A DNA stretch of 64,000 nucleotides, from the NCBI GenBank assembly GCA_036873755.1, contig JAVTVY010018708.1, positions 1 to 64,000 of the forward strand, given 5' to 3'. Every line of letters starts with the position of its first letter. Position 1 is the stretch's first letter. Below the pieces are notes generated by a model. It searched no databases and had not been told where the DNA came from. It worked only from the letters and a program-made list of their open reading frames with translations. Below are positions 1-64,000 of the stretch, piece by piece. The translations under genes and the position numbers were made by a program. This stretch comes from Hanleya hanleyi (Eukaryota; Mollusca; Polyplacophora; Lepidopleurida; Hanleyidae).

Positions 1-50
1 GGCGTCCAACTCAGCCTCGTTCTTAAACGAAGATGCGCAATGACTTTTCA

Positions 51-566
51 TCGCATAGCTCTATCGCATAGCTCCATCGCATAGTTCCATCGCATAGCCC
101 CATCACATAGCTCCATCGCATAGATCCATCGCATAGCTCCATCGCATAGCCCCATCGCATAGCTCCATCGTATAGCTCCATCGCATAACTTCATCGCATA
201 GCTCCATCGCATAGCTCCATCGCTCCATCGCTCCATCGCATAGCTCCATCGCATAGCCCCATCGCATAGCTCCATCGCATAGCCCCATCGCATAGCTCCA
301 TCGCATAGCTCCATCGCATAGCTCCATCGCTCTATCGCATATCTCCATCGCATAGCTCCATCGCTCCATCGCATAGCGCCATCGCGCATCGCATAGCTCC
401 ATCGCATAGCCTCATCGCGCATCGCATAGCGCGACTTTTTATCGCATAGCTCCATCGCTCCATCGCATAGCTCCATCGCTCCATCGCATAGCTCCATCGC
501 GCATCGCATAGCTCCATTGTTCCATCGCATAGCTCCATCGCTCCATCGCTCCATCGCTCCATCGCG
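51..566. repeat. 13-bp minisatellite array
   Basis: About 500 bp are built from the 13-mer CATCGCATAGCTC with variants and a shorter 8-bp form (ATCGCTCC). Because 13 is not a multiple of three, all frames stay partly open, so the long minus-strand frames here (168 and 99 codons, rich in AMELCDG repeats) are by-products of the repeat and not genes. Confidence 0.95.
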
Positions 567-654
567 TTAAATTAGAAATGAAAGACGCGATGGCCCCTCT
601 CGGCTATCATAGTTTACCCAGAGCCTGTACTAGCGTGTAGCTAGCGGAATTTCC

Positions 655-960
655 CTTTAGCTCAGCTGGTAGGGCGCTGGGCTGGTAAGCCAGGGGTTAG
701 TGGTTCAACTCCCGGCCGGAGAACTCGGTCACAACACCACTTGGCATGGCAGAGTCGGTGCATGTTCATTGAAGAGGTATTTGTATGTAGATGTTGCTCA
801 TATGTGATAACAGTTGCAGATCGATAGCTTATGGGTAGTTCTAACACGCTTTCTGAAACCTACCCTGTCCCAATTCTAACACGCTTTCTGAAACCTACCC
901 TGTCCCAATTCTGAATCCGAATATGCATGGGGGTACGGTTCCTTGAATAATTTTATCATC
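655..960 (+). mobile_element. tRNA-derived SINE
   Basis: The sequence TAGCTCAGCTGGTAGGGCGC at about 660 is a tRNA-like A box with D-arm. GGTTCAACTCC near 701 is a B box at normal tRNA spacing. The acceptor and T stems do not pair well, so this is a SINE head and not a working tRNA. The body that follows (TATGTAGATGTTGCTCATATG and onward) recurs in reverse near 1860-1920 and 2225-2350, which supports a dispersed element. The clan is unknown. Confidence 0.7.
841..910 (+). repeat. 35-bp direct duplication
   Basis: Two adjacent identical 35-bp units, each beginning CTAACACGCTTTCTG and ending CCCTGTCCCAATT, lie inside the 3' part of the SINE. The identity implies a recent slip. Confidence 0.95.
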
Positions 961-1290
961 CTTGCTGCTAGATAACAGAAACTTTTCACTCTCTGTATTC
1001 ATTTCGTTTCTAATGAAATCACTTAATACGATTTAATAGAATCTTTAGATGACGTTACTGTGACATCGGAACACGGAAAATCATTTACTGTAGATCTTTT
1101 ACTCTGTTTTGAAGTATTAATTCCTATTTTGCTGGTACAATTTAAGGCGGTAAATTCCGTCCGAGTTTCTTGAATTAATAATAGTATGTAGATGCTATCC
1201 ATATGAAGATCCCTAGCTTAAGGGTAATAGCTCGTTTTATGAAACCTGACTTTTCCGTACTCTAAGCCAAACTTTGGGGGTGGAGGGCGG
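960..1290 (+). repeat. Left arm of diverged inverted repeat
   Basis: Contains, in order, a GATGACGTTACTGTGACAT block, a TTGCTGGTACAATTT block and a TATGTAGATGCTATCCATAT block. The same three blocks appear in reverse order and on the opposite strand at 1835-2160, so the two segments are inverted copies of one repeat about 550 bp apart. No reading frame is supported. Confidence 0.55.
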
Positions 1291-1834
1291 TAGGGGTCCA
1301 TCAGATGTTATATTTGAACCGAAGTCTAAAGACCTAAAACATTCCTACACTATACAGTTTTAGTCCTACGCTACTAAAAATACTATATAAAATGATAAAA
1401 CGTTTAATTACATCATCGTGTCTCGCCACAGTGACATATTTGCGTATAATGTATTTTATATCTTTCATCCTCGTTTAGTCACCATTTCCGGTGGATGAGG
1501 ATAGTTATATTAGAATGATAATTTCATATCAATTAAGTAACAGTAGGTTTTTCGATGCAAAAAATGCTAAACCATGGAACATTGAATGAAATTTGACTCA
1601 TCATAGTTTTGCGTAATTGGAACAGTCGACCTATCATTACTTTTTAATATTTTGAAAATCAAGGAATCGCGACGTCTTGGAATGTTCCCTGAATTGTCCT
1701 TTTCTTCGCCTTCTGGTTAGCCACAGTTTTGGTCGCTTACAACTACGTGAGTGGGGATGAGGGTAGGTTCCAGTACGTCTCAGTAACTACATTTGCACTA
1801 ACAACTTGCATAAATTTGCATGAGGTAGGTTTAA

Positions 1835-2160
1835 AAAATGTACTATAGCAACCCTTAAGTTACCGATATACACTACAGTCACACATGGATAACACTGTAT
1901 TCAAATACCTCTTACAAAATATGAACCGAATCCGTCACCTCAAATTTTACCAGCAAAATTGGAAAAAACAAATTACGCATAAACGATTTTTTTTCTATAA
2001 ATTATTTTCCAAGTTATGACGTCACAGTGAAGTCATCTAATGATCATTTGAAACCCCGTTAACTGGTTTCGATAGACGAGGACCTCATCTGCTAAGTGTG
2101 GAAAATTTTAGCTCTACAGCAACTAAATAATATTCGTGGAACCATTCCGCCTCCCCCCCC
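1835..2160 (-). repeat. Right arm of diverged inverted repeat
   Basis: Reverse-oriented counterpart of 960-1290. It includes TATGACGTCACAGTGAAGTC near 2017, a CRE-like palindrome (TGACGTCA) flanked by a partial copy. A similar TGACGTCACTGTGACGCC stretch occurs at 49920, so the motif belongs to a dispersed repeat and is not a local promoter. Confidence 0.5.
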
Positions 2161-2242
2161 CCAACTCTCAAGTGTGGGTTAGAAACACGAACAGGGGTAG
2201 GGTTAAGAAAGTTTGTTATGCTTACCTTAAGCTATCGATCTG

Positions 2243-2352
2243 CAGCGGTTATCACATATGGACAACATCTACATATATATAACTCGTCAAAAAACATCAG
2301 CGGTTATCACATATGGATAACATCTACAGATATATACCTCGTCAAAAAACAT
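2243..2352 (-). repeat. 55-bp direct duplication of SINE-body sequence
   Basis: Two copies of a unit beginning CAGCGGTTATCACATATGG, 55 bp apart, match the reverse complement of the SINE body near 780-840. They are the remains of a minus-strand SINE copy. Confidence 0.75.
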
Positions 2353-3631
2353 CACTAGAATGTGCCACCTCGAGTGGAACCGGTTGGGGAAATTTGGTGT
2401 CTTGGCCCATGGACGAGTCTCCCAGGAACTATTCTAACAGCATGAAATTATATGTTGCTGAATTTTGTTCCTTTGATTTTTTCATATACTTCCTGTCACT
2501 ATTTTAAACACTTTTTTTATAACATTGGTAGAAAGGTTTGTCAAATACGTCAAAAATGTTGTCATCTCTCAACAAATTACGAAATTAAACCCAAATGTGA
2601 GGCGTCTCATAGAGAAAAGCTAAAATGCAGAGGCCACTGCTAGATTGTGTTTATCATGTTGAACAGAATTCAATACAAACTGAAGAGTTAATTTGAATAA
2701 TTGGTACTTTTTCTATCATCTCGTCTTGCAGTATGGACAAATTTATACATGTAGTATTTTGATAAATGTAAAAAACATTTAGCATACTTCTTCTTTGAGT
2801 ATATATTTGATCAATAAAATAAATTCCATAGAACGCCTAATGTATATATTTTATTTTAAATATTTTATTTTATGCCTTTCTAAATATTAAATGTTGTTAT
2901 TATTCTATTATGTTATCGTGGCATGGGATACTTCAGCAAATTAACCCACAATTTTTATGTGTACCTAACAATCATTCCCTACTCAAATCATTCGGATTGG
3001 CCAAGAACTTTGTTGGCCGCCCTCGAAGTTAGACACAAAGAATCTGCATTCCTCGAAGGAATGTTATTCTGTCTGCTATATGTAAAATCTAATTATATAG
3101 AGTAAATTTCTTTCTTAGAATGGTGATATGGGTAGATATTGTGTTATCTCATCAATTCAGATTCTGGTTTAATCTCACTGTTACATCTAATGCATCTAAT
3201 AATTCAATCCCCCTATCGAAATCCAATCATCTTAAATTTAGGGATAGAATCTAATCAGCTCTTCTAATAAATCTGATCTCCCTCTAAAATCAATGAAGAT
3301 AACATTTTGAACTTCCTAAAATAATAAATTTATTCGCCTCAGATGTTTTGGTGAAAATTTCACTTTTTGTGATGGAATAATTAGAGGGATTACCAAATGC
3401 TTGAAGGCTAAATAAAATCGCGAATAAAAGATACATAAGCTTACATGTACGTGTTATATATGGAATATCTAAGTGAAACAGAGATACACATACGTTTAGT
3501 TTGACTGCGTCAAAAAAAAACAAAAAAAAAAAAATTTGGAAAATGTGACAGAGTTGCTCAGGCCCCTGCACATCCTAACATCAAAATAAGTATGATGAGG
3601 AGAAAATGGTAAGACAGTTCTGAGGAACCTT
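2353..3631. other. AT-rich stretch with no gene seen
   Basis: Short frames only, no recognisable domain, and no splice-bounded exon I could support. A poly(A)-like run lies at 3511-3534. Confidence 0.5.
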
Positions 3632-4410
3632 ATGCAGGTTCGTCGGCAGAGTCTAATAGCTCAAAATGCACTAAGACCTTTTTCAACTCAAATGACAGAT
3701 ATATTTGGAACAGCAAAGCAAGGTCAAGCCATCAAACCTTGTAGAATTGCGATTGATGATTGTTCAGCACCAAACTCACTGTGTAATAATTCTGAGATCT
3801 CCAAGTGTGGCTACCGTGGGTGTCACCCGTGTGCACTTTTTAACGATTCGGATTCATTTAGTTCCACATTAACTGGTTAGTCATATGCGGTTAATTCTTA
3901 CGTTGATCTTAGTTGTTTTACTACAAACTGTATATATTCAGTTTCATGTAAAAGTGTGGCCGTCTTTAGACTACCAAAGACTTCCTCTGAGGGTGAATGA
4001 TCACAGAAATTCCGTTAGCAAAAAGCCATTGCTTGTAGGTAAACATTTTTCTGGCCCCGACCATGGCTGGGCCAACTGAAGTATCCATATTTTAAACATA
4101 GTCTACCCATCTACCAAGGATTCCTTCTTTGGATTTCAGAGAAAAATTCGAAAGCGGAAACTTTTCTGAATGCAGGATCTTAGGTCAGTGTTTTCGTATG
4201 GTTTAAATAAAAATGCCAAAGGGTTCGGCAATGTTACAAATCGCCATCCAAATATATCCAATATTACCCAGCTATTAAAGCCCCACAAACAGAGACATCG
4301 TAGCCATAGTTGGATAAAGTTTAATACTACGTTGATTCATGATCATATCACTTTAAGTTACTTGGTGGGTTTAACTAACACATTGCTTGCGTACATCACT
4401 GTATGCGTTA
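3632..4410 (+). pseudogene. Possible membrane-protein remnant, cut by TIR element
   Basis: Three plus-strand pieces lie close together. The first (3632-3880) is rich in cysteine near its end. The second (3885-4079) starts with a hydrophobic stretch (LILTLILVVLLQTVYIQF), and the third (4170 onward) has a second hydrophobic stretch (LVGLTNTLLAYITVCVI) near its C-terminus. The layout, a Cys-rich part and then a late membrane span with a short tail, would fit the end of a type I membrane or envelope-like protein of an old retroelement, but I recognise no family. Stops separate the pieces, so it is not functional as read. The third piece runs straight into the terminal repeat of the element at 4411, and the same frame can resume just after that element ends at 6124, as expected if the element interrupted it. 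Confidence 0.3.
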
Positions 4411-4939
4411 TAGTGAGGTGGCTTAGGGCCATATTTTGGGGGGATCGTGACACGCTGGACCAAAGCACCAAACTTGGCACATTCATCACTTGAGGCATAT
4501 AGAACAATATCAGAAGGGGTGCCCTTTGCTCTGGGCTCTGTGATGCCCGCTGGCCCTCAAAAGGGCATCTGAGGGGCAATATTGTTATTTAAAGAATAGT
4601 TAGCAGGCCGGGAATCTGAAACTTGCCACACGGTATCACTGGTGCATGCGCTACCGGAAAATGTCACAAAATCCACTCAGGCTCAAAACTAACATCAGTA
4701 TCATAAGCTATAACTGCTTTAAGTTACAGCCCCCGACGTTTCCTCATTTTGGAGTATCAGGGAAAAGTTTTTTTGAGAAGGGAGAGCCGGGTGGCTGAAA
4801 CCACCTGTACCAATTAGGTCTACATAATCGTCTGTGTAAAAGGAAACAATCGCCCCTTATCCATGTAAAATTCACTATTCAGCTGTTTATCTCGTAAAAT
4901 GGGGAAAAGATGGAAATGTCCAAGATTGGACAGTTTTTT

Positions 4940-5302
4940 AGGGTATTCTAGCAGTTACCAGGTTCACCCCATGTTGAGGGGTTTACTTCATCAAACGTCC
5001 TCGATGCTCATCCATTAACGTCTGATGGAGTTATTTGTTTGAGTTGATCTGTCATCACAGCTCACGAGCTAGCGTATCTAATTCCGCTTCAGGCGTTAGT
5101 AGGGGCCGTGGGGATACTTCATATTATCCATATTAACAGCTGCAATAAAAGCGCGGATGAGATACTAATGCTACGACCGAGAATCCACCGTATTCTCGGG
5201 TCTGCAGGTGAGGTGCCAAAGGAAGCTTTCCTGTTAAGTCATATGGTTGCTTTTTAATCACCAGACGTCAATTTTCCCCACTTCTTGCCTATCGATCCAA
5301 TT
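4940..5302 (+). mobile_element. Family C element (sense), nested in TIR element
   Basis: Matches the family C copies at 7228, 10035, 52526 and 58152 in reverse orientation: CACCCCATGTTGAGG at the start, the shared structured module (GTATCTAATTCCGC to GAGATAC) at about 5074-5172, and an end near ATCGATCCAATTTC. It is degraded; one base of the P3 stem is mismatched. Confidence 0.7.
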
Positions 5303-5684
5303 TCAATCTTTCTACTTTTAAGTTCGAGTGAAGAATAGCTGAATTAACAAGCGTTACGCGGGCCGGGGACTTGGGTTTAGTTCTACACGTTTCTGTTTGT
5401 ATATTTGTGACCACCGAAAAAAGCTAAATTTTTTGGACGAAATGGTACGAACCTTCATCTGACGAGTGTTGGAATCCGTGAGGGTGAAACTGAAAAGAAC
5501 AATCCCAAAAAGGGCATCTTATGCCTGTTGGAGGCCGGGATTTGATGAAGGCCATCAAATTACGTCAGGATAGCTAACAGAGCTGTTTGGCCAGAAAAGG
5601 GACTCTAAAACCAAGAAGGAATCAAAAGAACATTTAACGCCCAATGGGGACCGAGAACATGCCACATACAAGTAAGGGTGCGTG

Positions 5685-5740
5685 AGTGAATAGAATTTAG
5701 CGTGGCTTTCAACAATATTTCAGCTATATCGCGACGAACC
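5685..5740 (-). mobile_element. SINE 3' tail
   Basis: Read on the minus strand it gives CGCGATATAGCTGAAATATT followed by a GACG-like block and CACTCACGC. This is the same tail as at 23523 (plus) and 52391 (plus). The 5' part does not match the 52183 SINE, so different heads share one tail. Confidence 0.7.
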
Positions 5741-6060
5741 AACTAAGCACCACCCAGCCCAGTTGCGTTCCTGTTACTTCAAAGAATAAATTGTTGAAGC
5801 AGCATGGAACCAGACACCCTCCATCCACCCTATAAAACACTGAGGACAGCACACAAGACACAGGCAGGACGCTTACATGGTGCAATAAATACAAGTGATA
5901 CTACAGTGCTATACATCGCATTATCAAGTTCCTGTTGCTACTCAGCAAACTGCTCTGAAGCAACAAGAAGCTGTACTCACCCAATCACCCGCTCAAGCTA
6001 CAAGTAACATGTTATAGCACTTGTCTATATATTGTCATTGTTCTGTATGCCTCAAGTGAT
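5741..6060. other. Promoter-like interior of the TIR element
   Basis: A TATAAAA at about 5831 and an AATAAA at about 5884 sit in an otherwise non-coding stretch. The spacing is reminiscent of an LTR, but there is no TG...CA boundary pair or second copy, so no call is made. Confidence 0.25.
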
Positions 6061-6178
6061 GGATGTGGCAAGTTTGATGCTTTGGTCCAGCGTGTCACGA
6101 TCTTTTTGCTAAGCCACCTCACTATTACCTCCAAGAGTTTCAGATCGAATTGCCAGAGATATACAACGATCTATGTCT

Positions 6179-6811
6179 TCAGTGGGACCTGCATATGGCG
6201 TATACATATCACGCCTAGTAGCATTTGCTAGATCCTGTGTTAAATGTGACGATTTTAATTAACGTCACAAAACATTGTTGCAGAAACTTATAAAACAGGG
6301 CTACACCACCAAGCGCCTCCAATCAAAGTTTCTCAAATTTGGCGATACATATCGCATGCTGATAGCAAAATACGAGCGCAGCGTACAAGATCTATGGCGT
6401 TACGTTTCATAACTTGTGTCTAATTCCGCTTAACCCGGCGCTAGGGGCCGTATGAGCCCACATACTTCAAGATCCTCATGGTACTCATATGAACAATCAC
6501 AATCAAAGCGTGACTGAGATACATCATTCTTTAGATGCCGACTTTACAACGAATATTATGGATTAAGAATACTGATCAGCGATACGGATTTGATATTTTT
6601 GGAACATCATGATGTCTTACCGGCATCACTGAGAACTGTTGACCGCTTCTCTCTTGCAGGAAACAAGCCTATGTGTATGTATACTATGATTGTCTTTTTG
6701 AATTTGGTGCTAATGCTGTTATATGGAATATGGAATAGATCTTTGGATTATGGACGCAGATATTCTCTAATGGACGACGGCTGACTTATGAATGACGGAC
6801 CAGACGCTTGT
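6179..6811 (+). mobile_element. RT element, 3' fragment (ORF end plus 3' UTR)
   Basis: The coding part (6179-6411) gives PAYGVYISRLVAFARSC through KYERSVQDLWRYVS and a TAA stop, with one in-frame stop after KCDDFN. The 3' UTR begins with the structured module (about 6417-6525) and ends GACGCTTGTAA at about 6811. It is followed head-to-tail by the 5' part of another copy, an arrangement common for Penelope-like elements. Confidence 0.85.
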
Positions 6812-8131
6812 AATTCAGGAAATATTATACCACCCACAAGTTTGTCAAGATATAGCGTATTTTCGATTCTATCGTGCAGAGAACATAATCAAAACATCCA
6901 AAGACCGGCTTTTCTTGAAACTCTACTACTTGGATGAAGGACTGGACCTTAATGATTCACCACTAGCCATGAATGATGCGGCACGAAGGTACGAAGGGCT
7001 GTACCGAACTATTTCAGTTCACAGAATCTCCTTGTATTTCACATAAGCATACTAAATCCATAGCCACCAAAATATTCAATTAATCTAATGCTGTTAAGGA
7101 GTTTGACTGAAACTTATACACGTCTTGGAGGCTATAGTTGTGATTGTGAATCTACGAACTTTATCTATACATCATGCAAGCATGTTGTGACTGATGACCT
7201 TGATATGGGAATGATGAGGACCTAAATTGGAGCGATATGCAAGGGGTAGGAAAAATTGACGTCTGACGATTAAAAACAACCAGATGACTCCACAGGAAAG
7301 CATCCCTCAGCACCTAACATTCAGGGACGTAGCATTAGTATCTCAACTGAGCTTTTATTACAGCTGTTCATGTTGAGACTATAAAGTCTAGCACCGGCTT
7401 AAGCGGAATTAGATACGCTAGCTCGAGAGCTGTGATGACAAATCAGCTCAAACAACTCATCTGATGCTAATGATTGATAACCGTGGACGCCTGATGGAGT
7501 AAACGCCACATGAGGTAAATCTGGTAAAAGCAAGAGTACAGAGAAAAACTAACCTGTAATGTCTGAAGTCGTATGGCTTAAAAACACTCCTGATGAAGGG
7601 ACCTAAATATATAGAGAGGTGAGAAAAATAAGCCTTAAAGCGGACCAGAAGATAATCCTGACTGCACTGGAAGAGTGTGTTACCGAGTGGTCAAAGCGAG
7701 AAAATTTTGAACCTACAGTACTCGCTGACTGGCTGGACCTCATCAAGAAGAAGGTCGTTGAAACAATCCGCCATATTGACAACAGTACCTTTTCCCAAGC
7801 AAAACAAGTACCGAGAAACCTCTGTTCGCAAGAAGTTGTAGAAAATCTTCAAAGTAAATTCGTCATAGTCCCAGCAAACAAAGATCCAAATAATATAATA
7901 TTCATATGTAAATATTACTATTACCAGGTGCTGGTTAAGGAATTGAGTATAAGCACACAATCGCCGAATGCGTCTACTTACTTCCAAACAGCGTTTGCTC
8001 TGGAAGATTTATTTAACAACCACAAAATGTTTCTCAAGGAAAGAGATATTTGTCTTCCAACCACTTATAACGATATCCCGAAAGTGTACTGGACTCGCAA
8101 AATGCATAAATCACCATACAACGTTAGATTA
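6812..8131 (+). mobile_element. RT element, 5' region and N-terminal RT piece
   Basis: The leader (6812-7227) recurs at 8535-8880 and in reverse at about 15480-15640. A family C element is inserted at 7228-7572. The coding part follows to 8131, reading without an ATG from about 7619. It contains FVIVPANKDPNNIIFICKYY and then PKVYWTRKMHKSPYNV. The order 'VPA-K-pNN', then 'P-K-HK-PY' is the N-terminal block of Penelope-type and related RTs. The frame stops being RT at 8131, where family B begins exactly at its TTACAAC terminus. Confidence 0.8.
7228..7572 (-). mobile_element. Family C element inserted in RT leader
   Basis: The sibling RT copy reads straight from the leader to the coding region at about 8908 without this segment, so C is an insertion. 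It starts TTGGAGCGATATGCAAG on the plus strand, contains the module in minus orientation (about 7338-7420), and ends near GTCGTATGGCTTAAA. Short TAAA sequences at both edges may be a target duplication. Confidence 0.75.
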
Positions 8132-8534
8132 CAACGCATATAAGGGAAGTTGGAAAAGGTGCCGACATACTGACAGAGCCACATGACTTCACAGTATAGT
8201 CTTCTGGTTAACCTATTCTAAAGCACACACCAAGAATCTAACGATTCGCCATATGCGCTGTACCTCAGGTACGCTTTTATTCTACCTGTTCATCTGGCAA
8301 CTTGGATGACATAACCACAGGGCCCCTAGCACCGGCATAAGCGGTATTAGATACAAATCTAGAGTTATGATGGAAATGCTCTCACAACTCGTATACTGGT
8401 AATTGGTGAGCTGTGTCGCTGTGACAACCCGTAGACTGGGGATTGGCGAGCTGTATCGTCATCAAATGAAAATGGCGGCATTTAACACAAAAGACTAGTC
8501 CGTAAAACCCGATGTCGACCCAGCATCCTTGTGT
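8132..8534 (-). mobile_element. Family B unit fused between two RT pieces
   Basis: Begins on the plus strand with TTACAACGCATATAAGGG, contains the module in minus orientation (about 8262-8355) and ends near GTCGACCCAGCATCC, short of the full 490-510 bp. It joins the RT N-terminal piece on its left to a second RT leader on its right. Confidence 0.8.
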
Positions 8535-9947
8535 TCAGGAAATATTATATCACCCTTATTCACTAAAGTTTGTCAAGATATAGCGTAGTTTCGATTGTAT
8601 AAACAATTGAACATAATCAGAACTTCCAAAGACCGGTTTTTCTTGAAACTCAACTACTTGTATATTGATTTACCATGAATGATTCAGAGGTACGCAGGGT
8701 TGTACCGAACTATTTTAGTTCACAGAATCTCCTTGTATTTCATATAATCATACTAAATCTATAGCCACCAAAATATTCAATTACTGTAATGCTGCCAAGG
8801 ACTGGAACGTCTGGAGGCTATAGTTGAGATTGTGAATCATCGAACTTTATATATATACGATGCAAGCATGTTGTGACTCGTCATCTTGATATAGTGAGGA
8901 ACTAAAACACTCCGGATGAAGAAACCTAAATATAGAGAGCCGAGAAAATAAATCTGAAGGCGGATTGTCAAAGTTGTCAAAGCGAGAAAAAAGTTGAACC
9001 TACAGTACTCGCTGATGGGGTGGACCTGACCAAGAGCAAGGTCGTTGAAACAATCCGCCATACTGACAGTATTACCCTTTCCCAAGCGATACAAGTACTG
9101 AGAAACCTCAATTCGTAAAACGTTCTAGAAAAATTCCCAGCGTAAATTCGTCCTAGTCCCAGCAGACAAAGATCCAAATAATATAATATCCATATGTACA
9201 TATTGCTGTTACCAGATGCTGATTAAAAAATTGAGTATAAGCACACAATCGTCGAATACTTATACTAACTCCCAAACAGCAGTTACTCTGGCAGATTTAT
9301 TTACGAACTACAAAACGTTTCTCAAAGAAGAGGTATTTGTCTTTCAACCACTCATATCGATATACTGAAGTGTACTGGACTCCCAAAACGCATAAATGAT
9401 CATACAAAGCTAGATTCATAGCTGGTTCTAGAATCTGCACCATCAAGCTTCTTTAAACCCTGTTGACGAGGGTCCTTCAAGATGTAAATGCATTTTGGGA
9501 AAGGGATTGCGCCATTATTTGTAAGAATTATGGCATTGAAAGCATGTGAATATTGCAGAACTCTCACATGTGATTTCTTTACTATCTATACTACAATCCC
9601 TCACCAGGACCTTATAGGCCGTCATATTTCATTAGAAGTATCGGTGTTCAAGAAAACTGATCGCCGATATATTAATTTCAGAAGCTATAAATCTTTCTTC
9701 AGCTCTACTACATACAAGGATATCACTCATTGGCTGATTCTTTGTATATATAGTTGCTTGGATTTCTCACTGGTAATATCTATGTGAAGTTTAGCAATAC
9801 AACATATCAACAGCAATTAGGTATTCCAATACTAATTGTGCACCCTTTTTTTTGGCAGACCTATATCTGTCCTCTTATGAATACGACTATATGCAGGCGT
9901 TTATAAAAACAGACAATTTCAAAGCCCGTTCCTTCTTATTTACCAAA
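8535..9947 (+). mobile_element. RT element, leader to catalytic region, decayed
   Basis: The leader at 8535-8900 matches 6812-7225. The N-terminal RT block is frameshifted (8930-9470; CTGGACTCCCAAAACGC codes the P-K-HK-like site). The central block (9488-9787) reads FFTIYTTIPHQDLIGRH and FKKTDRRYINFRSYKSFFSS. The region before the catalytic motif continues at about 9795-9945 in broken frames. It is truncated at about 9947 by an inverted 3' UTR fragment. Confidence 0.75.
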
Positions 9948-10034
9948 TTAAAAGCGTCTGCTCCGTGATTCGTAATTCAGTCGTCGTCCATTAAAGAATA
10001 TTAGCGTCCATAATGTAAAAATCTTTTCCATTGG
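9948..10034 (-). mobile_element. RT element 3' UTR end fragment
   Basis: Reads on the minus strand as the terminal part of the RT 3' UTR (GCGTCCATAAT mirrored at its inner end, AGCGTCTGCTCCG at its outer end). Too short to classify further. Confidence 0.65.
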
Positions 10035-10415
10035 AGCAGTATGCAAGAGGTGGGAAAAACTGACGACGTCTGGTGACTGAAAAGCAACCATATGACATTA
10101 CAGAAAAGTATTCGTCGACACCTACCATTCAGATCCGAGAATACGGTGGATTTTCTGACGTACCCTTAGTATCTCAGTCGCGCTTTTATTGCAGATATTC
10201 ATGTGGAGACTATGAAGTATCCACACTGCAACTAGCACCGGCTTGAGCGGAATTAGCTCGGGAGCTGTGATGACAGATTAGCTCAAACAACTCATCTGAT
10301 GTTAATGGATGAGCATCATGGACGTCTGATGTAGTAATCGATTTAACATGGGGTAACCGGATAAATGCAAGAAACCTAGAAAACTAACCTATAATGTCCG
10401 ACTTCGTACGGCTTA
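10035..10415 (-). mobile_element. Family C element
   Basis: Plus-strand start CATTGGAGCAGTATGCAAGA, module in minus orientation at about 10169-10253, and end near GTCCGACTTCGTACGGC. One arm of the P3 stem has decayed. Confidence 0.75.
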
Positions 10416-10420
10416 AACAT

Positions 10421-10575
10421 CATGATGTTTCAAAAATATGTAAACGCTATATAAATGTTGTTGTGATGGATCATCGCAACATATATGACGCATCTTCGTA
10501 TTATAGCCGCGGAAATTCGTTAATGAACGACGGCTGAATATTGAATGACGAACTAGACGCTTGTATTGTATGGAT
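10421..10575 (+). mobile_element. RT element 3' UTR end fragment
   Basis: Starts with CATGATGTTTCAAAAATAT and ends with AATGACGAACTAGACGCTTG, the 3' terminal stretch of the RT element with an internal deletion. Confidence 0.6.
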
Positions 10576-11589
10576 TGAGAGAGGCTCCATCTATGCCAGT
10601 GTTGTCTATTGACCGAGTAGACGCTCGTATTGTAGTTACCGGTATTTACTATTTTGGTTTACCTATATGCTGAAATCAAATAACACAGTTTTTGTATGAT
10701 TACTGAATTCAACAGATAACCTTAAGATTAGCCTTCACCAAAGCCAGACACTCTATCTGTACCCTATATAATGATTGATTACATGTACATAATATTCTTA
10801 CATGATGCCACTATTCTGTCTCTCTACCCGTATATAGGGGCCAACACTTGAGGCTCTGAGTATAATCAAAATACCTTTTTTGCCATGGTTAGCATTAATT
10901 TCAAGTTAAATGAATGAAAGAAATCATTGCCACTGACCAGTATTCCTTATTCAAGTTTATTTTCATGTCATTTTCCAGAGTATGTGTCTCAGTCATGTTT
11001 TGCTTGCTTTGACTGTTTTGAATAAACTATGTAGGTATGTTTTATATAAGCCTGATGTGATCTAAATGTTGTGCGATATATCGGCACCGGAAGTCCTCAC
11101 GTCCTCCAACATCTCAATTCAACTTCGCTTGATATTCCCTCAAATACCGTCAAGTCACCCTCAGGGGTACATGACAATCCTTGGCGACTAATTCAGTATC
11201 CACGGTGATAGTGCTCTGTCTGATAAAAGCGTCCGAGCCGACATTCGAAGGCCGAGAGACGTAGTACATTAGGGTTTCAGCTTCCATGGGCGATAGATTC
11301 AGATTCGTTATTAAGCACAATTTGTGCCAAAAATGGTCACATACAAATACAAGTAACATTAAAAAATATTCGCACCCCTTACTACACAAAATGACGCCAT
11401 TGGCAATGATACTCCTCTTTACTGTTTACATCGATGGAAGGTACATGTAAATTGAAATACCTTCACGATGCAACTGTAGGCGGAAAGTTATTCTTCTTGT
11501 CTGATATGAGCAGATGGCTCTATAATACATTTCAAAGTGTTCCCTGAGTACATAATTCTGTTGATGTTCAATTTTGTTACAATAATGTG
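10576..11589. other. No gene seen
   Basis: Only short frames without recognisable motifs. No repeat family from this window matches it. Confidence 0.4.
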
Positions 11590-11812
11590 TACCCATGGTA
11601 CAAAAATTATCTCTGCAAAAAGCTTCCGTGAAATATCGTTATCATCAACTATAAAAGAAAATCAGCTTAATATTCTGTATTACTCCATGATCTGTCCCTA
11701 TCTCTCGTACTGCAATATATTGTGGGCAAACACATATGTCTGTCTTCTAAACCCACTGATACTTTTGCAAAAACGAGCTATCCTTGTCAATACATCCGTG
11801 TCATCACTATAA
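11590..11812 (+). pseudogene. Non-LTR RT C-terminal fragment
   Basis: The frame contains LNILYYSMICPYLSYCNILW and then PLILLQKRAI. This pattern (YYsmIyPyLsYc-ilW ... L--LQKRAIR) is the stretch just after the RT domain in Jockey/CR1/L2-type LINE ORF2 proteins. The fragment is about 70 codons long. Downstream, at about 11813, the frame hits a stop and the sequence no longer resembles a LINE. A short, dead piece. Confidence 0.6.
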
Positions 11813-12687
11813 AAAAAAGGGATCAAACTCAGCCTCTGTTTACCGATCTAAACGTTTCACCAGTGCTCAGACTAAATTTGTATCAGTTTGTATCTTCCTA
11901 AACGATCAGTGTAATACTCCTGATAGTAGGCGGTATGGCATGAGAATGCATATAATTGAGCAGGAACTGAAGCATATATTACAACTTTGCAGTTTGGTCC
12001 TGGGTATATAGCATTGATTTGTGTTTTTCTACCTTCCATTTCTTTAGGCTGATGTGAAACCACTTCACATATATAATTAATAATTTCAGATTAAGAAGAA
12101 TTTCGCTGCAAGTATAATAATGTCCTCATTCCTCTTAGTTGACTGTTGTGCATCAGTCTCGAAACGTCAAATATATGTTTTAATGGACTCTATGTCCTCT
12201 GACTAAAATCATGTACTAGAACATCGCCCCTACTTCGACTAGCCCTTATGGATTATATTCAAACAAAAATCAGCGGTTAATCTCATCGGTTGTGTTCAAT
12301 GATCCGAGAGGGGAGTAACGTGAAAATACAACACTCGTGAACGGAAAGTAAACTTTGCCCATTATAGTCGAAATATGTGACCTTTTCCTGACAAAGGCCG
12401 AGTGTCCTGCCATTCATAATTCTGAAATGGGCGTCAATAGATTCAAAAGATCATCTTCTCTTTACTCGTTCTTATTCCTCAAACGTCATCTAGAACCTGA
12501 CCGTCATTGGGTTGCAGGTCAATGTCATCATCATCAATATATAGGTAATCCGGACTAACTCTTGCCTTCGATTTGAGGCCCCCACAGTAGAGTACCGTGC
12601 CCTGTTCCCTATATTGTGTAATATCCGCTTCTGTAAGGTTGAGAAAGAATCTTTTCTTGGAGCTATATATACACAGTGGACAAACAT

Positions 12688-12992
12688 AGGCGTCAGATCC
12701 GATATTTAATATTCAGCCGTCGTACACAACAGAATTTCCACGTCAATAATCGATATAACTTTTTGTGCGACAATTAGCCAATCTCTCGCGAAATATTTTT
12801 AACAATAACCACTCAAATGTAATCGAGTTCAGAAATTTGATTCTCTTCCCGATGAAATGCAAGCGTCTATTTGGTCATTCAATTTTCAGTCCTCGACCAT
12901 TCAAAAATTTCCGCGTCCATAATCTAGAGACTCAATACGTATAACAGCATTGACACCAAATTAAAAAAAAAAAGAAAACCGTCAGAGTATGC
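12688..12992 (-). mobile_element. Two diverged RT 3' UTR end fragments
   Basis: GCGTCAGATCCGATATTTAA at 12688 and GCGTCTATTTGGTCATTCAA at about 12863 are both minus-strand starts of the RT 3' UTR, each followed by an AGCCGTCGT/CAGTCCTCG-like block and CGTCCATAAT-like text. They are more diverged than most copies. A similar diverged start is found at 48875. Confidence 0.6.
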
Positions 12993-13060
12993 ATAAATCC
13001 GAAATATCCACATATCAGTTTACCATAAACTAGAATAAAAGTAACTCCGAATATTGTTAA
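12993..13060 (+). repeat. Half copy of the foldback element
   Basis: ATAAACTAGAATAAAAGTAA and the flanking 25 bp match the outer arm of the foldback at 60457-60673, read from its right end inwards. It shows that the foldback belongs to a dispersed family. Confidence 0.5.
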
Positions 13061-13121
13061 GAGATAAAATTTAGCTCATGTAGATTCGTTAATATTTTCA
13101 ACCAGCACGGTTTGTGGAACA

Positions 13122-13183
13122 AACATGTGGCTCTGTCAGTATGTCGGCTCCTCTTCCCACTTCTCTTATATGTGTTGTAATGT
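13122..13183 (+). mobile_element. Family B terminal fragment
   Basis: In RT-sense orientation: ATGTGGCTCTGTCAGTATGT through CTTATATGTGTTGTAA, ending at the B terminus. Confidence 0.75.
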
Positions 13184-13535
13184 AATGCACGCGACGGTAA
13201 ATTTTTGAATTGTAGCTGCCACGCCCAGTATAATACGTCAACTTTCTTTCAATCACAAGACTTCCGATCGGTGAAGAGGTACAATAATGGGTACAATAGT
13301 TGACTCAATCTAGTTAAACCAAGATGATATATCAGGGAAATACCATCTAGATGTGACGCTATGAAAATGAAAAATTCAGGCTCACGTGTTGCCGATTTTC
13401 TACGAGATTCCATAATAAGCCATTGACTGACGTCTAATCCACGGAAACGAGCAACTTATCGGCGGTATCTCTCTTGGTATTTTCTGCCGCATGACAAAAG
13501 CAAGCACGATGTCCAGATATCATACTTTGTTTGAA

Positions 13536-14073
13536 TTACAACACATATAAGGGAAGTGGGAAGAGGTGCCGACATACTGACAGAGCCACATGACTTCACA
13601 GTATAGTCTTCCGGTTAAGCTATGATGGAAATGCTCTGACAACTCGTATATTGGTAATTCGTGAGCTGTGTCACTGCGACAACTCGTACGCTGGGGATTG
13701 GTGAGCTGTATCGTCGTCAGATGAAAATGACGGCATTTAACACAACAGACTAGTCTGTAAGGCCTGATGTCGGCCCAGCATCAACTTCCCACAAATGCTA
13801 ACATATATCAAAGATCAAAAGATTTGCACAGGGGGCGGGCCTCGGGGACGAAACGTCCACCAGCAGAATCTCGCCATATACAGGTAAAAAAAATTACAAC
13901 ACATATAAGGGAAGTGGGAAGAGGTACCGACATACTGACAGAGCCACATGACTTCACAATATAGTCTTCCGGTTAACCCATTCTAAAGCACATACCAAGA
14001 ATCTAACGATTCGTGATGTGTGTTGTATCTCAGGTACGCTTTTATTGTACCTGTTCATGTGGCAACTTGGATC
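13536..14073 (-). mobile_element. Family B, two partial units
   Basis: TTACAACACATATAAGGG at 13536 opens a unit that lacks the module-bearing middle. A second unit opens at 13894 and runs into its module, where it is cut at about 14073. The text between includes GGGGACGAAACGTCC, a GGACG-AAA-CGTCC hairpin typical of B. Confidence 0.85.
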
Positions 14074-14392
14074 ATATACTGTTTCTCTTTTCTGTTTACT
14101 ATATTGGTCCACGTTCTATAGTATGTAATTAGAGGGGGCGACTTCTTAAAGTTATCTCGCCCAGCTAACCACCTGATTGGCTAACAGATGTAGTTTCAAA
14201 TTCGCACGGGATTTATATAGCGTTGGTATCAGATATAAAGTTTTGTGATATATCTGAGTTTACTGAGATTGTAGTTGGCGTATTGTATACTGGTTACTTC
14301 ATCATACATTGTAAGCATGAATAGATAAATATGATAATCTTGAATCCATCTGCATGAAAAATATGTTCTCAATTGGCTGAAACATGTGGAAC

Positions 14393-14811
14393 GAGAAAGT
14401 GGAGAATTAAGAACGTATAGAAGTATTAAGAAGGTTTTTTGTAAGGAAGCTTATGTATCAGTTTAAATGCCAAAGTCACACAGAAGTGCTCTCGCTAAGT
14501 TTAGAATGGGCGTGTCACTGGTCAGGTTAGAAACCGGCCGTTACGAGAATTTAGAAGTAGCTAATCGAATTTGTCCAATCTGCGATAACAATGTCGTTGA
14601 GGATGAGTACCATGTACTGTTGGATTGTCCAGCCTATGATGATTTGAGATACGATTTAATGATGGAGATTGATGCTCTGGAATATGAAAGTTTTTACCAT
14701 CAACCAATAATTGATATACTGTCGGTAATACTGAGTACTGAAAGTCTGATTAAAACTAGTGCTAAAACCTGCCATAATATTTTGGAAAGACGTCGGAATA
14801 TTTTATACCAT
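14393..14811 (+). pseudogene. LINE ORF2 C-terminal zinc-motif fragment
   Basis: The frame reads GELRTYRSIKKVF, then after an in-frame TAA at about 14465 continues MPKSHRSALAKFRMGVSLVR, ETGRYENL and CPICDNNVVEDEYHVLLDCP. This is the well-known C-terminal end of many invertebrate LINE ORF2 proteins, with a C-x2-C-x8-H-x4-C motif. The in-frame stop breaks the fragment in the middle of the conserved block. The 115-codon open frame from 14467 is therefore not an independent gene. A 3' UTR follows. Confidence 0.8.
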
Positions 14812-14960
14812 TAATGTATTTTAATTGATATATTCTACTACTGAGAATGTTTTATGTCTCTCATAACTCTTATAGAGTGACTTCCTGTGTTTTAGAATGT
14901 ACACTATTGTAACCAACAGGGATGGTGAGACAGAAATCAATAAATACAAAATGTATAACG
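14812..14960 (+). mobile_element. LINE 3' UTR with AATAAA
   Basis: AT-rich sequence after the LINE stop, ending with CAATAAATACAAAATG near 14937, a polyadenylation signal close to the likely element end. Confidence 0.5.
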
Positions 14961-15184
14961 TCGCGCATATCCATTAATCGTGGTGTAATAAGTCTATATT
15001 CAAAATAGTAAGTTCTCTTTGCTCGTGGGTCACGCGTTTTCCAAATGGGGTGTATATTAAAGGATAAAATTTAGCTCATTTATTTCGTTGATATTTAAAC
15101 CACCACGATTATGTGTTGTAAATCACAATTATTCAGTCAATCACTGACTTCGTTTGAGTCGCCTTTGAGCAATTGAGGCCCGCG

Positions 15185-15640
15185 ACTCGTTTTGTGGAGG
15201 AGGATACTTCTGTCAATATGACGGATTATTTAAGGGACCTTACTCTTGCTAAGTTCTAGTCAATCAGTGAGTACCGTAGGTTCAACATTTTCTCGCTTTG
15301 ATCACTCACTAACGTACTGTACCAGTGGAGTCAGGAGTATATTCTGGTCGGCCTACAGATTTATCCTTCTCGGCTCTGTCTGTCTCTCCTTCTTAGGTCC
15401 GTGCATCAGGAGGGTTTTATATGTTCATTTCTCTCTATATGTGGGTTACCAATGACAACGTGTTCGCACGGTGTATAGAGTTTAACGATACACAATCGCA
15501 AATATAAATTTCAGACGTGTATAAGTTCCAGTCAAACTGCTTAAAAGTATTACGCGTAAAGCTGCAATTACTTTTCGATGTGTGGGATATGTTTGATAAC
15601 CACAGAATTGTTTAAACTCCTCTCGCACTGATAACGCTAT
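15185..15640 (-). mobile_element. RT element 5' region, reverse
   Basis: The reverse complement matches the RT leader (TTATACACGTCT near 15516) and the first coding block (AAAGCGAGAAAATGTTGAAC near 15270-15300). Unlike the copy at 6812 it has no family C insertion, confirming that C is not part of the RT element. Confidence 0.7.
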
Positions 15641-15774
15641 AATATCGTATCCAGAAATTTCATGAGTAAAGCTTTGTTCCTAGAATCGTCTTAGATTTTT
15701 TGAGTTTAGTTCGTTAATGCTCCATTGTCATCTGCTGAGACCTCTGTCGTTCTCTTCCTTAACGGCATATCAAA

Positions 15775-16412
15775 TTTAGATCTATAAAATGAAGCGGGCT
15801 TTCTCTCTCGTCGACTTTACGACAGAAGAGATGATTGCAATTTCGAGATCGTATTAACTATCCCTTTCTGGACAGCAATAATCCAGTGCGACCTGCATAT
15901 GGTGTATACATATCACGCCTAGTAGCATTTGCTAGATCCTGTGTTAAATGTGACGATTTTGAGTAACGCCTCAAAACATTATTGCCGAAACTCATACAAC
16001 AGGGCTACAACACCAAGCGCCTACACTCAATGTTTCTCGAATTTGGCGATACATATCGCATGCTGATAGAAAAATACGAGCCTAGCGTGCACGTTCTATG
16101 GCGTTATGTTTCGTCACTTGTGTCTTATTCTGCTTAACTCGGAGCTAGGGTCCGTATCAGCCCATGTACTTCAAGATCCTCATGATGTTTATGTGACCAG
16201 GCACAAGCAAAGCGTGACTGAGATACATCATTCTCTTGATGACAAGTTTACAACGAATATCATATGGATTGAGAATACTGATCAGCGATACAGATTTGGT
16301 ATTTTGAAACATCATGATGTCTTGCCGGCATCATTGAGTACTGTTGGGCCCTTCTCTCTTGCAGGAAACTAGCCCACGTTTATACTATGATTGTCGTTTT
16401 GCCATATCAGCA
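15775..16412 (+). mobile_element. RT element 3' half, decayed
   Basis: Begins near TTTAGATCTATAAAATGAAG (the DLYLYKNEA block), continues through the YGVYISRLVAFARSC block, shows stops and frameshifts, and reaches the 3' UTR with its module at about 16121-16229. It is cut in the UTR at about 16412. Family B starts at 16424. Confidence 0.8.
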
Positions 16413-16423
16413 GGTACACTAAA

Positions 16424-18186
16424 TTACAACACATATAAGGGAAGTGGGAAGAGGTGCCGACACACTGACAGAGCCACATGACTTCACAGTATAGTCTTCT
16501 GAAGCACATACCAAGAATCTAACGATGCGTGATATGTGTTGTATCTCAGGTACGCTTCTATTATACCTGTTCATGTGGCAACTTGGATGACATGACCACA
16601 CGGCCTCTAGCACCGGCATAAGCGGTATTAGATACACATATAGAGAGCTATGACGGAAATGCTCTGACAGCTCGTATATTGGTAATTGGTGAGCTGTGTC
16701 GCTGTGACAACGGGTACACTGGGGATTGGTAAGCTGTATCGTCGTCAGATGTAAATGACGGCATCTAACACAAAGACTAGTCTGTAAGGCCCCATGTCGA
16801 CCCAGTATCAACTTCCCACAATGCCAACATATATCAAAGGCCAAAAGGTCTGTACAGGGGGCGAGCCTCGGGCACGAAACGTCCACCAGCAGAATCTCGG
16901 CATATACAGGCAAAAATTACAACGCATATAAAGGAAGTGGAAAGCCGTGCAGACATACTGACAGAGTCACATGACTTCACAGTATAGTCCTCTGGTTAAC
17001 CTATTCTAAAGCACATACCAAGAGTCTAACGATTCGTGATATGTGTTGTATCTCAGGTACGCTTTATTGTACGCGTTCATGTGGCAACTTGGATGACATG
17101 GCCATACGCCCCCTAGCACCGGCATAAGCGGCATTAGATACACATCTAGAGAGCTATGATGGAAATGCTCTGACAACTCGTATATTGGTAATTCGTGACC
17201 TGAGTCACTGTGAGAACTCGTACGCTGGGGATTGGTGAGCTGTATCGTCGTCAGATGAAAATGACGGCATTTAACACGAAAGACTGGTCTGTAAGGCCTG
17301 ATGTCGACCCAGCATCAACTTCCCACAATGCCAACATATATCAAAGACCAAAAGGTCTGTACAGGGGTGCGGGGCTCGGGGACGAAACGTCCACCAGCAG
17401 AATCTCGCCAAATACAGGTAAAAATTACAACGCATATAAGGGAAGTTGGAAGAGGTGCCGACATACTGAGAGCCACATGACTTCACAGTATAGTCTTCTG
17501 GTTAACCTATTCTAAAGCACATACCAAGAATCTTAACGATTCGTGATATGTGTTGTATCTCAGGGACGCTTTTATTGTACCTGTTCATTTGGCAGCTTGG
17601 ATGACATGGTCACACGACCCCTTGGACTGGCATAAGCGGTATTAGATACACATCTAGAGAGCTATGATGGAAATGCTCTGAGAACTCGTATATTGGTAAT
17701 TGGTGAGCTGTGTGGCTGTGACAACTCGTACACTGGGAATTGGTGAGCTGTATTGTCGTCATATGAAAATGACGACATTTAACACAAACGACTAGTCTGT
17801 AAGGCCCGATGTCGACCCAGCATCAACTTCCCACAAATGCAAACATATATGAAAGACCAAAAGGTCTGTACAGGGTCGGGCCTCGGGGACGAAACGTCCA
17901 CCAGCAAGACCAAAATGTCTGTACAGGGTGTGGGCCTCGGGGACGAAACGTCCACCAGCAGAATCTCGCCATATACAGCTAAAGGGAAGTGGGAAGTGGT
18001 GCCGACATACTGACAGAGCCACATGACTTCATAGTATAGTCTTTTGGTTAAACTATTCTAAAGCACATAACAAGAATCTAACGATTCGTGATATGTGTTG
18101 TATCTCAGGTACGCTTTTATTGTACCTGTTTGTGTGGCAACTTGGATGGCATGACCACACGGTCCCTAGAACCGGCAGAAGCAAAA
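16424..18186 (-). repeat. Family B tandem array, about 3.5 units
   Basis: Unit starts (TTACAAC...CATATAA) lie at 16424, 16917 and 17426, giving periods of 493 and 509 bp. A further start at about 17980 lacks the first bases. Each unit holds one module in minus orientation, two CTCGTA-type short repeats and the GGACGAAACGTCC hairpin. The third unit has an internal duplication of about 55 bp covering that hairpin (17880-17952). Confidence 0.9.
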
Positions 18187-18342
18187 ACGTACCTGAGATA
18201 CATCACACATCAGGAATCGTTAGATTCTTGGTACATGTATGTGCTTTAGAATAGGTTAACCGGAAGACTATACTGTGAAGTCATGTGGCTCTGTCAGTAT
18301 GTCGGCACTTCTTCCCACTTCTCTTGTATGTGTTGTAATTCT
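18187..18342 (+). repeat. Inverted family B end (head-to-head with array)
   Basis: Runs from ACGTACCTGAGATAC through CTTGTATGTGTTGTAAT in the opposite orientation to the array on its left. With 17993-18115 it makes an inverted repeat of about 120-130 bp arms around a loop of about 70 bp. Confidence 0.85.
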
Positions 18343-19976
18343 CGCCATTCCACCGACTCCTACCATTACATCTGTTATCCTGCTCGTCCGTTCCCTCGGA
18401 ATGAGGGCTTTCAAGTCTGAGCTTCCAGTTCCATGGCGTAGTCGCGTTAGCAAGACTGTGACAGCAAACGCTCGATATCTGAGACTCCGAAATTTACATG
18501 TTGTGTTCAAGTATGGTTACCTCATCCTCAAACTTCTATTTCATTATTTTCATTTCATGATTTTTGTCACACAATCTTAGCTTTATACGGCCTTTGTCTT
18601 GCCACGTCCTGGAAGAACGCTAAATAATTTAGAAATATATTACTCTCATATATCGAGGAAGCCATCGGTTTGGCTGTCTCTTCAGACATAACGAAAACAG
18701 CGAACATATTACATTGAAAACATAAATAAATACACCAATATTACAATATAATCATATCTAACCAGGATACAAACATTACAGATTAAAATATCAACTCCGA
18801 CACCAGACATTGTCAACCAGGTTTTTCGTGAGAACTGTTAACACAATCGGCACCAAATCAGTCTGCCTGTAACAAAATCTGCTTGAACAAAACAACGGGA
18901 TGGTAGACAAATTACTGAAAGAGGTAACCGTTCCATCTGATACTTCAAACGATAGACAGACGGTGTTCGTACTATGCAGCACCCTATGCTGGGAAGGCAG
19001 CAGGCAGGTTCTTGAGAGATAGAAGAGATAATGGTGTTCCACTGGTGTTTTGGTACTATCAGCGTCGTATGAATCAGCCTGGCGTGAAACAGATTTCGAG
19101 GATATGAAAGCGGGAATGCTTTGAAGGGGATGAACGACTGCTCCGATGTCTGACGCCCGTATGCAACGTATTGTCGTATTGTTACCTTATGTCAGTTACT
19201 CTTAAGACTGTAACAGTTTTCGAGATATCCGGAAACAGTAATGTCGATCATATCGTGTATGTTCCAACGGGTGACCAGTCCTCTCAATTCCACTTTAATT
19301 AAGTGCGACCGGTTCCAATACCCATGGAATGCCTACATGTTGTTGATATAGATGTTGTCAAATAATGTCAAGATATTATTGGTGTGAGGTCTAGAGACTT
19401 TAAACAGGAACGGCCTCATGAAGTTTAACTCTTGTTGAAATATGTTATTGATTTACTGAAAAGTCAAAAAACATTGCTGATTTACAGAAAGATAGTGGAA
19501 AAGATTAAAATTTAAGGGCAACTTTGAAAGATTGATCTTCCAGTGTTGCGAATTATATTGAAGAAGAGTCCACGTGAGAATGTTGTTCTTCGAGTCCACT
19601 AACATATTTCATCGGAGTCTATGAGCCATTAATTTACAGTGAATTATATAGTGAGCGACACCTCCACTGTGTGTCGCTTATGTCAGCTCTGTTTTGTGTA
19701 TTTTTTTTTTTGAGTTTCATTTTGTCACTAATATCTTAGAATGTTGTGTGCCTTATGTCATCCCGAGGTGCCGTTGCACACTTTACAGAACAAAGGCAAT
19801 TGTGGAACATTATTAATGGCTCGTTCGAGTTATATTTGTAAAATAGAAAATGATACACATATAGGAGTCTTGTTCTAGGAAAGAAATTGATCTCGACTAC
19901 TATAGGGAGAACATCCTGCTTACATCAAGATTTCAGTATCAGTAATTTATAAGCCTGTCATTCAAAATCTTTTTTC
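18343..19976. other. Mostly unique DNA downstream of gene copy 1
   Basis: No frame I can support. A GATTGATCTTCCAG stretch at 19529-19542 resembles GGTTGATCTTCCAA at 37867-37880, downstream of the paralogue, so part of the 3' flank was duplicated with the gene. Confidence 0.45.
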
Positions 19977-20515
19977 TCACGACTCGCAGCAACATGTCAA
20001 TCCCAATTTAACGTTGCACTGGTATTCATAAGGGAGACCCTGCGTAACCGCCGCCCCCTCGCATTCGGCTTTCTCAGAACAGAAACACGTGCCGGGTAAT
20101 ATTGTAGGTGGTGGAGCGGTGGAAGGCGGGATTGTGGTGGGAGGTGGCACAAACATGTCAAATGGAAGCTCACGTTCAGGAGGATTATAATTTTGCAGAT
20201 ACTGCTGATAATATGCTGTATAAGTTGGCCGGTAATAAGGTTGGTATCCCCATGGATATCCTCGTGTTTGTATAGGTGGTGGCATGGCTGGCGGGACATT
20301 GGCTGATGCCACAACAGGTGCTGTACCCGTCAGTGAACGGCCATCGATCCAGGGTCCAGTACCCGTCAGTGAACGGTCATTGATCCAGGGTCCGGAGAAA
20401 TAAGGGTAGGATCCGTACATGTTTTGCCTTGACCAGTACCTCGGATAAACTATAGGCTTACTGGTGACCTGGGGAGCACTTTGAGTCGGCTTAACCAAGT
20501 GTGGACCACAAACAG
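19977..20515 (-). CDS. Cys-rich secreted protein, terminal exon (copy 1)
   Basis: The last coding exon encodes 178 full codons plus a split first codon, ending TGA. It begins at a strong acceptor (TTGTATCTTTCAG, with the last AG at 20516-20517) in phase 1, reading (A)VCGPHLVKPTQ. The middle is rich in Pro, Tyr and Thr. It includes a short internal repeat (RSLTGTGPWI / RSLTGTAP) and PPTTIPPSTAPPP. The C-terminus is a compact cysteine block: CFCSEKAEC, 14 residues, C, seven residues, CCC, ES. The only in-frame start upstream (20591, MSHTKKIK) leads into a hydrophobic run (FAYISFELYVLYLSAV) that might itself be a signal peptide, so a single-exon reading is possible. I favour splicing because the paralogue keeps the same acceptor. 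The function is unknown; an extracellular, disulfide-bonded product (matrix, mucus or defence) is inference. Confidence 0.6.
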
Positions 20516-22055
20516 CTGAAAGATACAATACATATAATTCAAAAGATATATACGCAAAGCGCGGCAGTTTTATCTTTTTCGTGTGACTCATTGTTTTTTT
20601 GTTAGTCCCAGCAGTACGGCAGCATATCTTGCTTGAGAAATTAACAGGAAATCCATGGCAGGCCGAAATTTGATTACAATTGGACCTGTCAGATAGCGAT
20701 AAAAGTGGTGTATGCGCAATATACCATCGATTATATAGCTGCGTATGCTGCTGGTTGCATACTCATCGGAAGTAGTTCGTGGAATTCTCTTTCTTAAATG
20801 TTCTCAGGCACACGGTACCTATTTTTTGTAAACCTGCAGGTGGTCTGATAACCATATATGCAATATAATTGATGACCAGTATGATATATCAAAATATTCC
20901 TCATACTAAGTTGAATACAAATGCGATATATATTTAGACTATCGATATATACGATATATATTTAGACTAAAGAATATAATAACAGAAACAAAGCTTCTAG
21001 CCGTATCCAGCAGCAGTCAAGAAAGAAAACACACACATTGGTGCAATTCAGTTATAACATAACGTAATATGGTAATATAAAGTATTAGCTACAATGTACA
21101 CTATGTTAGATATGAAAATTATATTGATATATATATTTTTCATGTATCAATATATATATACTGTAAATTGAAATTTACGGCAGTTTAACATAGGATATCA
21201 CGTCTATTGTAGAGCAATGAGCAGACCAAGCACTTAGTGAGCCACACAAGTGACAGAGGGAGATTGAGTAGAAACACCAAACTGGTAAAATCGGTTCTGT
21301 CCAGGAGTTGTTCTTTGTTTTCAGGTTACCTGCCTCAGACAAATCCTGCACTTCTTTGGATATCCTACATATCAGACTGACCTGAATACCTATTCGCATG
21401 CTTGATTTTAAGAATTATATTAATATATGAAAAAATATATATAAAATATTTCCAATCTAATATTCATATCTAATAAAGTGTACATTGGAGGTAAGATTTT
21501 TTAGTATTTGGCACTGTATTTCAACAGCTAGTGTGTGTTATGTTGTTTTTGACTTCTGCTGACAACGCATAGAAGCTTTGTTCTTTTCTGTAATTATACT
21601 CGACAATTGTTTGAATAAAAAAGGTATCATATTTGCATTCAGCACAAGTTAAGGGTTATTATGATATATAATAAAGGTCCCACGTATAGTGCATGTACGG
21701 TTAGCAGACCACCGATGGTTTTTCAATAAAACGGTTATAGGGAATTCGAATCGGAATCGGCCTGCATTTTTATGTACTATTTCGCAATCAGATGTGTCAT
21801 ATATTGTATTTATTGTTAATTATGTCTGATATTTCATTGATTTGATATCGAGTCAGTTCAGTGACCTGTTGGTTTCTGATTTGAATAAATAAATGAAGTT
21901 CGGATGAGAAATAAGAACGTTGAAAACACGCTATATTTAAGCGATGGTATTCCGATAACTTGTTCGGCCTGTTTGACTAGTTGTTAGATCCCCGGATGTA
22001 ATGCATAATTAACTGTACGCAAACAATGCGAGCTGTATATACTTTTGTTACATTA
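20516..22055. other. AT-rich upstream or intronic DNA of gene copy 1
   Basis: Contains long ATATAT runs and a hairpin at about 21119-21160 (arms of TATATTGATA type). No exon with a signal peptide was recognised, so the 5' end of gene copy 1 is not located. Confidence 0.4.
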
Positions 22056-23395
22056 CAAGCATCTGGTCCGTCATCCATAATTTAGCCGTCGTCCATTAAA
22101 GAATATCCGCGTCCATAATCCAAAGACCTATTCCACATTCCATATAACAGTATTAGCACCAAATTTAGAAAGACAATCATAGTATACATAAACATAGGCT
22201 AGTTTCCTGCAAGAGAGAAGCGGTCAACAGTTTTCAATGATGCCGGCAAGACATTATGATGTTCCAAAAATATCAAATCCGTGTCGCTGATCAGTATTCT
22301 TAATCCATAATATTCGTTGTAAAGTCGTCATCTAGAGAATGATGTATCTCAGTCACGCATTGGCTGTGACTGTTCGTATGAGTATCATGAGGATCTTGAA
22401 GTACATGGGTTCATACGGCCCCTAGCCCCGGGTTAAACGGAATTAGACACAAGTTACGAAACGTAACACAATAGATCTTGCACGCTACGCTCGTATTTTG
22501 TTATCAGCATGCGACATATATCGCCAAATTTGAGAAACTTTGAGTGGAGGCGCTTGGTGGTATAGCCATGTTTTATAAGTTTGTGCAACAATGTTTTGTG
22601 ACGTTGATTAAAATTGTCACATTTAACACAGGATTTAGCAAATGCTACTAAACGAGATATGTATACGCCATATGCAGGTCCCACTGGAATATTACTGTCC
22701 AGAAAGGGATAGTTTACGATGTCGAAATTGTAATCATCTCTTTTGTCATAAAGTGAATGAGAGAGAAGGCCCGCTTCATTTTTATAGAGATATAGATCTA
22801 AATATGATGTGCCTGTAGGGCTGTAATTTCCTTCAAATCCAGTGAAGGTGGGCATATATCCTTCACAGCGTCATTTATATAGCGATTATCCACAGCGAGA
22901 AGATCGTCTATATAGCGTTTCGTGAATGAGAAGGAACGGGCTTTGAATAGATCGGTTTTTGAAAGCGCCTGCATATAGTCATATTCATAAGAAAACAAAT
23001 ATAGGTCAGCCAACAGGGGTGCACAATTAATACCCATTGGAATACGTATATGCGGTTGATATATTGTTTTGGCAAATTTCACATAGACATTTTTAATGAG
23101 AAATTCAAGCAACTCTATAAACAAAGAACCATCCCATGAATGATATCTCTTGTATGTAGTAGAGCTAAAGAATGCTTTATGGTTTCCTACATTAATATAT
23201 CTACGATCAGTTTTCTTGAACACAGATACAATTAATAAACTTAGACGGCCAATAAGGTCCTGATGATGGATTGTGGTATAGAGAGTTGAGAAATCTCATG
23301 TGGATACATGTCTGTACGGTATGTGACCTTTAGCATCAAGTTCTTCCGTAAGACATTTTGTGTCTGAGTGAAACCCATTCTTTCATGAGAATGTG
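22056..23395 (-). mobile_element. RT element, longest copy in window (one frameshift)
   Basis: Read on the minus strand: FKKTDRRYINVGNHKAFFSS, a YHSWDGSLFIELLEF block, IPMGINCAPLLADLYLFSYE, the catalytic FTKRYIDDLLAVDNRYIND, then the YLDLYLYKNEAGLLS block and the C-terminal LLHKLIKHGYTTKRLHSKFL ... KYERSVQDLLCYVS. YIDD is the RT active-site motif with paired aspartates. A frameshift near 22800-22855 splits it into two frames. The 5' end is truncated before the P-K-HK block. The 3' UTR with module (about 22335-22452) ends at 22056. An intact ORF would exceed 500 codons. PLE affiliation is inferred from the N-terminal blocks of other copies and the tandem arrangement. Confidence 0.88.
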
Positions 23396-23522
23396 ATTGT
23401 GGATCGCCATTCAGTTTAACTTCCCTAAACATAAGTACTATTGGAGGTATCAGTTTAACATCCCTGGTCACGAGTACTGTTGGAGATATCAGTTTAACAT
23501 CTCTGATCACGAGTACCAGCTA

Positions 23523-23570
23523 CTCTATCGTTATATAGCTGAAATGCTGCTGGACGCGACGTTAAAACTT

Positions 23571-23601
<31 letters not shown>

Positions 23602-23602
23602 G
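23523..23602 (+). mobile_element. SINE 3' tail followed by (CT)n
   Basis: CGTTATATAGCTGAAATGCT, then GACGTTAAAACTTAA, then a pure CT microsatellite at about 23575-23601. The usual CACTCACT tail is replaced by CTCTCT. No SINE head was recognised upstream. Confidence 0.75.
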
Positions 23603-23949
23603 AAGAAATAGCGTCTAGATTTTAATATTTACATATTTACTGACATAATATGCTCAGAGGAAATTTTTGTGAAAGATACGAAAGTGACGATAACATAATT
23701 GCGTTTCTTTGTGGACGTCTTTCCGAAATTATTGACGTCTTTCCGAAATTATTATTTCATGTATGAAAGCCCCAAAGGCAGTGCTGCATGGTGGTTAATG
23801 AAGCGCTTGATCGGCGTCGGACCTCACATGTATTTGTTCTGAATATGAACTTGGATTCAATAAATACTCTCTCGTTATGGCCGAATTTTAGCATCTTACG
23901 GAAAATTTCATCATTTTCCAACAGATGATTTGAAAGGGCTATAACGCCC

Positions 23950-24055
23950 TGAATTCAATATCGCTCAAGCCGGTGCTAGGGGCCGTGTGGTCATGTCATT
24001 CAATATATTCACATGAACCGCTACAAAATAAGCGTGGCTGGGATACCAATCGTCA
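23950..24055 (+). other. Orphan structured module
   Basis: CAAGCCGGTGCTAGGGGCCG through AAGCGTGGCTGGGATAC keeps the P3 loop-like text with a stem variant (GCTAC with GTGGC) not seen in the three main families. Flanks do not match RT, B or C. Confidence 0.55.
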
Positions 24056-24079
24056 CAGGGATCACTTATGTTCTTGTGA

Positions 24080-24190
24080 TGTTTTAGAAATATGCAGTCA
24101 GTATATTTGTCTGTGGAGTCATATGACTTCTTATCAGTACTCCGCCATCCACCACCCTTTCGATGTTGCGTTTAATTGCGCCAGATGGCA
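24080..24190 (+). repeat. Dispersed repeat E, copy 1
   Basis: AATATGCAGTCAGTATATTT and GTCATATGACTT with flanking text also occur at 42403-42520 next to the 54-bp array. Confidence 0.55.
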
Positions 24191-24481
24191 CTTTCCATGG
24201 AAAAATAGCACGGGAACACAACAATCTCTGCTCTAATTTCAGTTCAGTTGAACAGTGAGACAGAGAACAATACTTTGGAAAATGGTTTGCAAACTACCGC
24301 AATGATGGCCACGTGTGATAAGATGAACGAATACGCCAAAGTCATCAAATAATAAAACAAATTCATCGATACAAACGAACACTAATATGCAAGATATCAG
24401 TTTGTTAACTCCGATAGAAGCGTCAGATATGACATTTAGTAGCCAGTCGTCCACAAAAAAAAAGAATCCAAATACAAGAGT

Positions 24482-24670
24482 CATTTAATATTTAACCGTC
24501 TTCCATTAAAGAATTTCCTCGTCCATAATCCAAAAAAACTATTCAATTTGATAGCATTAGCGCCAAATTAATAAACAATCATAGTATATATAAATATAGG
24601 CTAGTTTCCTGCACGAGAGAAGCGGTAAACGGTTTTCAATGATGTCGGCAAGACATCATGATGTTCCAAG
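24482..24670 (-). mobile_element. RT element 3' UTR fragment
   Basis: Minus-strand terminal part of the RT 3' UTR, from AACCGTCTTCCATTAAAG to GACATCATGATGTTCCAA. It lacks the module and the last few bases. Confidence 0.75.
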
Positions 24671-24879
24671 TCCTTCGCCGAAATGGCAGCAATATTTTTT
24701 AGCATTGTTGGTCTCGGGGGATATACATGAGGGATGCAACTGCTACTTCATAGGCGTTGGATGCGTAAGGGTTTTTCTGCCTTCCCAAGTTTTAAAATCA
24801 ACGCAGAACAGTTGACTGAACGTTGATTGCTTCTGCAATAAAGTTTCCATGCAGTGAAGTATGGAAATTATGTAACCGC

Positions 24880-26650
24880 GAAGCAACCCCAAGTGACATC
24901 TCAAGGCATATTATCTGCAAACCAAATTTGACGAGAACCTGAATGCATCCTCAACCTATTGTCCGGAAACCAAATTTTAAATTTGTCATCAGGTGTCGCC
25001 ACCTGTAGGTGCAAGTGGGCAAAACGCAATCCCAAGCATCATCTCATGACATGGTACATGTGTCAGCATACGAACTTTGGGAAGAATCTGAAGAGGGGTC
25101 TTCAAGTTATTGCCCGGAAACCAAATATAGATTTGTGACATCTTATGGCATAAGAATACCAAATTTGAGAAAAATCTGATGAGCAGTTGTCAAATTATTG
25201 CCAGAAATAAATTTCAGATTTTCCCACCAGGTGTCGTCACCAGTATGCAGAAGCAGGCGAAATACAATCCCAAGGGACATATCATTGCATGGTATCTGCA
25301 TACCAAATTGGAGAAAAATCCGATGAGCGAAATCAAATTTAGATTTGACAGGAGGTGGTGCTACCAGTAGGCGCAAGTGGGCGAAATGCAATCCCAAGCG
25401 ACATCATATGTCATGGTATAGTCATACCAAATTTAAGAAGAATCTGACGAGCGGTTCTCAAGTTATTATCCGGAAACATATCTTGTATTTCTTCGCCACC
25501 AGGTGGCACCACCTGTAAGTACAAGTCAGCGAAAGGCAATCCCACGCAAGATCTCTTGGCATGATACGTGCATGCTAAATTTGAGGAGATTCCGATGAGC
25601 AGTTCTCAAGTTAATGGCTGAAAACAAATTTTGATTTTAACACCAGGTGGCGCCACCTATAGGTGCAACATCTTAGGTCATGGTATTACCCGGGGACAAA
25701 TTTGGGATTAAGTTATTGCTTTCAGCACAAAAGAACGGAAAGAACCCTAGTGGCGCCACCTACAGGCAGATCTTTCTGAAACGCAATACCAATCAACATC
25801 TTGTCACAAGGAATGCATATGCCAAATATTGAAGAAACTAGATACAGTCGATCGAATACGATCGAGGAGGCATCCCTTTTGCATCTTTAGTAACAGAAAC
25901 ATTCATTATTTGTGAAGAAAGTAAAAACCTAAAACGTAGAAAAAACATCATTGACATGGCCCCGTAAGATGCCTTGAGGGAAGGTACCCACATACCAAAT
26001 TTAAAATAATCCATTCAGGTCCAACAGTTACTGTCCGGAAATGCAATTTTACCTTGGCCCACAAGTAGCGTCATGTATAGGCAGAAAGGCATAACAAATA
26101 ATCCCAACCGAGATCATGAGGCAAGATCCGTTGACATTGGATATATCAAATGTAAACTTGGCCTACACGTGGCGCCACCTATGAGCAGATCGACAAGAAA
26201 AACAATCCCAAGCGAAACCTTCAGGTAAGGTACATGTATACCAAACTTGGAAAGAATTCATTCAAGTTTTAAAAGTTATTGTCCGGGAACATAATTTTAA
26301 ACTTGCCCCCAGGTGGCGCCACCTATATGTGGATCGGCATGAAAAACAATGCCAAACGAGAAATTGAGGCGAGGTACCTACACATCAAATTTGGAATGAA
26401 TCGGTTCAGGTTTACAAAAGTTATTGTTTAGAAGCATTTAACTTGGCTTTCAGGTGGTCCCCCTATACACGACTCGACATGAATAACATTCTCAAGCCAG
26501 ATCTTGAGGCAAGGTACCCACACACCAATTTTGGAAAGAATCCTTAAGATTTTCAAAACTTATTGTCTGGAGATGCAATTTTAACTCGGCCCCCAGGTGG
26601 CGCCACCCAGAGGCGGATTGGCACGAAAAACAATTCCAAGCAAGATCTAT
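24880..26650 (+). repeat. Degenerate ~145-bp repeat array centred on AGGTGGCGCCACCT
   Basis: Sites related to AGGTGGCGCCACCT lie at about 24991, 25228, 25351, 25501, 25644, 25749, 26059, 26166, 26311, 26451 and 26594. Several gaps are 140-150 bp. Between them recur a CAATCCCAAGCGA block, a TACCAAATTTGA-GAATC block and an AGTTATTGTCCGGAAAC block in fixed order. Short frames through it are by-products. Reverse-oriented pieces lie at 33060-33260 and more distant ones at 28405-28960. Confidence 0.85.
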
Positions 26651-27109
26651 AGACAAGGGACCCATTTACCAAATACAAAAACACGGGTCTGTGCCTGATA
26701 AATTGAAACCTTTTGGGGTTGCAATTCATTAAGGGGTGAAGGAATTACCCCAATATTGCAGACAACACACAAATTTCAACTTCTGTCAAGATATGTTGGA
26801 GATATGTATGCTCAAACACAATATATGAGGGTCGGGCGAGGGATAGTTTGGGACATAGAGGGTGCGGCTCGGGGCCCTGTGGGTGGGGACATGCTCTCCT
26901 TGAGGGTAGTGGTAGGTGTGCTGACATGAAAGCCATAAAAAGCTCTCTGTACATGAAACAACCACACTGACAACTGCATGTCATCATCTGTCAGTCTGAA
27001 AAACCACAAGGTCGAATTCAATTCAGGAAATTGATCATATGCACAGTGTGCTCCCAAACCTTAGGAACTCAGTTGTAATTAAGATAATAATAAGTCACAC
27101 GTGTGGACA
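26651..27109. other. No gene seen
   Basis: A minus-strand frame (26812-27057) is proline-rich but shows no signal peptide, domain or splice context. It is not called. Confidence 0.35.
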
Positions 27110-27116
27110 CAAATGG

Positions 27117-27562
27117 CTCGTGCAGAAGCTTTAGGGTAAATCATTTGATGTGGAATACAATTATTTGATAGCAAAATTGAAAGAAGTGTTGTCCTTCATT
27201 TAAGGCGACACGAAATTCAAAACTCATTTAAGATGACACGAAATAATAAAAAAGCCCAGGGGTTCGGTATGGTTCGTTCAGAAGATTTAGGTAATCATAT
27301 GATGTGGAATACAATTATTTGATAGTAATATTGAAGGAAATGTTGTCCTTCATTTAAGGCGACACGAAATTCAAAACTAACAGGGGTTCGGTACAGCGGG
27401 GATTCTCCCGCCAGTTATTTCATATTTTACTTCTGAAATAAAATATGGTTCCTGCAAAAGCTTTAGTGTAAATCATATGATATGGAATAGAAGGACTGGA
27501 CAGCAAAATTTAAGGAAATGGTGTCCTTCATTTAAAGCGACAGGAAATTCAAAACTAACAGC
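27117..27562 (+). repeat. Three imperfect copies of a ~160-bp repeat
   Basis: Copies at about 27117-27240, 27275-27382 and 27448-27562 each carry TAAATCATATGAT-like text, GTGGAATACAATTATTTGAT or a variant, and GTCCTTCATTTAAGGCGAC. Confidence 0.8.
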
Positions 27563-27691
27563 GAGAAGCGGAAGAAAGAAGAAAATAAGGCATCCCTAGG
27601 GAGCTAGGGATACCTTATTAGACAAAGCATTTGGAAGTTATCGCTTGTGAAGAATTTGAATGAAAACCACAGACATGCACAGAAGATTGGA

Positions 27692-27990
27692 ACAATTACA
27701 AGCGTCTAGTCCGTCATTCATAATCCAGCCGTCGTCCATTAGAGAATATCCGCGTCCATAATCCAAAGACCTATTCCATTTTCCACATAACAGTATTAGC
27801 ACCAAATTCAAAAAGACAATCATAGTATACATAAACATAAGCTTGTTTCCTGCAAGAGAGAAGCGGTCAACAGTTTTCAATGATGCCGGCAAGACATCAT
27901 GATGTTCCAGAAATATCAAATCCGTATCGCTGATCAGTATTCTTAGTCCATAATATTCGTTATAGAGTCGTCATCTAAAAAAAAGATGTA
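27692..27990 (-). mobile_element. RT element 3' UTR copy
   Basis: Begins TTACAAGCGTCTAGTCCG and runs to the TGTATCTCAG edge of the module, where it is cut. Confidence 0.88.
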
Positions 27991-28021
27991 TCTCAGCGGC
28001 GTCTCCTTCAGGGGGATCTCG

Positions 28022-28402
28022 CTGATTACAAGCGTGTGGTCCGTCATTCATAATTCAGTCGTCGTCTATTAAAGAATATCCGCGTCCATAATCCAAAGAC
28101 CTATTCCATATTCTATATAACAGTTTTAGCACCAAATTCGAGAAGACAATCACAGCATACATAAACATATACGTGTTTCCTGCAAGAGAGTCGCTGTCAA
28201 CAGTTTTCAGTGATGCCGGCAAGACATCATGATGTTCCAAAAATATCAAATCCATATCGCTGATCAGTATTCTTAATCCCATAATATTCGTTGTAAAGTC
28301 GTGATCTAAAGAATGATGTATCTCAGTCACGCTTTGATTGTGCCTGTTCATATGAGTACCATGAGGTTCTTGAAGTACATGGGTTCATACGGCCCCTATC
28401 CA
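28022..28402 (-). mobile_element. RT element 3' UTR copy with partial module
   Basis: Begins GATTACAAGCGTGTGGTCCG, reaches the module (28317 onward) and is cut at about 28402 inside it, where the 145/175-bp repeat text starts. Confidence 0.85.
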
Positions 28403-28404
28403 CA

Positions 28405-28960
28405 AGGTCGAAATGCAATACCAACCCACGTCTGGTCACAAGGAGTGTATATGCTAAATGTCGAAGGAATCCGACAAAGCGTTTGGAAGTTATCGCCTGT
28501 GAAGAATTTGAACAGACATCCACAGATACAAAGAGACCAAGACCCATTTTTACTGGAACGGACACGACGAAGCGAAACTCAGTGGCGCTACCTTCAGGCA
28601 GATGTTGCTGAAATGCAGTAGTAACCGGCGTCTTGTCGCAAGATATGCGTATGCCGAATTTCGGGAGAATCCGACGAAGCATTTGGACGTTATCACTTAT
28701 GAAAATTTTTAACAGGTGTCCACGGACGCAGAGAAGCAAGACCAATTTTGATCCAGTGGCGCCACCGTCAGCCAGATGTTGCTGAAATGCAATACCAACT
28801 GATGTCTTGTCGCAGAGAATGCGTATGCCGAATTTCGGAAGAACCCAGCAAAGCGTTTGGAAGTTATCGCTTGCGGAAAATTCAGGCAGGCATGCACGGA
28901 CATACATTTGTACACAGACATCCACGGACGTCCACGGACACAAAGAAGCAAGAACCATTT
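28405..28960 (+). repeat. Diverged ~175-200-bp tandem repeat
   Basis: ATGCGTATGCCGAATTTCGG occurs at about 28645 and again 176 bp later, with a third, weaker copy about 200 bp earlier. Each is followed by GCGTTTGGAAGTTATCGC-like text and a CCACGGAC/CACAGA run. GTGGCGCCACC-like centres at 28580 and 28754 link it to the 145-bp family. Confidence 0.75.
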
Positions 28961-29727
28961 GACAAAAATATCAAATCCCGTATCGCTGATATGCGTGCAG
29001 CCTTATTGGATTGGTTTGAGCCCATGGAGACAAAAATCGCTTAGTCACGAAGATTGTAAAAAAAAAAAGCGTTGGGACAAATCACAGTGCCAAATGTGGA
29101 GAATATCTTGAACTGGAAACTCGTTATAATTTGATGGTGAACAGAACTAACGAAAGTGCGTTTTTGATCGTCAAAATATACCCTGTTCACACCGATTTTG
29201 AGATAATGACGGCGCAACAACAACCATCTAGCGCTGTCCCTCCATTTTAATGGATTGAAATCGATGCCTTGGACTTGAGAAGGCTGCGAACAGAAACTGA
29301 AAGAAATGAACTTTGGCGGAATTAAAGTCCAAATCTTTGGCATTCCGAATTTCATCATCTCAACTAAAGCTACGTTTCTCTTCATAATATCCACGAATAA
29401 TATAAAGCGAATCTTGATAGTTATTTGCTGAACATAGTATTCACGGAAGAGTCTGTCAGTGTCACGATATGTTTTAATTCATGTAATTGTAATGAAAGTC
29501 GTCAAAACATCGTTCGCTCTGGTACCTCGACAGATGACATTTCTGCCCCTACATATCCTGATATTTCAGAGGTCTCATAAATTGAAATTTACTAGCATGT
29601 CAGTGAATTTCGGGATATAAAAATGCATTTGATCAGGAAAATAATACATAGAAATAAACAGTTGACTGTACACCAAAGTCAAGTCGTCCTGTAATAAACA
29701 CAGAATTGAACAATGAATTAAGGGATA

Positions 29728-30012
29728 ATGCCTTACAGGTACATCAATTTAGATCTATATCTCTATAAAAATGAAGTGGGCATTCTCTCTCGTCGACTTT
29801 ATGATGATTACAATTTCGACATCGTAAGCTATCCCTTTCTGGACAGTAATATTCCAGTGAGACCTGCATATGGCGTATATATATCTCGCCTAATAGGATT
29901 TGCTAGATCCTGTGTTAAATGTGACCATTTTAATCAACGTCACAAAACATTGTTGCAGAACCGTATAAAACAGGGCTATTCCACCAAGCGCCTCCACTCA
30001 AAGTTTCTCAAA
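29728..30012 (+). mobile_element. RT element 3' half, left part (split by insertion)
   Basis: Reads INLDLYLYKNEVGILSRRL, then a 6-bp-scale deletion, NFDIVSYPFLDSNIPV, PAYGVYISRLIGFARSC and ends STKRLHSKFLK at 30012. The next codons of the same ORF (FGDTY-type) are found at 31879, beyond the inserted element. Confidence 0.88.
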
Positions 30013-31878
30013 GGACCTCGCACGTTAAGGTGGACAAACCGCCCCAGGTGAGGTACGATTGTAGATGAAAAATGAAACTTAAAATATGAAATGCTCGTCA
30101 CGATTAGCATAAAATATGACATTTTTGTGAACTCTCTTTGAAATATTGGGAGCATGAGTGCCATGGTTTTTCAACAATACCTCTCTAAAGTGGTAGGTTT
30201 GTGTGAAATTGACAGTTTTGGGGTGAAAAAGCACGGTTTGCCTATCTGTAAATATATGAAGATAAACTATACCACAAAAATATTCACACAAAACAGTCCT
30301 CTTTGGAATCCCTAGTTGTTCAACAAAGCACGTTTTGGTTATCGTTTATCTTCATATAAAAAAATGAAACTTTATGGAATATTGGTTTTGGTCATTTGGT
30401 GTTCAATTTCAAATACGATTATTAGAGGAATGTTATATGTACGAGTACGAGTGGCCGAATGGATAGAATCGCGGGAAGAGTTATCGTTATTAGAGGAATG
30501 TTATATGTACGAGTACGAGTGGCCGAATGGATAGAATCGCGGGAGGAGTTATCGTTATTAGAGGAATGTTATATGTACGAGTACGAGGTGGCCGAATGGA
30601 TAGAATCGCGGGAGGAGTTATCGTTATTAGAGGAATGTTATATGTACGAGTACGAGGTGGCCGAATGGATAGAATCGCGGGAGGAGTTATCGTTATTAGA
30701 GGAATGTTATATGTACGAGTACGAGTGGCCGAATGGATAGAATCGCGGGAGGAGTTATCGTTATTAGAGGAATGTTATATGTACGAGTACGAGTGGCCGA
30801 ATGGATAGAATCGCGGGAAGAGTTATCGTTATTAGAGGAATGTTATATGTACGAGTACGAGTGGCCGAATGGATAGAATCGCGGGAGGAGTTATCGTTAT
30901 TAGAGGAATGTTATATGTACGAGTACGAGTGGCCGAATGGATAGAATCGCGGGAGGAGTTATCGTTATTAGAGGAATGTTATATGTACGAGTACGAGTGG
31001 CCGAATGGATAGAATCGCGGGAGGAGTTATCGTTATTAGAGGAATGTTATATGTACGAGTACGAGTGGCCGAATGGATAGAATCGCGGGAGGAGTTATCG
31101 TTATTAGAGGAATGTTATATGTACGAGTACGAGTGGCCGAATGGATAGAATCGCGGGAGGAGTTATCGTTATTAGAGGAATGTTATATGTACGAGTACGA
31201 GTGGCCGAATGGATAGAATCGCGGGAGGAGTTATCGTTATTAGAGGAATGTTATATGTACGAGTACGCGTGGCCGAATGGATAGAATCGCGGGAGGAGTT
31301 ATCGTTATTAGAGGAATGTTATAAGTACGAGTACGAGTGGCCGAATGGATAGAATCGCGGGAGGAGTTATCGTTATTAGAGGAATGTTATATGTACGAGT
31401 ACGAGTGGCCGAATGGATAGAATCGCGAGAGGAGTTATCGTTATTAGAGGAATGTTATATGTACGAGTACGAGTGGCCGAATGGATAGAATCGCGGGAGG
31501 AGTTATCGTTATTAGAGGAATGTTATATGTACGAGTACGAGTGGCCGAATGGATAGAATCGTGGGAGGAGTTATCGTTATTAGAGGAATGTTATATGTAC
31601 GAGTACGAGTGGCCGAATGGATAGAATCGCGGGAGGAGTTATCGTTATTAGAGGAATGTTATATGTACGAGTATATATATATGGCACGAAGATATCATAT
31701 AACAGCATCAATTTAATAAGAGGAAAAACGATGTAAACCCACGAGTAAAATATGCTTGGCCTTGCAAACCGCGCTCTCGGCTGTCATCCCGAATCCATTC
31801 AATTCCACTGGAGGCACGTGATGCGCTGTGAATAGACTGCTCGCCGGGGCCGTTTGTCCATCTTATCGTACAAGGTCC
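30013..31878. mobile_element. Spy-like TIR transposon, no target duplication
   Basis: The 33-bp ends match as inverted repeats at 28 positions (left GGACCTCGCACG, right read inwards GGACCTTGTACG; both continue TGGACAAAC). The RT consensus at the site is CTCAAATTTGGCG. Here CTCAAA stands left of the element and TTTGGCG right of it, so the element sits exactly between AAA and TTT with no duplication. That is the defining target behaviour of Spy transposons. No transposase frame is present, so it is non-autonomous; its interior is mainly the 68-bp minisatellite. Confidence 0.8.
30425..31673 (+). repeat. 68-bp minisatellite, 18 units
   Basis: Units begin GAGGAATGTTATATGTACGA and end GGAGTTATCGTTATTA. 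Sixteen are 68 bp and two (with an extra G, GAGGTGGCC) are 69 bp. A 23-bp partial unit closes the array. Sequence identity between units is very high, with single changes at a few sites (for example GTACGCGTGG, ATAAGTACG). The period is not a multiple of three, so it does not encode a repeat protein. Confidence 0.97.
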
Positions 31879-32347
31879 TTTGGCGATACATATCGCGCGC
31901 TGATAGCAAAATACGAGCGTAGCGTGCAAGGTCTATGGCGTTACGTTTCGTAACTTGCGTCTAATTCTGCTTAACCCGGGGCTGGGAGCCGTATAAACCC
32001 ATGTACTTCAAGATCCTCATGGTGCTCATATGGAGAGGCACAATCAAAGCGTGACTGAGATACATCATTCTCTAGATGACTTTACAACGATTATTATGGA
32101 TTAAGAATACTGATCAGCGATACGGATTTTATATTTTTGGAACATCATGATGTCTTGTCGGCATCATTGAAAACTGTTGACCGCTTCTCTCTTGAAGGAA
32201 ACTAGCCTATGTTTATGTATACTATGATTGTCTTTTTGAAGGTGTTGCTAATACTGTTATATGGAATAAGTCTTTGGATTATGGACGCGGATATTCTCTA
32301 ATGAACGACGGCTGAATTATGAATGATGGACTAGACGCTTGTAATTT
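31879..32347 (+). mobile_element. RT element 3' half, right part
   Basis: Continues the copy at 29728: the ORF tail (RALIAKYERSVQGLWRYVS) ends at a TAA, followed by the 3' UTR with module (about 31955-32065) and terminus GACGCTTGTAA. Confidence 0.9.
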
Positions 32348-32463
32348 AGTTTTTTTTAATTTCCTGCTTTTGAAGGATCGTGCACACGTTGAATGACTGG
32401 ACAATTTCCATAAAATTAGAAATACATAAATATCAATATGTTGCATACCACGTGCAACAGTTT

Positions 32464-32613
32464 AACCAGAAAAACTTGGAGAAAAAATGTTTTATTCATT
32501 TTGATATCCGCCTGTGTGAAACTTTTGTTGTTGCAAATAACCAAAAAAACTTGGAGAAAAAATGTTTCATTCATTTTTATATCCGCCAGTGTGAAACTGT
32601 TGTTGTTGCAAAT
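32464..32613 (+). repeat. 75-bp direct duplication
   Basis: Two 75-bp copies (AACCAGAAAAACTTGGAG and AACCAAAAAAACTTGGAG starts) with few differences. Being 25 codons long, they keep a frame open, but nothing else supports a gene. Confidence 0.9.
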
Positions 32614-33059
32614 TGGTGTCAGTGTTGAAAATGTTTTAATAATTTAAAAGTAGCAGATCACAGCAACCTGAAACTGCAGGTTACACTTATATGATAATAT
32701 GCAAAACCGGTGAATATTTCAATATAGAAGATGCTTAAAAACATTTGCGAACTTTGTCAATGGTACAAAAGATCCTATTTTTGGTGAAGATTTTCTTTAA
32801 AATTTCAGTTCAATACTGTTATTTCAAAATATCCGGTATTTATCAAATATTATTTCACATCATCCATGTAACCATTATTTAAGCAATACATTGCATAGGG
32901 TGCTTGAATCGTATGACAAAACTTTCCTCGACTTGAAACTGCAGCAATGCATTCATTATGTATTCCCTCTATAATTGTCCTCCGAAGGGCTAAAGCGGGA
33001 ATATAGTATTCGGGTCCGTCCGTGTTTCCGGACAATAACTTCCGAAAAACTGAACTGAT

Positions 33060-33262
33060 TCTTTTCAAATTTGGTATGTGAGGACATCACCTCAAGATCT
33101 CTCACCTCAAGGTCTCTCTCTTGTTTTTAACGGTGATCCGCCTATAGGTTGTGCCACCCGGAGGCCAAGTTAAAATTTGATTTCTGGACAGTAACTTTTG
33201 AAACCCTGAACGGATTCTTTCCAAATTTGATAAGTGGATAACTTGCCACACAGGATCTCACT
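33060..33262 (-). repeat. 145-bp family repeat, reverse copies
   Basis: CCAAATTTGATAAGTGG, GGACAGTAACTTTTGAAAC and CGCCTATAGGTTGTGCCACC are the reverse-oriented blocks of the family at 24880-26650. Confidence 0.65.
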
Positions 33263-33599
33263 CGAGATTGCTTTCCATGCTGGCTACTGAATGTTAAGGT
33301 TCCAAACCAAATCAGTAGTTTCAACATCGGGAGACTTCAAACGTTCCGGTTTTCATTAAAATTTTCTCTGAACCACCAAATTAATTAATGGAATAAATTA
33401 TAAAATGATTGTACATTGTACATTTCATCCTGTTATGACTGACAAAGGTAAATAAAGCATTACACATAACATAACACCATACACATGATCCAATTTTGTG
33501 AAACAGGAAAATCTACGTATTTCTACAGATCACAGTCAAACATCAAAGCCATAAAATGCACACAGATAACGACAGCCTTTCGAAGCCCACGAGTTCTAG

Positions 33600-33985
33600 T
33601 TTTCGTTGTAAAGTCGATATCCTGAGAATGATTTATCTCAGTCACGCTTTGATCGTGTCTGTTCCTGTGCACACCGTGAGGATCTGGAAGTTCTTGGGAT
33701 CAAATTGCTCTTGACCTGGGTTAAGCAGAATTAGACACAAGTTACGAAATGTAACGCCATAGATCTCGCACGCTATTCTCGTATTTTGGTATTCGCAAGT
33801 GATTTGTATTGCCAAATTTGAGAAAATTGAGTGGAGGCGCTTGATGATATTGTCATGTTTTCTGCAATACTGTTTTGTGACGTTGATTAAAATCGTCAGA
33901 TTTCACACAGGATCTAGCAAATGCTACTAGGCGTGATATATATATATGCCTAAATGCAGGTCCCACTGGAATATTACCGCAGAAA
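33600..33985 (-). mobile_element. RT element 3' fragment, reverse
   Basis: The module (about 33630-33738) and the ORF end up to GGTCCCACTGGAATATTAC; the frame is disrupted. The far end of the 3' UTR is missing. Confidence 0.8.
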
Positions 33986-34019
33986 GCCATACAAAATATT
34001 CTGTTATCAGATTGATTTT

Positions 34020-34140
34020 CCGAATCACTTTCTAGAATGTTACATCTCAGTCACGCTAAGCATAAACATCTCATACTACAAGATGTTATACGACCCCTAG
34101 CTCCAGCGGAAGTAGACGTTAGTTACGAAACGTAATATTG
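34020..34140 (-). other. Decayed module fragment
   Basis: ACATCTCAGTCACGCTAAGC and CGACCCCTAGCTCC, next to ACGAAACGTAAT, are the module and ORF end of an old RT copy. P3 no longer pairs. Confidence 0.5.
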
Positions 34141-34474
34141 TGGTAGGCAGCGTGTTCACCAGTATCTGTACTTGTAGCTAGCGGGAAATCACTTCGTTGA
34201 GGATATGTAGGAAGTGTCGTTAATGATTAGAGAGCTGAGTTGCTGAGCGAAGGGAGGTTCAAGGGAGGGAATTGGTCATCGGGGATTGGGATGGCAGTTC
34301 TTCATGATGGGGGGGAGCGAGTGTTGTGGGAAGCGGATTCACCAGTGCCTGTACAACATTAAAATGATGGTGAAAATCGTTGTCGGAGTAGAGACAATAC
34401 CCCACAGACAAATAGACGGACTGCATATTTCAAAAACATCACAAGAACCAAAAGTGATCCCTGTGCTGTTTTGT

Positions 34475-34570
34475 ACCCCCAGCCCCGCCTTTATTGTAGC
34501 TGTTCATTTGGGCATATCGAACGGCATGACCACGCGACCCTAACAGCAACTTGGGCGGTATTAGATACAA
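34475..34570 (-). other. Decayed module fragment (family C or B type)
   Basis: CCTTTATTGTAGCTGTTCAT through GGGCGGTATTAGATAC retains the loop and one P1 strand. Confidence 0.5.
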
Positions 34571-37163
34571 ATATTTCAGAGCGAAGATGTAATAGCCCTA
34601 TCAAGTCATCTGTTGGAAAATGATTAACTATGTGACCGTTAGATGGTAAAAAGCGGCCCAAACGTATTGAATGTACGTATTGAATGCAAGTTCGTATTCA
34701 GAACCTGTGATACCCGACGTCGACCAAGCGCTTCATTCTCCACCGTGTTTACAAGTCACACAACTACAATCATAATGATTTCTACAGAGGACAAGCCTCG
34801 CAAATGAAGGCTCGTTTACGCAAGCCTCGTGAGCCAGAGGTCGGTCGTTCAGACCCCGGCAAGGGAGCTCGACCACTACAACATTGTCACCGCTGGTACC
34901 CCAGTATGCAGTTTTCCCTGCGATAATCACTCCAATATATGATGTGGTAATAACAAAATGTTGATAAGCTAGCGGCGGTCATAATTATTTAGAGACTGAA
35001 GTTTCACGATCACTCCAGTGTGGCCCAAGTTCTTCAGTTATGTATGCCAAGTTACACAGTTATTGCTTCATTTGCTTTGGAGAAGAAACGCTTTTCATGA
35101 ATGTGACCTAATGCAATATGACCGCCAAACTGTTCAACCAATCGGAACATCGAACAGTGTGTTCTTGCCGACATCTCATTCAGCAACTATAAATAAAATG
35201 TCATGCTATCGACTAATTCTGCGTAACGATGCAATCGATGTGATTTGACGAGGTGTGAAAGATGGAATAGTCAACAATGCATATATGTTATGGTATAGGA
35301 ACTGAAATCTGTTACTATCAGAAAAAACGGGAAGACCGGTTTCTACTGGTAGAATCTAAGCTCTCCCATTTAAATGGAAAAATCTTCAATTCCACCAATA
35401 TAAACTGGTATCAATTTTTCCTGATAGAATCTCCTAAACTGCTCAATAACAAATATAGAACTGAAATCATGAACATGAAGACGATATCAACTATAATAAC
35501 ACATGATATATATATTTGGCAGACAAAATTAAGTAAAATGATGTGTATATACTTTATCTGAATACCATTATCTATAGGACGGATAGTAACGTAATATAAA
35601 TTTGTTATTTTGATGTGCCGATTTCTCTTTTGTTGTCCAATTTTCGGCACACCAATTCCCAGGTTAACTTAAAATTTATGTGGACAAACGGACCTACAAA
35701 AATGCGAGTAAATATAAAAACGCCTCTCATCTTGTCCGTATGATTTTACAATTATTATTATTCAGTTATTTGTGTGATCCTATGTCTAGCCCTAGCGAAC
35801 CAGTAAACAGATATCTAAAAAAAGTGTCCAATAACTGGCAGGGGATGTTACAATCTGACCCTCTACCACTAGAACCTGGAATTCTGTTAGCTTCACATTT
35901 TGTGTATCGTATCCTGTTTCTTTACCACGCACGGTTGTACGCTTGACTATACTGCTTGTCCACTCCATCTTGATGTCATTACAAGCATAGTGTTCTATAG
36001 GCCACACCACCCAGATGGTTTGGTAGGTACAATTCGGACGTACAAAACTATCACGTAAGTATTTGTACCCAAAGAAAATCGAAATTGTGTGACAGACTCT
36101 TGGAACGGGTATGATTTGCCAGGGCATCGTCAATATTCGAGTTCATACCATCTTATACGGCGGATCATCGTGACCATGTTTTGTGTATTCCGTATATCTT
36201 TCTTCATATACCTCGGGAACTGACCAATATCATGAATATGTGGACATCAAACTTCTCAATTTCATAGCTAATATTATTGGGGGCATTTCGGTTTATAGTT
36301 GCATATACAATGGTATTTCTTGAATAAAAAGAGATAATGTTTTAGTTGCAATGCTGTAGTCTGAGCATAGCAATATTGTAGTAAAATATTGACACATTGA
36401 AGAATAGCAATGACTGCTGTGAACCAGGAATTTCCCGTTATTGGACTTGGACAGCCGTCGATAAAACACTGAAGCATTGTTATTATGAAATATGATACCT
36501 TTAACCAAAGCGACTTTTCAATATGATTTAGGATCAAACGTACCGAATTTGGATATCTTTGGCTCGTTCTGGATAAAGGTGTCATATTACAATATCAAGG
36601 GAATTCCCTCAAGAATATCATCAAAACTTTCAAAAACAATCAAATGCTCATTTTATAACATTCGTAATATGTTTTTGAGTTGTCTTTTCTTGGCAACTCA
36701 ATGGGGGAAAAAATTCGGTCAAACCGAACACCTTTAATATGACGAGAGTTTGACTGACAATTATGTAGTTTGGTATAACATGACGACCTCAAATTAGACA
36801 ATTATGTACTGAAAGCGTGCAGATGTAAAAGATGTTACAGAAGTTACAGATGCCCCTTCGTAAACCAGGACTATCTCATATTTGGTAGTTCTGGAACCAT
36901 AAAGGAAAAATTTTACAGACTTTGACTGGATAACATGATCCATAAACGGTTTATGTGGGCTATATATGCACCACATCAGACACACCAGATATCCAGCAAT
37001 AACTGCCCTTCACAGAAGTCAATTATGCTTGTTCACACTCTAGCTATCAAAACATGATTAGCCTTTTTAACCTTTCCTGATGCTACCAAGCAGCCCAAAT
37101 GTGAAACCTCCCACGACAGAAGCCACCATTAGGACACGAAAGTGTTAAGGAGCTGTAAGTTGC
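34571..37163. other. Unique DNA, no gene supported
   Basis: Several frames of 60-110 codons on both strands, all without recognisable domains or convincing splice contexts. It may be intergenic, or intronic if the signal exon at 47 kb belonged to gene copy 1. Confidence 0.4.
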
Positions 37164-37502
37164 TCAAATAAAATTCACAATCAACGCGTGATGGATTCGA
37201 GGTAAAAATACATTTTGATAAACTACTTGAGTGATACTGGCTTGACGACCTGCACATCCAAGTGTCTTTCTGCCGTCATTGAACACCGAATACTTATTGT
37301 CTCTGTCCCAAAGATACACACAGAATCCCTTTGTCTTCATCGATTGGAGTTTTGTACAGTCGGAAGAAACTATCTCTACCTCGTCTCCGTTGTGTGTGGT
37401 CCACACTGACCACGATACAGTTACGAATTCTCTTTTCCATATCAAAACTCTACTCACATTTCCAATGGAAGAAAAGATAGTACCGTTTAAACAGGTTTCC
37501 AT
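37164..37502 (-). CDS. Unassigned ORF, possible exon
   Basis: A 112-codon minus-strand frame containing FVTVSWSVWTTHNGDEVEIV and GFCVYLWDRDNKYSVFNDGR. The mix of aromatic, charged and cysteine residues looks more protein-like than its neighbours, and the sequence matches no repeat in this window. A possible donor (GTGAGT) lies early in the frame, and I see no acceptor that decides an exon. No family recognised. Confidence 0.25.
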   Translation of the reverse strand: METCLNGTIFSSIGNVSRVLIWKREFVTVSWSVWTTHNGDEVEIVSSDCTKLQSMKTKGFCVYLWDRDNKYSVFNDGRKTLGCAGRQASITQVVYQNVFLPRIHHALIVNFI

Positions 37503-38055
37503 TAAATCGTGTTTGACCAGTCATTTTAAATCTAGCGAAATTATGAGTTTCGCATACCGTTGTAGATTCAGGAATATCAGAAGCAGGTCTATCTAGAGAG
37601 ATGCTTAGTTTATGTTACCGAATACAGCCTTGATATTATTGATCCACAATTCTACAAACGAACTTTCCGCTAATTACGACCCGATTTAATTTTGAATACA
37701 TAGGTGATCCAGGTTGCTGAACAGTATTATTAGTCCACTGGAGAGTCAATACAATCCTAGCAAGAAATAGTTTATCCAAACTACTAGCTGAATAAGGGAT
37801 ATATGGTTATCACAGTCAATAAATACAGCGTTCAGATGATCGAAACTCAATGATAACGACAATGAAAGGTTGATCTTCCAATATGATACATTAAATGAGG
37901 AGGGATCAAAGCGAGCACTCTGTTATTCCAGTCAACTAGTAGATATCGGTAGAAATGATCTAGGCTTCTTGTTCTTGGAGATATTAATATTAGTGAGCTC
38001 ACTGTGACATTACCAGGCGTACGTATGTAGGTCTCGGCACCACTGGATGAACATC

Positions 38056-38564
38056 TCATGACTCACAACAACATGTCAATCCCAATAGAACGTTGCACTG
38101 GTACTCATAAGGGAGACCCTGTGCCACCGCCGCTCCCTCACATTCGGCTTTCTCTGAACAGAAACACGTCCCGGGTAAGGGTAGAGGTTGTGTGGGGAAA
38201 GTAGGTAAGACTCTAGTTGGCGGGATCGGAGGCAGAGGGTCCATAACGTCTACAGGGTCCGGAAGGATAAAACCTATTGGACGTTGCAAATACTGCTGAT
38301 AAAATGATATATAATTAGGTGGGTAATTAGGTTGGTTTTCCCACGGATGTGGCAGAGCCTGTATAGGCGGTGGAATGGTTGGCAGAAAATCGGCTGTAGC
38401 TGGAACAGCTGCTGTGTCTGTGAATGGGGGTTCAGTAGCCCAGGTTCCAGAAAATCCAGGACCGGAGGCGTATATATTTTGCGTTGGCCAATTTCTCGGA
38501 ACATATATACTGGTGGCTTGGCGAGCCCTTCGAGTCGTTTTAGCTAAATGTGGACCACAGACAG
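38056..38564 (-). CDS. Cys-rich secreted protein, terminal exon (copy 2)
   Basis: Paralogue of 19977-20515. It begins at the same kind of acceptor (ATTCTATCTTTCAG) in phase 1, reading (A)VCGPHLAKTTRRA, encodes 168 full codons and ends TGA. The middle is Pro-rich but differs strongly from copy 1 (PLPPIPPTRVLPTFPTQPLP). The C-terminal block CFCSEKAECEGAAVAQGLPY ... GLTCCCES differs from copy 1 at only two of about 39 residues. The contrast suggests constraint or gene conversion on the cysteine block and free drift in the linker. The upstream in-frame region also opens with M-x-H-T as in copy 1, so a single-exon form cannot be excluded. A phase-compatible signal-peptide exon on the same strand lies 8.5 kb upstream (47075-47495). 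Confidence 0.65.
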
Positions 38565-40098
38565 CTGAAAGATAGAATATACAACAGGTATTCCTTGCAG
38601 TCGTGATACACAAAAATTGATGCAACACATTGTTGGTATGCCTCATTGTTATATTGTTCAGTCTCGGAAGGTATAGCACAGGGAGACAACAGGTTATTAA
38701 GTCATAAATGTCAGCAGTGGACGCTTCCAAACTGAACAAGGTAATTGCCAGACTCGTGTTGCCAGACTGATGTTGCCTGAACACCACCCAGATGCGGGTG
38801 GAGGTGGGAAGAGGGGACAAATTGCCCCCCCCCCCGCCCCCCCTGGAAACATTTTGCTGTGATCCCGAGATTAAAACTTTTTGATGTTGTAGTTTGTTGC
38901 ATTGGAGTCGTTATGGAGATGGAGTTATTATTTGTCATAAAAATACGAAGCCCCTTGAGAAATTCTGAAGAGCATATTGTTTTATATTATTTTTGAATTC
39001 CTTGCCTTCAACTCTCCTCAAGGCACACTAAACAAATTTCTTGAAAGAATAACATTCTTTTAATATACTTAACAGACAAGAGAAACAGAGAAAAAATCAT
39101 ACGCCACGACGTGCATGTATCTGTTATAATTGATCCTTAATGAAATGCATGTAACTAATTAAAACCACTGTTTCCGCTTACTCAAAATAGATCAGACCAT
39201 TATCATTAAATTACAAGTGCTCTTTCAAGTATATGTTATATAGTGTTTATCTGCAAGCTTGCGACATGAAATCGACAAAAACAAAACTAGACTTGTTTAT
39301 TTAAATGCCAACAGGTGTACACAACATCAGTGGAGCCTTAGTGTAATGACTACAGCGCCCCCTGATCTATCGTGAGATACATGTACGTGATACTGGTCTG
39401 CTTAACTAGTAAACAAGTTAACACCTTTTAGTTCACCAGGGAAAATATGCCCTGATTGGCATACGTGTTGTCCAGCATGGCCGAAAGGAGGGGGGTGTAT
39501 CACACAATCTTTGCACTCAGTACATATCAAATAAGACTCCATTTGGTAACTAGCCTATGATGTCCATTTTTTTTGCCCTTCCAAATTCGGCATATGGTTT
39601 GTCCAGGATGGCTTGGGAGTACAGAATAGTTACATTCCGCGCATATTAATTATGTCTTAGCGAGATGTCCATTGTTTTGACTTATGGGCGGTTATTTCTA
39701 TGGAAGTTTCCACTAAACTTGACCTACGTTTCGTGCAGTATGCACCGAAAGGGATATTACAGAATCGTTGCAAATTTTTCAAAATAAGCTGATTTTTCTA
39801 ACAAAACTACCCAGACATCTCAAAAGGGGATAAAGATCAACGAAAGACAAAACAGAATCATTTATGCGTGTTTACTGATGGTTCGATAGTGTGATAGTAC
39901 TGACCAAATATTGCCATTTTAGATTCAAAGGTTGGAGGGGGCAAAGTGCTCCCGAGGTAGAAAATTATGCCCCTGGAATCCCCCAACATTTCCTCTTATT
40001 CACCTTCAACAAATAGGAAACTTGTAAATGGATAATAAATTAGCATCGAAATAATATTCCTTATCCCCACCCCGATTCTCCTATGTATTCAGTGTTAT
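38565..40098. other. No gene seen
   Basis: A C-run (38826-38842) and unremarkable AT-rich DNA. It would be intron if exon 47075-47495 joins 38564. Confidence 0.4.
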
Positions 40099-41065
40099 GG
40101 TATTCAAATGGGTACTGATTGTGCACCCCTGTTCGTCGACCTATATCTGTTCTCTTATGAATATGACTATTTGCAGGCGCTTTCGAAAACCGATCCATTC
40201 AAAGTCCGTTCTTTCTCATTCTCCAAACGCTATATAGACGATCTTCTCGCTGTGGATAATCGCTATATCAATGACGCAGTGAAGGATATATATCCAACTT
40301 CACTGGATTTGAAGGAAACTACAGATAGCCCTACAGGCACATCATATTTGGACCTATATCTCTATGAAAATGAAGCGGGTCTTCTCTCTTGTCGACTTTA
40401 TGACAAAAGAGATAATTACAATTTCGACATTGTAAACTATCCCTTTCTAAACAGTAATATTTCAGTGGAACCTGCATATGGCGTATACATATCTCGCCTA
40501 GTAGCATTTGCTAGATCCTGTGTCAAATATGACGCTTTTAATCAACGTCACAAACACTGTAACAGAAACTCATAAAACAGAGTTTCTCAAATTTGACGAT
40601 ACATATCGCATGCTGATGGCAAAATACGAGCGTAGCGTGCAAGATCTATGGCGTTACGTTTCCTAACTTGTGTCTAACTCCGCTTACCCCGGGGGTAGGG
40701 GCCGTATGAACCCATATTCTTCAAGATCCTCATGGTGTTCACATGAACAGTCACAATCAAAGCGTGACTGAGATACACCATTCTCTAGATGACGACTTTA
40801 CAGCGAATATTATGAATTCAGAATACTGATCAACGATACGGATTTGATATTTTTCGAACATCATGATGTCTTGCTGGCATCATTGAAAACTGGTGACCGG
40901 TTTTCTCTTGCAGGAAACTAGCATCTGTTCATGTATACTATGAGTGTCTTTTTGAATTTGGTGATAATACTGTTATATGAAATATGGAATAGGTCTTTGG
41001 ATTATGGACGCGGATATTCTTCAATTATTATGAATTATGAATGACGGACCAGACGCTTGTAATAC
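40099..41065 (+). mobile_element. RT element 3' half with catalytic motif
   Basis: The frame 40108-40575 reads MGTDCAPLFVDLYLFSYEYD, KRYIDDLLAVDNRYINDAVK and continues to the CVKYDAFNQRHKH block, where a deletion and frameshift remove the LLQKLIKQGY part. It resumes at about 40577 (FLKFDDTYRM-like) to a TAA-bearing end, then the module (40669-40777) and a 3' UTR ending GACGCTTGTAA. The P3 stem of this copy is a perfect 7 bp. Confidence 0.9.
40669..40777 (+). other. Structured module, RT-3'UTR type (reference copy)
   Basis: P1 TGTGTCT (40669-40675) pairs with AGATACA (40771-40777). P3 CAGTCAC (40748-40754) pairs with GTGACTG (40764-40770) around loop AATCAAAGC. P2 CGTATGA-type pairs with TCATATG-type in sister copies (here one base has changed). 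The module starts right after the RT stop codon. Confidence 0.7.
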
Positions 41066-42110
41066 ATGAATGTGGACGCCATATTTTTTGACGATTATGA
41101 TGACCTCCTTTTTTCATGGATTATCTTGTCTTAACCTGATGAGAAAATACTGGAATTTTAAAAAACTCTCAACCTCTAGAAATGAACGTCCTCTACTGTC
41201 TCAATTGCCAACATTTCAGTTTATTTTAAATGATCCATTTGTCTCGAACCCATGACCACTAAACATCGATTCGCCTAGCCACAGGTTACGTCGCTCGCGC
41301 GGAACAAGTCAAATCCGCTCCCGCGAAAAAAAGAGTTTTAATAACGGTCTATATCAAACCGTTAGCACTGGATCTGTGCTATACAAAGATAGTGTAATCT
41401 CAAAATAACGAAAATAGTGTCTTACAGAAGATAAACCTCTGTGACTCGCCGGCGTGAATCCGAGCTCCATACAAAATATTGAAAACATTTAGGAATGAAT
41501 GTATAATCGTTTAATTTGTAGTACAATGATAAATACGTGATACTGGTTTTCTAGCTGGTAAATGTGCCAATCAAACTTATCCACACGTACTACAACATAT
41601 TTGGTCTGATTCGTGTCAGCGAGTCATTACTCTTATGCTGCTCTGTAAAATCGCCATTGGAACTCTCATATTTATACACACTCAAGTTGACGGGACGTAT
41701 TATGTTATCACGCTGTCCGCGAGTTCGTTAACTTTTATCGTGAACGCAACTAGTCCTATTGGGTTTTCGCCCGATTTTTTAAAACTTGGTACACACTAAC
41801 ATCACCATGTGCAGATTTGCGTACCTTATTGAACTTTCTGTGGGGTCTTTGTCTATAATAATCCTAATAATAATGATAACTATGACCTCTATCAGATGTA
41901 CACTTTCGCTAAAGGGAAGAAAAATTCAAAAGCAAACGAAAAAAAGTGACTGACCCGGTCTGGATTTGACACAAAACAAAGTATCTTTGTATGTCAACAT
42001 TGGACTGTCGCAACCGGAAGGGAAGAGGATGGAGCTTTATGTTTTGTGCATCTGATTACATAGAGGATTTCACGACCAGTCGCGCTAGTTCAAGTAATCC
42101 TGCTTTAGGA
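41066..42110. other. No gene seen
   Basis: Short frames only; no match to the repeat families found elsewhere in this window. Confidence 0.4.
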
Positions 42111-42116
42111 ATTACA

Positions 42117-42386
42117 TTGATGTCGTGTGAGTACTATTGTAGGATATCTGCCATTTGTAGGATACACAAAATAATGTCGTGTGAGTACTATTGTAGGATA
42201 TCTGCCATTTGTAGGATACACAAAATGATGTCGTGTGAGTACTATTGTAGGATATCTGCCATTTGTAGGATACACAAAATGATGTCGTGTGAGTACTATT
42301 GTAGGATATCTGCCATTTGTAGGATACACAAAATAATGTCGTGTGAGTACTATTGTAGGATATCTGCCATTTGTAGGATACACAAA
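42117..42386 (+). repeat. 54-bp tandem repeat, 5 units
   Basis: Five nearly identical 54-bp units (TGTCGTGTGAGTACTATTGT...GATACACAAAATGA). As 54 is divisible by three, frames on both strands stay open (18-residue repeat MSCEYYCRISAICRIHKM on plus, a different one on minus). Within each unit TTGTAGGATA occurs twice. Confidence 0.95.
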
Positions 42387-42402
42387 TCATCACAAGAATA
42401 AG

Positions 42403-42520
42403 TTTTAGTTGGCATATTTTTATAAATATGCAGTCAGTATATTTGCCATATGAGGTCATATGACTTTTTGTCAGTACGCCGGGCTTTTTTTCCACCACCT
42501 CCCTTGTTACGTTGCTTTTC
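42403..42520 (+). repeat. Dispersed repeat E, copy 2
   Basis: Same AATATGCAGTCAGTATATTT ... GTCATATGACTT text as 24080-24190. Confidence 0.55.
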
Positions 42521-44287
42521 TTTGAATGGATAAACAATTCACCAAATAATTTAAAGAGTGATAAAACGTCATCAGTCTTCATTTGCCTCCATCAAACTTC
42601 ACGTTCCAGAGTAACACAAACGTTGACCTGCTGACCACAGCGATATGTTGTAGTAGATAACATTAAACCGGTGTGAAATGAAGCGTTTTAAATTGGATCA
42701 AAGGTGACAATTAAATGGCAGGTGATTGGTATCATGATAATATAAAGATAGTACATGCTAAGGGATGTGACTTCACGATTTGTCAGCTCGAGACTTGTGA
42801 TGATCAACGAATGCGATAAAATGGTAGTTTGATTAATATGGAACCGAATGAGCTGCATAAGATAAGATTCCCAAGCTGTATTTTGTGCAGTTGTCATGGC
42901 TACGTTTTGATTTATTTGAAAACCATGAAGATCTTAAAAGTTGAATATATGCGAACAGCTTCTATCCTTGGACTTAACACAGGACCAGGCTTCTTACATT
43001 AGGGGGTTGAATTTTGCCAGCGAAGCTCAACATGTATCATCAACTTTCTGATTAACCATTTTCTGCGTTGGTGCGATGTAACGTATGGATTGGTATCTTC
43101 ACATATGGTCTGTAAAACTGGCTGGGTCAGAATGGACTGTATTTGAAGAAAGATACGTTCATAAAGGAACGTTCATGGTACGGTAAATGGAGCAACTGCA
43201 GTTCATGGTCTGCCAAGAGTCGCCCATATTATTGAATATTTTCACGGCCGCATTAAATAATAATACAGATGAAAGGTCAGTGTCAATGTACTTCCATGCA
43301 CTTCGAGACATCACAATATGAAGAATTTAATGAAAGATCTGACTTGATACGGCCGCGAGTTTGAATATAAGAGCTATCAGTTTTAGTCCTCAAATTTACC
43401 TCATTCTGGGGGGCAAATGCAGAGTATTTGATGGGGGCAACGATCATTCAACCCTCTCCTCTTCCCACAGCACAATATGGCATGATTCCATTGCCAATTA
43501 TTTCCAAGCTTGCTACCAATTATTTCCTTATTCCCCGAGAATAACGTTTGGTTTGGTCACTTGTTGGGTTGTTGAAGCAGTACATTGATTGAAGCTTCCA
43601 CATCATTTATAGTGGTGCATTCCAAGACTGATCAATATTACAACAATGCCAAATATTTTAGTAAATGAAGAAAATAATATGGTATAATTGGCCTATCTAT
43701 ATTATATATTGCAATTTCAAAATCACGTGTTATACAGTTGTTCGCATTGTATGTATACACATAAAAACAGCCAATGATAAACTAATTTACCTGGAGCCCT
43801 GAGGCAATGACGTAATTGTTGTATCTTTTCAGCAAAGTTATATAATAGAACATTGACGCTAAACCTCTTAGTCTGACCCATCCCAGACAATGATATAGGC
43901 AACCCTATTTATATAACATGAAAGTATAAGGTATTCAGATCAAACACTATTAAAGGACCAACGAATATAGTTTACCATCTGACATAATTAAGAACTGTCA
44001 CACAATAGAATAAATCATGGTTTAATGACCACATCAACGTGATTCTATTCGCAACCCAAAAATAACATCATAGAGCAGTTTACTTGATTACTGTAACTCT
44101 GATATCTCACGAATCTATTATACCTAGTGCAATTCAGGATTACATGTATAATTCGCATTAATTCTAATCACATGTGTTTATTTGCACGTGTGCATACTTG
44201 CCCTTGTACGTAAATTAGAATTCACAAGAATGTAAAAATCGATGTAACAAATCCTATCGATTCGAAGGACAAAGCTCAAGATACCAA
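42521..44287. other. No gene seen
   Basis: AT-rich, short frames only. Confidence 0.4.
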
Positions 44288-44290
44288 TTA

Positions 44291-44925
44291 CAAGCGTCTG
44301 GCCCGTCATTCATAATTCAGCCGTCGTCCATTAGAGAATATCCGCGTCCATAATCCAAAGACCTATTCCATATTCCATATTCCGTATAACCGTATTAGCA
44401 CCAAATTCAAAACGACAATCATAGTATACATAAACATAGGCTTGTTTCCTGCAAGAGAGAAGCGGTCAACAGTTTTCAATGATGCCGGCAAAACATCATG
44501 ATGTTCCAAAAATATCGCTGATCAGTATTCTTAATCCATAATATTCGTTGTAAAGTCGTCATCTAAAGAATGATGTATCTCAGTCACGCTTTGATTGTGA
44601 CTGTTCATATGAGTACCATGAGGATCTTGAAGTACATGGGTTCATACGGCCCCTAGCCCCGGGTTAAGCGGAATTAGACACAAGTTACGAAACGTAGCGC
44701 CATAGATCTTGCACGCTACGTTCGTATTTTGCTATCAGCATGCGATATGTATCGCCAAATTTGAGAAACTTTGAGTGGAGGCGCTTGGTGGTGTAGCCCT
44801 GTTTTATAAGTTTCTGCAACAATGTTTTGTGACGTTGATTAAAATCGTCACATTTAACACAGGATCTAGCAAATGCTACTAGGCGTGATATGTATACGCC
44901 ATATGCAGATCCCACTGGAATAATT
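44291..44925 (-). mobile_element. RT element 3' fragment, well preserved
   Basis: From the terminus TTACAAGCGTCTGGCCCG through a 3' UTR, a module with perfect P3 (about 44578-44690), the stop hairpin and an intact C-terminal frame (GSAYGVYISRLVAFARSC to DLWRYVS) to 5' truncation at about 44925. Confidence 0.92.
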
Positions 44926-46150
44926 TAATTTAATTATCTTAATTTGGTTATGTATATCACATTTGACGGGGGAGCTTAGACTGTGAATTTAATGTCCAAA
45001 TTTTCCGTGTCTCTAAAACGTCTTGGTTAAGGATAATTATATGGGGACATAAATGTTCTACTATGACATATTTTCCAGGCATTGACTGGGCTATATTGAT
45101 TCTGTTTTAGAGACATCTGTTATGTATAGTGATTATGCGTTGACAGATTTGCATACACTGCAAATATACACATGTGGATAATTGGGTTTACATGCTAATT
45201 ACTACTCAATATTTTATGTTACACAGGTGTGCAAATTCTCACAGGTGTGTATACTTCTGCGTTTGATCGGAGCTTATGTCTGCATGTCATTGGGTCCAAT
45301 CATTTATCACAATATCCATACACTCCTGAAAATTTATCATGTATTTTAGAATATACAGTTAATTCAATAAAAATTAGAGCTGATTTGAAACTCTTGGATC
45401 GATTCTACTTTAAATCAACGTATTTAAGCAAGAGTTAAGTTGAGAAATCGCATCAAAGATATTTGCTTAAATTTGTAATATATGTACTGAATTGAAGATA
45501 CTATTATGATATTGTGGTTCTTACAACAGTGTGGACTTAAACATTAGCATAACACTTTCAGAATGACAAAGGATTTCGATTGTTCTTTCCATCGCAATAA
45601 AGAATTTGTTCGCCAGTATACTGCTCTTGTCAATTACTACGATTCTGTCTTTCAACAGTAGCCGTTGTCTTTTGATTGTCGAATGTTTATTTCCATCCAA
45701 GTGATGTTCAATTCCACAGCATCTGTCAGACAATAAACACTTATATCAGCCAACACTCCAGACCAGAGCATCTATCTCGACGTAAAACTTACCTCTCTTT
45801 CGACTGTGTGCTTGACTGTTTGATTGCTGTGTTTCAAGTCGCAATTAAATGGCGCAAAATTAATATTATTCGACGTTTAGTGCTATTAATTTTACGTTGT
45901 ATAGCTTTCATTTGTCTGTTCGAATACACTACAGTGTGAATCGGGAACGGAACAATGCGAGACAAATTCTTCACTGCCTTGAAAATGAACATTCGAGGAT
46001 CTGTCTAAAATTCAACGGCTAACGTTGAAAGCCCACTCTTAACTAAGAACCGTAATATTGCTAACCGTTTGCTTTACATGCAGTATCGTTAGACTAATAA
46101 ACCGGTTGAACTTCTCTCCACACCAAAATCATCAGTAACCCCATTTCTCA
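44926..46150. other. No gene seen
   Basis: AT-rich; no match to repeats in this window. Confidence 0.4.
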
Positions 46151-46157
46151 AAACTGT

Positions 46158-46214
46158 ATGGTGTTGACCAGCCTTCAACACCAAAAAAAGGGTGTTTGGC
46201 CAACACCATTTTTC
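46158..46214. repeat. Hairpin-forming inverted repeat
   Basis: ATGGTGTTGACCAG at left and TTTGGCCAACACCAT at right are near-complementary, with an inner CAACACC/GGGTGTTTG pair. Confidence 0.7.
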
Positions 46215-46309
46215 TGACTATGTAGTGTAGAAACTACTAGTGAAAAAGATATTCACAAATGCGTTGATATAGCATGACCAGATTTCGAAAAGTTCTACGT
46301 ACACAGAAA

Positions 46310-46705
46310 AATTGACGATGGTCCATCGCCATTTATCGGTGACGAATCCCTGTCATCGCCATTTATTGATGAGGACAAACGGTGACGATGCAATTTCATC
46401 GCTATTTATTGGCGATTGGACTTGGTCCTCACTAGTAAATGGTGACGAGCAATGAGTGTGAATTTTAGGACATCGCGAATAAATGGCGATGGCCGTCACC
46501 ATAGAATGGTTATGATGATCACCATATAATGGTGATGATGGAATATGGTGATGGTTCTAACTGATCACCATTTTTGGTGATACTGTTGTCGTCTTTTTGT
46601 GATAGCTATCACCATATAATGGCGATGATGGAATATGGTGATGGTTCTAACTGATCACCATTTTTGGTGATACTGTCGTCTTTTCGTGATAGCTATCACC
46701 ATTGT
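46310..46705. repeat. GGTGAT/ATCACC hairpin repeat array
   Basis: Many short dyads (ATCACCATATAATGGTGAT, ATCACCATTTTTGGTGAT, ATCGCCATTTATTG) follow one another. The last 180 bp contain two copies of an 88-bp unit (start about 46521 and 46609). Confidence 0.85.
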
Positions 46706-47074
46706 TTTGACTGTGTGCATCTGAAGCTTGAACTGTATTTCACTAAATGTAATGAATGAGTACAACTTTCCTATATTACCTCTCCCTTCAATTGATACAA
46801 TATATTATATGCCCTTGATATATTTTATATGAAATGAACTAACCTCCTCATTTCTTGGTCAATATACAAGGAATCCTATCTATTTTGCACATTTTAAGGC
46901 AAGGATGAGCCGAGATGCAGTGCATATATCCAGTATAATGGATAACGCTGAATACTGAGAACAAATTACGATGGAATGAAAATTCGAAATCCTCTGCCTT
47001 CTAAAGTGATATGCTAATGTTGAAAGTTCACACTGTTGTAAGTACGGTAAAATCGTGTTCAATTATCAACTTAC

Positions 47075-47495
47075 CCCCCAAAGCAAAATGCGCTGGCGAC
47101 GTCACATTGGTGGTTGGACTCTCGGTAGTCAAAGGTGAAGCTGCCGATGGCGTTGTTCCGCCGAGTAAAGTTGTGCCATCCGGAGGTTTAACTGGTACAA
47201 ACCGGCTTCTTGTTGCAGTCTGAAAATGGTTAGCAATAAGAGCTTCCAGGAAGTTAGGAGAAATCGGTAACCCTGTTCCTTGTGCTACAACTTGATTGTT
47301 AGACCTGCTGACAGGACTGGTGGGGTTACCGCTAGAGGTGATTATAGTCCGATCCGGTAGAAGATTGAGCATGATCAGATGCCTAGTGTTGGCTGGTATC
47401 ACAGGTGATAAAAGATGACCAGGGTGAGCAGTCGTGCTTAACACAAGGGACATCAAAGCGATAATCCTGCGCATAGCTCTGGCTGGATTGGCCAT
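47075..47495 (-). CDS. Signal-peptide first coding exon
   Basis: ATG at 47495 in a good Kozak context (AAAATGG). The N-terminus MANPARAMRRIIALMSLVLS followed by TTAHPG is a typical secretory signal peptide. It then reads a Ser/Thr/Pro-rich stretch (LLGGTTPSAASPLTTESPTT) to FALG and one extra base, where the intron begins GTAAGT. The exon is 421 nt (140 codons plus 1), so the donor is phase 1. Both Cys-rich terminal exons (38564 and 20515) start with the two bases needed, giving an Ala codon. The simplest reading is that it joins 38564 across an 8.5-kb intron to make a protein of about 309 residues. Other exons could lie between, or it could be a separate gene. Confidence 0.6.
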
Positions 47496-48870
47496 TTTCT
47501 ACCTAGTATGTGGAGGCAAATCATAGAATGAATAAATGATACTCCATGCAGACTACATATACCTTGAATACTGTCTGGAGATTTCACTCAAATCGAATAT
47601 TCTTTAAAATATATCTCTCATAGCCGAAAAATCATATGAGCAATTAAGTTAGTGTTATCAAGAACACATATATTGTAGGCTATTTCCCCCTGACTATTTC
47701 ATATATATTTTCATTTTTGGGTGTGGAATGATGGGAGAATACGAAGTATTTTCTCTCCTGTACTTATAATTAGGGGTTAATTATACGACCTTAATCTAGC
47801 CCATATGATAGTTTGGTTAAATGACAAGTCACGACCGTTCCGTTTTAACCGTTATATCTCATAAAAATGCAGCGTGTATAAATACTTGGGAGGTAAAAAA
47901 AAATCAGTAGCGAGTTATTTGACTTTTAGGCCTTCGGGATCCCAGAAAATACACTGACAACTTAATTATTTGAAAGAAATCTACTCGAATTTTATTTAGT
48001 CAATATGCTAGCTAAATGAAGACATCTGATAATTTGATTCTAACTAGGGTTGTGGATATATGCATTTTCACAAACATACAGTACGACAACTCGTCTACAC
48101 CGATGATCTGTATCTGTTCATGCAGAATGAATTTAAATTACATACCTGTATATGTTGAAATCTTCTGCAGCTGTGAATTTGTTAGCTGATCAACTCGAGT
48201 TTTATTGTGCAGAATGACAGGGGCATGGGGTCGTTAAAATCACAGGAGGCCATCTCTCTTTTCCCAAGTAGTTTTTTCATTCGTTTTTGAAGTAGACTGA
48301 ACAAGCTATTATTATAATCTATCATCAGTTAAAATAAATTTATTATCAAAACGCTTGTTTCGTAAAATTATTGCCAGCCTAACGAAGGCATGATCAAGTT
48401 CACTCAAGACGAAACTTATTTCATCAACCTCCCTTACAGTTCGTGCATTTGTTTACAAAATACAATTGGTACCGTATGTATGTGGGCCCTGTAAAGTAGA
48501 CTGATAATACAAATCCTAGAGAAGTCGGAAAACAAACTTCTTTCTTCAGGAAGCAGAATAAAGCCAATTCAATGTACAATGCCATCATTATCCCAATTTT
48601 CACGCACCCCAAAGAACATCTTTTCGAAATTCCACTAGGACTTATATCTTTATCCCCCTTACAACGCACAAATTTTTATTATTGATGGCAGTGCATGACA
48701 TTATTCCCCAAAAAGTATCAGTTTAGTATGAACTTAAAAAAATTTACCCTATCCAAAGAGGAATTAATCAGATCAAAAATAAATTTCTTTGCTTTTCATG
48801 ATCTATACAGCTGTTAGTTTTATTCTAAAAACGTGTTGTTTTTTTATACGAATGAGCATTGTCATTTCTG
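47496..48870. other. Upstream region of the signal exon, no other gene
   Basis: AT-rich. No clear TATA box at a defined distance and no coding frame I can support. Confidence 0.4.
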
Positions 48871-48874
48871 CAGC

Positions 48875-49605
48875 AAGCGTCAGATCCGACATTCAATATT
48901 CAGCCGTCGTCCATAAAAGAATTTTTGCATCAATATTCGAAATATCTATTTAGCATGATATCACCAATTCCAAATGTGTATGAAACAAATAATAATAATA
49001 ATAATAGCACCAGGTTTCCTACAAGAGAGAGCGGTCAACAGTTTTCAATGATGTCAGCAAGACAACTGATGTTATTTGCATGAATCCTAAACACTGACCA
49101 ATATTCTTTATTCAAATGAATTTTCAAGTGGTTCTCCAGAGTGGTTCTCCAGAGTGGTTCTCAGGTAAGCTTTGATTATCACTGTTTATTTGAACACCGT
49201 GGAGATGTAAAATACAGGATATTCAAACGGCCCCTAGCCCCGGGTTAAGTGGAATTAGATACCAGTTACGAATCGAAGCGCCAGAGATCTTGCACGCTAC
49301 GATCGTATTGTTGCCGTCAGTATACAATATTTATCGCAGAATTTGGAAAACTGCGAATGGCGGCGTTTGGTGATATAACTCTGTTAGAATATTATTACAG
49401 AAGCTTGTCAGTGTCGTTGATCGAAATCGTCGCAGTCTGCACATAATCAAGGAAATGCGACCAGGCGAGATATATATATACGTCATGTGGAGCTCCTTCT
49501 GGAATAATCCTCTCCAGAAATGGATTGTTAACTATGTCAAAATTGTAATCGTCTATCTTGTCGTAGAGTTGACGCGAGAGAAAGCCCTGATCATTCTTGT
49601 TAACC
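48875..49605 (-). mobile_element. RT element 3' fragment, diverged subfamily
   Basis: Starts GCGTCAGATCCGACATTCAA, includes an (AAT)n run at about 48989, a diverged module (about 49153-49260) and the ORF end, with the frame still reading QLYDKIDDYNFDIVNNPFLE. More diverged than other copies, close to the fragments at 12688. Confidence 0.75.
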
Positions 49606-50010
49606 CTACCTGGCAAGCCAGGGGGTGCGAAATGGCCCTCCTGCCAAACTTTCTGCGCTATCTCCGGAACGACAAAAATAGGCAGAGGATCATGGGTAAA
49701 TTCAAGATGGCGACCACGTGGGGTACCAGAAAAGTGATGTTTGTCATATTTTTTCAAAATTTCTGCTTTTCCGCAATGAAAAGTGGGCAAAAATTATTTT
49801 ATTTCACATCACATTAATATTTACTAATTTATCATGCAGTTTTTTGCGGAGAAATTGCATAAATAAAAAAAATCAGAAAATCCGACCGAAAAATCGACCA
49901 AAAATGCCGTTTTTGAAAATGACGTCACTGTGACGCCATCAAAGCGGCCATCTTGGATTTTTCACATTTTTTGGTGGAGCTTGACCCAAGGATATAGTGT
50001 CGTAAGTGTC
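49606..50010. repeat. Non-coding repeat-like stretch with CRE-like palindrome
   Basis: Contains CAAGATGGCG, and TGACGTCACTGTGACGCC at 49921, similar to sequence at 1050 and 2017. No gene. Confidence 0.4.
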
Positions 50011-50329
50011 AGCTCCCTAGCTCAAGGGGTAAGAAAATTAATTAGGGTGGGGGCGGGGGGGGGGGCATTTCGCCTCCCCCCGGCCAGGATAGGTCCCAAA
50101 AAGCGCAGGCCAGATAGTGTTAATGTATGGGTGCAGATATGATGTTAATCTGGGCTATAATTAGCCATATTGTTAGTGAGATATTCAAGCAATTTTGTAA
50201 ACAAAGAAACAACACAAGAATGTTCTCTTTTACGCGCTGTAGACTTGGAGGAGAATTATGGTATAACGTCGCGTTTAGCAATATTTCAACTGTATATCGA
50301 ACAAAAATTCTGATCTAAGGTCTCCACAA

Positions 50330-52182
50330 AACAAGCCAAAAAGTGACAATCCCAAATTAAAATCGCTTATATATAGATTTTGAAGTTTGATAATCTGAAA
50401 GAACGCGTTAAAACCTATATAATTGAAATTTATGTAACAAACCGATTTCTCTCAAATGACCTAAAATAAAATCTTCTAAAGCAGCTGCTCGATAAAAAGA
50501 ATCTCTTAAAACATTAAAATCTATACAGTCGATAAAAATATGTTTCACTGTGATTGTCTCATGACATGGAATTCACATCGGGGTTAGTACATTTTTTAAT
50601 AAATGTTCGTGAGTCAGTCGTGAATGACCGATTCTACAGAGACTGATTATAGCGCGATCGGAACGTCTCTGACTTCCAAGAAGAGTAAAATCTATAGTTT
50701 TCTTAAACTCATGAAGCTTGTTGCCAACATCAGCATCACATAAATATTGAAACAGCTTTCTCATATAGGCACAGATACAATGTCTGAAATCGCTATACGG
50801 GACTCCATGATGGTTAACCTTGGTTTTGGAACGGGTATAACAATGACATTCTGCCATGAAGGTGGAAAAATCCCCGTCAGCCAAACTGTTAAATATGGAC
50901 AATAAGGTTTCCAGATTCTGGCAAATGTTTTAAATGTTGATAAGAAATAATATGAGGAGAGGCAATGCAATCGATAGCTATCTCAAGAGAAGTATGAAGC
51001 CTATCAATTGAAAACGCTATAATCTTCGTTATTAGGAGAGAAAAACATACTTTTCTTGGTTTCTTCCATTTCTAAGAACTTTTGAATGTTAGCTATATAA
51101 TTATCTGACGATGACTTTTGAGCAATTGTGTCGCCCTGCTTATTAGTAATATTTGATTGGTCAGTTATAAACTGATCTCCATCCTTAGAATGATGAACAC
51201 TGGATTTGGATCTTTTACCTTTAATTCTCTTAATCATATTCCAAACTTTCTTTACCGGTTTATGTGTATGTGTATGTAGAAACATTTTTTTTCCAGGAAT
51301 CACATTTGTTTTGTTTGCTGGTTTTACGGGTTTTAGCTCTGGTAATTCTTACATCTTTCAAATTATTAGAAATAGGATCTCGACGGAAACACCGATCGGC
51401 GTTGTCCAACGTTTTCCAGCCTCTTTACAGTCGTCGTTGAACCATAGCTTTTCAATATGTGTAACACTGGAGGATTTGGGTATTGATCTAATAGTTGAAC
51501 AGGATCTGCGACATCTGTAAACAAGTCTGTCTGTAGTTTTTGCAAACAAACAGTTTCAAATTTGAACCGTTAAACGTTTCTAAAATTATATCTTGATGAA
51601 GGAGGATCATCAGCTGAACGAGCAGCTTTTAATACGGTGGAAATCTGATCACTTCCACAAAGATCATCATGGACACACCAAGTAAATTCTTCAAGTAAGG
51701 AAGGTCACGAATTGAGATATATAATACTGAATACGTTTCTTTGCTTGGATGTAAGTATGTTTTAGAACCGTCATTGAAGATACATAAATAATTGTTTGAT
51801 ATGATCTTCTGTTTGATTTGATCTTCTAGAACTTTTCCTTTAGGGTTTTCTTGATCATCCCAAAGTGTACTTCGACGATATAAAATCGCCCATCAATACA
51901 CATGGTTTGGGGAGTTGGTCATATATATTTTGAAGCTCATCAAGACAGACACCACCAGCAGAAAGTATATACGCTGTGCATAATGTAAACACGAAATTCA
52001 AAGTAACACGAACGGTTACAGCTTGTAAATATGTCTTTAAATCAACAGGGCTATGTAAAACACCCATTTTAACATGTATTGAAGAGCCGCCAGCCCTTCC
52101 ATTGAAGAGCCGCCTGTAGCCCTTCCATTGAAGAGCCGCCTGTAACCCTTCCATTGAAGAGCCGCCTGTAGCCCTTTCATTG
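50330..52182 (-). mobile_element. I-like LINE remnant (copy A), RT core deleted
   Basis: On the minus strand from 52182 down: a stretch with GGSSIHVKMGVLHSP, the endonuclease signature LPKPCVLMGDF, a linker with EKLWFNDDCKEAGKRW, KPVKKVWNMIKRIKGKRSKS, and the first RT block (NVIVIPVPKP). It then jumps directly to the far C-terminus (TLLGSQRRSDRAIISLCRIG, HSRLTHEHLL). The order and motifs fit I/Nimb-type ORF2, but the whole catalytic RT and most of the RNase H region is missing at about 50815. Frameshifts are also present. The 3' UTR reaches about 50330. Confidence 0.85.
52078..52180 (-). repeat. 26-bp repeat inside LINE endonuclease region
   Basis: About four copies of TGAAGAGCCGCCTGTAGCCC plus TTCCAT. 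The expansion is also present in copy B (56976-57080), so it began before the duplication. Confidence 0.9.
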
Positions 52183-52442
52183 TTGCTCCCTCGCTTACGC
52201 TCAGCATTAAGAGGATAGAACAAGGACTGGTTCGCTCGGTGTCAGTATAATGTGACTGAGTGGGGTGTCATGTCTGCCTACGGCATGATATTTCAGTGGG
52301 ACAGCACTATAAAATGGCAGCATTAGATCTGCTCTGTTACAAGTAGGTTCCCCTGCCTCTCTCCCTCCCCTCCCTTCCCTTCCCCGTCGTGATATAGCTG
52401 AAAAAATGTTAAAAGCGACGTTAAACCCTATTCACTCACTCA
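52183..52442 (+). mobile_element. SINE insertion with 7-bp target duplication (copy A only)
   Basis: Flanked by TTCATTG at 52176-52182 and 52443-52449. The 3' end is GATATAGCTG...GCGACGTTAAACCC followed by CACTCACTCA, the tail also seen at 5685 and 23523. The 5' part (TTGCTCCCTCGCTTACGC onward) shows no clear tRNA boxes. Copy B lacks it, so it inserted after the duplication. Confidence 0.85.
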
Positions 52443-52449
52443 TTCATTG

Positions 52450-52515
52450 TCATCTAAAGCATAGGAATCATAAGGTGTATATTGCCGTAATTCAAATGTA
52501 TATTTATCTGTTTCT
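52450..52515 (-). pseudogene. LINE ORF2 endonuclease N-terminal piece (copy A)
   Basis: Matches 57955-58020 of copy B (a KETDKYTFELRQYTPYDSYA stretch). The preceding ~115 bp with the start codon are deleted here. Confidence 0.7.
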
Positions 52516-52532
52516 TTGAGAAAATTGTCATT

Positions 52533-52880
52533 CATGCAAGAGGTGGGAAAAATTGACGACGTCTGGCGACTAAAAAGCAACCATATGATTCTACAGGAAA
52601 GCTTCCCTCAGTACCCCTCATTCAGACCAGGGCGTCGCCTTAGTATCTCAACCGCGCTTTTATTGCAGCTGTTCATGTAGAGACAATGTAGTATCCACAC
52701 GGCCCCTAGCACCGGCTTAAGCGGAATTGGATACTCATCTGATGTTAATGGATGAGCATCGTGGACGTCTGATGAAGTAACCGCCTCAACATGGGGTAAA
52801 ACTGGTAAATGCAAGAATACCCAGGAAAGCTAACCTGTAATGGCCGACGTCGTATGGATTAAACTTCCCACCAGAACAAT
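52533..52880 (-). mobile_element. Family C element (copy A)
   Basis: ATGCAAGAGGTGGGAAAAAT to GTCGTATGGATTAAAC, with the module in minus orientation (about 52645-52737). It sits between the LINE ORF1 and ORF2 remnants. Confidence 0.85.
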
Positions 52881-52943
52881 AAACTTACATATATAAATAA
52901 CACACAAGACCGCATAAACTAATAAATAGTGTCAACTTAGCCA

Positions 52944-53630
52944 TCATGTACATTTAATCAAAGATCTTCTGGTCTGGCTTTGCTGATACTTTTTATGATC
53001 TTCCCGCATCTGCTTTATATCTTTGTCTTTTTCGCCATAAATTTCTTGTTCTTTCTTCTGCTCATGTTTCTCTGTCGACCTCTGGTTTAAGGAAGAATTG
53101 TCGGGTCGCTCATTATCACAAGGTTTCTTCATGTGTTTAGCAACCAGGCTATATTCTGGGGTGAATTTCGTAGGTGTAGCTGTGTTGGGAATGGAACTAT
53201 CATCTTCCCCTTCACCCTCTTGTTCATCTCCCATGGATAGTTCATCAACTTCATCTCTTGTGAGCTTAACAATCAGAACAGCATCTGGAGTGAAGTTCAA
53301 GCTACCATCAGAATGCACAAATGTATGATCACTACGACTGTGGATCCACAATATTAGCAGACTCATTGATTTGAAACTCCGGATGATCTAGCAAAGCATC
53401 CGTACTTTCTAGCGGTTTATTCTCCTTGCAAGGTGGGCTAAGAATATCAATGGAATTATTAACACCTTTCTCATCACCGGGAACTGAAAATCGGTTTAGG
53501 CTCTTAGATGCATTTCGCTTTGCCCCTGACCAAGCCTAGAATTTTATTATGGGGGCCCTGCCATCAGGACCTACAATTGACCTAATACTTTCGCCCACGC
53601 TTTCACACTGCTCGACTGACTGTGCCTTGC
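52944..53630 (-). pseudogene. Probable LINE ORF1 C-terminal remnant (copy A)
   Basis: The frame 52944-53366 is highly charged: KLTRDEVDELSMGDEQ, PEYSLVAKHMKKPCDNERPD, then a lysine/glutamate-rich tail ending SQTRRSLIKCT. It continues upstream in another frame (PGDEKGVNNSIDILSPPCKE). The position directly before ORF2 on the same strand suggests the end of the LINE ORF1. No zinc knuckle is left here. The assignment is inferred from position. Confidence 0.5.
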
Positions 53631-53631
53631 C

Positions 53632-54484
53632 GACATCATTGAAAACTGTTGACCGCTTCTCTCTTGCAGGAAACAAGCCTATGTTTATGTATATACTATG
53701 ATTGTCTTTTTGAATTTGATGCTAATGCTGTTATATGGAATATGGAATAGGTCTTTGGATTATGGACGCGGATATTCTCTAATGGACGACGGCTGGATTA
53801 TGAATGACGGACTAGACGCTTGTAATTTATTCCGAGAAGGGAGTTCTCCACAACGGGAGACTTCTGGCATTGAATGCATGTGGATATTGAAAAAATCAAA
53901 ATGTCTGACGGAAGAACTTGATGCTAAAGGCCACATACCGTACAGACATGTATCCACATGGGCTTTCTCGACTGTCTATAGTACAATCCTTCATCAGGAC
54001 CTTATTGTCCGCCTTACTTCAATAACAGTATCGGTGTTCAAGAAAACTGACCGCCGATATATTAGTGCCAGAAGCCATAAAGCGTCCTTTAGCTCTACTA
54101 CGTACATACAAGGGATATCATTCATGGTATGTTTCTTTGTTTATAGAGTTGCTCGAATTTCCCATTAATAATATCTATGTGAAATTTAGCAACGCAAGAT
54201 ATCAACAGCATATAGGAATTCCAATGGGTACTAATTGTACACCCCTCTATCTGTTCTCTTATGAATACAACTATATGCAGACGCTTTCAAAAACAGATTT
54301 TTCAAAGCCCGTTCCAGCTTATTCACCAAACGCTATATATAGACGATCTTCTTGCTGTGGATAATCGCTATATAAATGACAAAGTGAAGGATATATATCC
54401 ACCTTCACTGGATTTGAAAGAAACTGCAGATGGCCCTAGCGGCACATCTCATTTATACCTATATCTCTATAAAAATGAAGCGGC
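53632..54484 (+). mobile_element. RT element pieces: 3' UTR end then central RT (copy A)
   Basis: 53632-53825 is the 3' UTR end (GACGCTTGTAA). It is followed at once by a central RT part with CMWILKKSKCLTEELDAKGH, a STVYSTILHQDLI block, IGIPMGTNCTPLYLFSYEYN (short deletion inside) and, after frameshifts, YIDDLLAVDNRYINDKVKDI. The copy stops at LYLYKNEA, where family B begins. Confidence 0.85.
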
Positions 54485-54903
54485 CCACTTCCCTTATATG
54501 TGTTGTAATTTTTTTTACCTGTATACGGCGCGATTCTGCTGGTGGACGTTTCGTCCCCGAGGCCCGCCTCCTGTGCAGACTTTTCGGCCTTTGATATATG
54601 TTAGGATTTGTGGGAAGTTGATGCTGGGTCGATATTGAGCCTTACAGACTAGTCTGTTGTGTTAAATGCCGTCATTTTCATCTGACGACGATACAGCTCA
54701 CCAATACCCAGTGTACGAGTTGTCACAGCGAAACAGCTCACCAATTACCAATGTACGAGTTGTCAGAGCATTTCCATCATAGCTCTCTAGATTTGTATGT
54801 AATACCGCTTATGCCGGTGCTAGGGGCCGTGTTGTCATATCATCCAAGTAGCCACATGAACAGGTACAATAAAAGCGTACCTGAGATACAACACATATCC
54901 CGA
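54485..54903 (+). mobile_element. Family B piece in RT-sense orientation (copy A)
   Basis: CCACTTCCCTTATATGTGTT continuing over the unit boundary into ACCTGTATACGGCG, the GGACGTTTCGTCC hairpin and the module with a perfect P3 (about 54802-54889). Cut at the duplication junction. Confidence 0.85.
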
Positions 54904-55224
54904 AGCTCCCTAGGTCAAGTGGTAAGAAAAATAATTAGGGTGGGGGCGGAGGGGGGAGGGGGGCATTTCGCCTCCCCCCGGCCAGGATAGGTCCCAAAAA
55001 GCGCAACCCAGATAGTGTTAATGTATGGGTGCAGATATGATGTTAATCTGGGCTATAATTTGCCATATTGTTAGTGAGATATTCAAGCAACTCTGTAAAC
55101 AAAGAAACAACACAAGAATGTTCTCTTTTACGCGCTGTAGACTTGGAGGAGAATTATGGTATAACGTCGCGTTTAGCAATATTTCAACTGTATATCGAAC
55201 AAAAATTCTGATCTAAGATCTCCA

Positions 55225-57086
55225 CAAAACAAGCCAAAATGTGACAATCCCAAATCAAAATCGCTTATATATAGATTTTGAAGTTTGATAATCTAAAAGA
55301 AAGCGTTAAAACCTATATAATTGAAATTTATGTAACAAACCGATTTCTCTCAAATGACCTAAAATAAAATCTTCTAAAGCAGCTGCTTGATAAAAAGAAT
55401 CTCTTATAACTTAAAATCTATGCAGTCGATAAAAATATGTTTCACTGTGATTGTCTCATGACATGGAATTCACATCGGGGTTAGTACATTTTTTAATAAA
55501 TGTTCGTGAAGCAGTCGTGAATGACCGATTCTACAGAGACTGATTATAGCGTGATCGGAACGTCTCTGACTTCCAAGAAGAGTAGAATCTATAGTTTTCT
55601 TAAACTCATGAAGGTTGTTGTCAACATCAGCATCACATAAATATTGAAACAGCTTTCTCATATAGGCACAGATACAATGTCTGAAATCGCTATACGGTAC
55701 TCCATGATGGTTAACCTTGGTTTTGGAACGGGTATAACAATGACATTCTGCCATGAAGGTGAAAAAATCCCCGTCAGCCAAACTGTTAAATATGGACAAT
55801 AAGGTTTCCAGATTCTGGCAAATGTTTTAAATGTTGATAAGAAATAATATGAGGAGAGGCAGTGCAATCGATAGCTATCTCAAGAGAAGTATGAAGCCTA
55901 TCAATTGAAAACGCTATAATCTTCGTTCGTTATTAGAAGAGAAAAACATCCTTTTCTTGGTTTCTTCCATTTCTAAGAACTTTTGAATGTTAGCTATATA
56001 ATTATCTGACGATGACTTTTGAGCAATTGTGTCGCCCTGCTTATTAGTAATATTTGATTGGTCAGTTATAAACTGATCTCCATCCTTAGAATGATGAACA
56101 CTGGATTTGGATCTTTTACCTTTAATTCTCTTAATCATATTCCAAACTTTCTTTACCGGTTTATGTGTATGTGTATGTAGAAACATTTTTTTTCCAGGAA
56201 TCACATTTGTTTTGTTTGCTGGTTTTACGGGCTTTAGCTCTGGTAATTCTTACATCTTTCAAATTATTAGAAATAGGATCTCGACGGAAACCGATCGGCG
56301 TTGTCCAACGTTTTCCAACCTCTTTACAGTCGTCGTTGAACCATAGCTTTTCAATATGTGTAACACTGGAGGATTTGGGTATTGATCTAATAGTTGAACA
56401 GGATCTGCGACATCTGTAAACAAGTCTGTCTGTAGTTTTTGCAAACAAACAGTTTCAAATTTGAACCGTTAAACGTTTCTAAAATTATATCTTGATGAAG
56501 GAGGATCATCAGCTGAACGAGCAGCTTTTAATACGGTGGAAATCTGATCACTTCCACAAAGATCATCATGGACACACCAAGTAAATTCTTCAAGTAAGGA
56601 AGGTCACAAATTCAGATATATAATGCTGAATACGTTTCTTTGCTTGGATGTAAGTATGTTTTAGAACCGTCATTGAAGATACATAAATAATTGTTTGATA
56701 TGATCTTCTGTTTGATTTGATCTTCTAGAACTTTTCCTTTAGGGTTTTCTTGATCATCCCAAAGTGTACTTCGACGATTAAAATCGCCCATCAATACACA
56801 TGGTTTGGGGAGTTGGTCATATATATTTTGAAGCTCATCAAGACAGACACCACCAGCAGAAAGTATATGCACCGTGCATAATGTAAACACGAAATTCAAA
56901 GTAACACGAACGGTTACAGCTTGTAAATATGTCTTTAAATCAACAGGGCTATGTAAAACACCCATTTTAACATGTATTGAAGAGCCGCCTGTAGCCCTTC
57001 CATTGAAGAGCCCCTTGTAGCCCTTCCATTGAAGAGCCGCCTGTAGCCCTTCCATTGAAGAGCCGCCTGTAGCCCTTTCATTGTCT
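55225..57086 (-). mobile_element. I-like LINE remnant (copy B), same RT-core deletion
   Basis: Same pieces as copy A: LPKPCVLMGDFNRRSTLWDD (the endonuclease GDFN-x5-W type motif is complete here), EKLWFNDDCKEVGKRW, KPVKKVWNMIKRIKGKRSKS, NVIVIPVPKP, and the C-terminal TLLGSQRRSDHAIISLCRIG. The identical deletion junction at about 55712 shows it predates the duplication. Small differences: one short insertion (CGTT) at 55927 and changed codons. Confidence 0.87.
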
Positions 57087-57091
57087 TCTAA

Positions 57092-57949
57092 TTACAAGCG
57101 TCTAGTCCGTCATTCATAATGCAGCCGTCGTCCATTAGAGAATATCCGCGTCCATAATCCAAAGACCTATTCCATATTCCATATAACAGTATTAGCACCA
57201 AATTAAAAAAGACAATCATAGTATACATAAACATAGGCTTGTTTCCTGCAAGAGAGAAGCGGTCAACAGTTTTCAATGATGCCGGCAAGACATCATGATG
57301 TTCCAAAAATATCAAATCTGTATCGCTGATCAGTATTCTTAATCCATAATATTCGTTGTAAGGTCGTCATCTAAAGAATGATGTATCTCAGTCACGCTTT
57401 GATTGCGCCAGTTCATATGAGTACCATGAGGATCTTGAAGTGCATGGGTTCATACGGCCCCTAGCCCCGGGTTAAGCGGAATTAGACACAAGTTACGAAA
57501 CGTAGCGCCATAGATCTTGCACGCTACGTTCGTATTTTGCTATCAGCATGCGATATGTATCGCCAAATTTGAGAAACTTTGAGTGGAGGCGCTTGGTGGA
57601 ATAGCCCTGTTTTATAAGTTTCTGCAACAATGTTTTGTGACGTTGATTAAAATCATCACATCTATCACAGGATCTAGCAAATGCTACTAAGCGAGATATG
57701 TATACGCCATATGCAGGTTCCACTGGAATATTACTATCCAGAAAGGGATAGTTTACGATGTTGAAATTGTAATCATCTCCTTTGTCATAAAGTCGACGAG
57801 AGAGAATTCCCGCTTCATTTTTATAGAGATAGAGATCTAAATAAGATGTGCCTGTAGGGCTATCTGTAGTTTCCTTCAAATCCAGTGAAGGTGGATATAT
57901 ATCCTTCACTGCGTCATTTATATAGCGATTATCCACAGCGAGAAGATCG
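57092..57949 (-). mobile_element. RT element, 5'-truncated insertion with TCTAA duplication
   Basis: Flanked by TCTAA at 57087-57091 and 57950-57954; copy A has the uninterrupted site. On the minus strand it starts inside the YIDDLL codons (DLLAVDNRYINDAVKDIYPP), keeps an open frame to KYERSVQDLWRYVS, then has the module (about 57381-57490) and a 3' UTR to the terminus. The 211-codon frame 57493-58128 is a chimera of LINE endonuclease start plus this RT end, created by the insertion. It is a dated, recent insertion and gives the element's true 3' end. Confidence 0.93.
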
Positions 57950-57954
57950 TCTAA

Positions 57955-58130
57955 AGCATAGGAATCATAAGGTGTATATTGCCGTAATTCAAATGTATAT
58001 TTATCTGTTTCTTTGAGAATATTCTCATTCAAACAACTAGCTGAGGGTTCATACTTCTGAACTAACAACTGAAACTCATTTAAATTTGGCCAAACTGCTC
58101 TGCAGATGAGGGTTGGAAACGGAACCATTT
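57955..58130 (-). pseudogene. LINE ORF2 endonuclease start (copy B)
   Basis: From 58128: MVPFPTLICRAVWPNLNEFQ, LLVQKYEPSASCLNE, NILKETDKYTF. This matches the usual opening of I-type ORF2 (WNCRG...N..EL...CLQET..K), with several signature residues altered. It reads on into the inserted RT element. Confidence 0.75.
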
Positions 58131-58151
58131 TAGTCTATATAAAGAAATTGG

Positions 58152-58490
58152 AGCGATATGCAAGAAGTGGGGAAAATTGACGACGTCTGGCGACTAAAAA
58201 GCAACCATATGACTCTACAGGAAAGCTTCCCTCGGTACCTGACATTCAGACCAGGGCGTCGCCTTAGTATCTCAACCGCGCTTTTATTGCAGCTGTTCAT
58301 GTAGAGACAATGTAGTATCCACACGGCCCCTAGCACCGGCTTAAGCGGAATTGGATACTCATCTTATGTTAATGGATGAGCATCGTGGACGTCTGATGAA
58401 GTAACCGCCTCAACATGGGGTAAAACTGGTAAATGCAAGAATACCCAGGCAAGCTAACCTGTAATGCCCGACGTCGTACGGATTAAACTT
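58152..58490 (-). mobile_element. Family C element (copy B)
   Basis: TTGGAGCGATATGCAAGAAG to GTCGTACGGATTAAAC, with the module at 58267-58358. P3 here is CAGCTGC with GCGGTTG (two G-U pairs in RNA). Confidence 0.87.
58267..58358 (-). other. Structured module, family C type (reference copy)
   Basis: Minus strand: P1 GTATCC (58353-58358) with AGATAC (58267-58272). P2 CGTGTGG with CTACATG. P3 CAGCTGC (58289-58295) with GCGGTTG (58273-58279) around loop AATAAAAGC. P3 abuts P1 with no gap. Confidence 0.65.
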
Positions 58491-58548
58491 CCCACCAGAA
58501 CAATAATTCTACATATATAAATAACACACAAGACCGCCAACTTAGCCA

Positions 58549-59150
58549 TCATGTACATTTAATCAAAGATCTTCTGGTCTGGCTTTGCTGATACTTTTTA
58601 TGATCTTCCCGCATCTGCTTTATATCTTTGTCTTTTTCGCCATAAATTTCTTGTTCTTTCCTCTGCTCATGTTTCTCTGTCGACCTCTGGTTTAAGGAAG
58701 AATTGTCGGGTCGCTCATTATCACAAGGTTTCTTCATGTGTTTAGCAACCAGGCTATATTCTGGGGTGAATTTCGTATGTGTAGCTGTGTTGGGAATGGA
58801 ACTATCATCTTCCCCTTCACCCGCTTGTTCATCTCCCATGGATAGCTCATCAACTTCATCTCTTGTGAGCTTAACAATCAGAACAGCATCTGGAGTGAAG
58901 TTCAAGCTACCATCAGAATGCACAAATGTATGATCACTACGACTGTGGATCCACAATATTAGCAGACTCATTGATTTCAAACTCCGGATGATCTGGCAAG
59001 GCATCCGTACTTTCTTCCGCTTTATTCTCCTTGTAAGGTGGGCTAAGAATATCAATGGAATTATCAACACCTTTCTCATCACCGGGAACTGAAAATCGGT
59101 TTAGGCTCTTAGATGCATTTCGCTTTGCCCCTGACCAAGCCTAGAATTTT
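58549..59150 (-). pseudogene. Probable LINE ORF1 C-terminal remnant (copy B)
   Basis: Same as in copy A but the open frame is longer (177 codons, 58549-59082), because an upstream frameshift in A is absent. Charged, with an acidic run (GEGEDDSS) and a Lys/Glu/Gln-rich tail. Confidence 0.5.
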
Positions 59151-59233
59151 ATTATGGGGGCCCTGCCATCAGGACCTACAATTGACCTAATGTTTTCGCC
59201 AACGCTTTCACACTGCTCGACTGACTGTGCCTT

Positions 59234-60084
59234 GCCGGCATCATTGAAAACTGTTGACCGCTTCTCTCTTGCAAGAAACAAGCCTATGTTTATGTATACT
59301 ATGATTGTCTTTTTGAATTTGGTGCTAATACTATTATATGGAATATGGAATAGGTCTTTGGATTATGGACGCGGATATTCTTTAATGGACGACGGCTGGA
59401 TTATGAATGACGGACTAGACGCTTGTAATTTATTCCGAGAAGAGAGTTCTCCACAACGGGAGACTTCTGGCATTGAATGCATGTGGATATTGAAAAAATC
59501 AAAATGTCTGACGGAAGAACTTGATGCTAAAGGCCACATACCGTACAGACATGTATCCACATGGGCTTTCTCGACTGTCTATAGTACAATCCTTCATCAG
59601 GACCTTATTGTCCGCCTTACTTCAATAACAGTATCGGTGTTCAAGAAAACTGATCGCCGATATATTAGTGCCAGAAGCCATAAAGCGTCCTTTAGCTCTA
59701 CTACATACATACACGGGATATCATTCATGGTATGTTTCTTTGTTTATAGAGTTGCTCGAATTTCCCATTAATAATATCTATGTGAAATTTAGCAACGCAA
59801 GATATCAACAGCATATAGGAATTCCAATGGGTACTAATTGTACACCCCTCTATCTGTTCTCTTATGAATACAACTATATGCAGACGCTTTCAAAAACAGA
59901 TTTTTCAAAGCCCGTTTCAGCTTATTCACCAAACGCTATATATAGACGATCTTCTTGCTGTGGATAATCGCTATATAAATGACAAAGTGAAGGATATATA
60001 TCCACCTTCACTGGATTTGACAGAAACTACAGATCGCCCTAGCGGCACATCTTATTTATACCTATATCTCTATAAAAATGAAGC
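59234..60084 (+). mobile_element. RT element pieces (copy B)
   Basis: Counterpart of 53632-54484 with the same frameshifts and internal short deletion, then family B at the same base. The shared junction shows the RT/B fusion predates the duplication. Confidence 0.87.
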
Positions 60085-60837
60085 GGCCCACTTCCCTTAT
60101 ATGTGTTGCAATTTTTTTTACCTGTGTACGGCGAGATTCTGCTGGTGGACGTTTCGTCCCCGAGGCCCGCCTCCTGTGCAGACCTTTCGACCTTTGATAT
60201 ATGTTGGCATTTGCGGGAAGTTGATGCTGGGTCGACATTGAGCCTTACAGACTATAAATGCCGTCATTTTCATCTGACGACGATACAGCTCACCAATACC
60301 CAGTGTACGAGTTGTCACTGCGAAACAACTCACCAATTACCAATGTACGAGTTGTCAGAGCATTTCCATCATAGCTCTCTAGATTTGTATGTAATACCGC
60401 TCATGCCGGTGCTAGGGGCCGTGTGGTCATATCATCCAAGTTGCCACATGAACAGGAACAAACTAGGATGAAAGTAACTCCGAAAATGGAAGTCATTGTG
60501 ATAAAATATTCTATATTTCGGCTGTGCTTATGCCATCATCAGGTATACATATGTATTCCTGATGATGGCATAAGCACAGCCGAAATATAGAATATTTTAT
60601 CACAATGACTTCCATTTTCAGAGTTACATTCATCCTAGTTTATGTGAAATTGATCTGTGGGAATAATGGATTTTGAACAGGTACAATAAAAGCGTACCTG
60701 AGATACAACACATATCCCGAATCGGTAGATTCTTGGTATGTGCTTTAGAATAGGTTAACCGGAAGACTATACTGTGAAGTCATGTGGCTCTGTCAGTATG
60801 TCGGCACCTCTTTCCGCTTCCCTTATATGTGTTGTAA
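60085..60837 (+). mobile_element. Family B unit, interrupted by foldback (copy B and flank)
   Basis: In RT-sense orientation; contains the hairpin GGACGTTTCGTCC, the module (outer part at about 60391, P3 at 60676-60698 after the foldback) and ends GTGTTGTAAT at 60837. The foldback splits the module between P2 and P3. Confidence 0.87.
60457..60673. mobile_element. Near-perfect foldback element, 8-bp target duplication
   Basis: TGAACAGG stands at 60449-60456 and 60674-60681. Within, 60461-60543 and 60558-60640 are 83-bp arms that pair with very few mismatches around ATACATATGTAT, itself a palindrome, so about 180 bp form one uninterrupted dyad. An extra 33 bp (TTATGTGAAATTGATCTG onward) lie on the right only. 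8-bp duplications are typical of hAT elements. No coding sequence. Confidence 0.9.
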
Positions 60838-61349
60838 TTTTTTACCTGTATATGGCGAGATTCTGCTGGTGGACGTTTCGTCCCCGAGGCCCGCCCCCTG
60901 TGCAGACCTTTTGGTCTTTGATATATGTTGGCCTCTGTGGGAAGTTGATGCTGGGTCGACATTGGGCCATACAGACTAGTCTGTTGTGTTAAATGCCGTC
61001 ATTTTCATCTGACGACGATACAGCTCACCAATACCCAGTGTACGAGTTGTCACAGCGAAACAGCTCACCAATTACCAATGTACGAGTTGTCAGAGCATTT
61101 CCATCATAGCTCCCTAGATTCGTATCTAATACCGCTTATGACGGTGCTAGGGGCCGTGTGCTCATATCATCCAAATTGCCACATGAACAGGTACAATAAA
61201 AGCGTACCTGAGATACAACACATATCCCGAATCGTTAGATTCTTGGTATGTGCTTTAGAATAGGTTAACCGGAAGACTATACTGTGAAGTCATGTGGCTC
61301 TGTCAGTATGTCGGCACCTCTTCTCGCTTCCCTTATATGTGTTGTAATT
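60838..61349 (+). repeat. Family B complete unit
   Basis: From TTTACCTGTATATGGCGAG to CTTATATGTGTTGTAAT (512 bp), with the hairpin, two ACGAGTTGTCA short repeats and a module with perfect P3. It ends at the B terminus exactly where an RT fragment begins. Confidence 0.9.
61122..61216 (+). other. Structured module, family B type (reference copy)
   Basis: P1 GTATCT (61122-61127) with AGATAC (61211-61216). P2 CGTGTGC with GCCACATG-type (sister copies CGTGTGG with CCACATG). P3 CAGGTAC (61188-61194) with GTACCTG (61204-61210) around loop AATAAAAGC. Confidence 0.7.
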
Positions 61350-62045
61350 CTCTCTCGTCTATTTTACGATGAAAAAGATGATTACCATTTCGACTTCGTA
61401 AACTATCCCCTCTGGACAGTAATATACAAGAGGGACCTGCATATGGCGTATACATATCTCGCCTAGTAGCATTTGCTAGATCCTGTGTTAAATGTGACGA
61501 TTTTAATCAATGTCACAAAACAGTATTGTAGAAACGTATAAAACAGGGCTATATCATCAAGCGCCTCCTCTCGAAGTTTCTCAAATTTGGCGACACATAT
61601 CGCATGCTGATAGCAAAATACGATCGTAGCGTGCAACATCGATGGCGGTACGTTTCGCAACTTGTGTCTAATTTCGCTTAACCCTGCGCTATGGGCCGTA
61701 CGAACCTATGTATTTCAAGATTCTCATAGTGTTCTGATGAACAATCACAATCAAAGCGTGACTGAAAGAAACGTGACTGGAATACGTCATACTCTAGATA
61801 ACGATTTTACAACGTATATCATATGGACTAAGAATACTGATCAGCGATACGGATTTGATATTTTTGGAACATCAAGATGTCTTGCTGGCATCATTGAAAA
61901 CTGTTGACCGCTTCTGTATTGCAGAAAATTATTCTTTTAGTTTGGTGCTAATGTTATTATATGAATTAGGGCTTTGGATTATGGACGAGGAAATCTTTTA
62001 ATGGACGACCGCTGAATATTGAATGACAGACTAGACGCGCTTGTA
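61350..62045 (+). mobile_element. RT element 3' half, decayed
   Basis: Starts inside the LSRRLYDKRDDYNFD block, shows frameshifts and several small deletions, and reaches the ORF end, a module (about 61666-61770, P3 decayed) and a 3' UTR ending near GACGCGCTTGTATT. Confidence 0.82.
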
Positions 62046-62260
62046 TTCTCCATAACGCGAGACCTCTCCCCTGGATTTGATTGAATAAGAACATCTTTTG
62101 GATCTGTCTGATCATTTCTGTCAATCGGATCATCCGTTTCGCCAGAATTTGAAGGCGCCTGTCTAGATTTCTTGCATGCCCGTTTCAAATGTCTCGTCTG
62201 ACCACACTCCTGGTATTTACCTTGAAAAGGACAATCCCATTAGCAAGTAGCAGGTTGTAT
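62046..62260 (-). pseudogene. LINE ORF1 (gag-like) zinc-knuckle remnant
   Basis: The minus-strand frame reads GKYQECGQTRHLKRACKKSR. Except for Tyr in place of the first Cys, this is a C-x2-C-x4-H-x4-C zinc knuckle of retroelement Gag/ORF1 proteins, here followed by an acidic/Ser-rich tail. The fragment is cut by the RT copy on its left. Whether it belongs to the I-like LINE at 50-59 kb is not shown. Confidence 0.45.
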
Positions 62261-63062
62261 CCTGAGCGATTTACCGAACAGGAAGCCTAAAACCTCCAAG
62301 TAAAATTGTTCATGGAAAAGTGGGTCTGATGCCAGACATCCACACCCTTCAAACCTCAGTTTTCAAAGTTCTGTCAAAAGAATACTGTTCATCATGAATC
62401 TTAAGAACTTTATATTTCAAATACCTCAAAAATGTCAATATTTGGAATCTCAAGAGAGCATTTTATTTTGAAAAGTGATTTCCTGGGTTCAATCTGTTCG
62501 GAACGACCACACTGATTGTGAATATCTAAAATATCGTTTGAGAGAAGAATATATTTGGTCCGTTCATTTCGTACTGTCACCATCCAAGCAGTCTTTGACA
62601 CCTGCACTTATCCATGAAGGACAGTCCGTCATGATACGACAGATTGTTGTAAAGCGCGATAAATATCAATCTGCTTAGTTGCATCTAGTCCTACTAGTTG
62701 TAGCCCCAGTGACCTCTCAAACACTGGAGACTCACAACAAACAATTCCCACCAGGAAGCCTCACAAAATAGTAAGTAAAATTTCAACCACCTAGCCTTTG
62801 GCATAATCCAACCAATCAACGAGTACTGTAGGCTCTACTTCTTGTGCAAGACGGAAAAACAGTGTCTTCCGTGTTGAGCATGTTGTACTGCGATTTTTTC
62901 GTTTTATAATTTAAAACAATCCTTAATTGCTTCAAAAGAAACAAAACGTACTTCAAGTATTCCAGAAACCAGTCACTTAATAAGGAGAACCTATAACCGC
63001 CTAACGCAACATTGCCAGTCAGTAAACAAATATTATGTTCACCACGGATAGTACTGTATATG
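62261..63062. other. No gene seen
   Basis: Short frames only. Confidence 0.4.
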
Positions 63063-64000
63063 GTTACAAGCGTCTAGTCCGTCATTCATAATTCAGCCGT
63101 CGTCCATTAAAGAATATCCGCGTCCATAATCCAAAGACCTATTCCATAATCCATACAACAGTATTAGCACCAAATTCAAAAAGACAATCCTGGTATACAT
63201 AAACATAGGCTAGTTTCCTACAAGAGAGAAGCGGTCAACAGTTTTCAATGATGCCGACAAGACATCATGATGTTCCAAAAATATAAAATCCGTATCGCTG
63301 ATCAGTATTCTTAATCCATAATAATCGTTGTAAAGTCGTCATCTAGAGAATGATGTATCTCAGTCACGCATTGATTGTGACTGTTCATATGAGCACCATG
63401 AGGATCTTGAAGTGCATGGGTTCATACGGCCCCTAGCTCCGGGTTAAGCGGAATTAAACACAAGTTACGAAACGTAACGCCATAGATCTTGCACGCTACG
63501 CTCATATTTTGCTATCAGCATACGATATGTATCGCCAAATTTGGGAATCTTTGAGTGGAGGCGCTTGGTGGAATAGCCCTGTTTTATAAGTTTCTGCAAC
63601 AATGTTTTGTGACGTTAATTAAAATCGTCACATTTAACACAGGATCTAGCATATGCTACTAGGCGAGATATGTATACGCCATATGCAGGTCCCACTGGAA
63701 TATTACTGTCCAGAAAGGGATAGTTTACGATGTCGAAATTGTAATCATCTCTTTGGTCATAAATTCCACGAGAGAGAATACCGCTTCATTTTTATAGAGA
63801 TATAGATCTAAAGTTGGTGTGCCTGTAGGGCTATTTGTAGTTTGCTTCAAATCCAGTGAAGGTGGATATATATCCTTCACTGCGTCATTTATATAGCGAT
63901 TATCCACGGCGAGAATATATATATATATATACATATATATGTATATATATATATAGCGTTTGGTGAATGAGAAGGAACGGACTTTGAATGGATCGGTTTT
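63063..64000 (-). mobile_element. RT element 3' half, runs off window
   Basis: Terminus GGTTACAAGCGTCTAGTCCG, 3' UTR, module with perfect P3 stem (about 63355-63465), C-terminal region and the KDIYPPSLDLKQTTNSPTG block, then a TA-rich microsatellite (63915-63953) inserted in the YIDDLLAVDN codons, then the upstream codons to the window edge. Confidence 0.9.
63915..63953. repeat. (TA)n microsatellite within RT gene
   Basis: Alternating TATATA with ACATA/TGTATA interruptions replaces about ten codons around the catalytic motif, so this copy cannot encode an active RT. Confidence 0.9.

Follow-up and report, generated by a model that had tools for sequence, protein, structure and literature searches.

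A predicted base-paired RNA module shared by a reverse transcriptase element and three apparently non-coding repeat families

An RNA module of about 100 nt (95-110 nt across copies) occurs 29 times within one 64-kb window, the whole stretch of DNA that was analysed. It stands in sense orientation behind the coding fragments of a reverse transcriptase (RT) element and recurs in three further repeat families, B, C and D, all of non-coding appearance. The part that the RT element has in common with these families has restricted bounds, pairing is kept within it, and the RT, B and C copies have repeated 3' ends downstream of it. The observation, recorded by a first-pass annotation at 40669-40777 (forward strand), is confirmed as genuine and extends further than first described. 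In the reading that we favour, which has about an even chance of being right, the module would be an RNA docking domain common to the RT element and its non-autonomous partners, much as the hammerhead is common to other Penelope-like elements (PLEs) and to retrozymes. It may serve as a tag or processing signal for the copying of the elements.

Parts, bounds and copies of the module

The letters of the window at 40669-40777 agree with the sequence reported for them, and all the parts named by the first-pass annotation, namely P1, P2, P3, an AA linker between P2 and P3 and the direct abutment of P3 on P1, are present in alignment A2. This alignment consists of 22 rows, 21 of them distinct, and leaves out the damaged copies at 60385, 34040 and 7336 from the 25 first listed. 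In the annotated copy the RT stop codon (40664-40666) is followed by 3 nt and then by P1; P2 is present as claimed, with an A.C mismatch at its fourth pair, and P1 contains a G.U pair. The features of this copy are as follows, P0007 being the 362-residue metagenomic homologue that served as tblastn query:

40100-40666, forward strand: RT coding remnant; residues 161-316 of P0007 align by tblastn at 40090-40554, and the match then goes out of frame
40670-40675, forward strand: 5' strand of P1, GTGTCT, 3 nt past the stop codon (A2 columns 3-8)
40676-40702, forward strand: conserved joining strand J1/2; 21 of its 27 columns do not vary among the four family consensuses
40703-40709, forward strand: 5' strand of P2, from alignment A2
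40739-40745, forward strand: 3' strand of P2, with one A.C mismatch in this copy
40746-40747, forward strand: AA linker, both columns identical in the four consensuses
40748-40770, forward strand: P3 hairpin CAGTCAC / GTGACTG, with its loop AATCAAAGC at 40755-40763
40771-40776, forward strand: 3' strand of P1, AGATAC, immediately after P3
40777-41063, forward strand: 3' region of the RT element, ending in ...GACGCTTGTAAT

The loop of P2 has 5 of 30 columns identical in the four consensuses. The P3 loop AAT(A/C)AAAGC, said to be present always, is common but not universal, as 8 of the 28 rows with a P3 loop deviate from it; the occurrence of T-A, G-C and C-G at the fourth position of P3 was verified. 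When at most two mismatches are allowed, the core CCGCTTANNCCGG has 25 matches in the 64-kb window against 4.6 expected, a number reached by none of 100 shuffles, and the loop AATMAAAGC occurs there 20 times against 1.9 expected.

Copies were first collected by pattern; 22 went into a covariance model, which at E<=1 returned 30 matches, 22 by construction and 8 further. Among the eight, two belong to a single copy that an insert has divided, four (28316, 7336, 14023 and 34040) are damaged or truncated, and two (33631 and 34471) are complete; apart from the three damaged copies already listed, the other five of the eight came to light later. The 29 copies comprise 13 of RT type, 9 of B, 5 of C and 2 of D. 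The RT, B and C families named by the annotation thus all carry the module, while its total of three falls short by the family D, with members at 23949-24048 (forward) and 34471-34570 (reverse). The remaining copies are:

57381-57491, reverse strand: RT type, behind the longest RT open reading frame (57493-58134)
44573-44683, reverse strand: RT type; its RNAfold centroid consists of P1, P2, P3 and an extension of P2
6414-6524, forward strand: RT type, by the covariance model
63353-63463, reverse strand: RT type, by the covariance model
22342-22452, reverse strand: RT type, by the covariance model
16118-16228, forward strand: RT type, by the covariance model
31955-32065, forward strand: RT type, by the covariance model
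61662-61772, forward strand: RT type with decayed P1, by the covariance model
49154-49264, reverse strand: divergent RT type with U-A at a covarying P2 pair, by alignment and covariance model
33631-33740, reverse strand: RT type, detected by the covariance model only
28316-28423, reverse strand: RT type without its 5' part, by covariance model and blastn
34040-34121, reverse strand: deleted copy, RT type by eye, with a 5' flank like the RT C-terminus
16424-18182, reverse strand: head-to-tail array of B units, with the low ends of the modules at 18098, 17553, 17046 and 16539 (spacing 545, 507 and 507)
54793-54891, forward strand: B type, within a B insert interrupting an RT open reading frame, by the covariance model
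60385-60708, forward strand: B type, split by a palindromic insert of about 200 bp into matches at 60385-60465 and 60590-60708
61120-61218, forward strand: B type; the B unit ends at 61348 and the interrupted RT open reading frame then resumes
8258-8356, reverse strand: B type, by the covariance model
14023-14138, reverse strand: B type, 5' truncated inside the module, by covariance model and blastn
58265-58360, reverse strand: C type, by the covariance model
52641-52736, reverse strand: C type, by the covariance model
5072-5167, forward strand: C type, by the covariance model
10167-10262, reverse strand: C type, by the covariance model
7336-7418, reverse strand: C type with a deletion across P2, by the covariance model
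23949-24048, forward strand: D type, the fourth family
34471-34570, reverse strand: D type, second member, detected by the covariance model only

Sharing between the families was compared on one representative copy each, taken as the module with 100 nt on either side. Between the RT element and B, C or D the module aligns with z 9.9-13.4 and 76-82% identity, and the 100-nt flanks give z -0.9 to 1.3; blastn searches started from each family likewise confine the similarity to the module. Among the non-RT families the downstream flank gives z 4.8 (B-D), 3.1 (B-C) and 1.7 (C-D). By eye, B, C and D have in common a further downstream hairpin, AGTCATRTGRYT, and a tail, for example at 61268-61348, 5228-5302 and 24115-24160, and each seems to have, between the module and AGTCATRTGRYT, hairpins of its own that differ in sequence. 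With this downstream part in common, B, C and D may belong to a single superfamily instead of representing three separate captures. With the RT element they share the module, and B and C also a few terminal bases. Sequence resembling the D tail occurs without a D module at 42418-42481 (forward strand), near a 54-bp tandem repeat at 42120-42386. Exact matches to the module numbered none in prokaryotic genome contigs and none in viral contigs, the predicted proteins spanning a translated C module gave no candidate, and the accessible portions of the literature yielded no description of such a module.

Conservation of the pairing

Pairing in alignment A2 was counted over P1, P2, P3 and a four-pair helix to which the joining strand contributes GCTT and the P3 loop AAGC. 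Of these 504 cells, 89.1% are paired against 84.9 +- 0.7 in shuffles, none of 500 of which reaches the observed value (21 distinct rows). Cells changed on both sides number 35 against 14.6 +- 4.0 expected, and the covariation score is 0.221 against 0.147; neither is reached in 500 shuffles. When the partner strands are slid by 1-3 columns, pairing is found in just 22-52% of the cells. Two other measures do not exceed the shuffles: pairs with double changes number 6 (two in P2, three in P3 and one in P1), which is reached by 53 of 500 shuffles and compares with 5-9 in the slid versions, and further pair types number 23, reached by 172 of 500. A variant with the outer P1 pairs and a CCG/CGG hairpin in place of GCTT/AAGC has 85.0% pairing. 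The GCTT/AAGC pairs are each formed in 20-22 of the 22 rows; among six row changes there, five disrupt the pair and one is retained as G.U. The joining strand offers two alternative local folds, CCG/CGG and GCUU/GGGC, both nearly invariant, and it may form a fourth hairpin with two pairings in competition.

Unaided, RNAalifold recovers the greater part of P1, P2 and P3 from the complete 22-row alignment, at a weak energy of -7.4 kcal/mol. Applied to the four family consensuses, in which the decay of single copies is averaged out, it recovers P1, P2, P3 and the joining-strand hairpin de novo, at -27.3 kcal/mol against a mean single-sequence energy of -30.6 (SCI 0.89, z -7.15, reached by 0 of 300 column shuffles). 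The RT, B and C consensuses alone give z -6.95, with the SCI reached by 1 of 300 shuffles. In minimum-energy folds of the single consensuses, RT and B have P1, P2 and P3, C has P1 and P2, and D has P2 only. Among eight single copies, four have minimum-energy folds with all of P1, P2 and P3, and the z-scores run from -2.52 to +0.07.

The substitutions between consensuses were compared with the same changes placed randomly into the paired columns. From RT to B there are 9 changes, yet 20 of 20 pairs are kept, four of them by compensation (P 0.0002 for pairs kept and 0.0004 for compensatory changes). In the same order, P is 0.008 and 0.016 from RT to C, 0.027 and 0.018 from B to C, 0.043 and 0.018 from B to D, and 0.114 and 0.046 from C to D; from RT to D, 18 of 20 pairs are kept (P 0.069 and 0.059). 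For P2 and P3 only, the values are 0.004 and 0.0008 from RT to B, 0.070 and 0.014 from RT to C and 0.055 and 0.038 from B to C, and every comparison involving D lies above 0.1.

The covariation test named by the annotation was imitated with a tree-based null, using the 30 matches minus five damaged ones (24 distinct rows), 20 pairs and 150 alignments simulated on a FastTree tree. No pair is significant, an outcome that the annotation had named as refuting its claim: the best structure pair has E 0.22, and the 40 strongest column pairs all lie outside the structure. This outcome is probably due to the small number of independent lineages, about four, which leaves little power. The statement that pairing is kept while the sequence changes is thus borne out by the paired cells, the RT-to-B substitutions and the de novo fold, and is not borne out by the two count measures or the tree-based test; what had been called the hallmark of a selected RNA structure has its basis in a few events between families.

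The reverse transcriptase element and the ends of the elements

In tblastn with P0007, all nine RT fragments that reach at least residue 357 of the query have the module just 3' of them on the sense strand. The RT fragments of the window show differing degrees of decay in the same search. All the RT copies are fragments, and neither an intact RT element nor its 5' end was identified in the window, which is eukaryote-like and repeat-rich.

A first protein search gave 66 relatives among 158 candidates, and a profile search counted as relatives 7300 of the 8000 sequences scored, of which 120 are listed. No relevant Pfam family matched the RT open reading frames of the window, and no PDB relative of the RT was found by sequence. 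Several homologues contain RVT_1, among them P0007 at E 2.4e-7. PF26215 is given to some homologues by database annotation, and was absent from our own scans of P0056, P0067 and P0070. The homologue P0123 has a ubiquitin hydrolase domain, and the metagenomic homologue P0089 has about 80 extra residues after the RT (with SACLVINP), which the RT family of the window, ending at the module, seems to be without. RT relatives were confirmed neither in prokaryotic genome contigs (23 stretches with the pattern) nor in three scans of viral contigs (5, 51 and 0 stretches).

By its motifs, the RT of the window looks like that of a PLE with a C-terminal RT, of Naiad type. Such Naiad-type (N-terminal-endonuclease) PLEs are not known to carry hammerheads; Craig et al. 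reportedly described Naiad in 2021 as PLEs with an N-terminal endonuclease. A YIDD-type box is recognisable in 144 of 173 homologues, and the remainder C-terminal to it has a median of 153 residues (quartiles 150 and 215), which is short for a C-terminal GIY-YIG domain; GIY-YIG was not seen in the nine long homologues scanned. The likeness to Naiad-type elements lies in the RT as C-terminal domain and in a C-x-C before the RT, followed by G[DN]L, in two of the four homologues with at least 350 residues before the GIPMGT box. The difference is that no endonuclease domain was seen in a set where most homologues, like the RT copies of the window, are fragments.

Downstream of the module, RT, B and C copies end in repeated sequences. 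Termini were located by pattern, so that agreement within the pattern is partly built in and the informative feature is the divergence of the flanks there. Ten of the 14 matches to the RT terminus end in ...CTTGTAAT, those at 53806 and 59409 being duplicates of one flank, and the others end in GTATT (10547 and 10611), GTAAC (63083) and TTAAT (9967). Six of the 12 B matches continue into another B unit, and the other six, with unlike flanks, all end in ...GTTGTAAT. The C terminus is ...CCAAT in four of five copies, the copy at 52.6 kb diverging earlier. The distance from module to terminus is about 112-139 nt in B and C and 287-292 nt in the RT element.

The B array has one module per 507-bp unit, at spacings of 545, 507 and 507 bp. 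It occupies 16424-18346 together with an inverted partial B copy at its head (18184-18346, forward strand), and the 5' ends of the array and of the inverted copy meet within the module at GCTT/AAGC, a junction resembling microhomology. Two tandem 3' ends of the RT element with a period of 330 lie at 27695-28401 (reverse strand), the second beginning in the module at CTGAGATAC after a short insert. An RT open reading frame carries a B insert near residue 258 of P0007, and does so at two positions that are duplicates of each other (RT at 53854-54485 and 59457-60088); the insert starts with the last 24 or so bases of the B unit, a self-overlap, and the interrupted RT resumes at 61350. The regions 53623-54904 and 59228-61350 are a duplicated composite of an RT-element 3' end and a 5'-truncated RT open reading frame with the same B insert at the same codon. 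The palindromic element of about 200 bp at 60460-60680 (forward strand) lies within a B module and has the interrupted sequence, GAACAGGWACAA, on either side; Rfam models of miRNA precursors give matches to the element that fall short of their cutoffs, presumably an effect of its being a long hairpin. A 68-bp tandem repeat with 18.4 copies, 98% identical, occupies 30419-31673.

Possible functions

An RNA fold common to an RT element and three seemingly non-coding families is most simply read as one recognised by the mobilising machinery, and this sharing narrows the role in RT recognition, processing or 3'-end choice that the annotation had proposed as conjecture. The module would act in cis as an RNA domain made up of the closing P1, the conserved strand, P2, AA and P3 abutting P1, and is the predicted site at which the element's own RT/endonuclease protein grips the RNA. 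B, C and D would then be candidate non-autonomous partners with the same tag, dependent on this RT and copied in trans. What a SINE has in common with its LINE is the region recognised by the RT of the autonomous element. As in such shared 3' tails of SINEs and LINEs, a short region upstream of the 3' terminus is common here to an autonomous element and several otherwise unlike ones; the case differs in a partner RT of Penelope-like appearance, in a common region that folds into several stems, and in the end of the module about 112-292 nt ahead of the terminus. Counted for docking were the confinement to the module of the similarity between the RT element and B, C and D, the pairing kept across families, and the RT and B termini, which are of the same kind (...CTTGTAAT and ...GTTGTAAT). 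Counted against it were the tree-based covariation result, the C and D consensus folds without P3 (D also without P1), the downstream sharing among B, C and D and the fragmentary state of the RT copies.

For an anole PLE studied in vitro, the consulted portions of the report place both RNA binding and the initiation of reverse transcription in a structured internal stretch of the RNA, describe the hammerhead as dispensable for insertion in vitro, and state that it was not seen to cleave in the absence of protein (PMC11167929). These results were counted for docking. The sites of binding and initiation are close to each other in that PLE, as far as that account goes, whereas here the distance from module to terminus varies by family, which also counts against docking. 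Open questions of the field are how PLEs choose their RNA, why most of them keep a hammerhead not needed in vitro, and what substitutes for it in relatives without one; a module with defined bounds offers a small RNA for work on binding by the RT/endonuclease and on self-cleavage, and a search model for partners elsewhere.

The main rival to docking, unlikely but the best of the alternatives, is a new self-cleaving ribozyme in the hammerhead's place, which would cut tandem transcripts to unit length; the unit RNAs might be ligated into circles and reverse transcribed, as has been proposed for animal retrozymes. It owes this rank to the distribution of the module, which resembles that of type I hammerheads, found together in PLEs and in tandem non-autonomous retrozymes according to the portions consulted (PMC7761336; PMC7229834). 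The likeness extends to a compact junction RNA with an open-ended closing helix in an untranslated part of the PLE, shared with small tandem non-autonomous elements of one genome; the module differs in being without the CUGANGA/GAAA core and without an Rfam match, and in its size of 95-110 nt. The B units, tandem with one module (putative ribozyme) each, might correspond to animal non-LTR retrozymes, which are small non-coding tandem repeats with one ribozyme per unit, and differ from them in a unit of 507 bp against the roughly 170-400 nt given in the part of the source available (PMC7229834) and in the absence of a type I hammerhead by Rfam from the window. The self-overlap of the B insert is such as might come from copying round a circle or along a multimer, the nearly invariant bases of the joining strand and the closing P1 resemble features of ribozymes, and the lack of an Rfam hammerhead in the window itself speaks for a replacement. 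Against a ribozyme, five copies that start within the module do so at five different places, with no single cleavage site (blastn and by eye), and such starts account for about 2 of some 15-20 RT fragments and 3 of about 6 B fragments by eye; an apparent excess of 5' truncations within the module is not convincing. Tandem arrays and overlaps of PLEs also arise free of ribozymes, as the consulted part of the anole study indicates (PMC11167929). That the module is an undescribed class of ribozyme replacing the hammerhead in C-terminal-RT PLEs, B, C and D being the retrozymes that go with it, is marginally less probable than the ribozyme reading at large; if true, the partnership of PLEs and retrozymes would be independent of the type of ribozyme.

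Comparison with known RNA classes bears on the same point. The annotation's statement that the module does not match the hammerhead core holds, and a hammerhead was rejected: the CUGANGA block is missing from intact modules and Rfam finds no hammerhead in the window. Strings of the form CTGANGA-N4-30-GAAA have 18 matches in the window against 4.7 expected; one (61734-61771) overlaps the decayed module at 61662, two lie within the insert splitting the copy at 60385, and three stand in diverged repeats at 25088-25476. Non-circular permutations of the hammerhead exist, according to the available part of one source (PMC10085705). The Rfam search that the annotation had proposed as a check gave no ribozyme at E<=10 on one RT, one B and one C copy, a result against the ribozyme reading, and three listings below cutoff, SECIS_1, CRISPR-DR24 (E 3) and ST7-OT3_4 (E 9.2); over the whole window at E<=5 it gave six matches, none on a module. 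A hairpin-ribozyme match at 39070-39126 (forward strand; 26.7 bits where the cutoff is 65, E 0.66) is weak and probably due to chance. ARAGORN (bacterial settings) found no tRNA in the window and Rfam none either, and a tRNA or tRNA-derived SINE was rejected. By eye, UAAUNCNGC after P1 and AUAAAAGCG before the return strand of P1 give what we take to be a superficial likeness to twister. Twister and the other small ribozymes were compared through the consulted portions of their published descriptions (PMC5408937; PMC6154101), in which twister is defined by P1, P2, P4, pseudoknots T1 and T2 and conserved L1/L4 (PMC5408937). Twister was rejected on the order of its helices and on the Rfam result for the three copies: the strand before the P1 return pairs in the module with its neighbour, as P3, where twister has a P4 loop.

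It is improbable that the module works at the level of the mRNA, by affecting how the RT message is stabilised, exported, translated or formed at its 3' end, and that its presence in B, C and D is a relic of their descent from such an element. The position of P1 3 nt past the stop codon in the examined copy and the sense orientation in nine of nine RT fragments reaching the module speak for it. Against it, B, C and D look non-coding and keep the module while the rest of them no longer aligns with the RT element, which suggests selection there too.

A little less probable again is the absence of any selected RNA structure, the stretch being kept by descent or recombination with pairings partly due to chance. 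It would fit the tree-based null with its roughly four lineages, the two count measures and the slid versions with equal or more double-change pairs, the z-scores of -2.52 to +0.07 with four of eight folds complete, and the 22-row energy of -7.4 kcal/mol. It fits poorly with the SCI of 0.89 for the four consensuses (0 of 300 shuffles), the RT-to-B substitutions (P 0.0002 and 0.0004) and a module 76-82% identical between flanks that do not align.

A SECIS-like kink-turn element for selenocysteine is very improbable. The arrangement AUGAA-[stem]-AAUMAAAGC-[stem]-AGAU has, we assume, some resemblance to the SECIS core, and some Naiad elements encode selenoproteins. SECIS was rejected on the Rfam search: SECIS_1 matches the C copy only, weakly (13.2 bits where the cutoff is 35; E 5.9 over 126 bases), and neither the RT nor the B copy searched. 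The bases of the quartet are required by P1 and P2, the stops in the P0007 tblastn alignments stand opposite residues other than cysteine, and B, C and D look non-coding.

That the module is a small mobile DNA element with the inverted repeat GTATCT/AGATAC, inserted into four families, is just as improbable: similarity does stop at P1 on both sides, but the module has a similar place and orientation in each family, its P2 and P3 arms show compensatory differences from family to family, and all 29 copies, 34040 by eye only, are assigned to a family.
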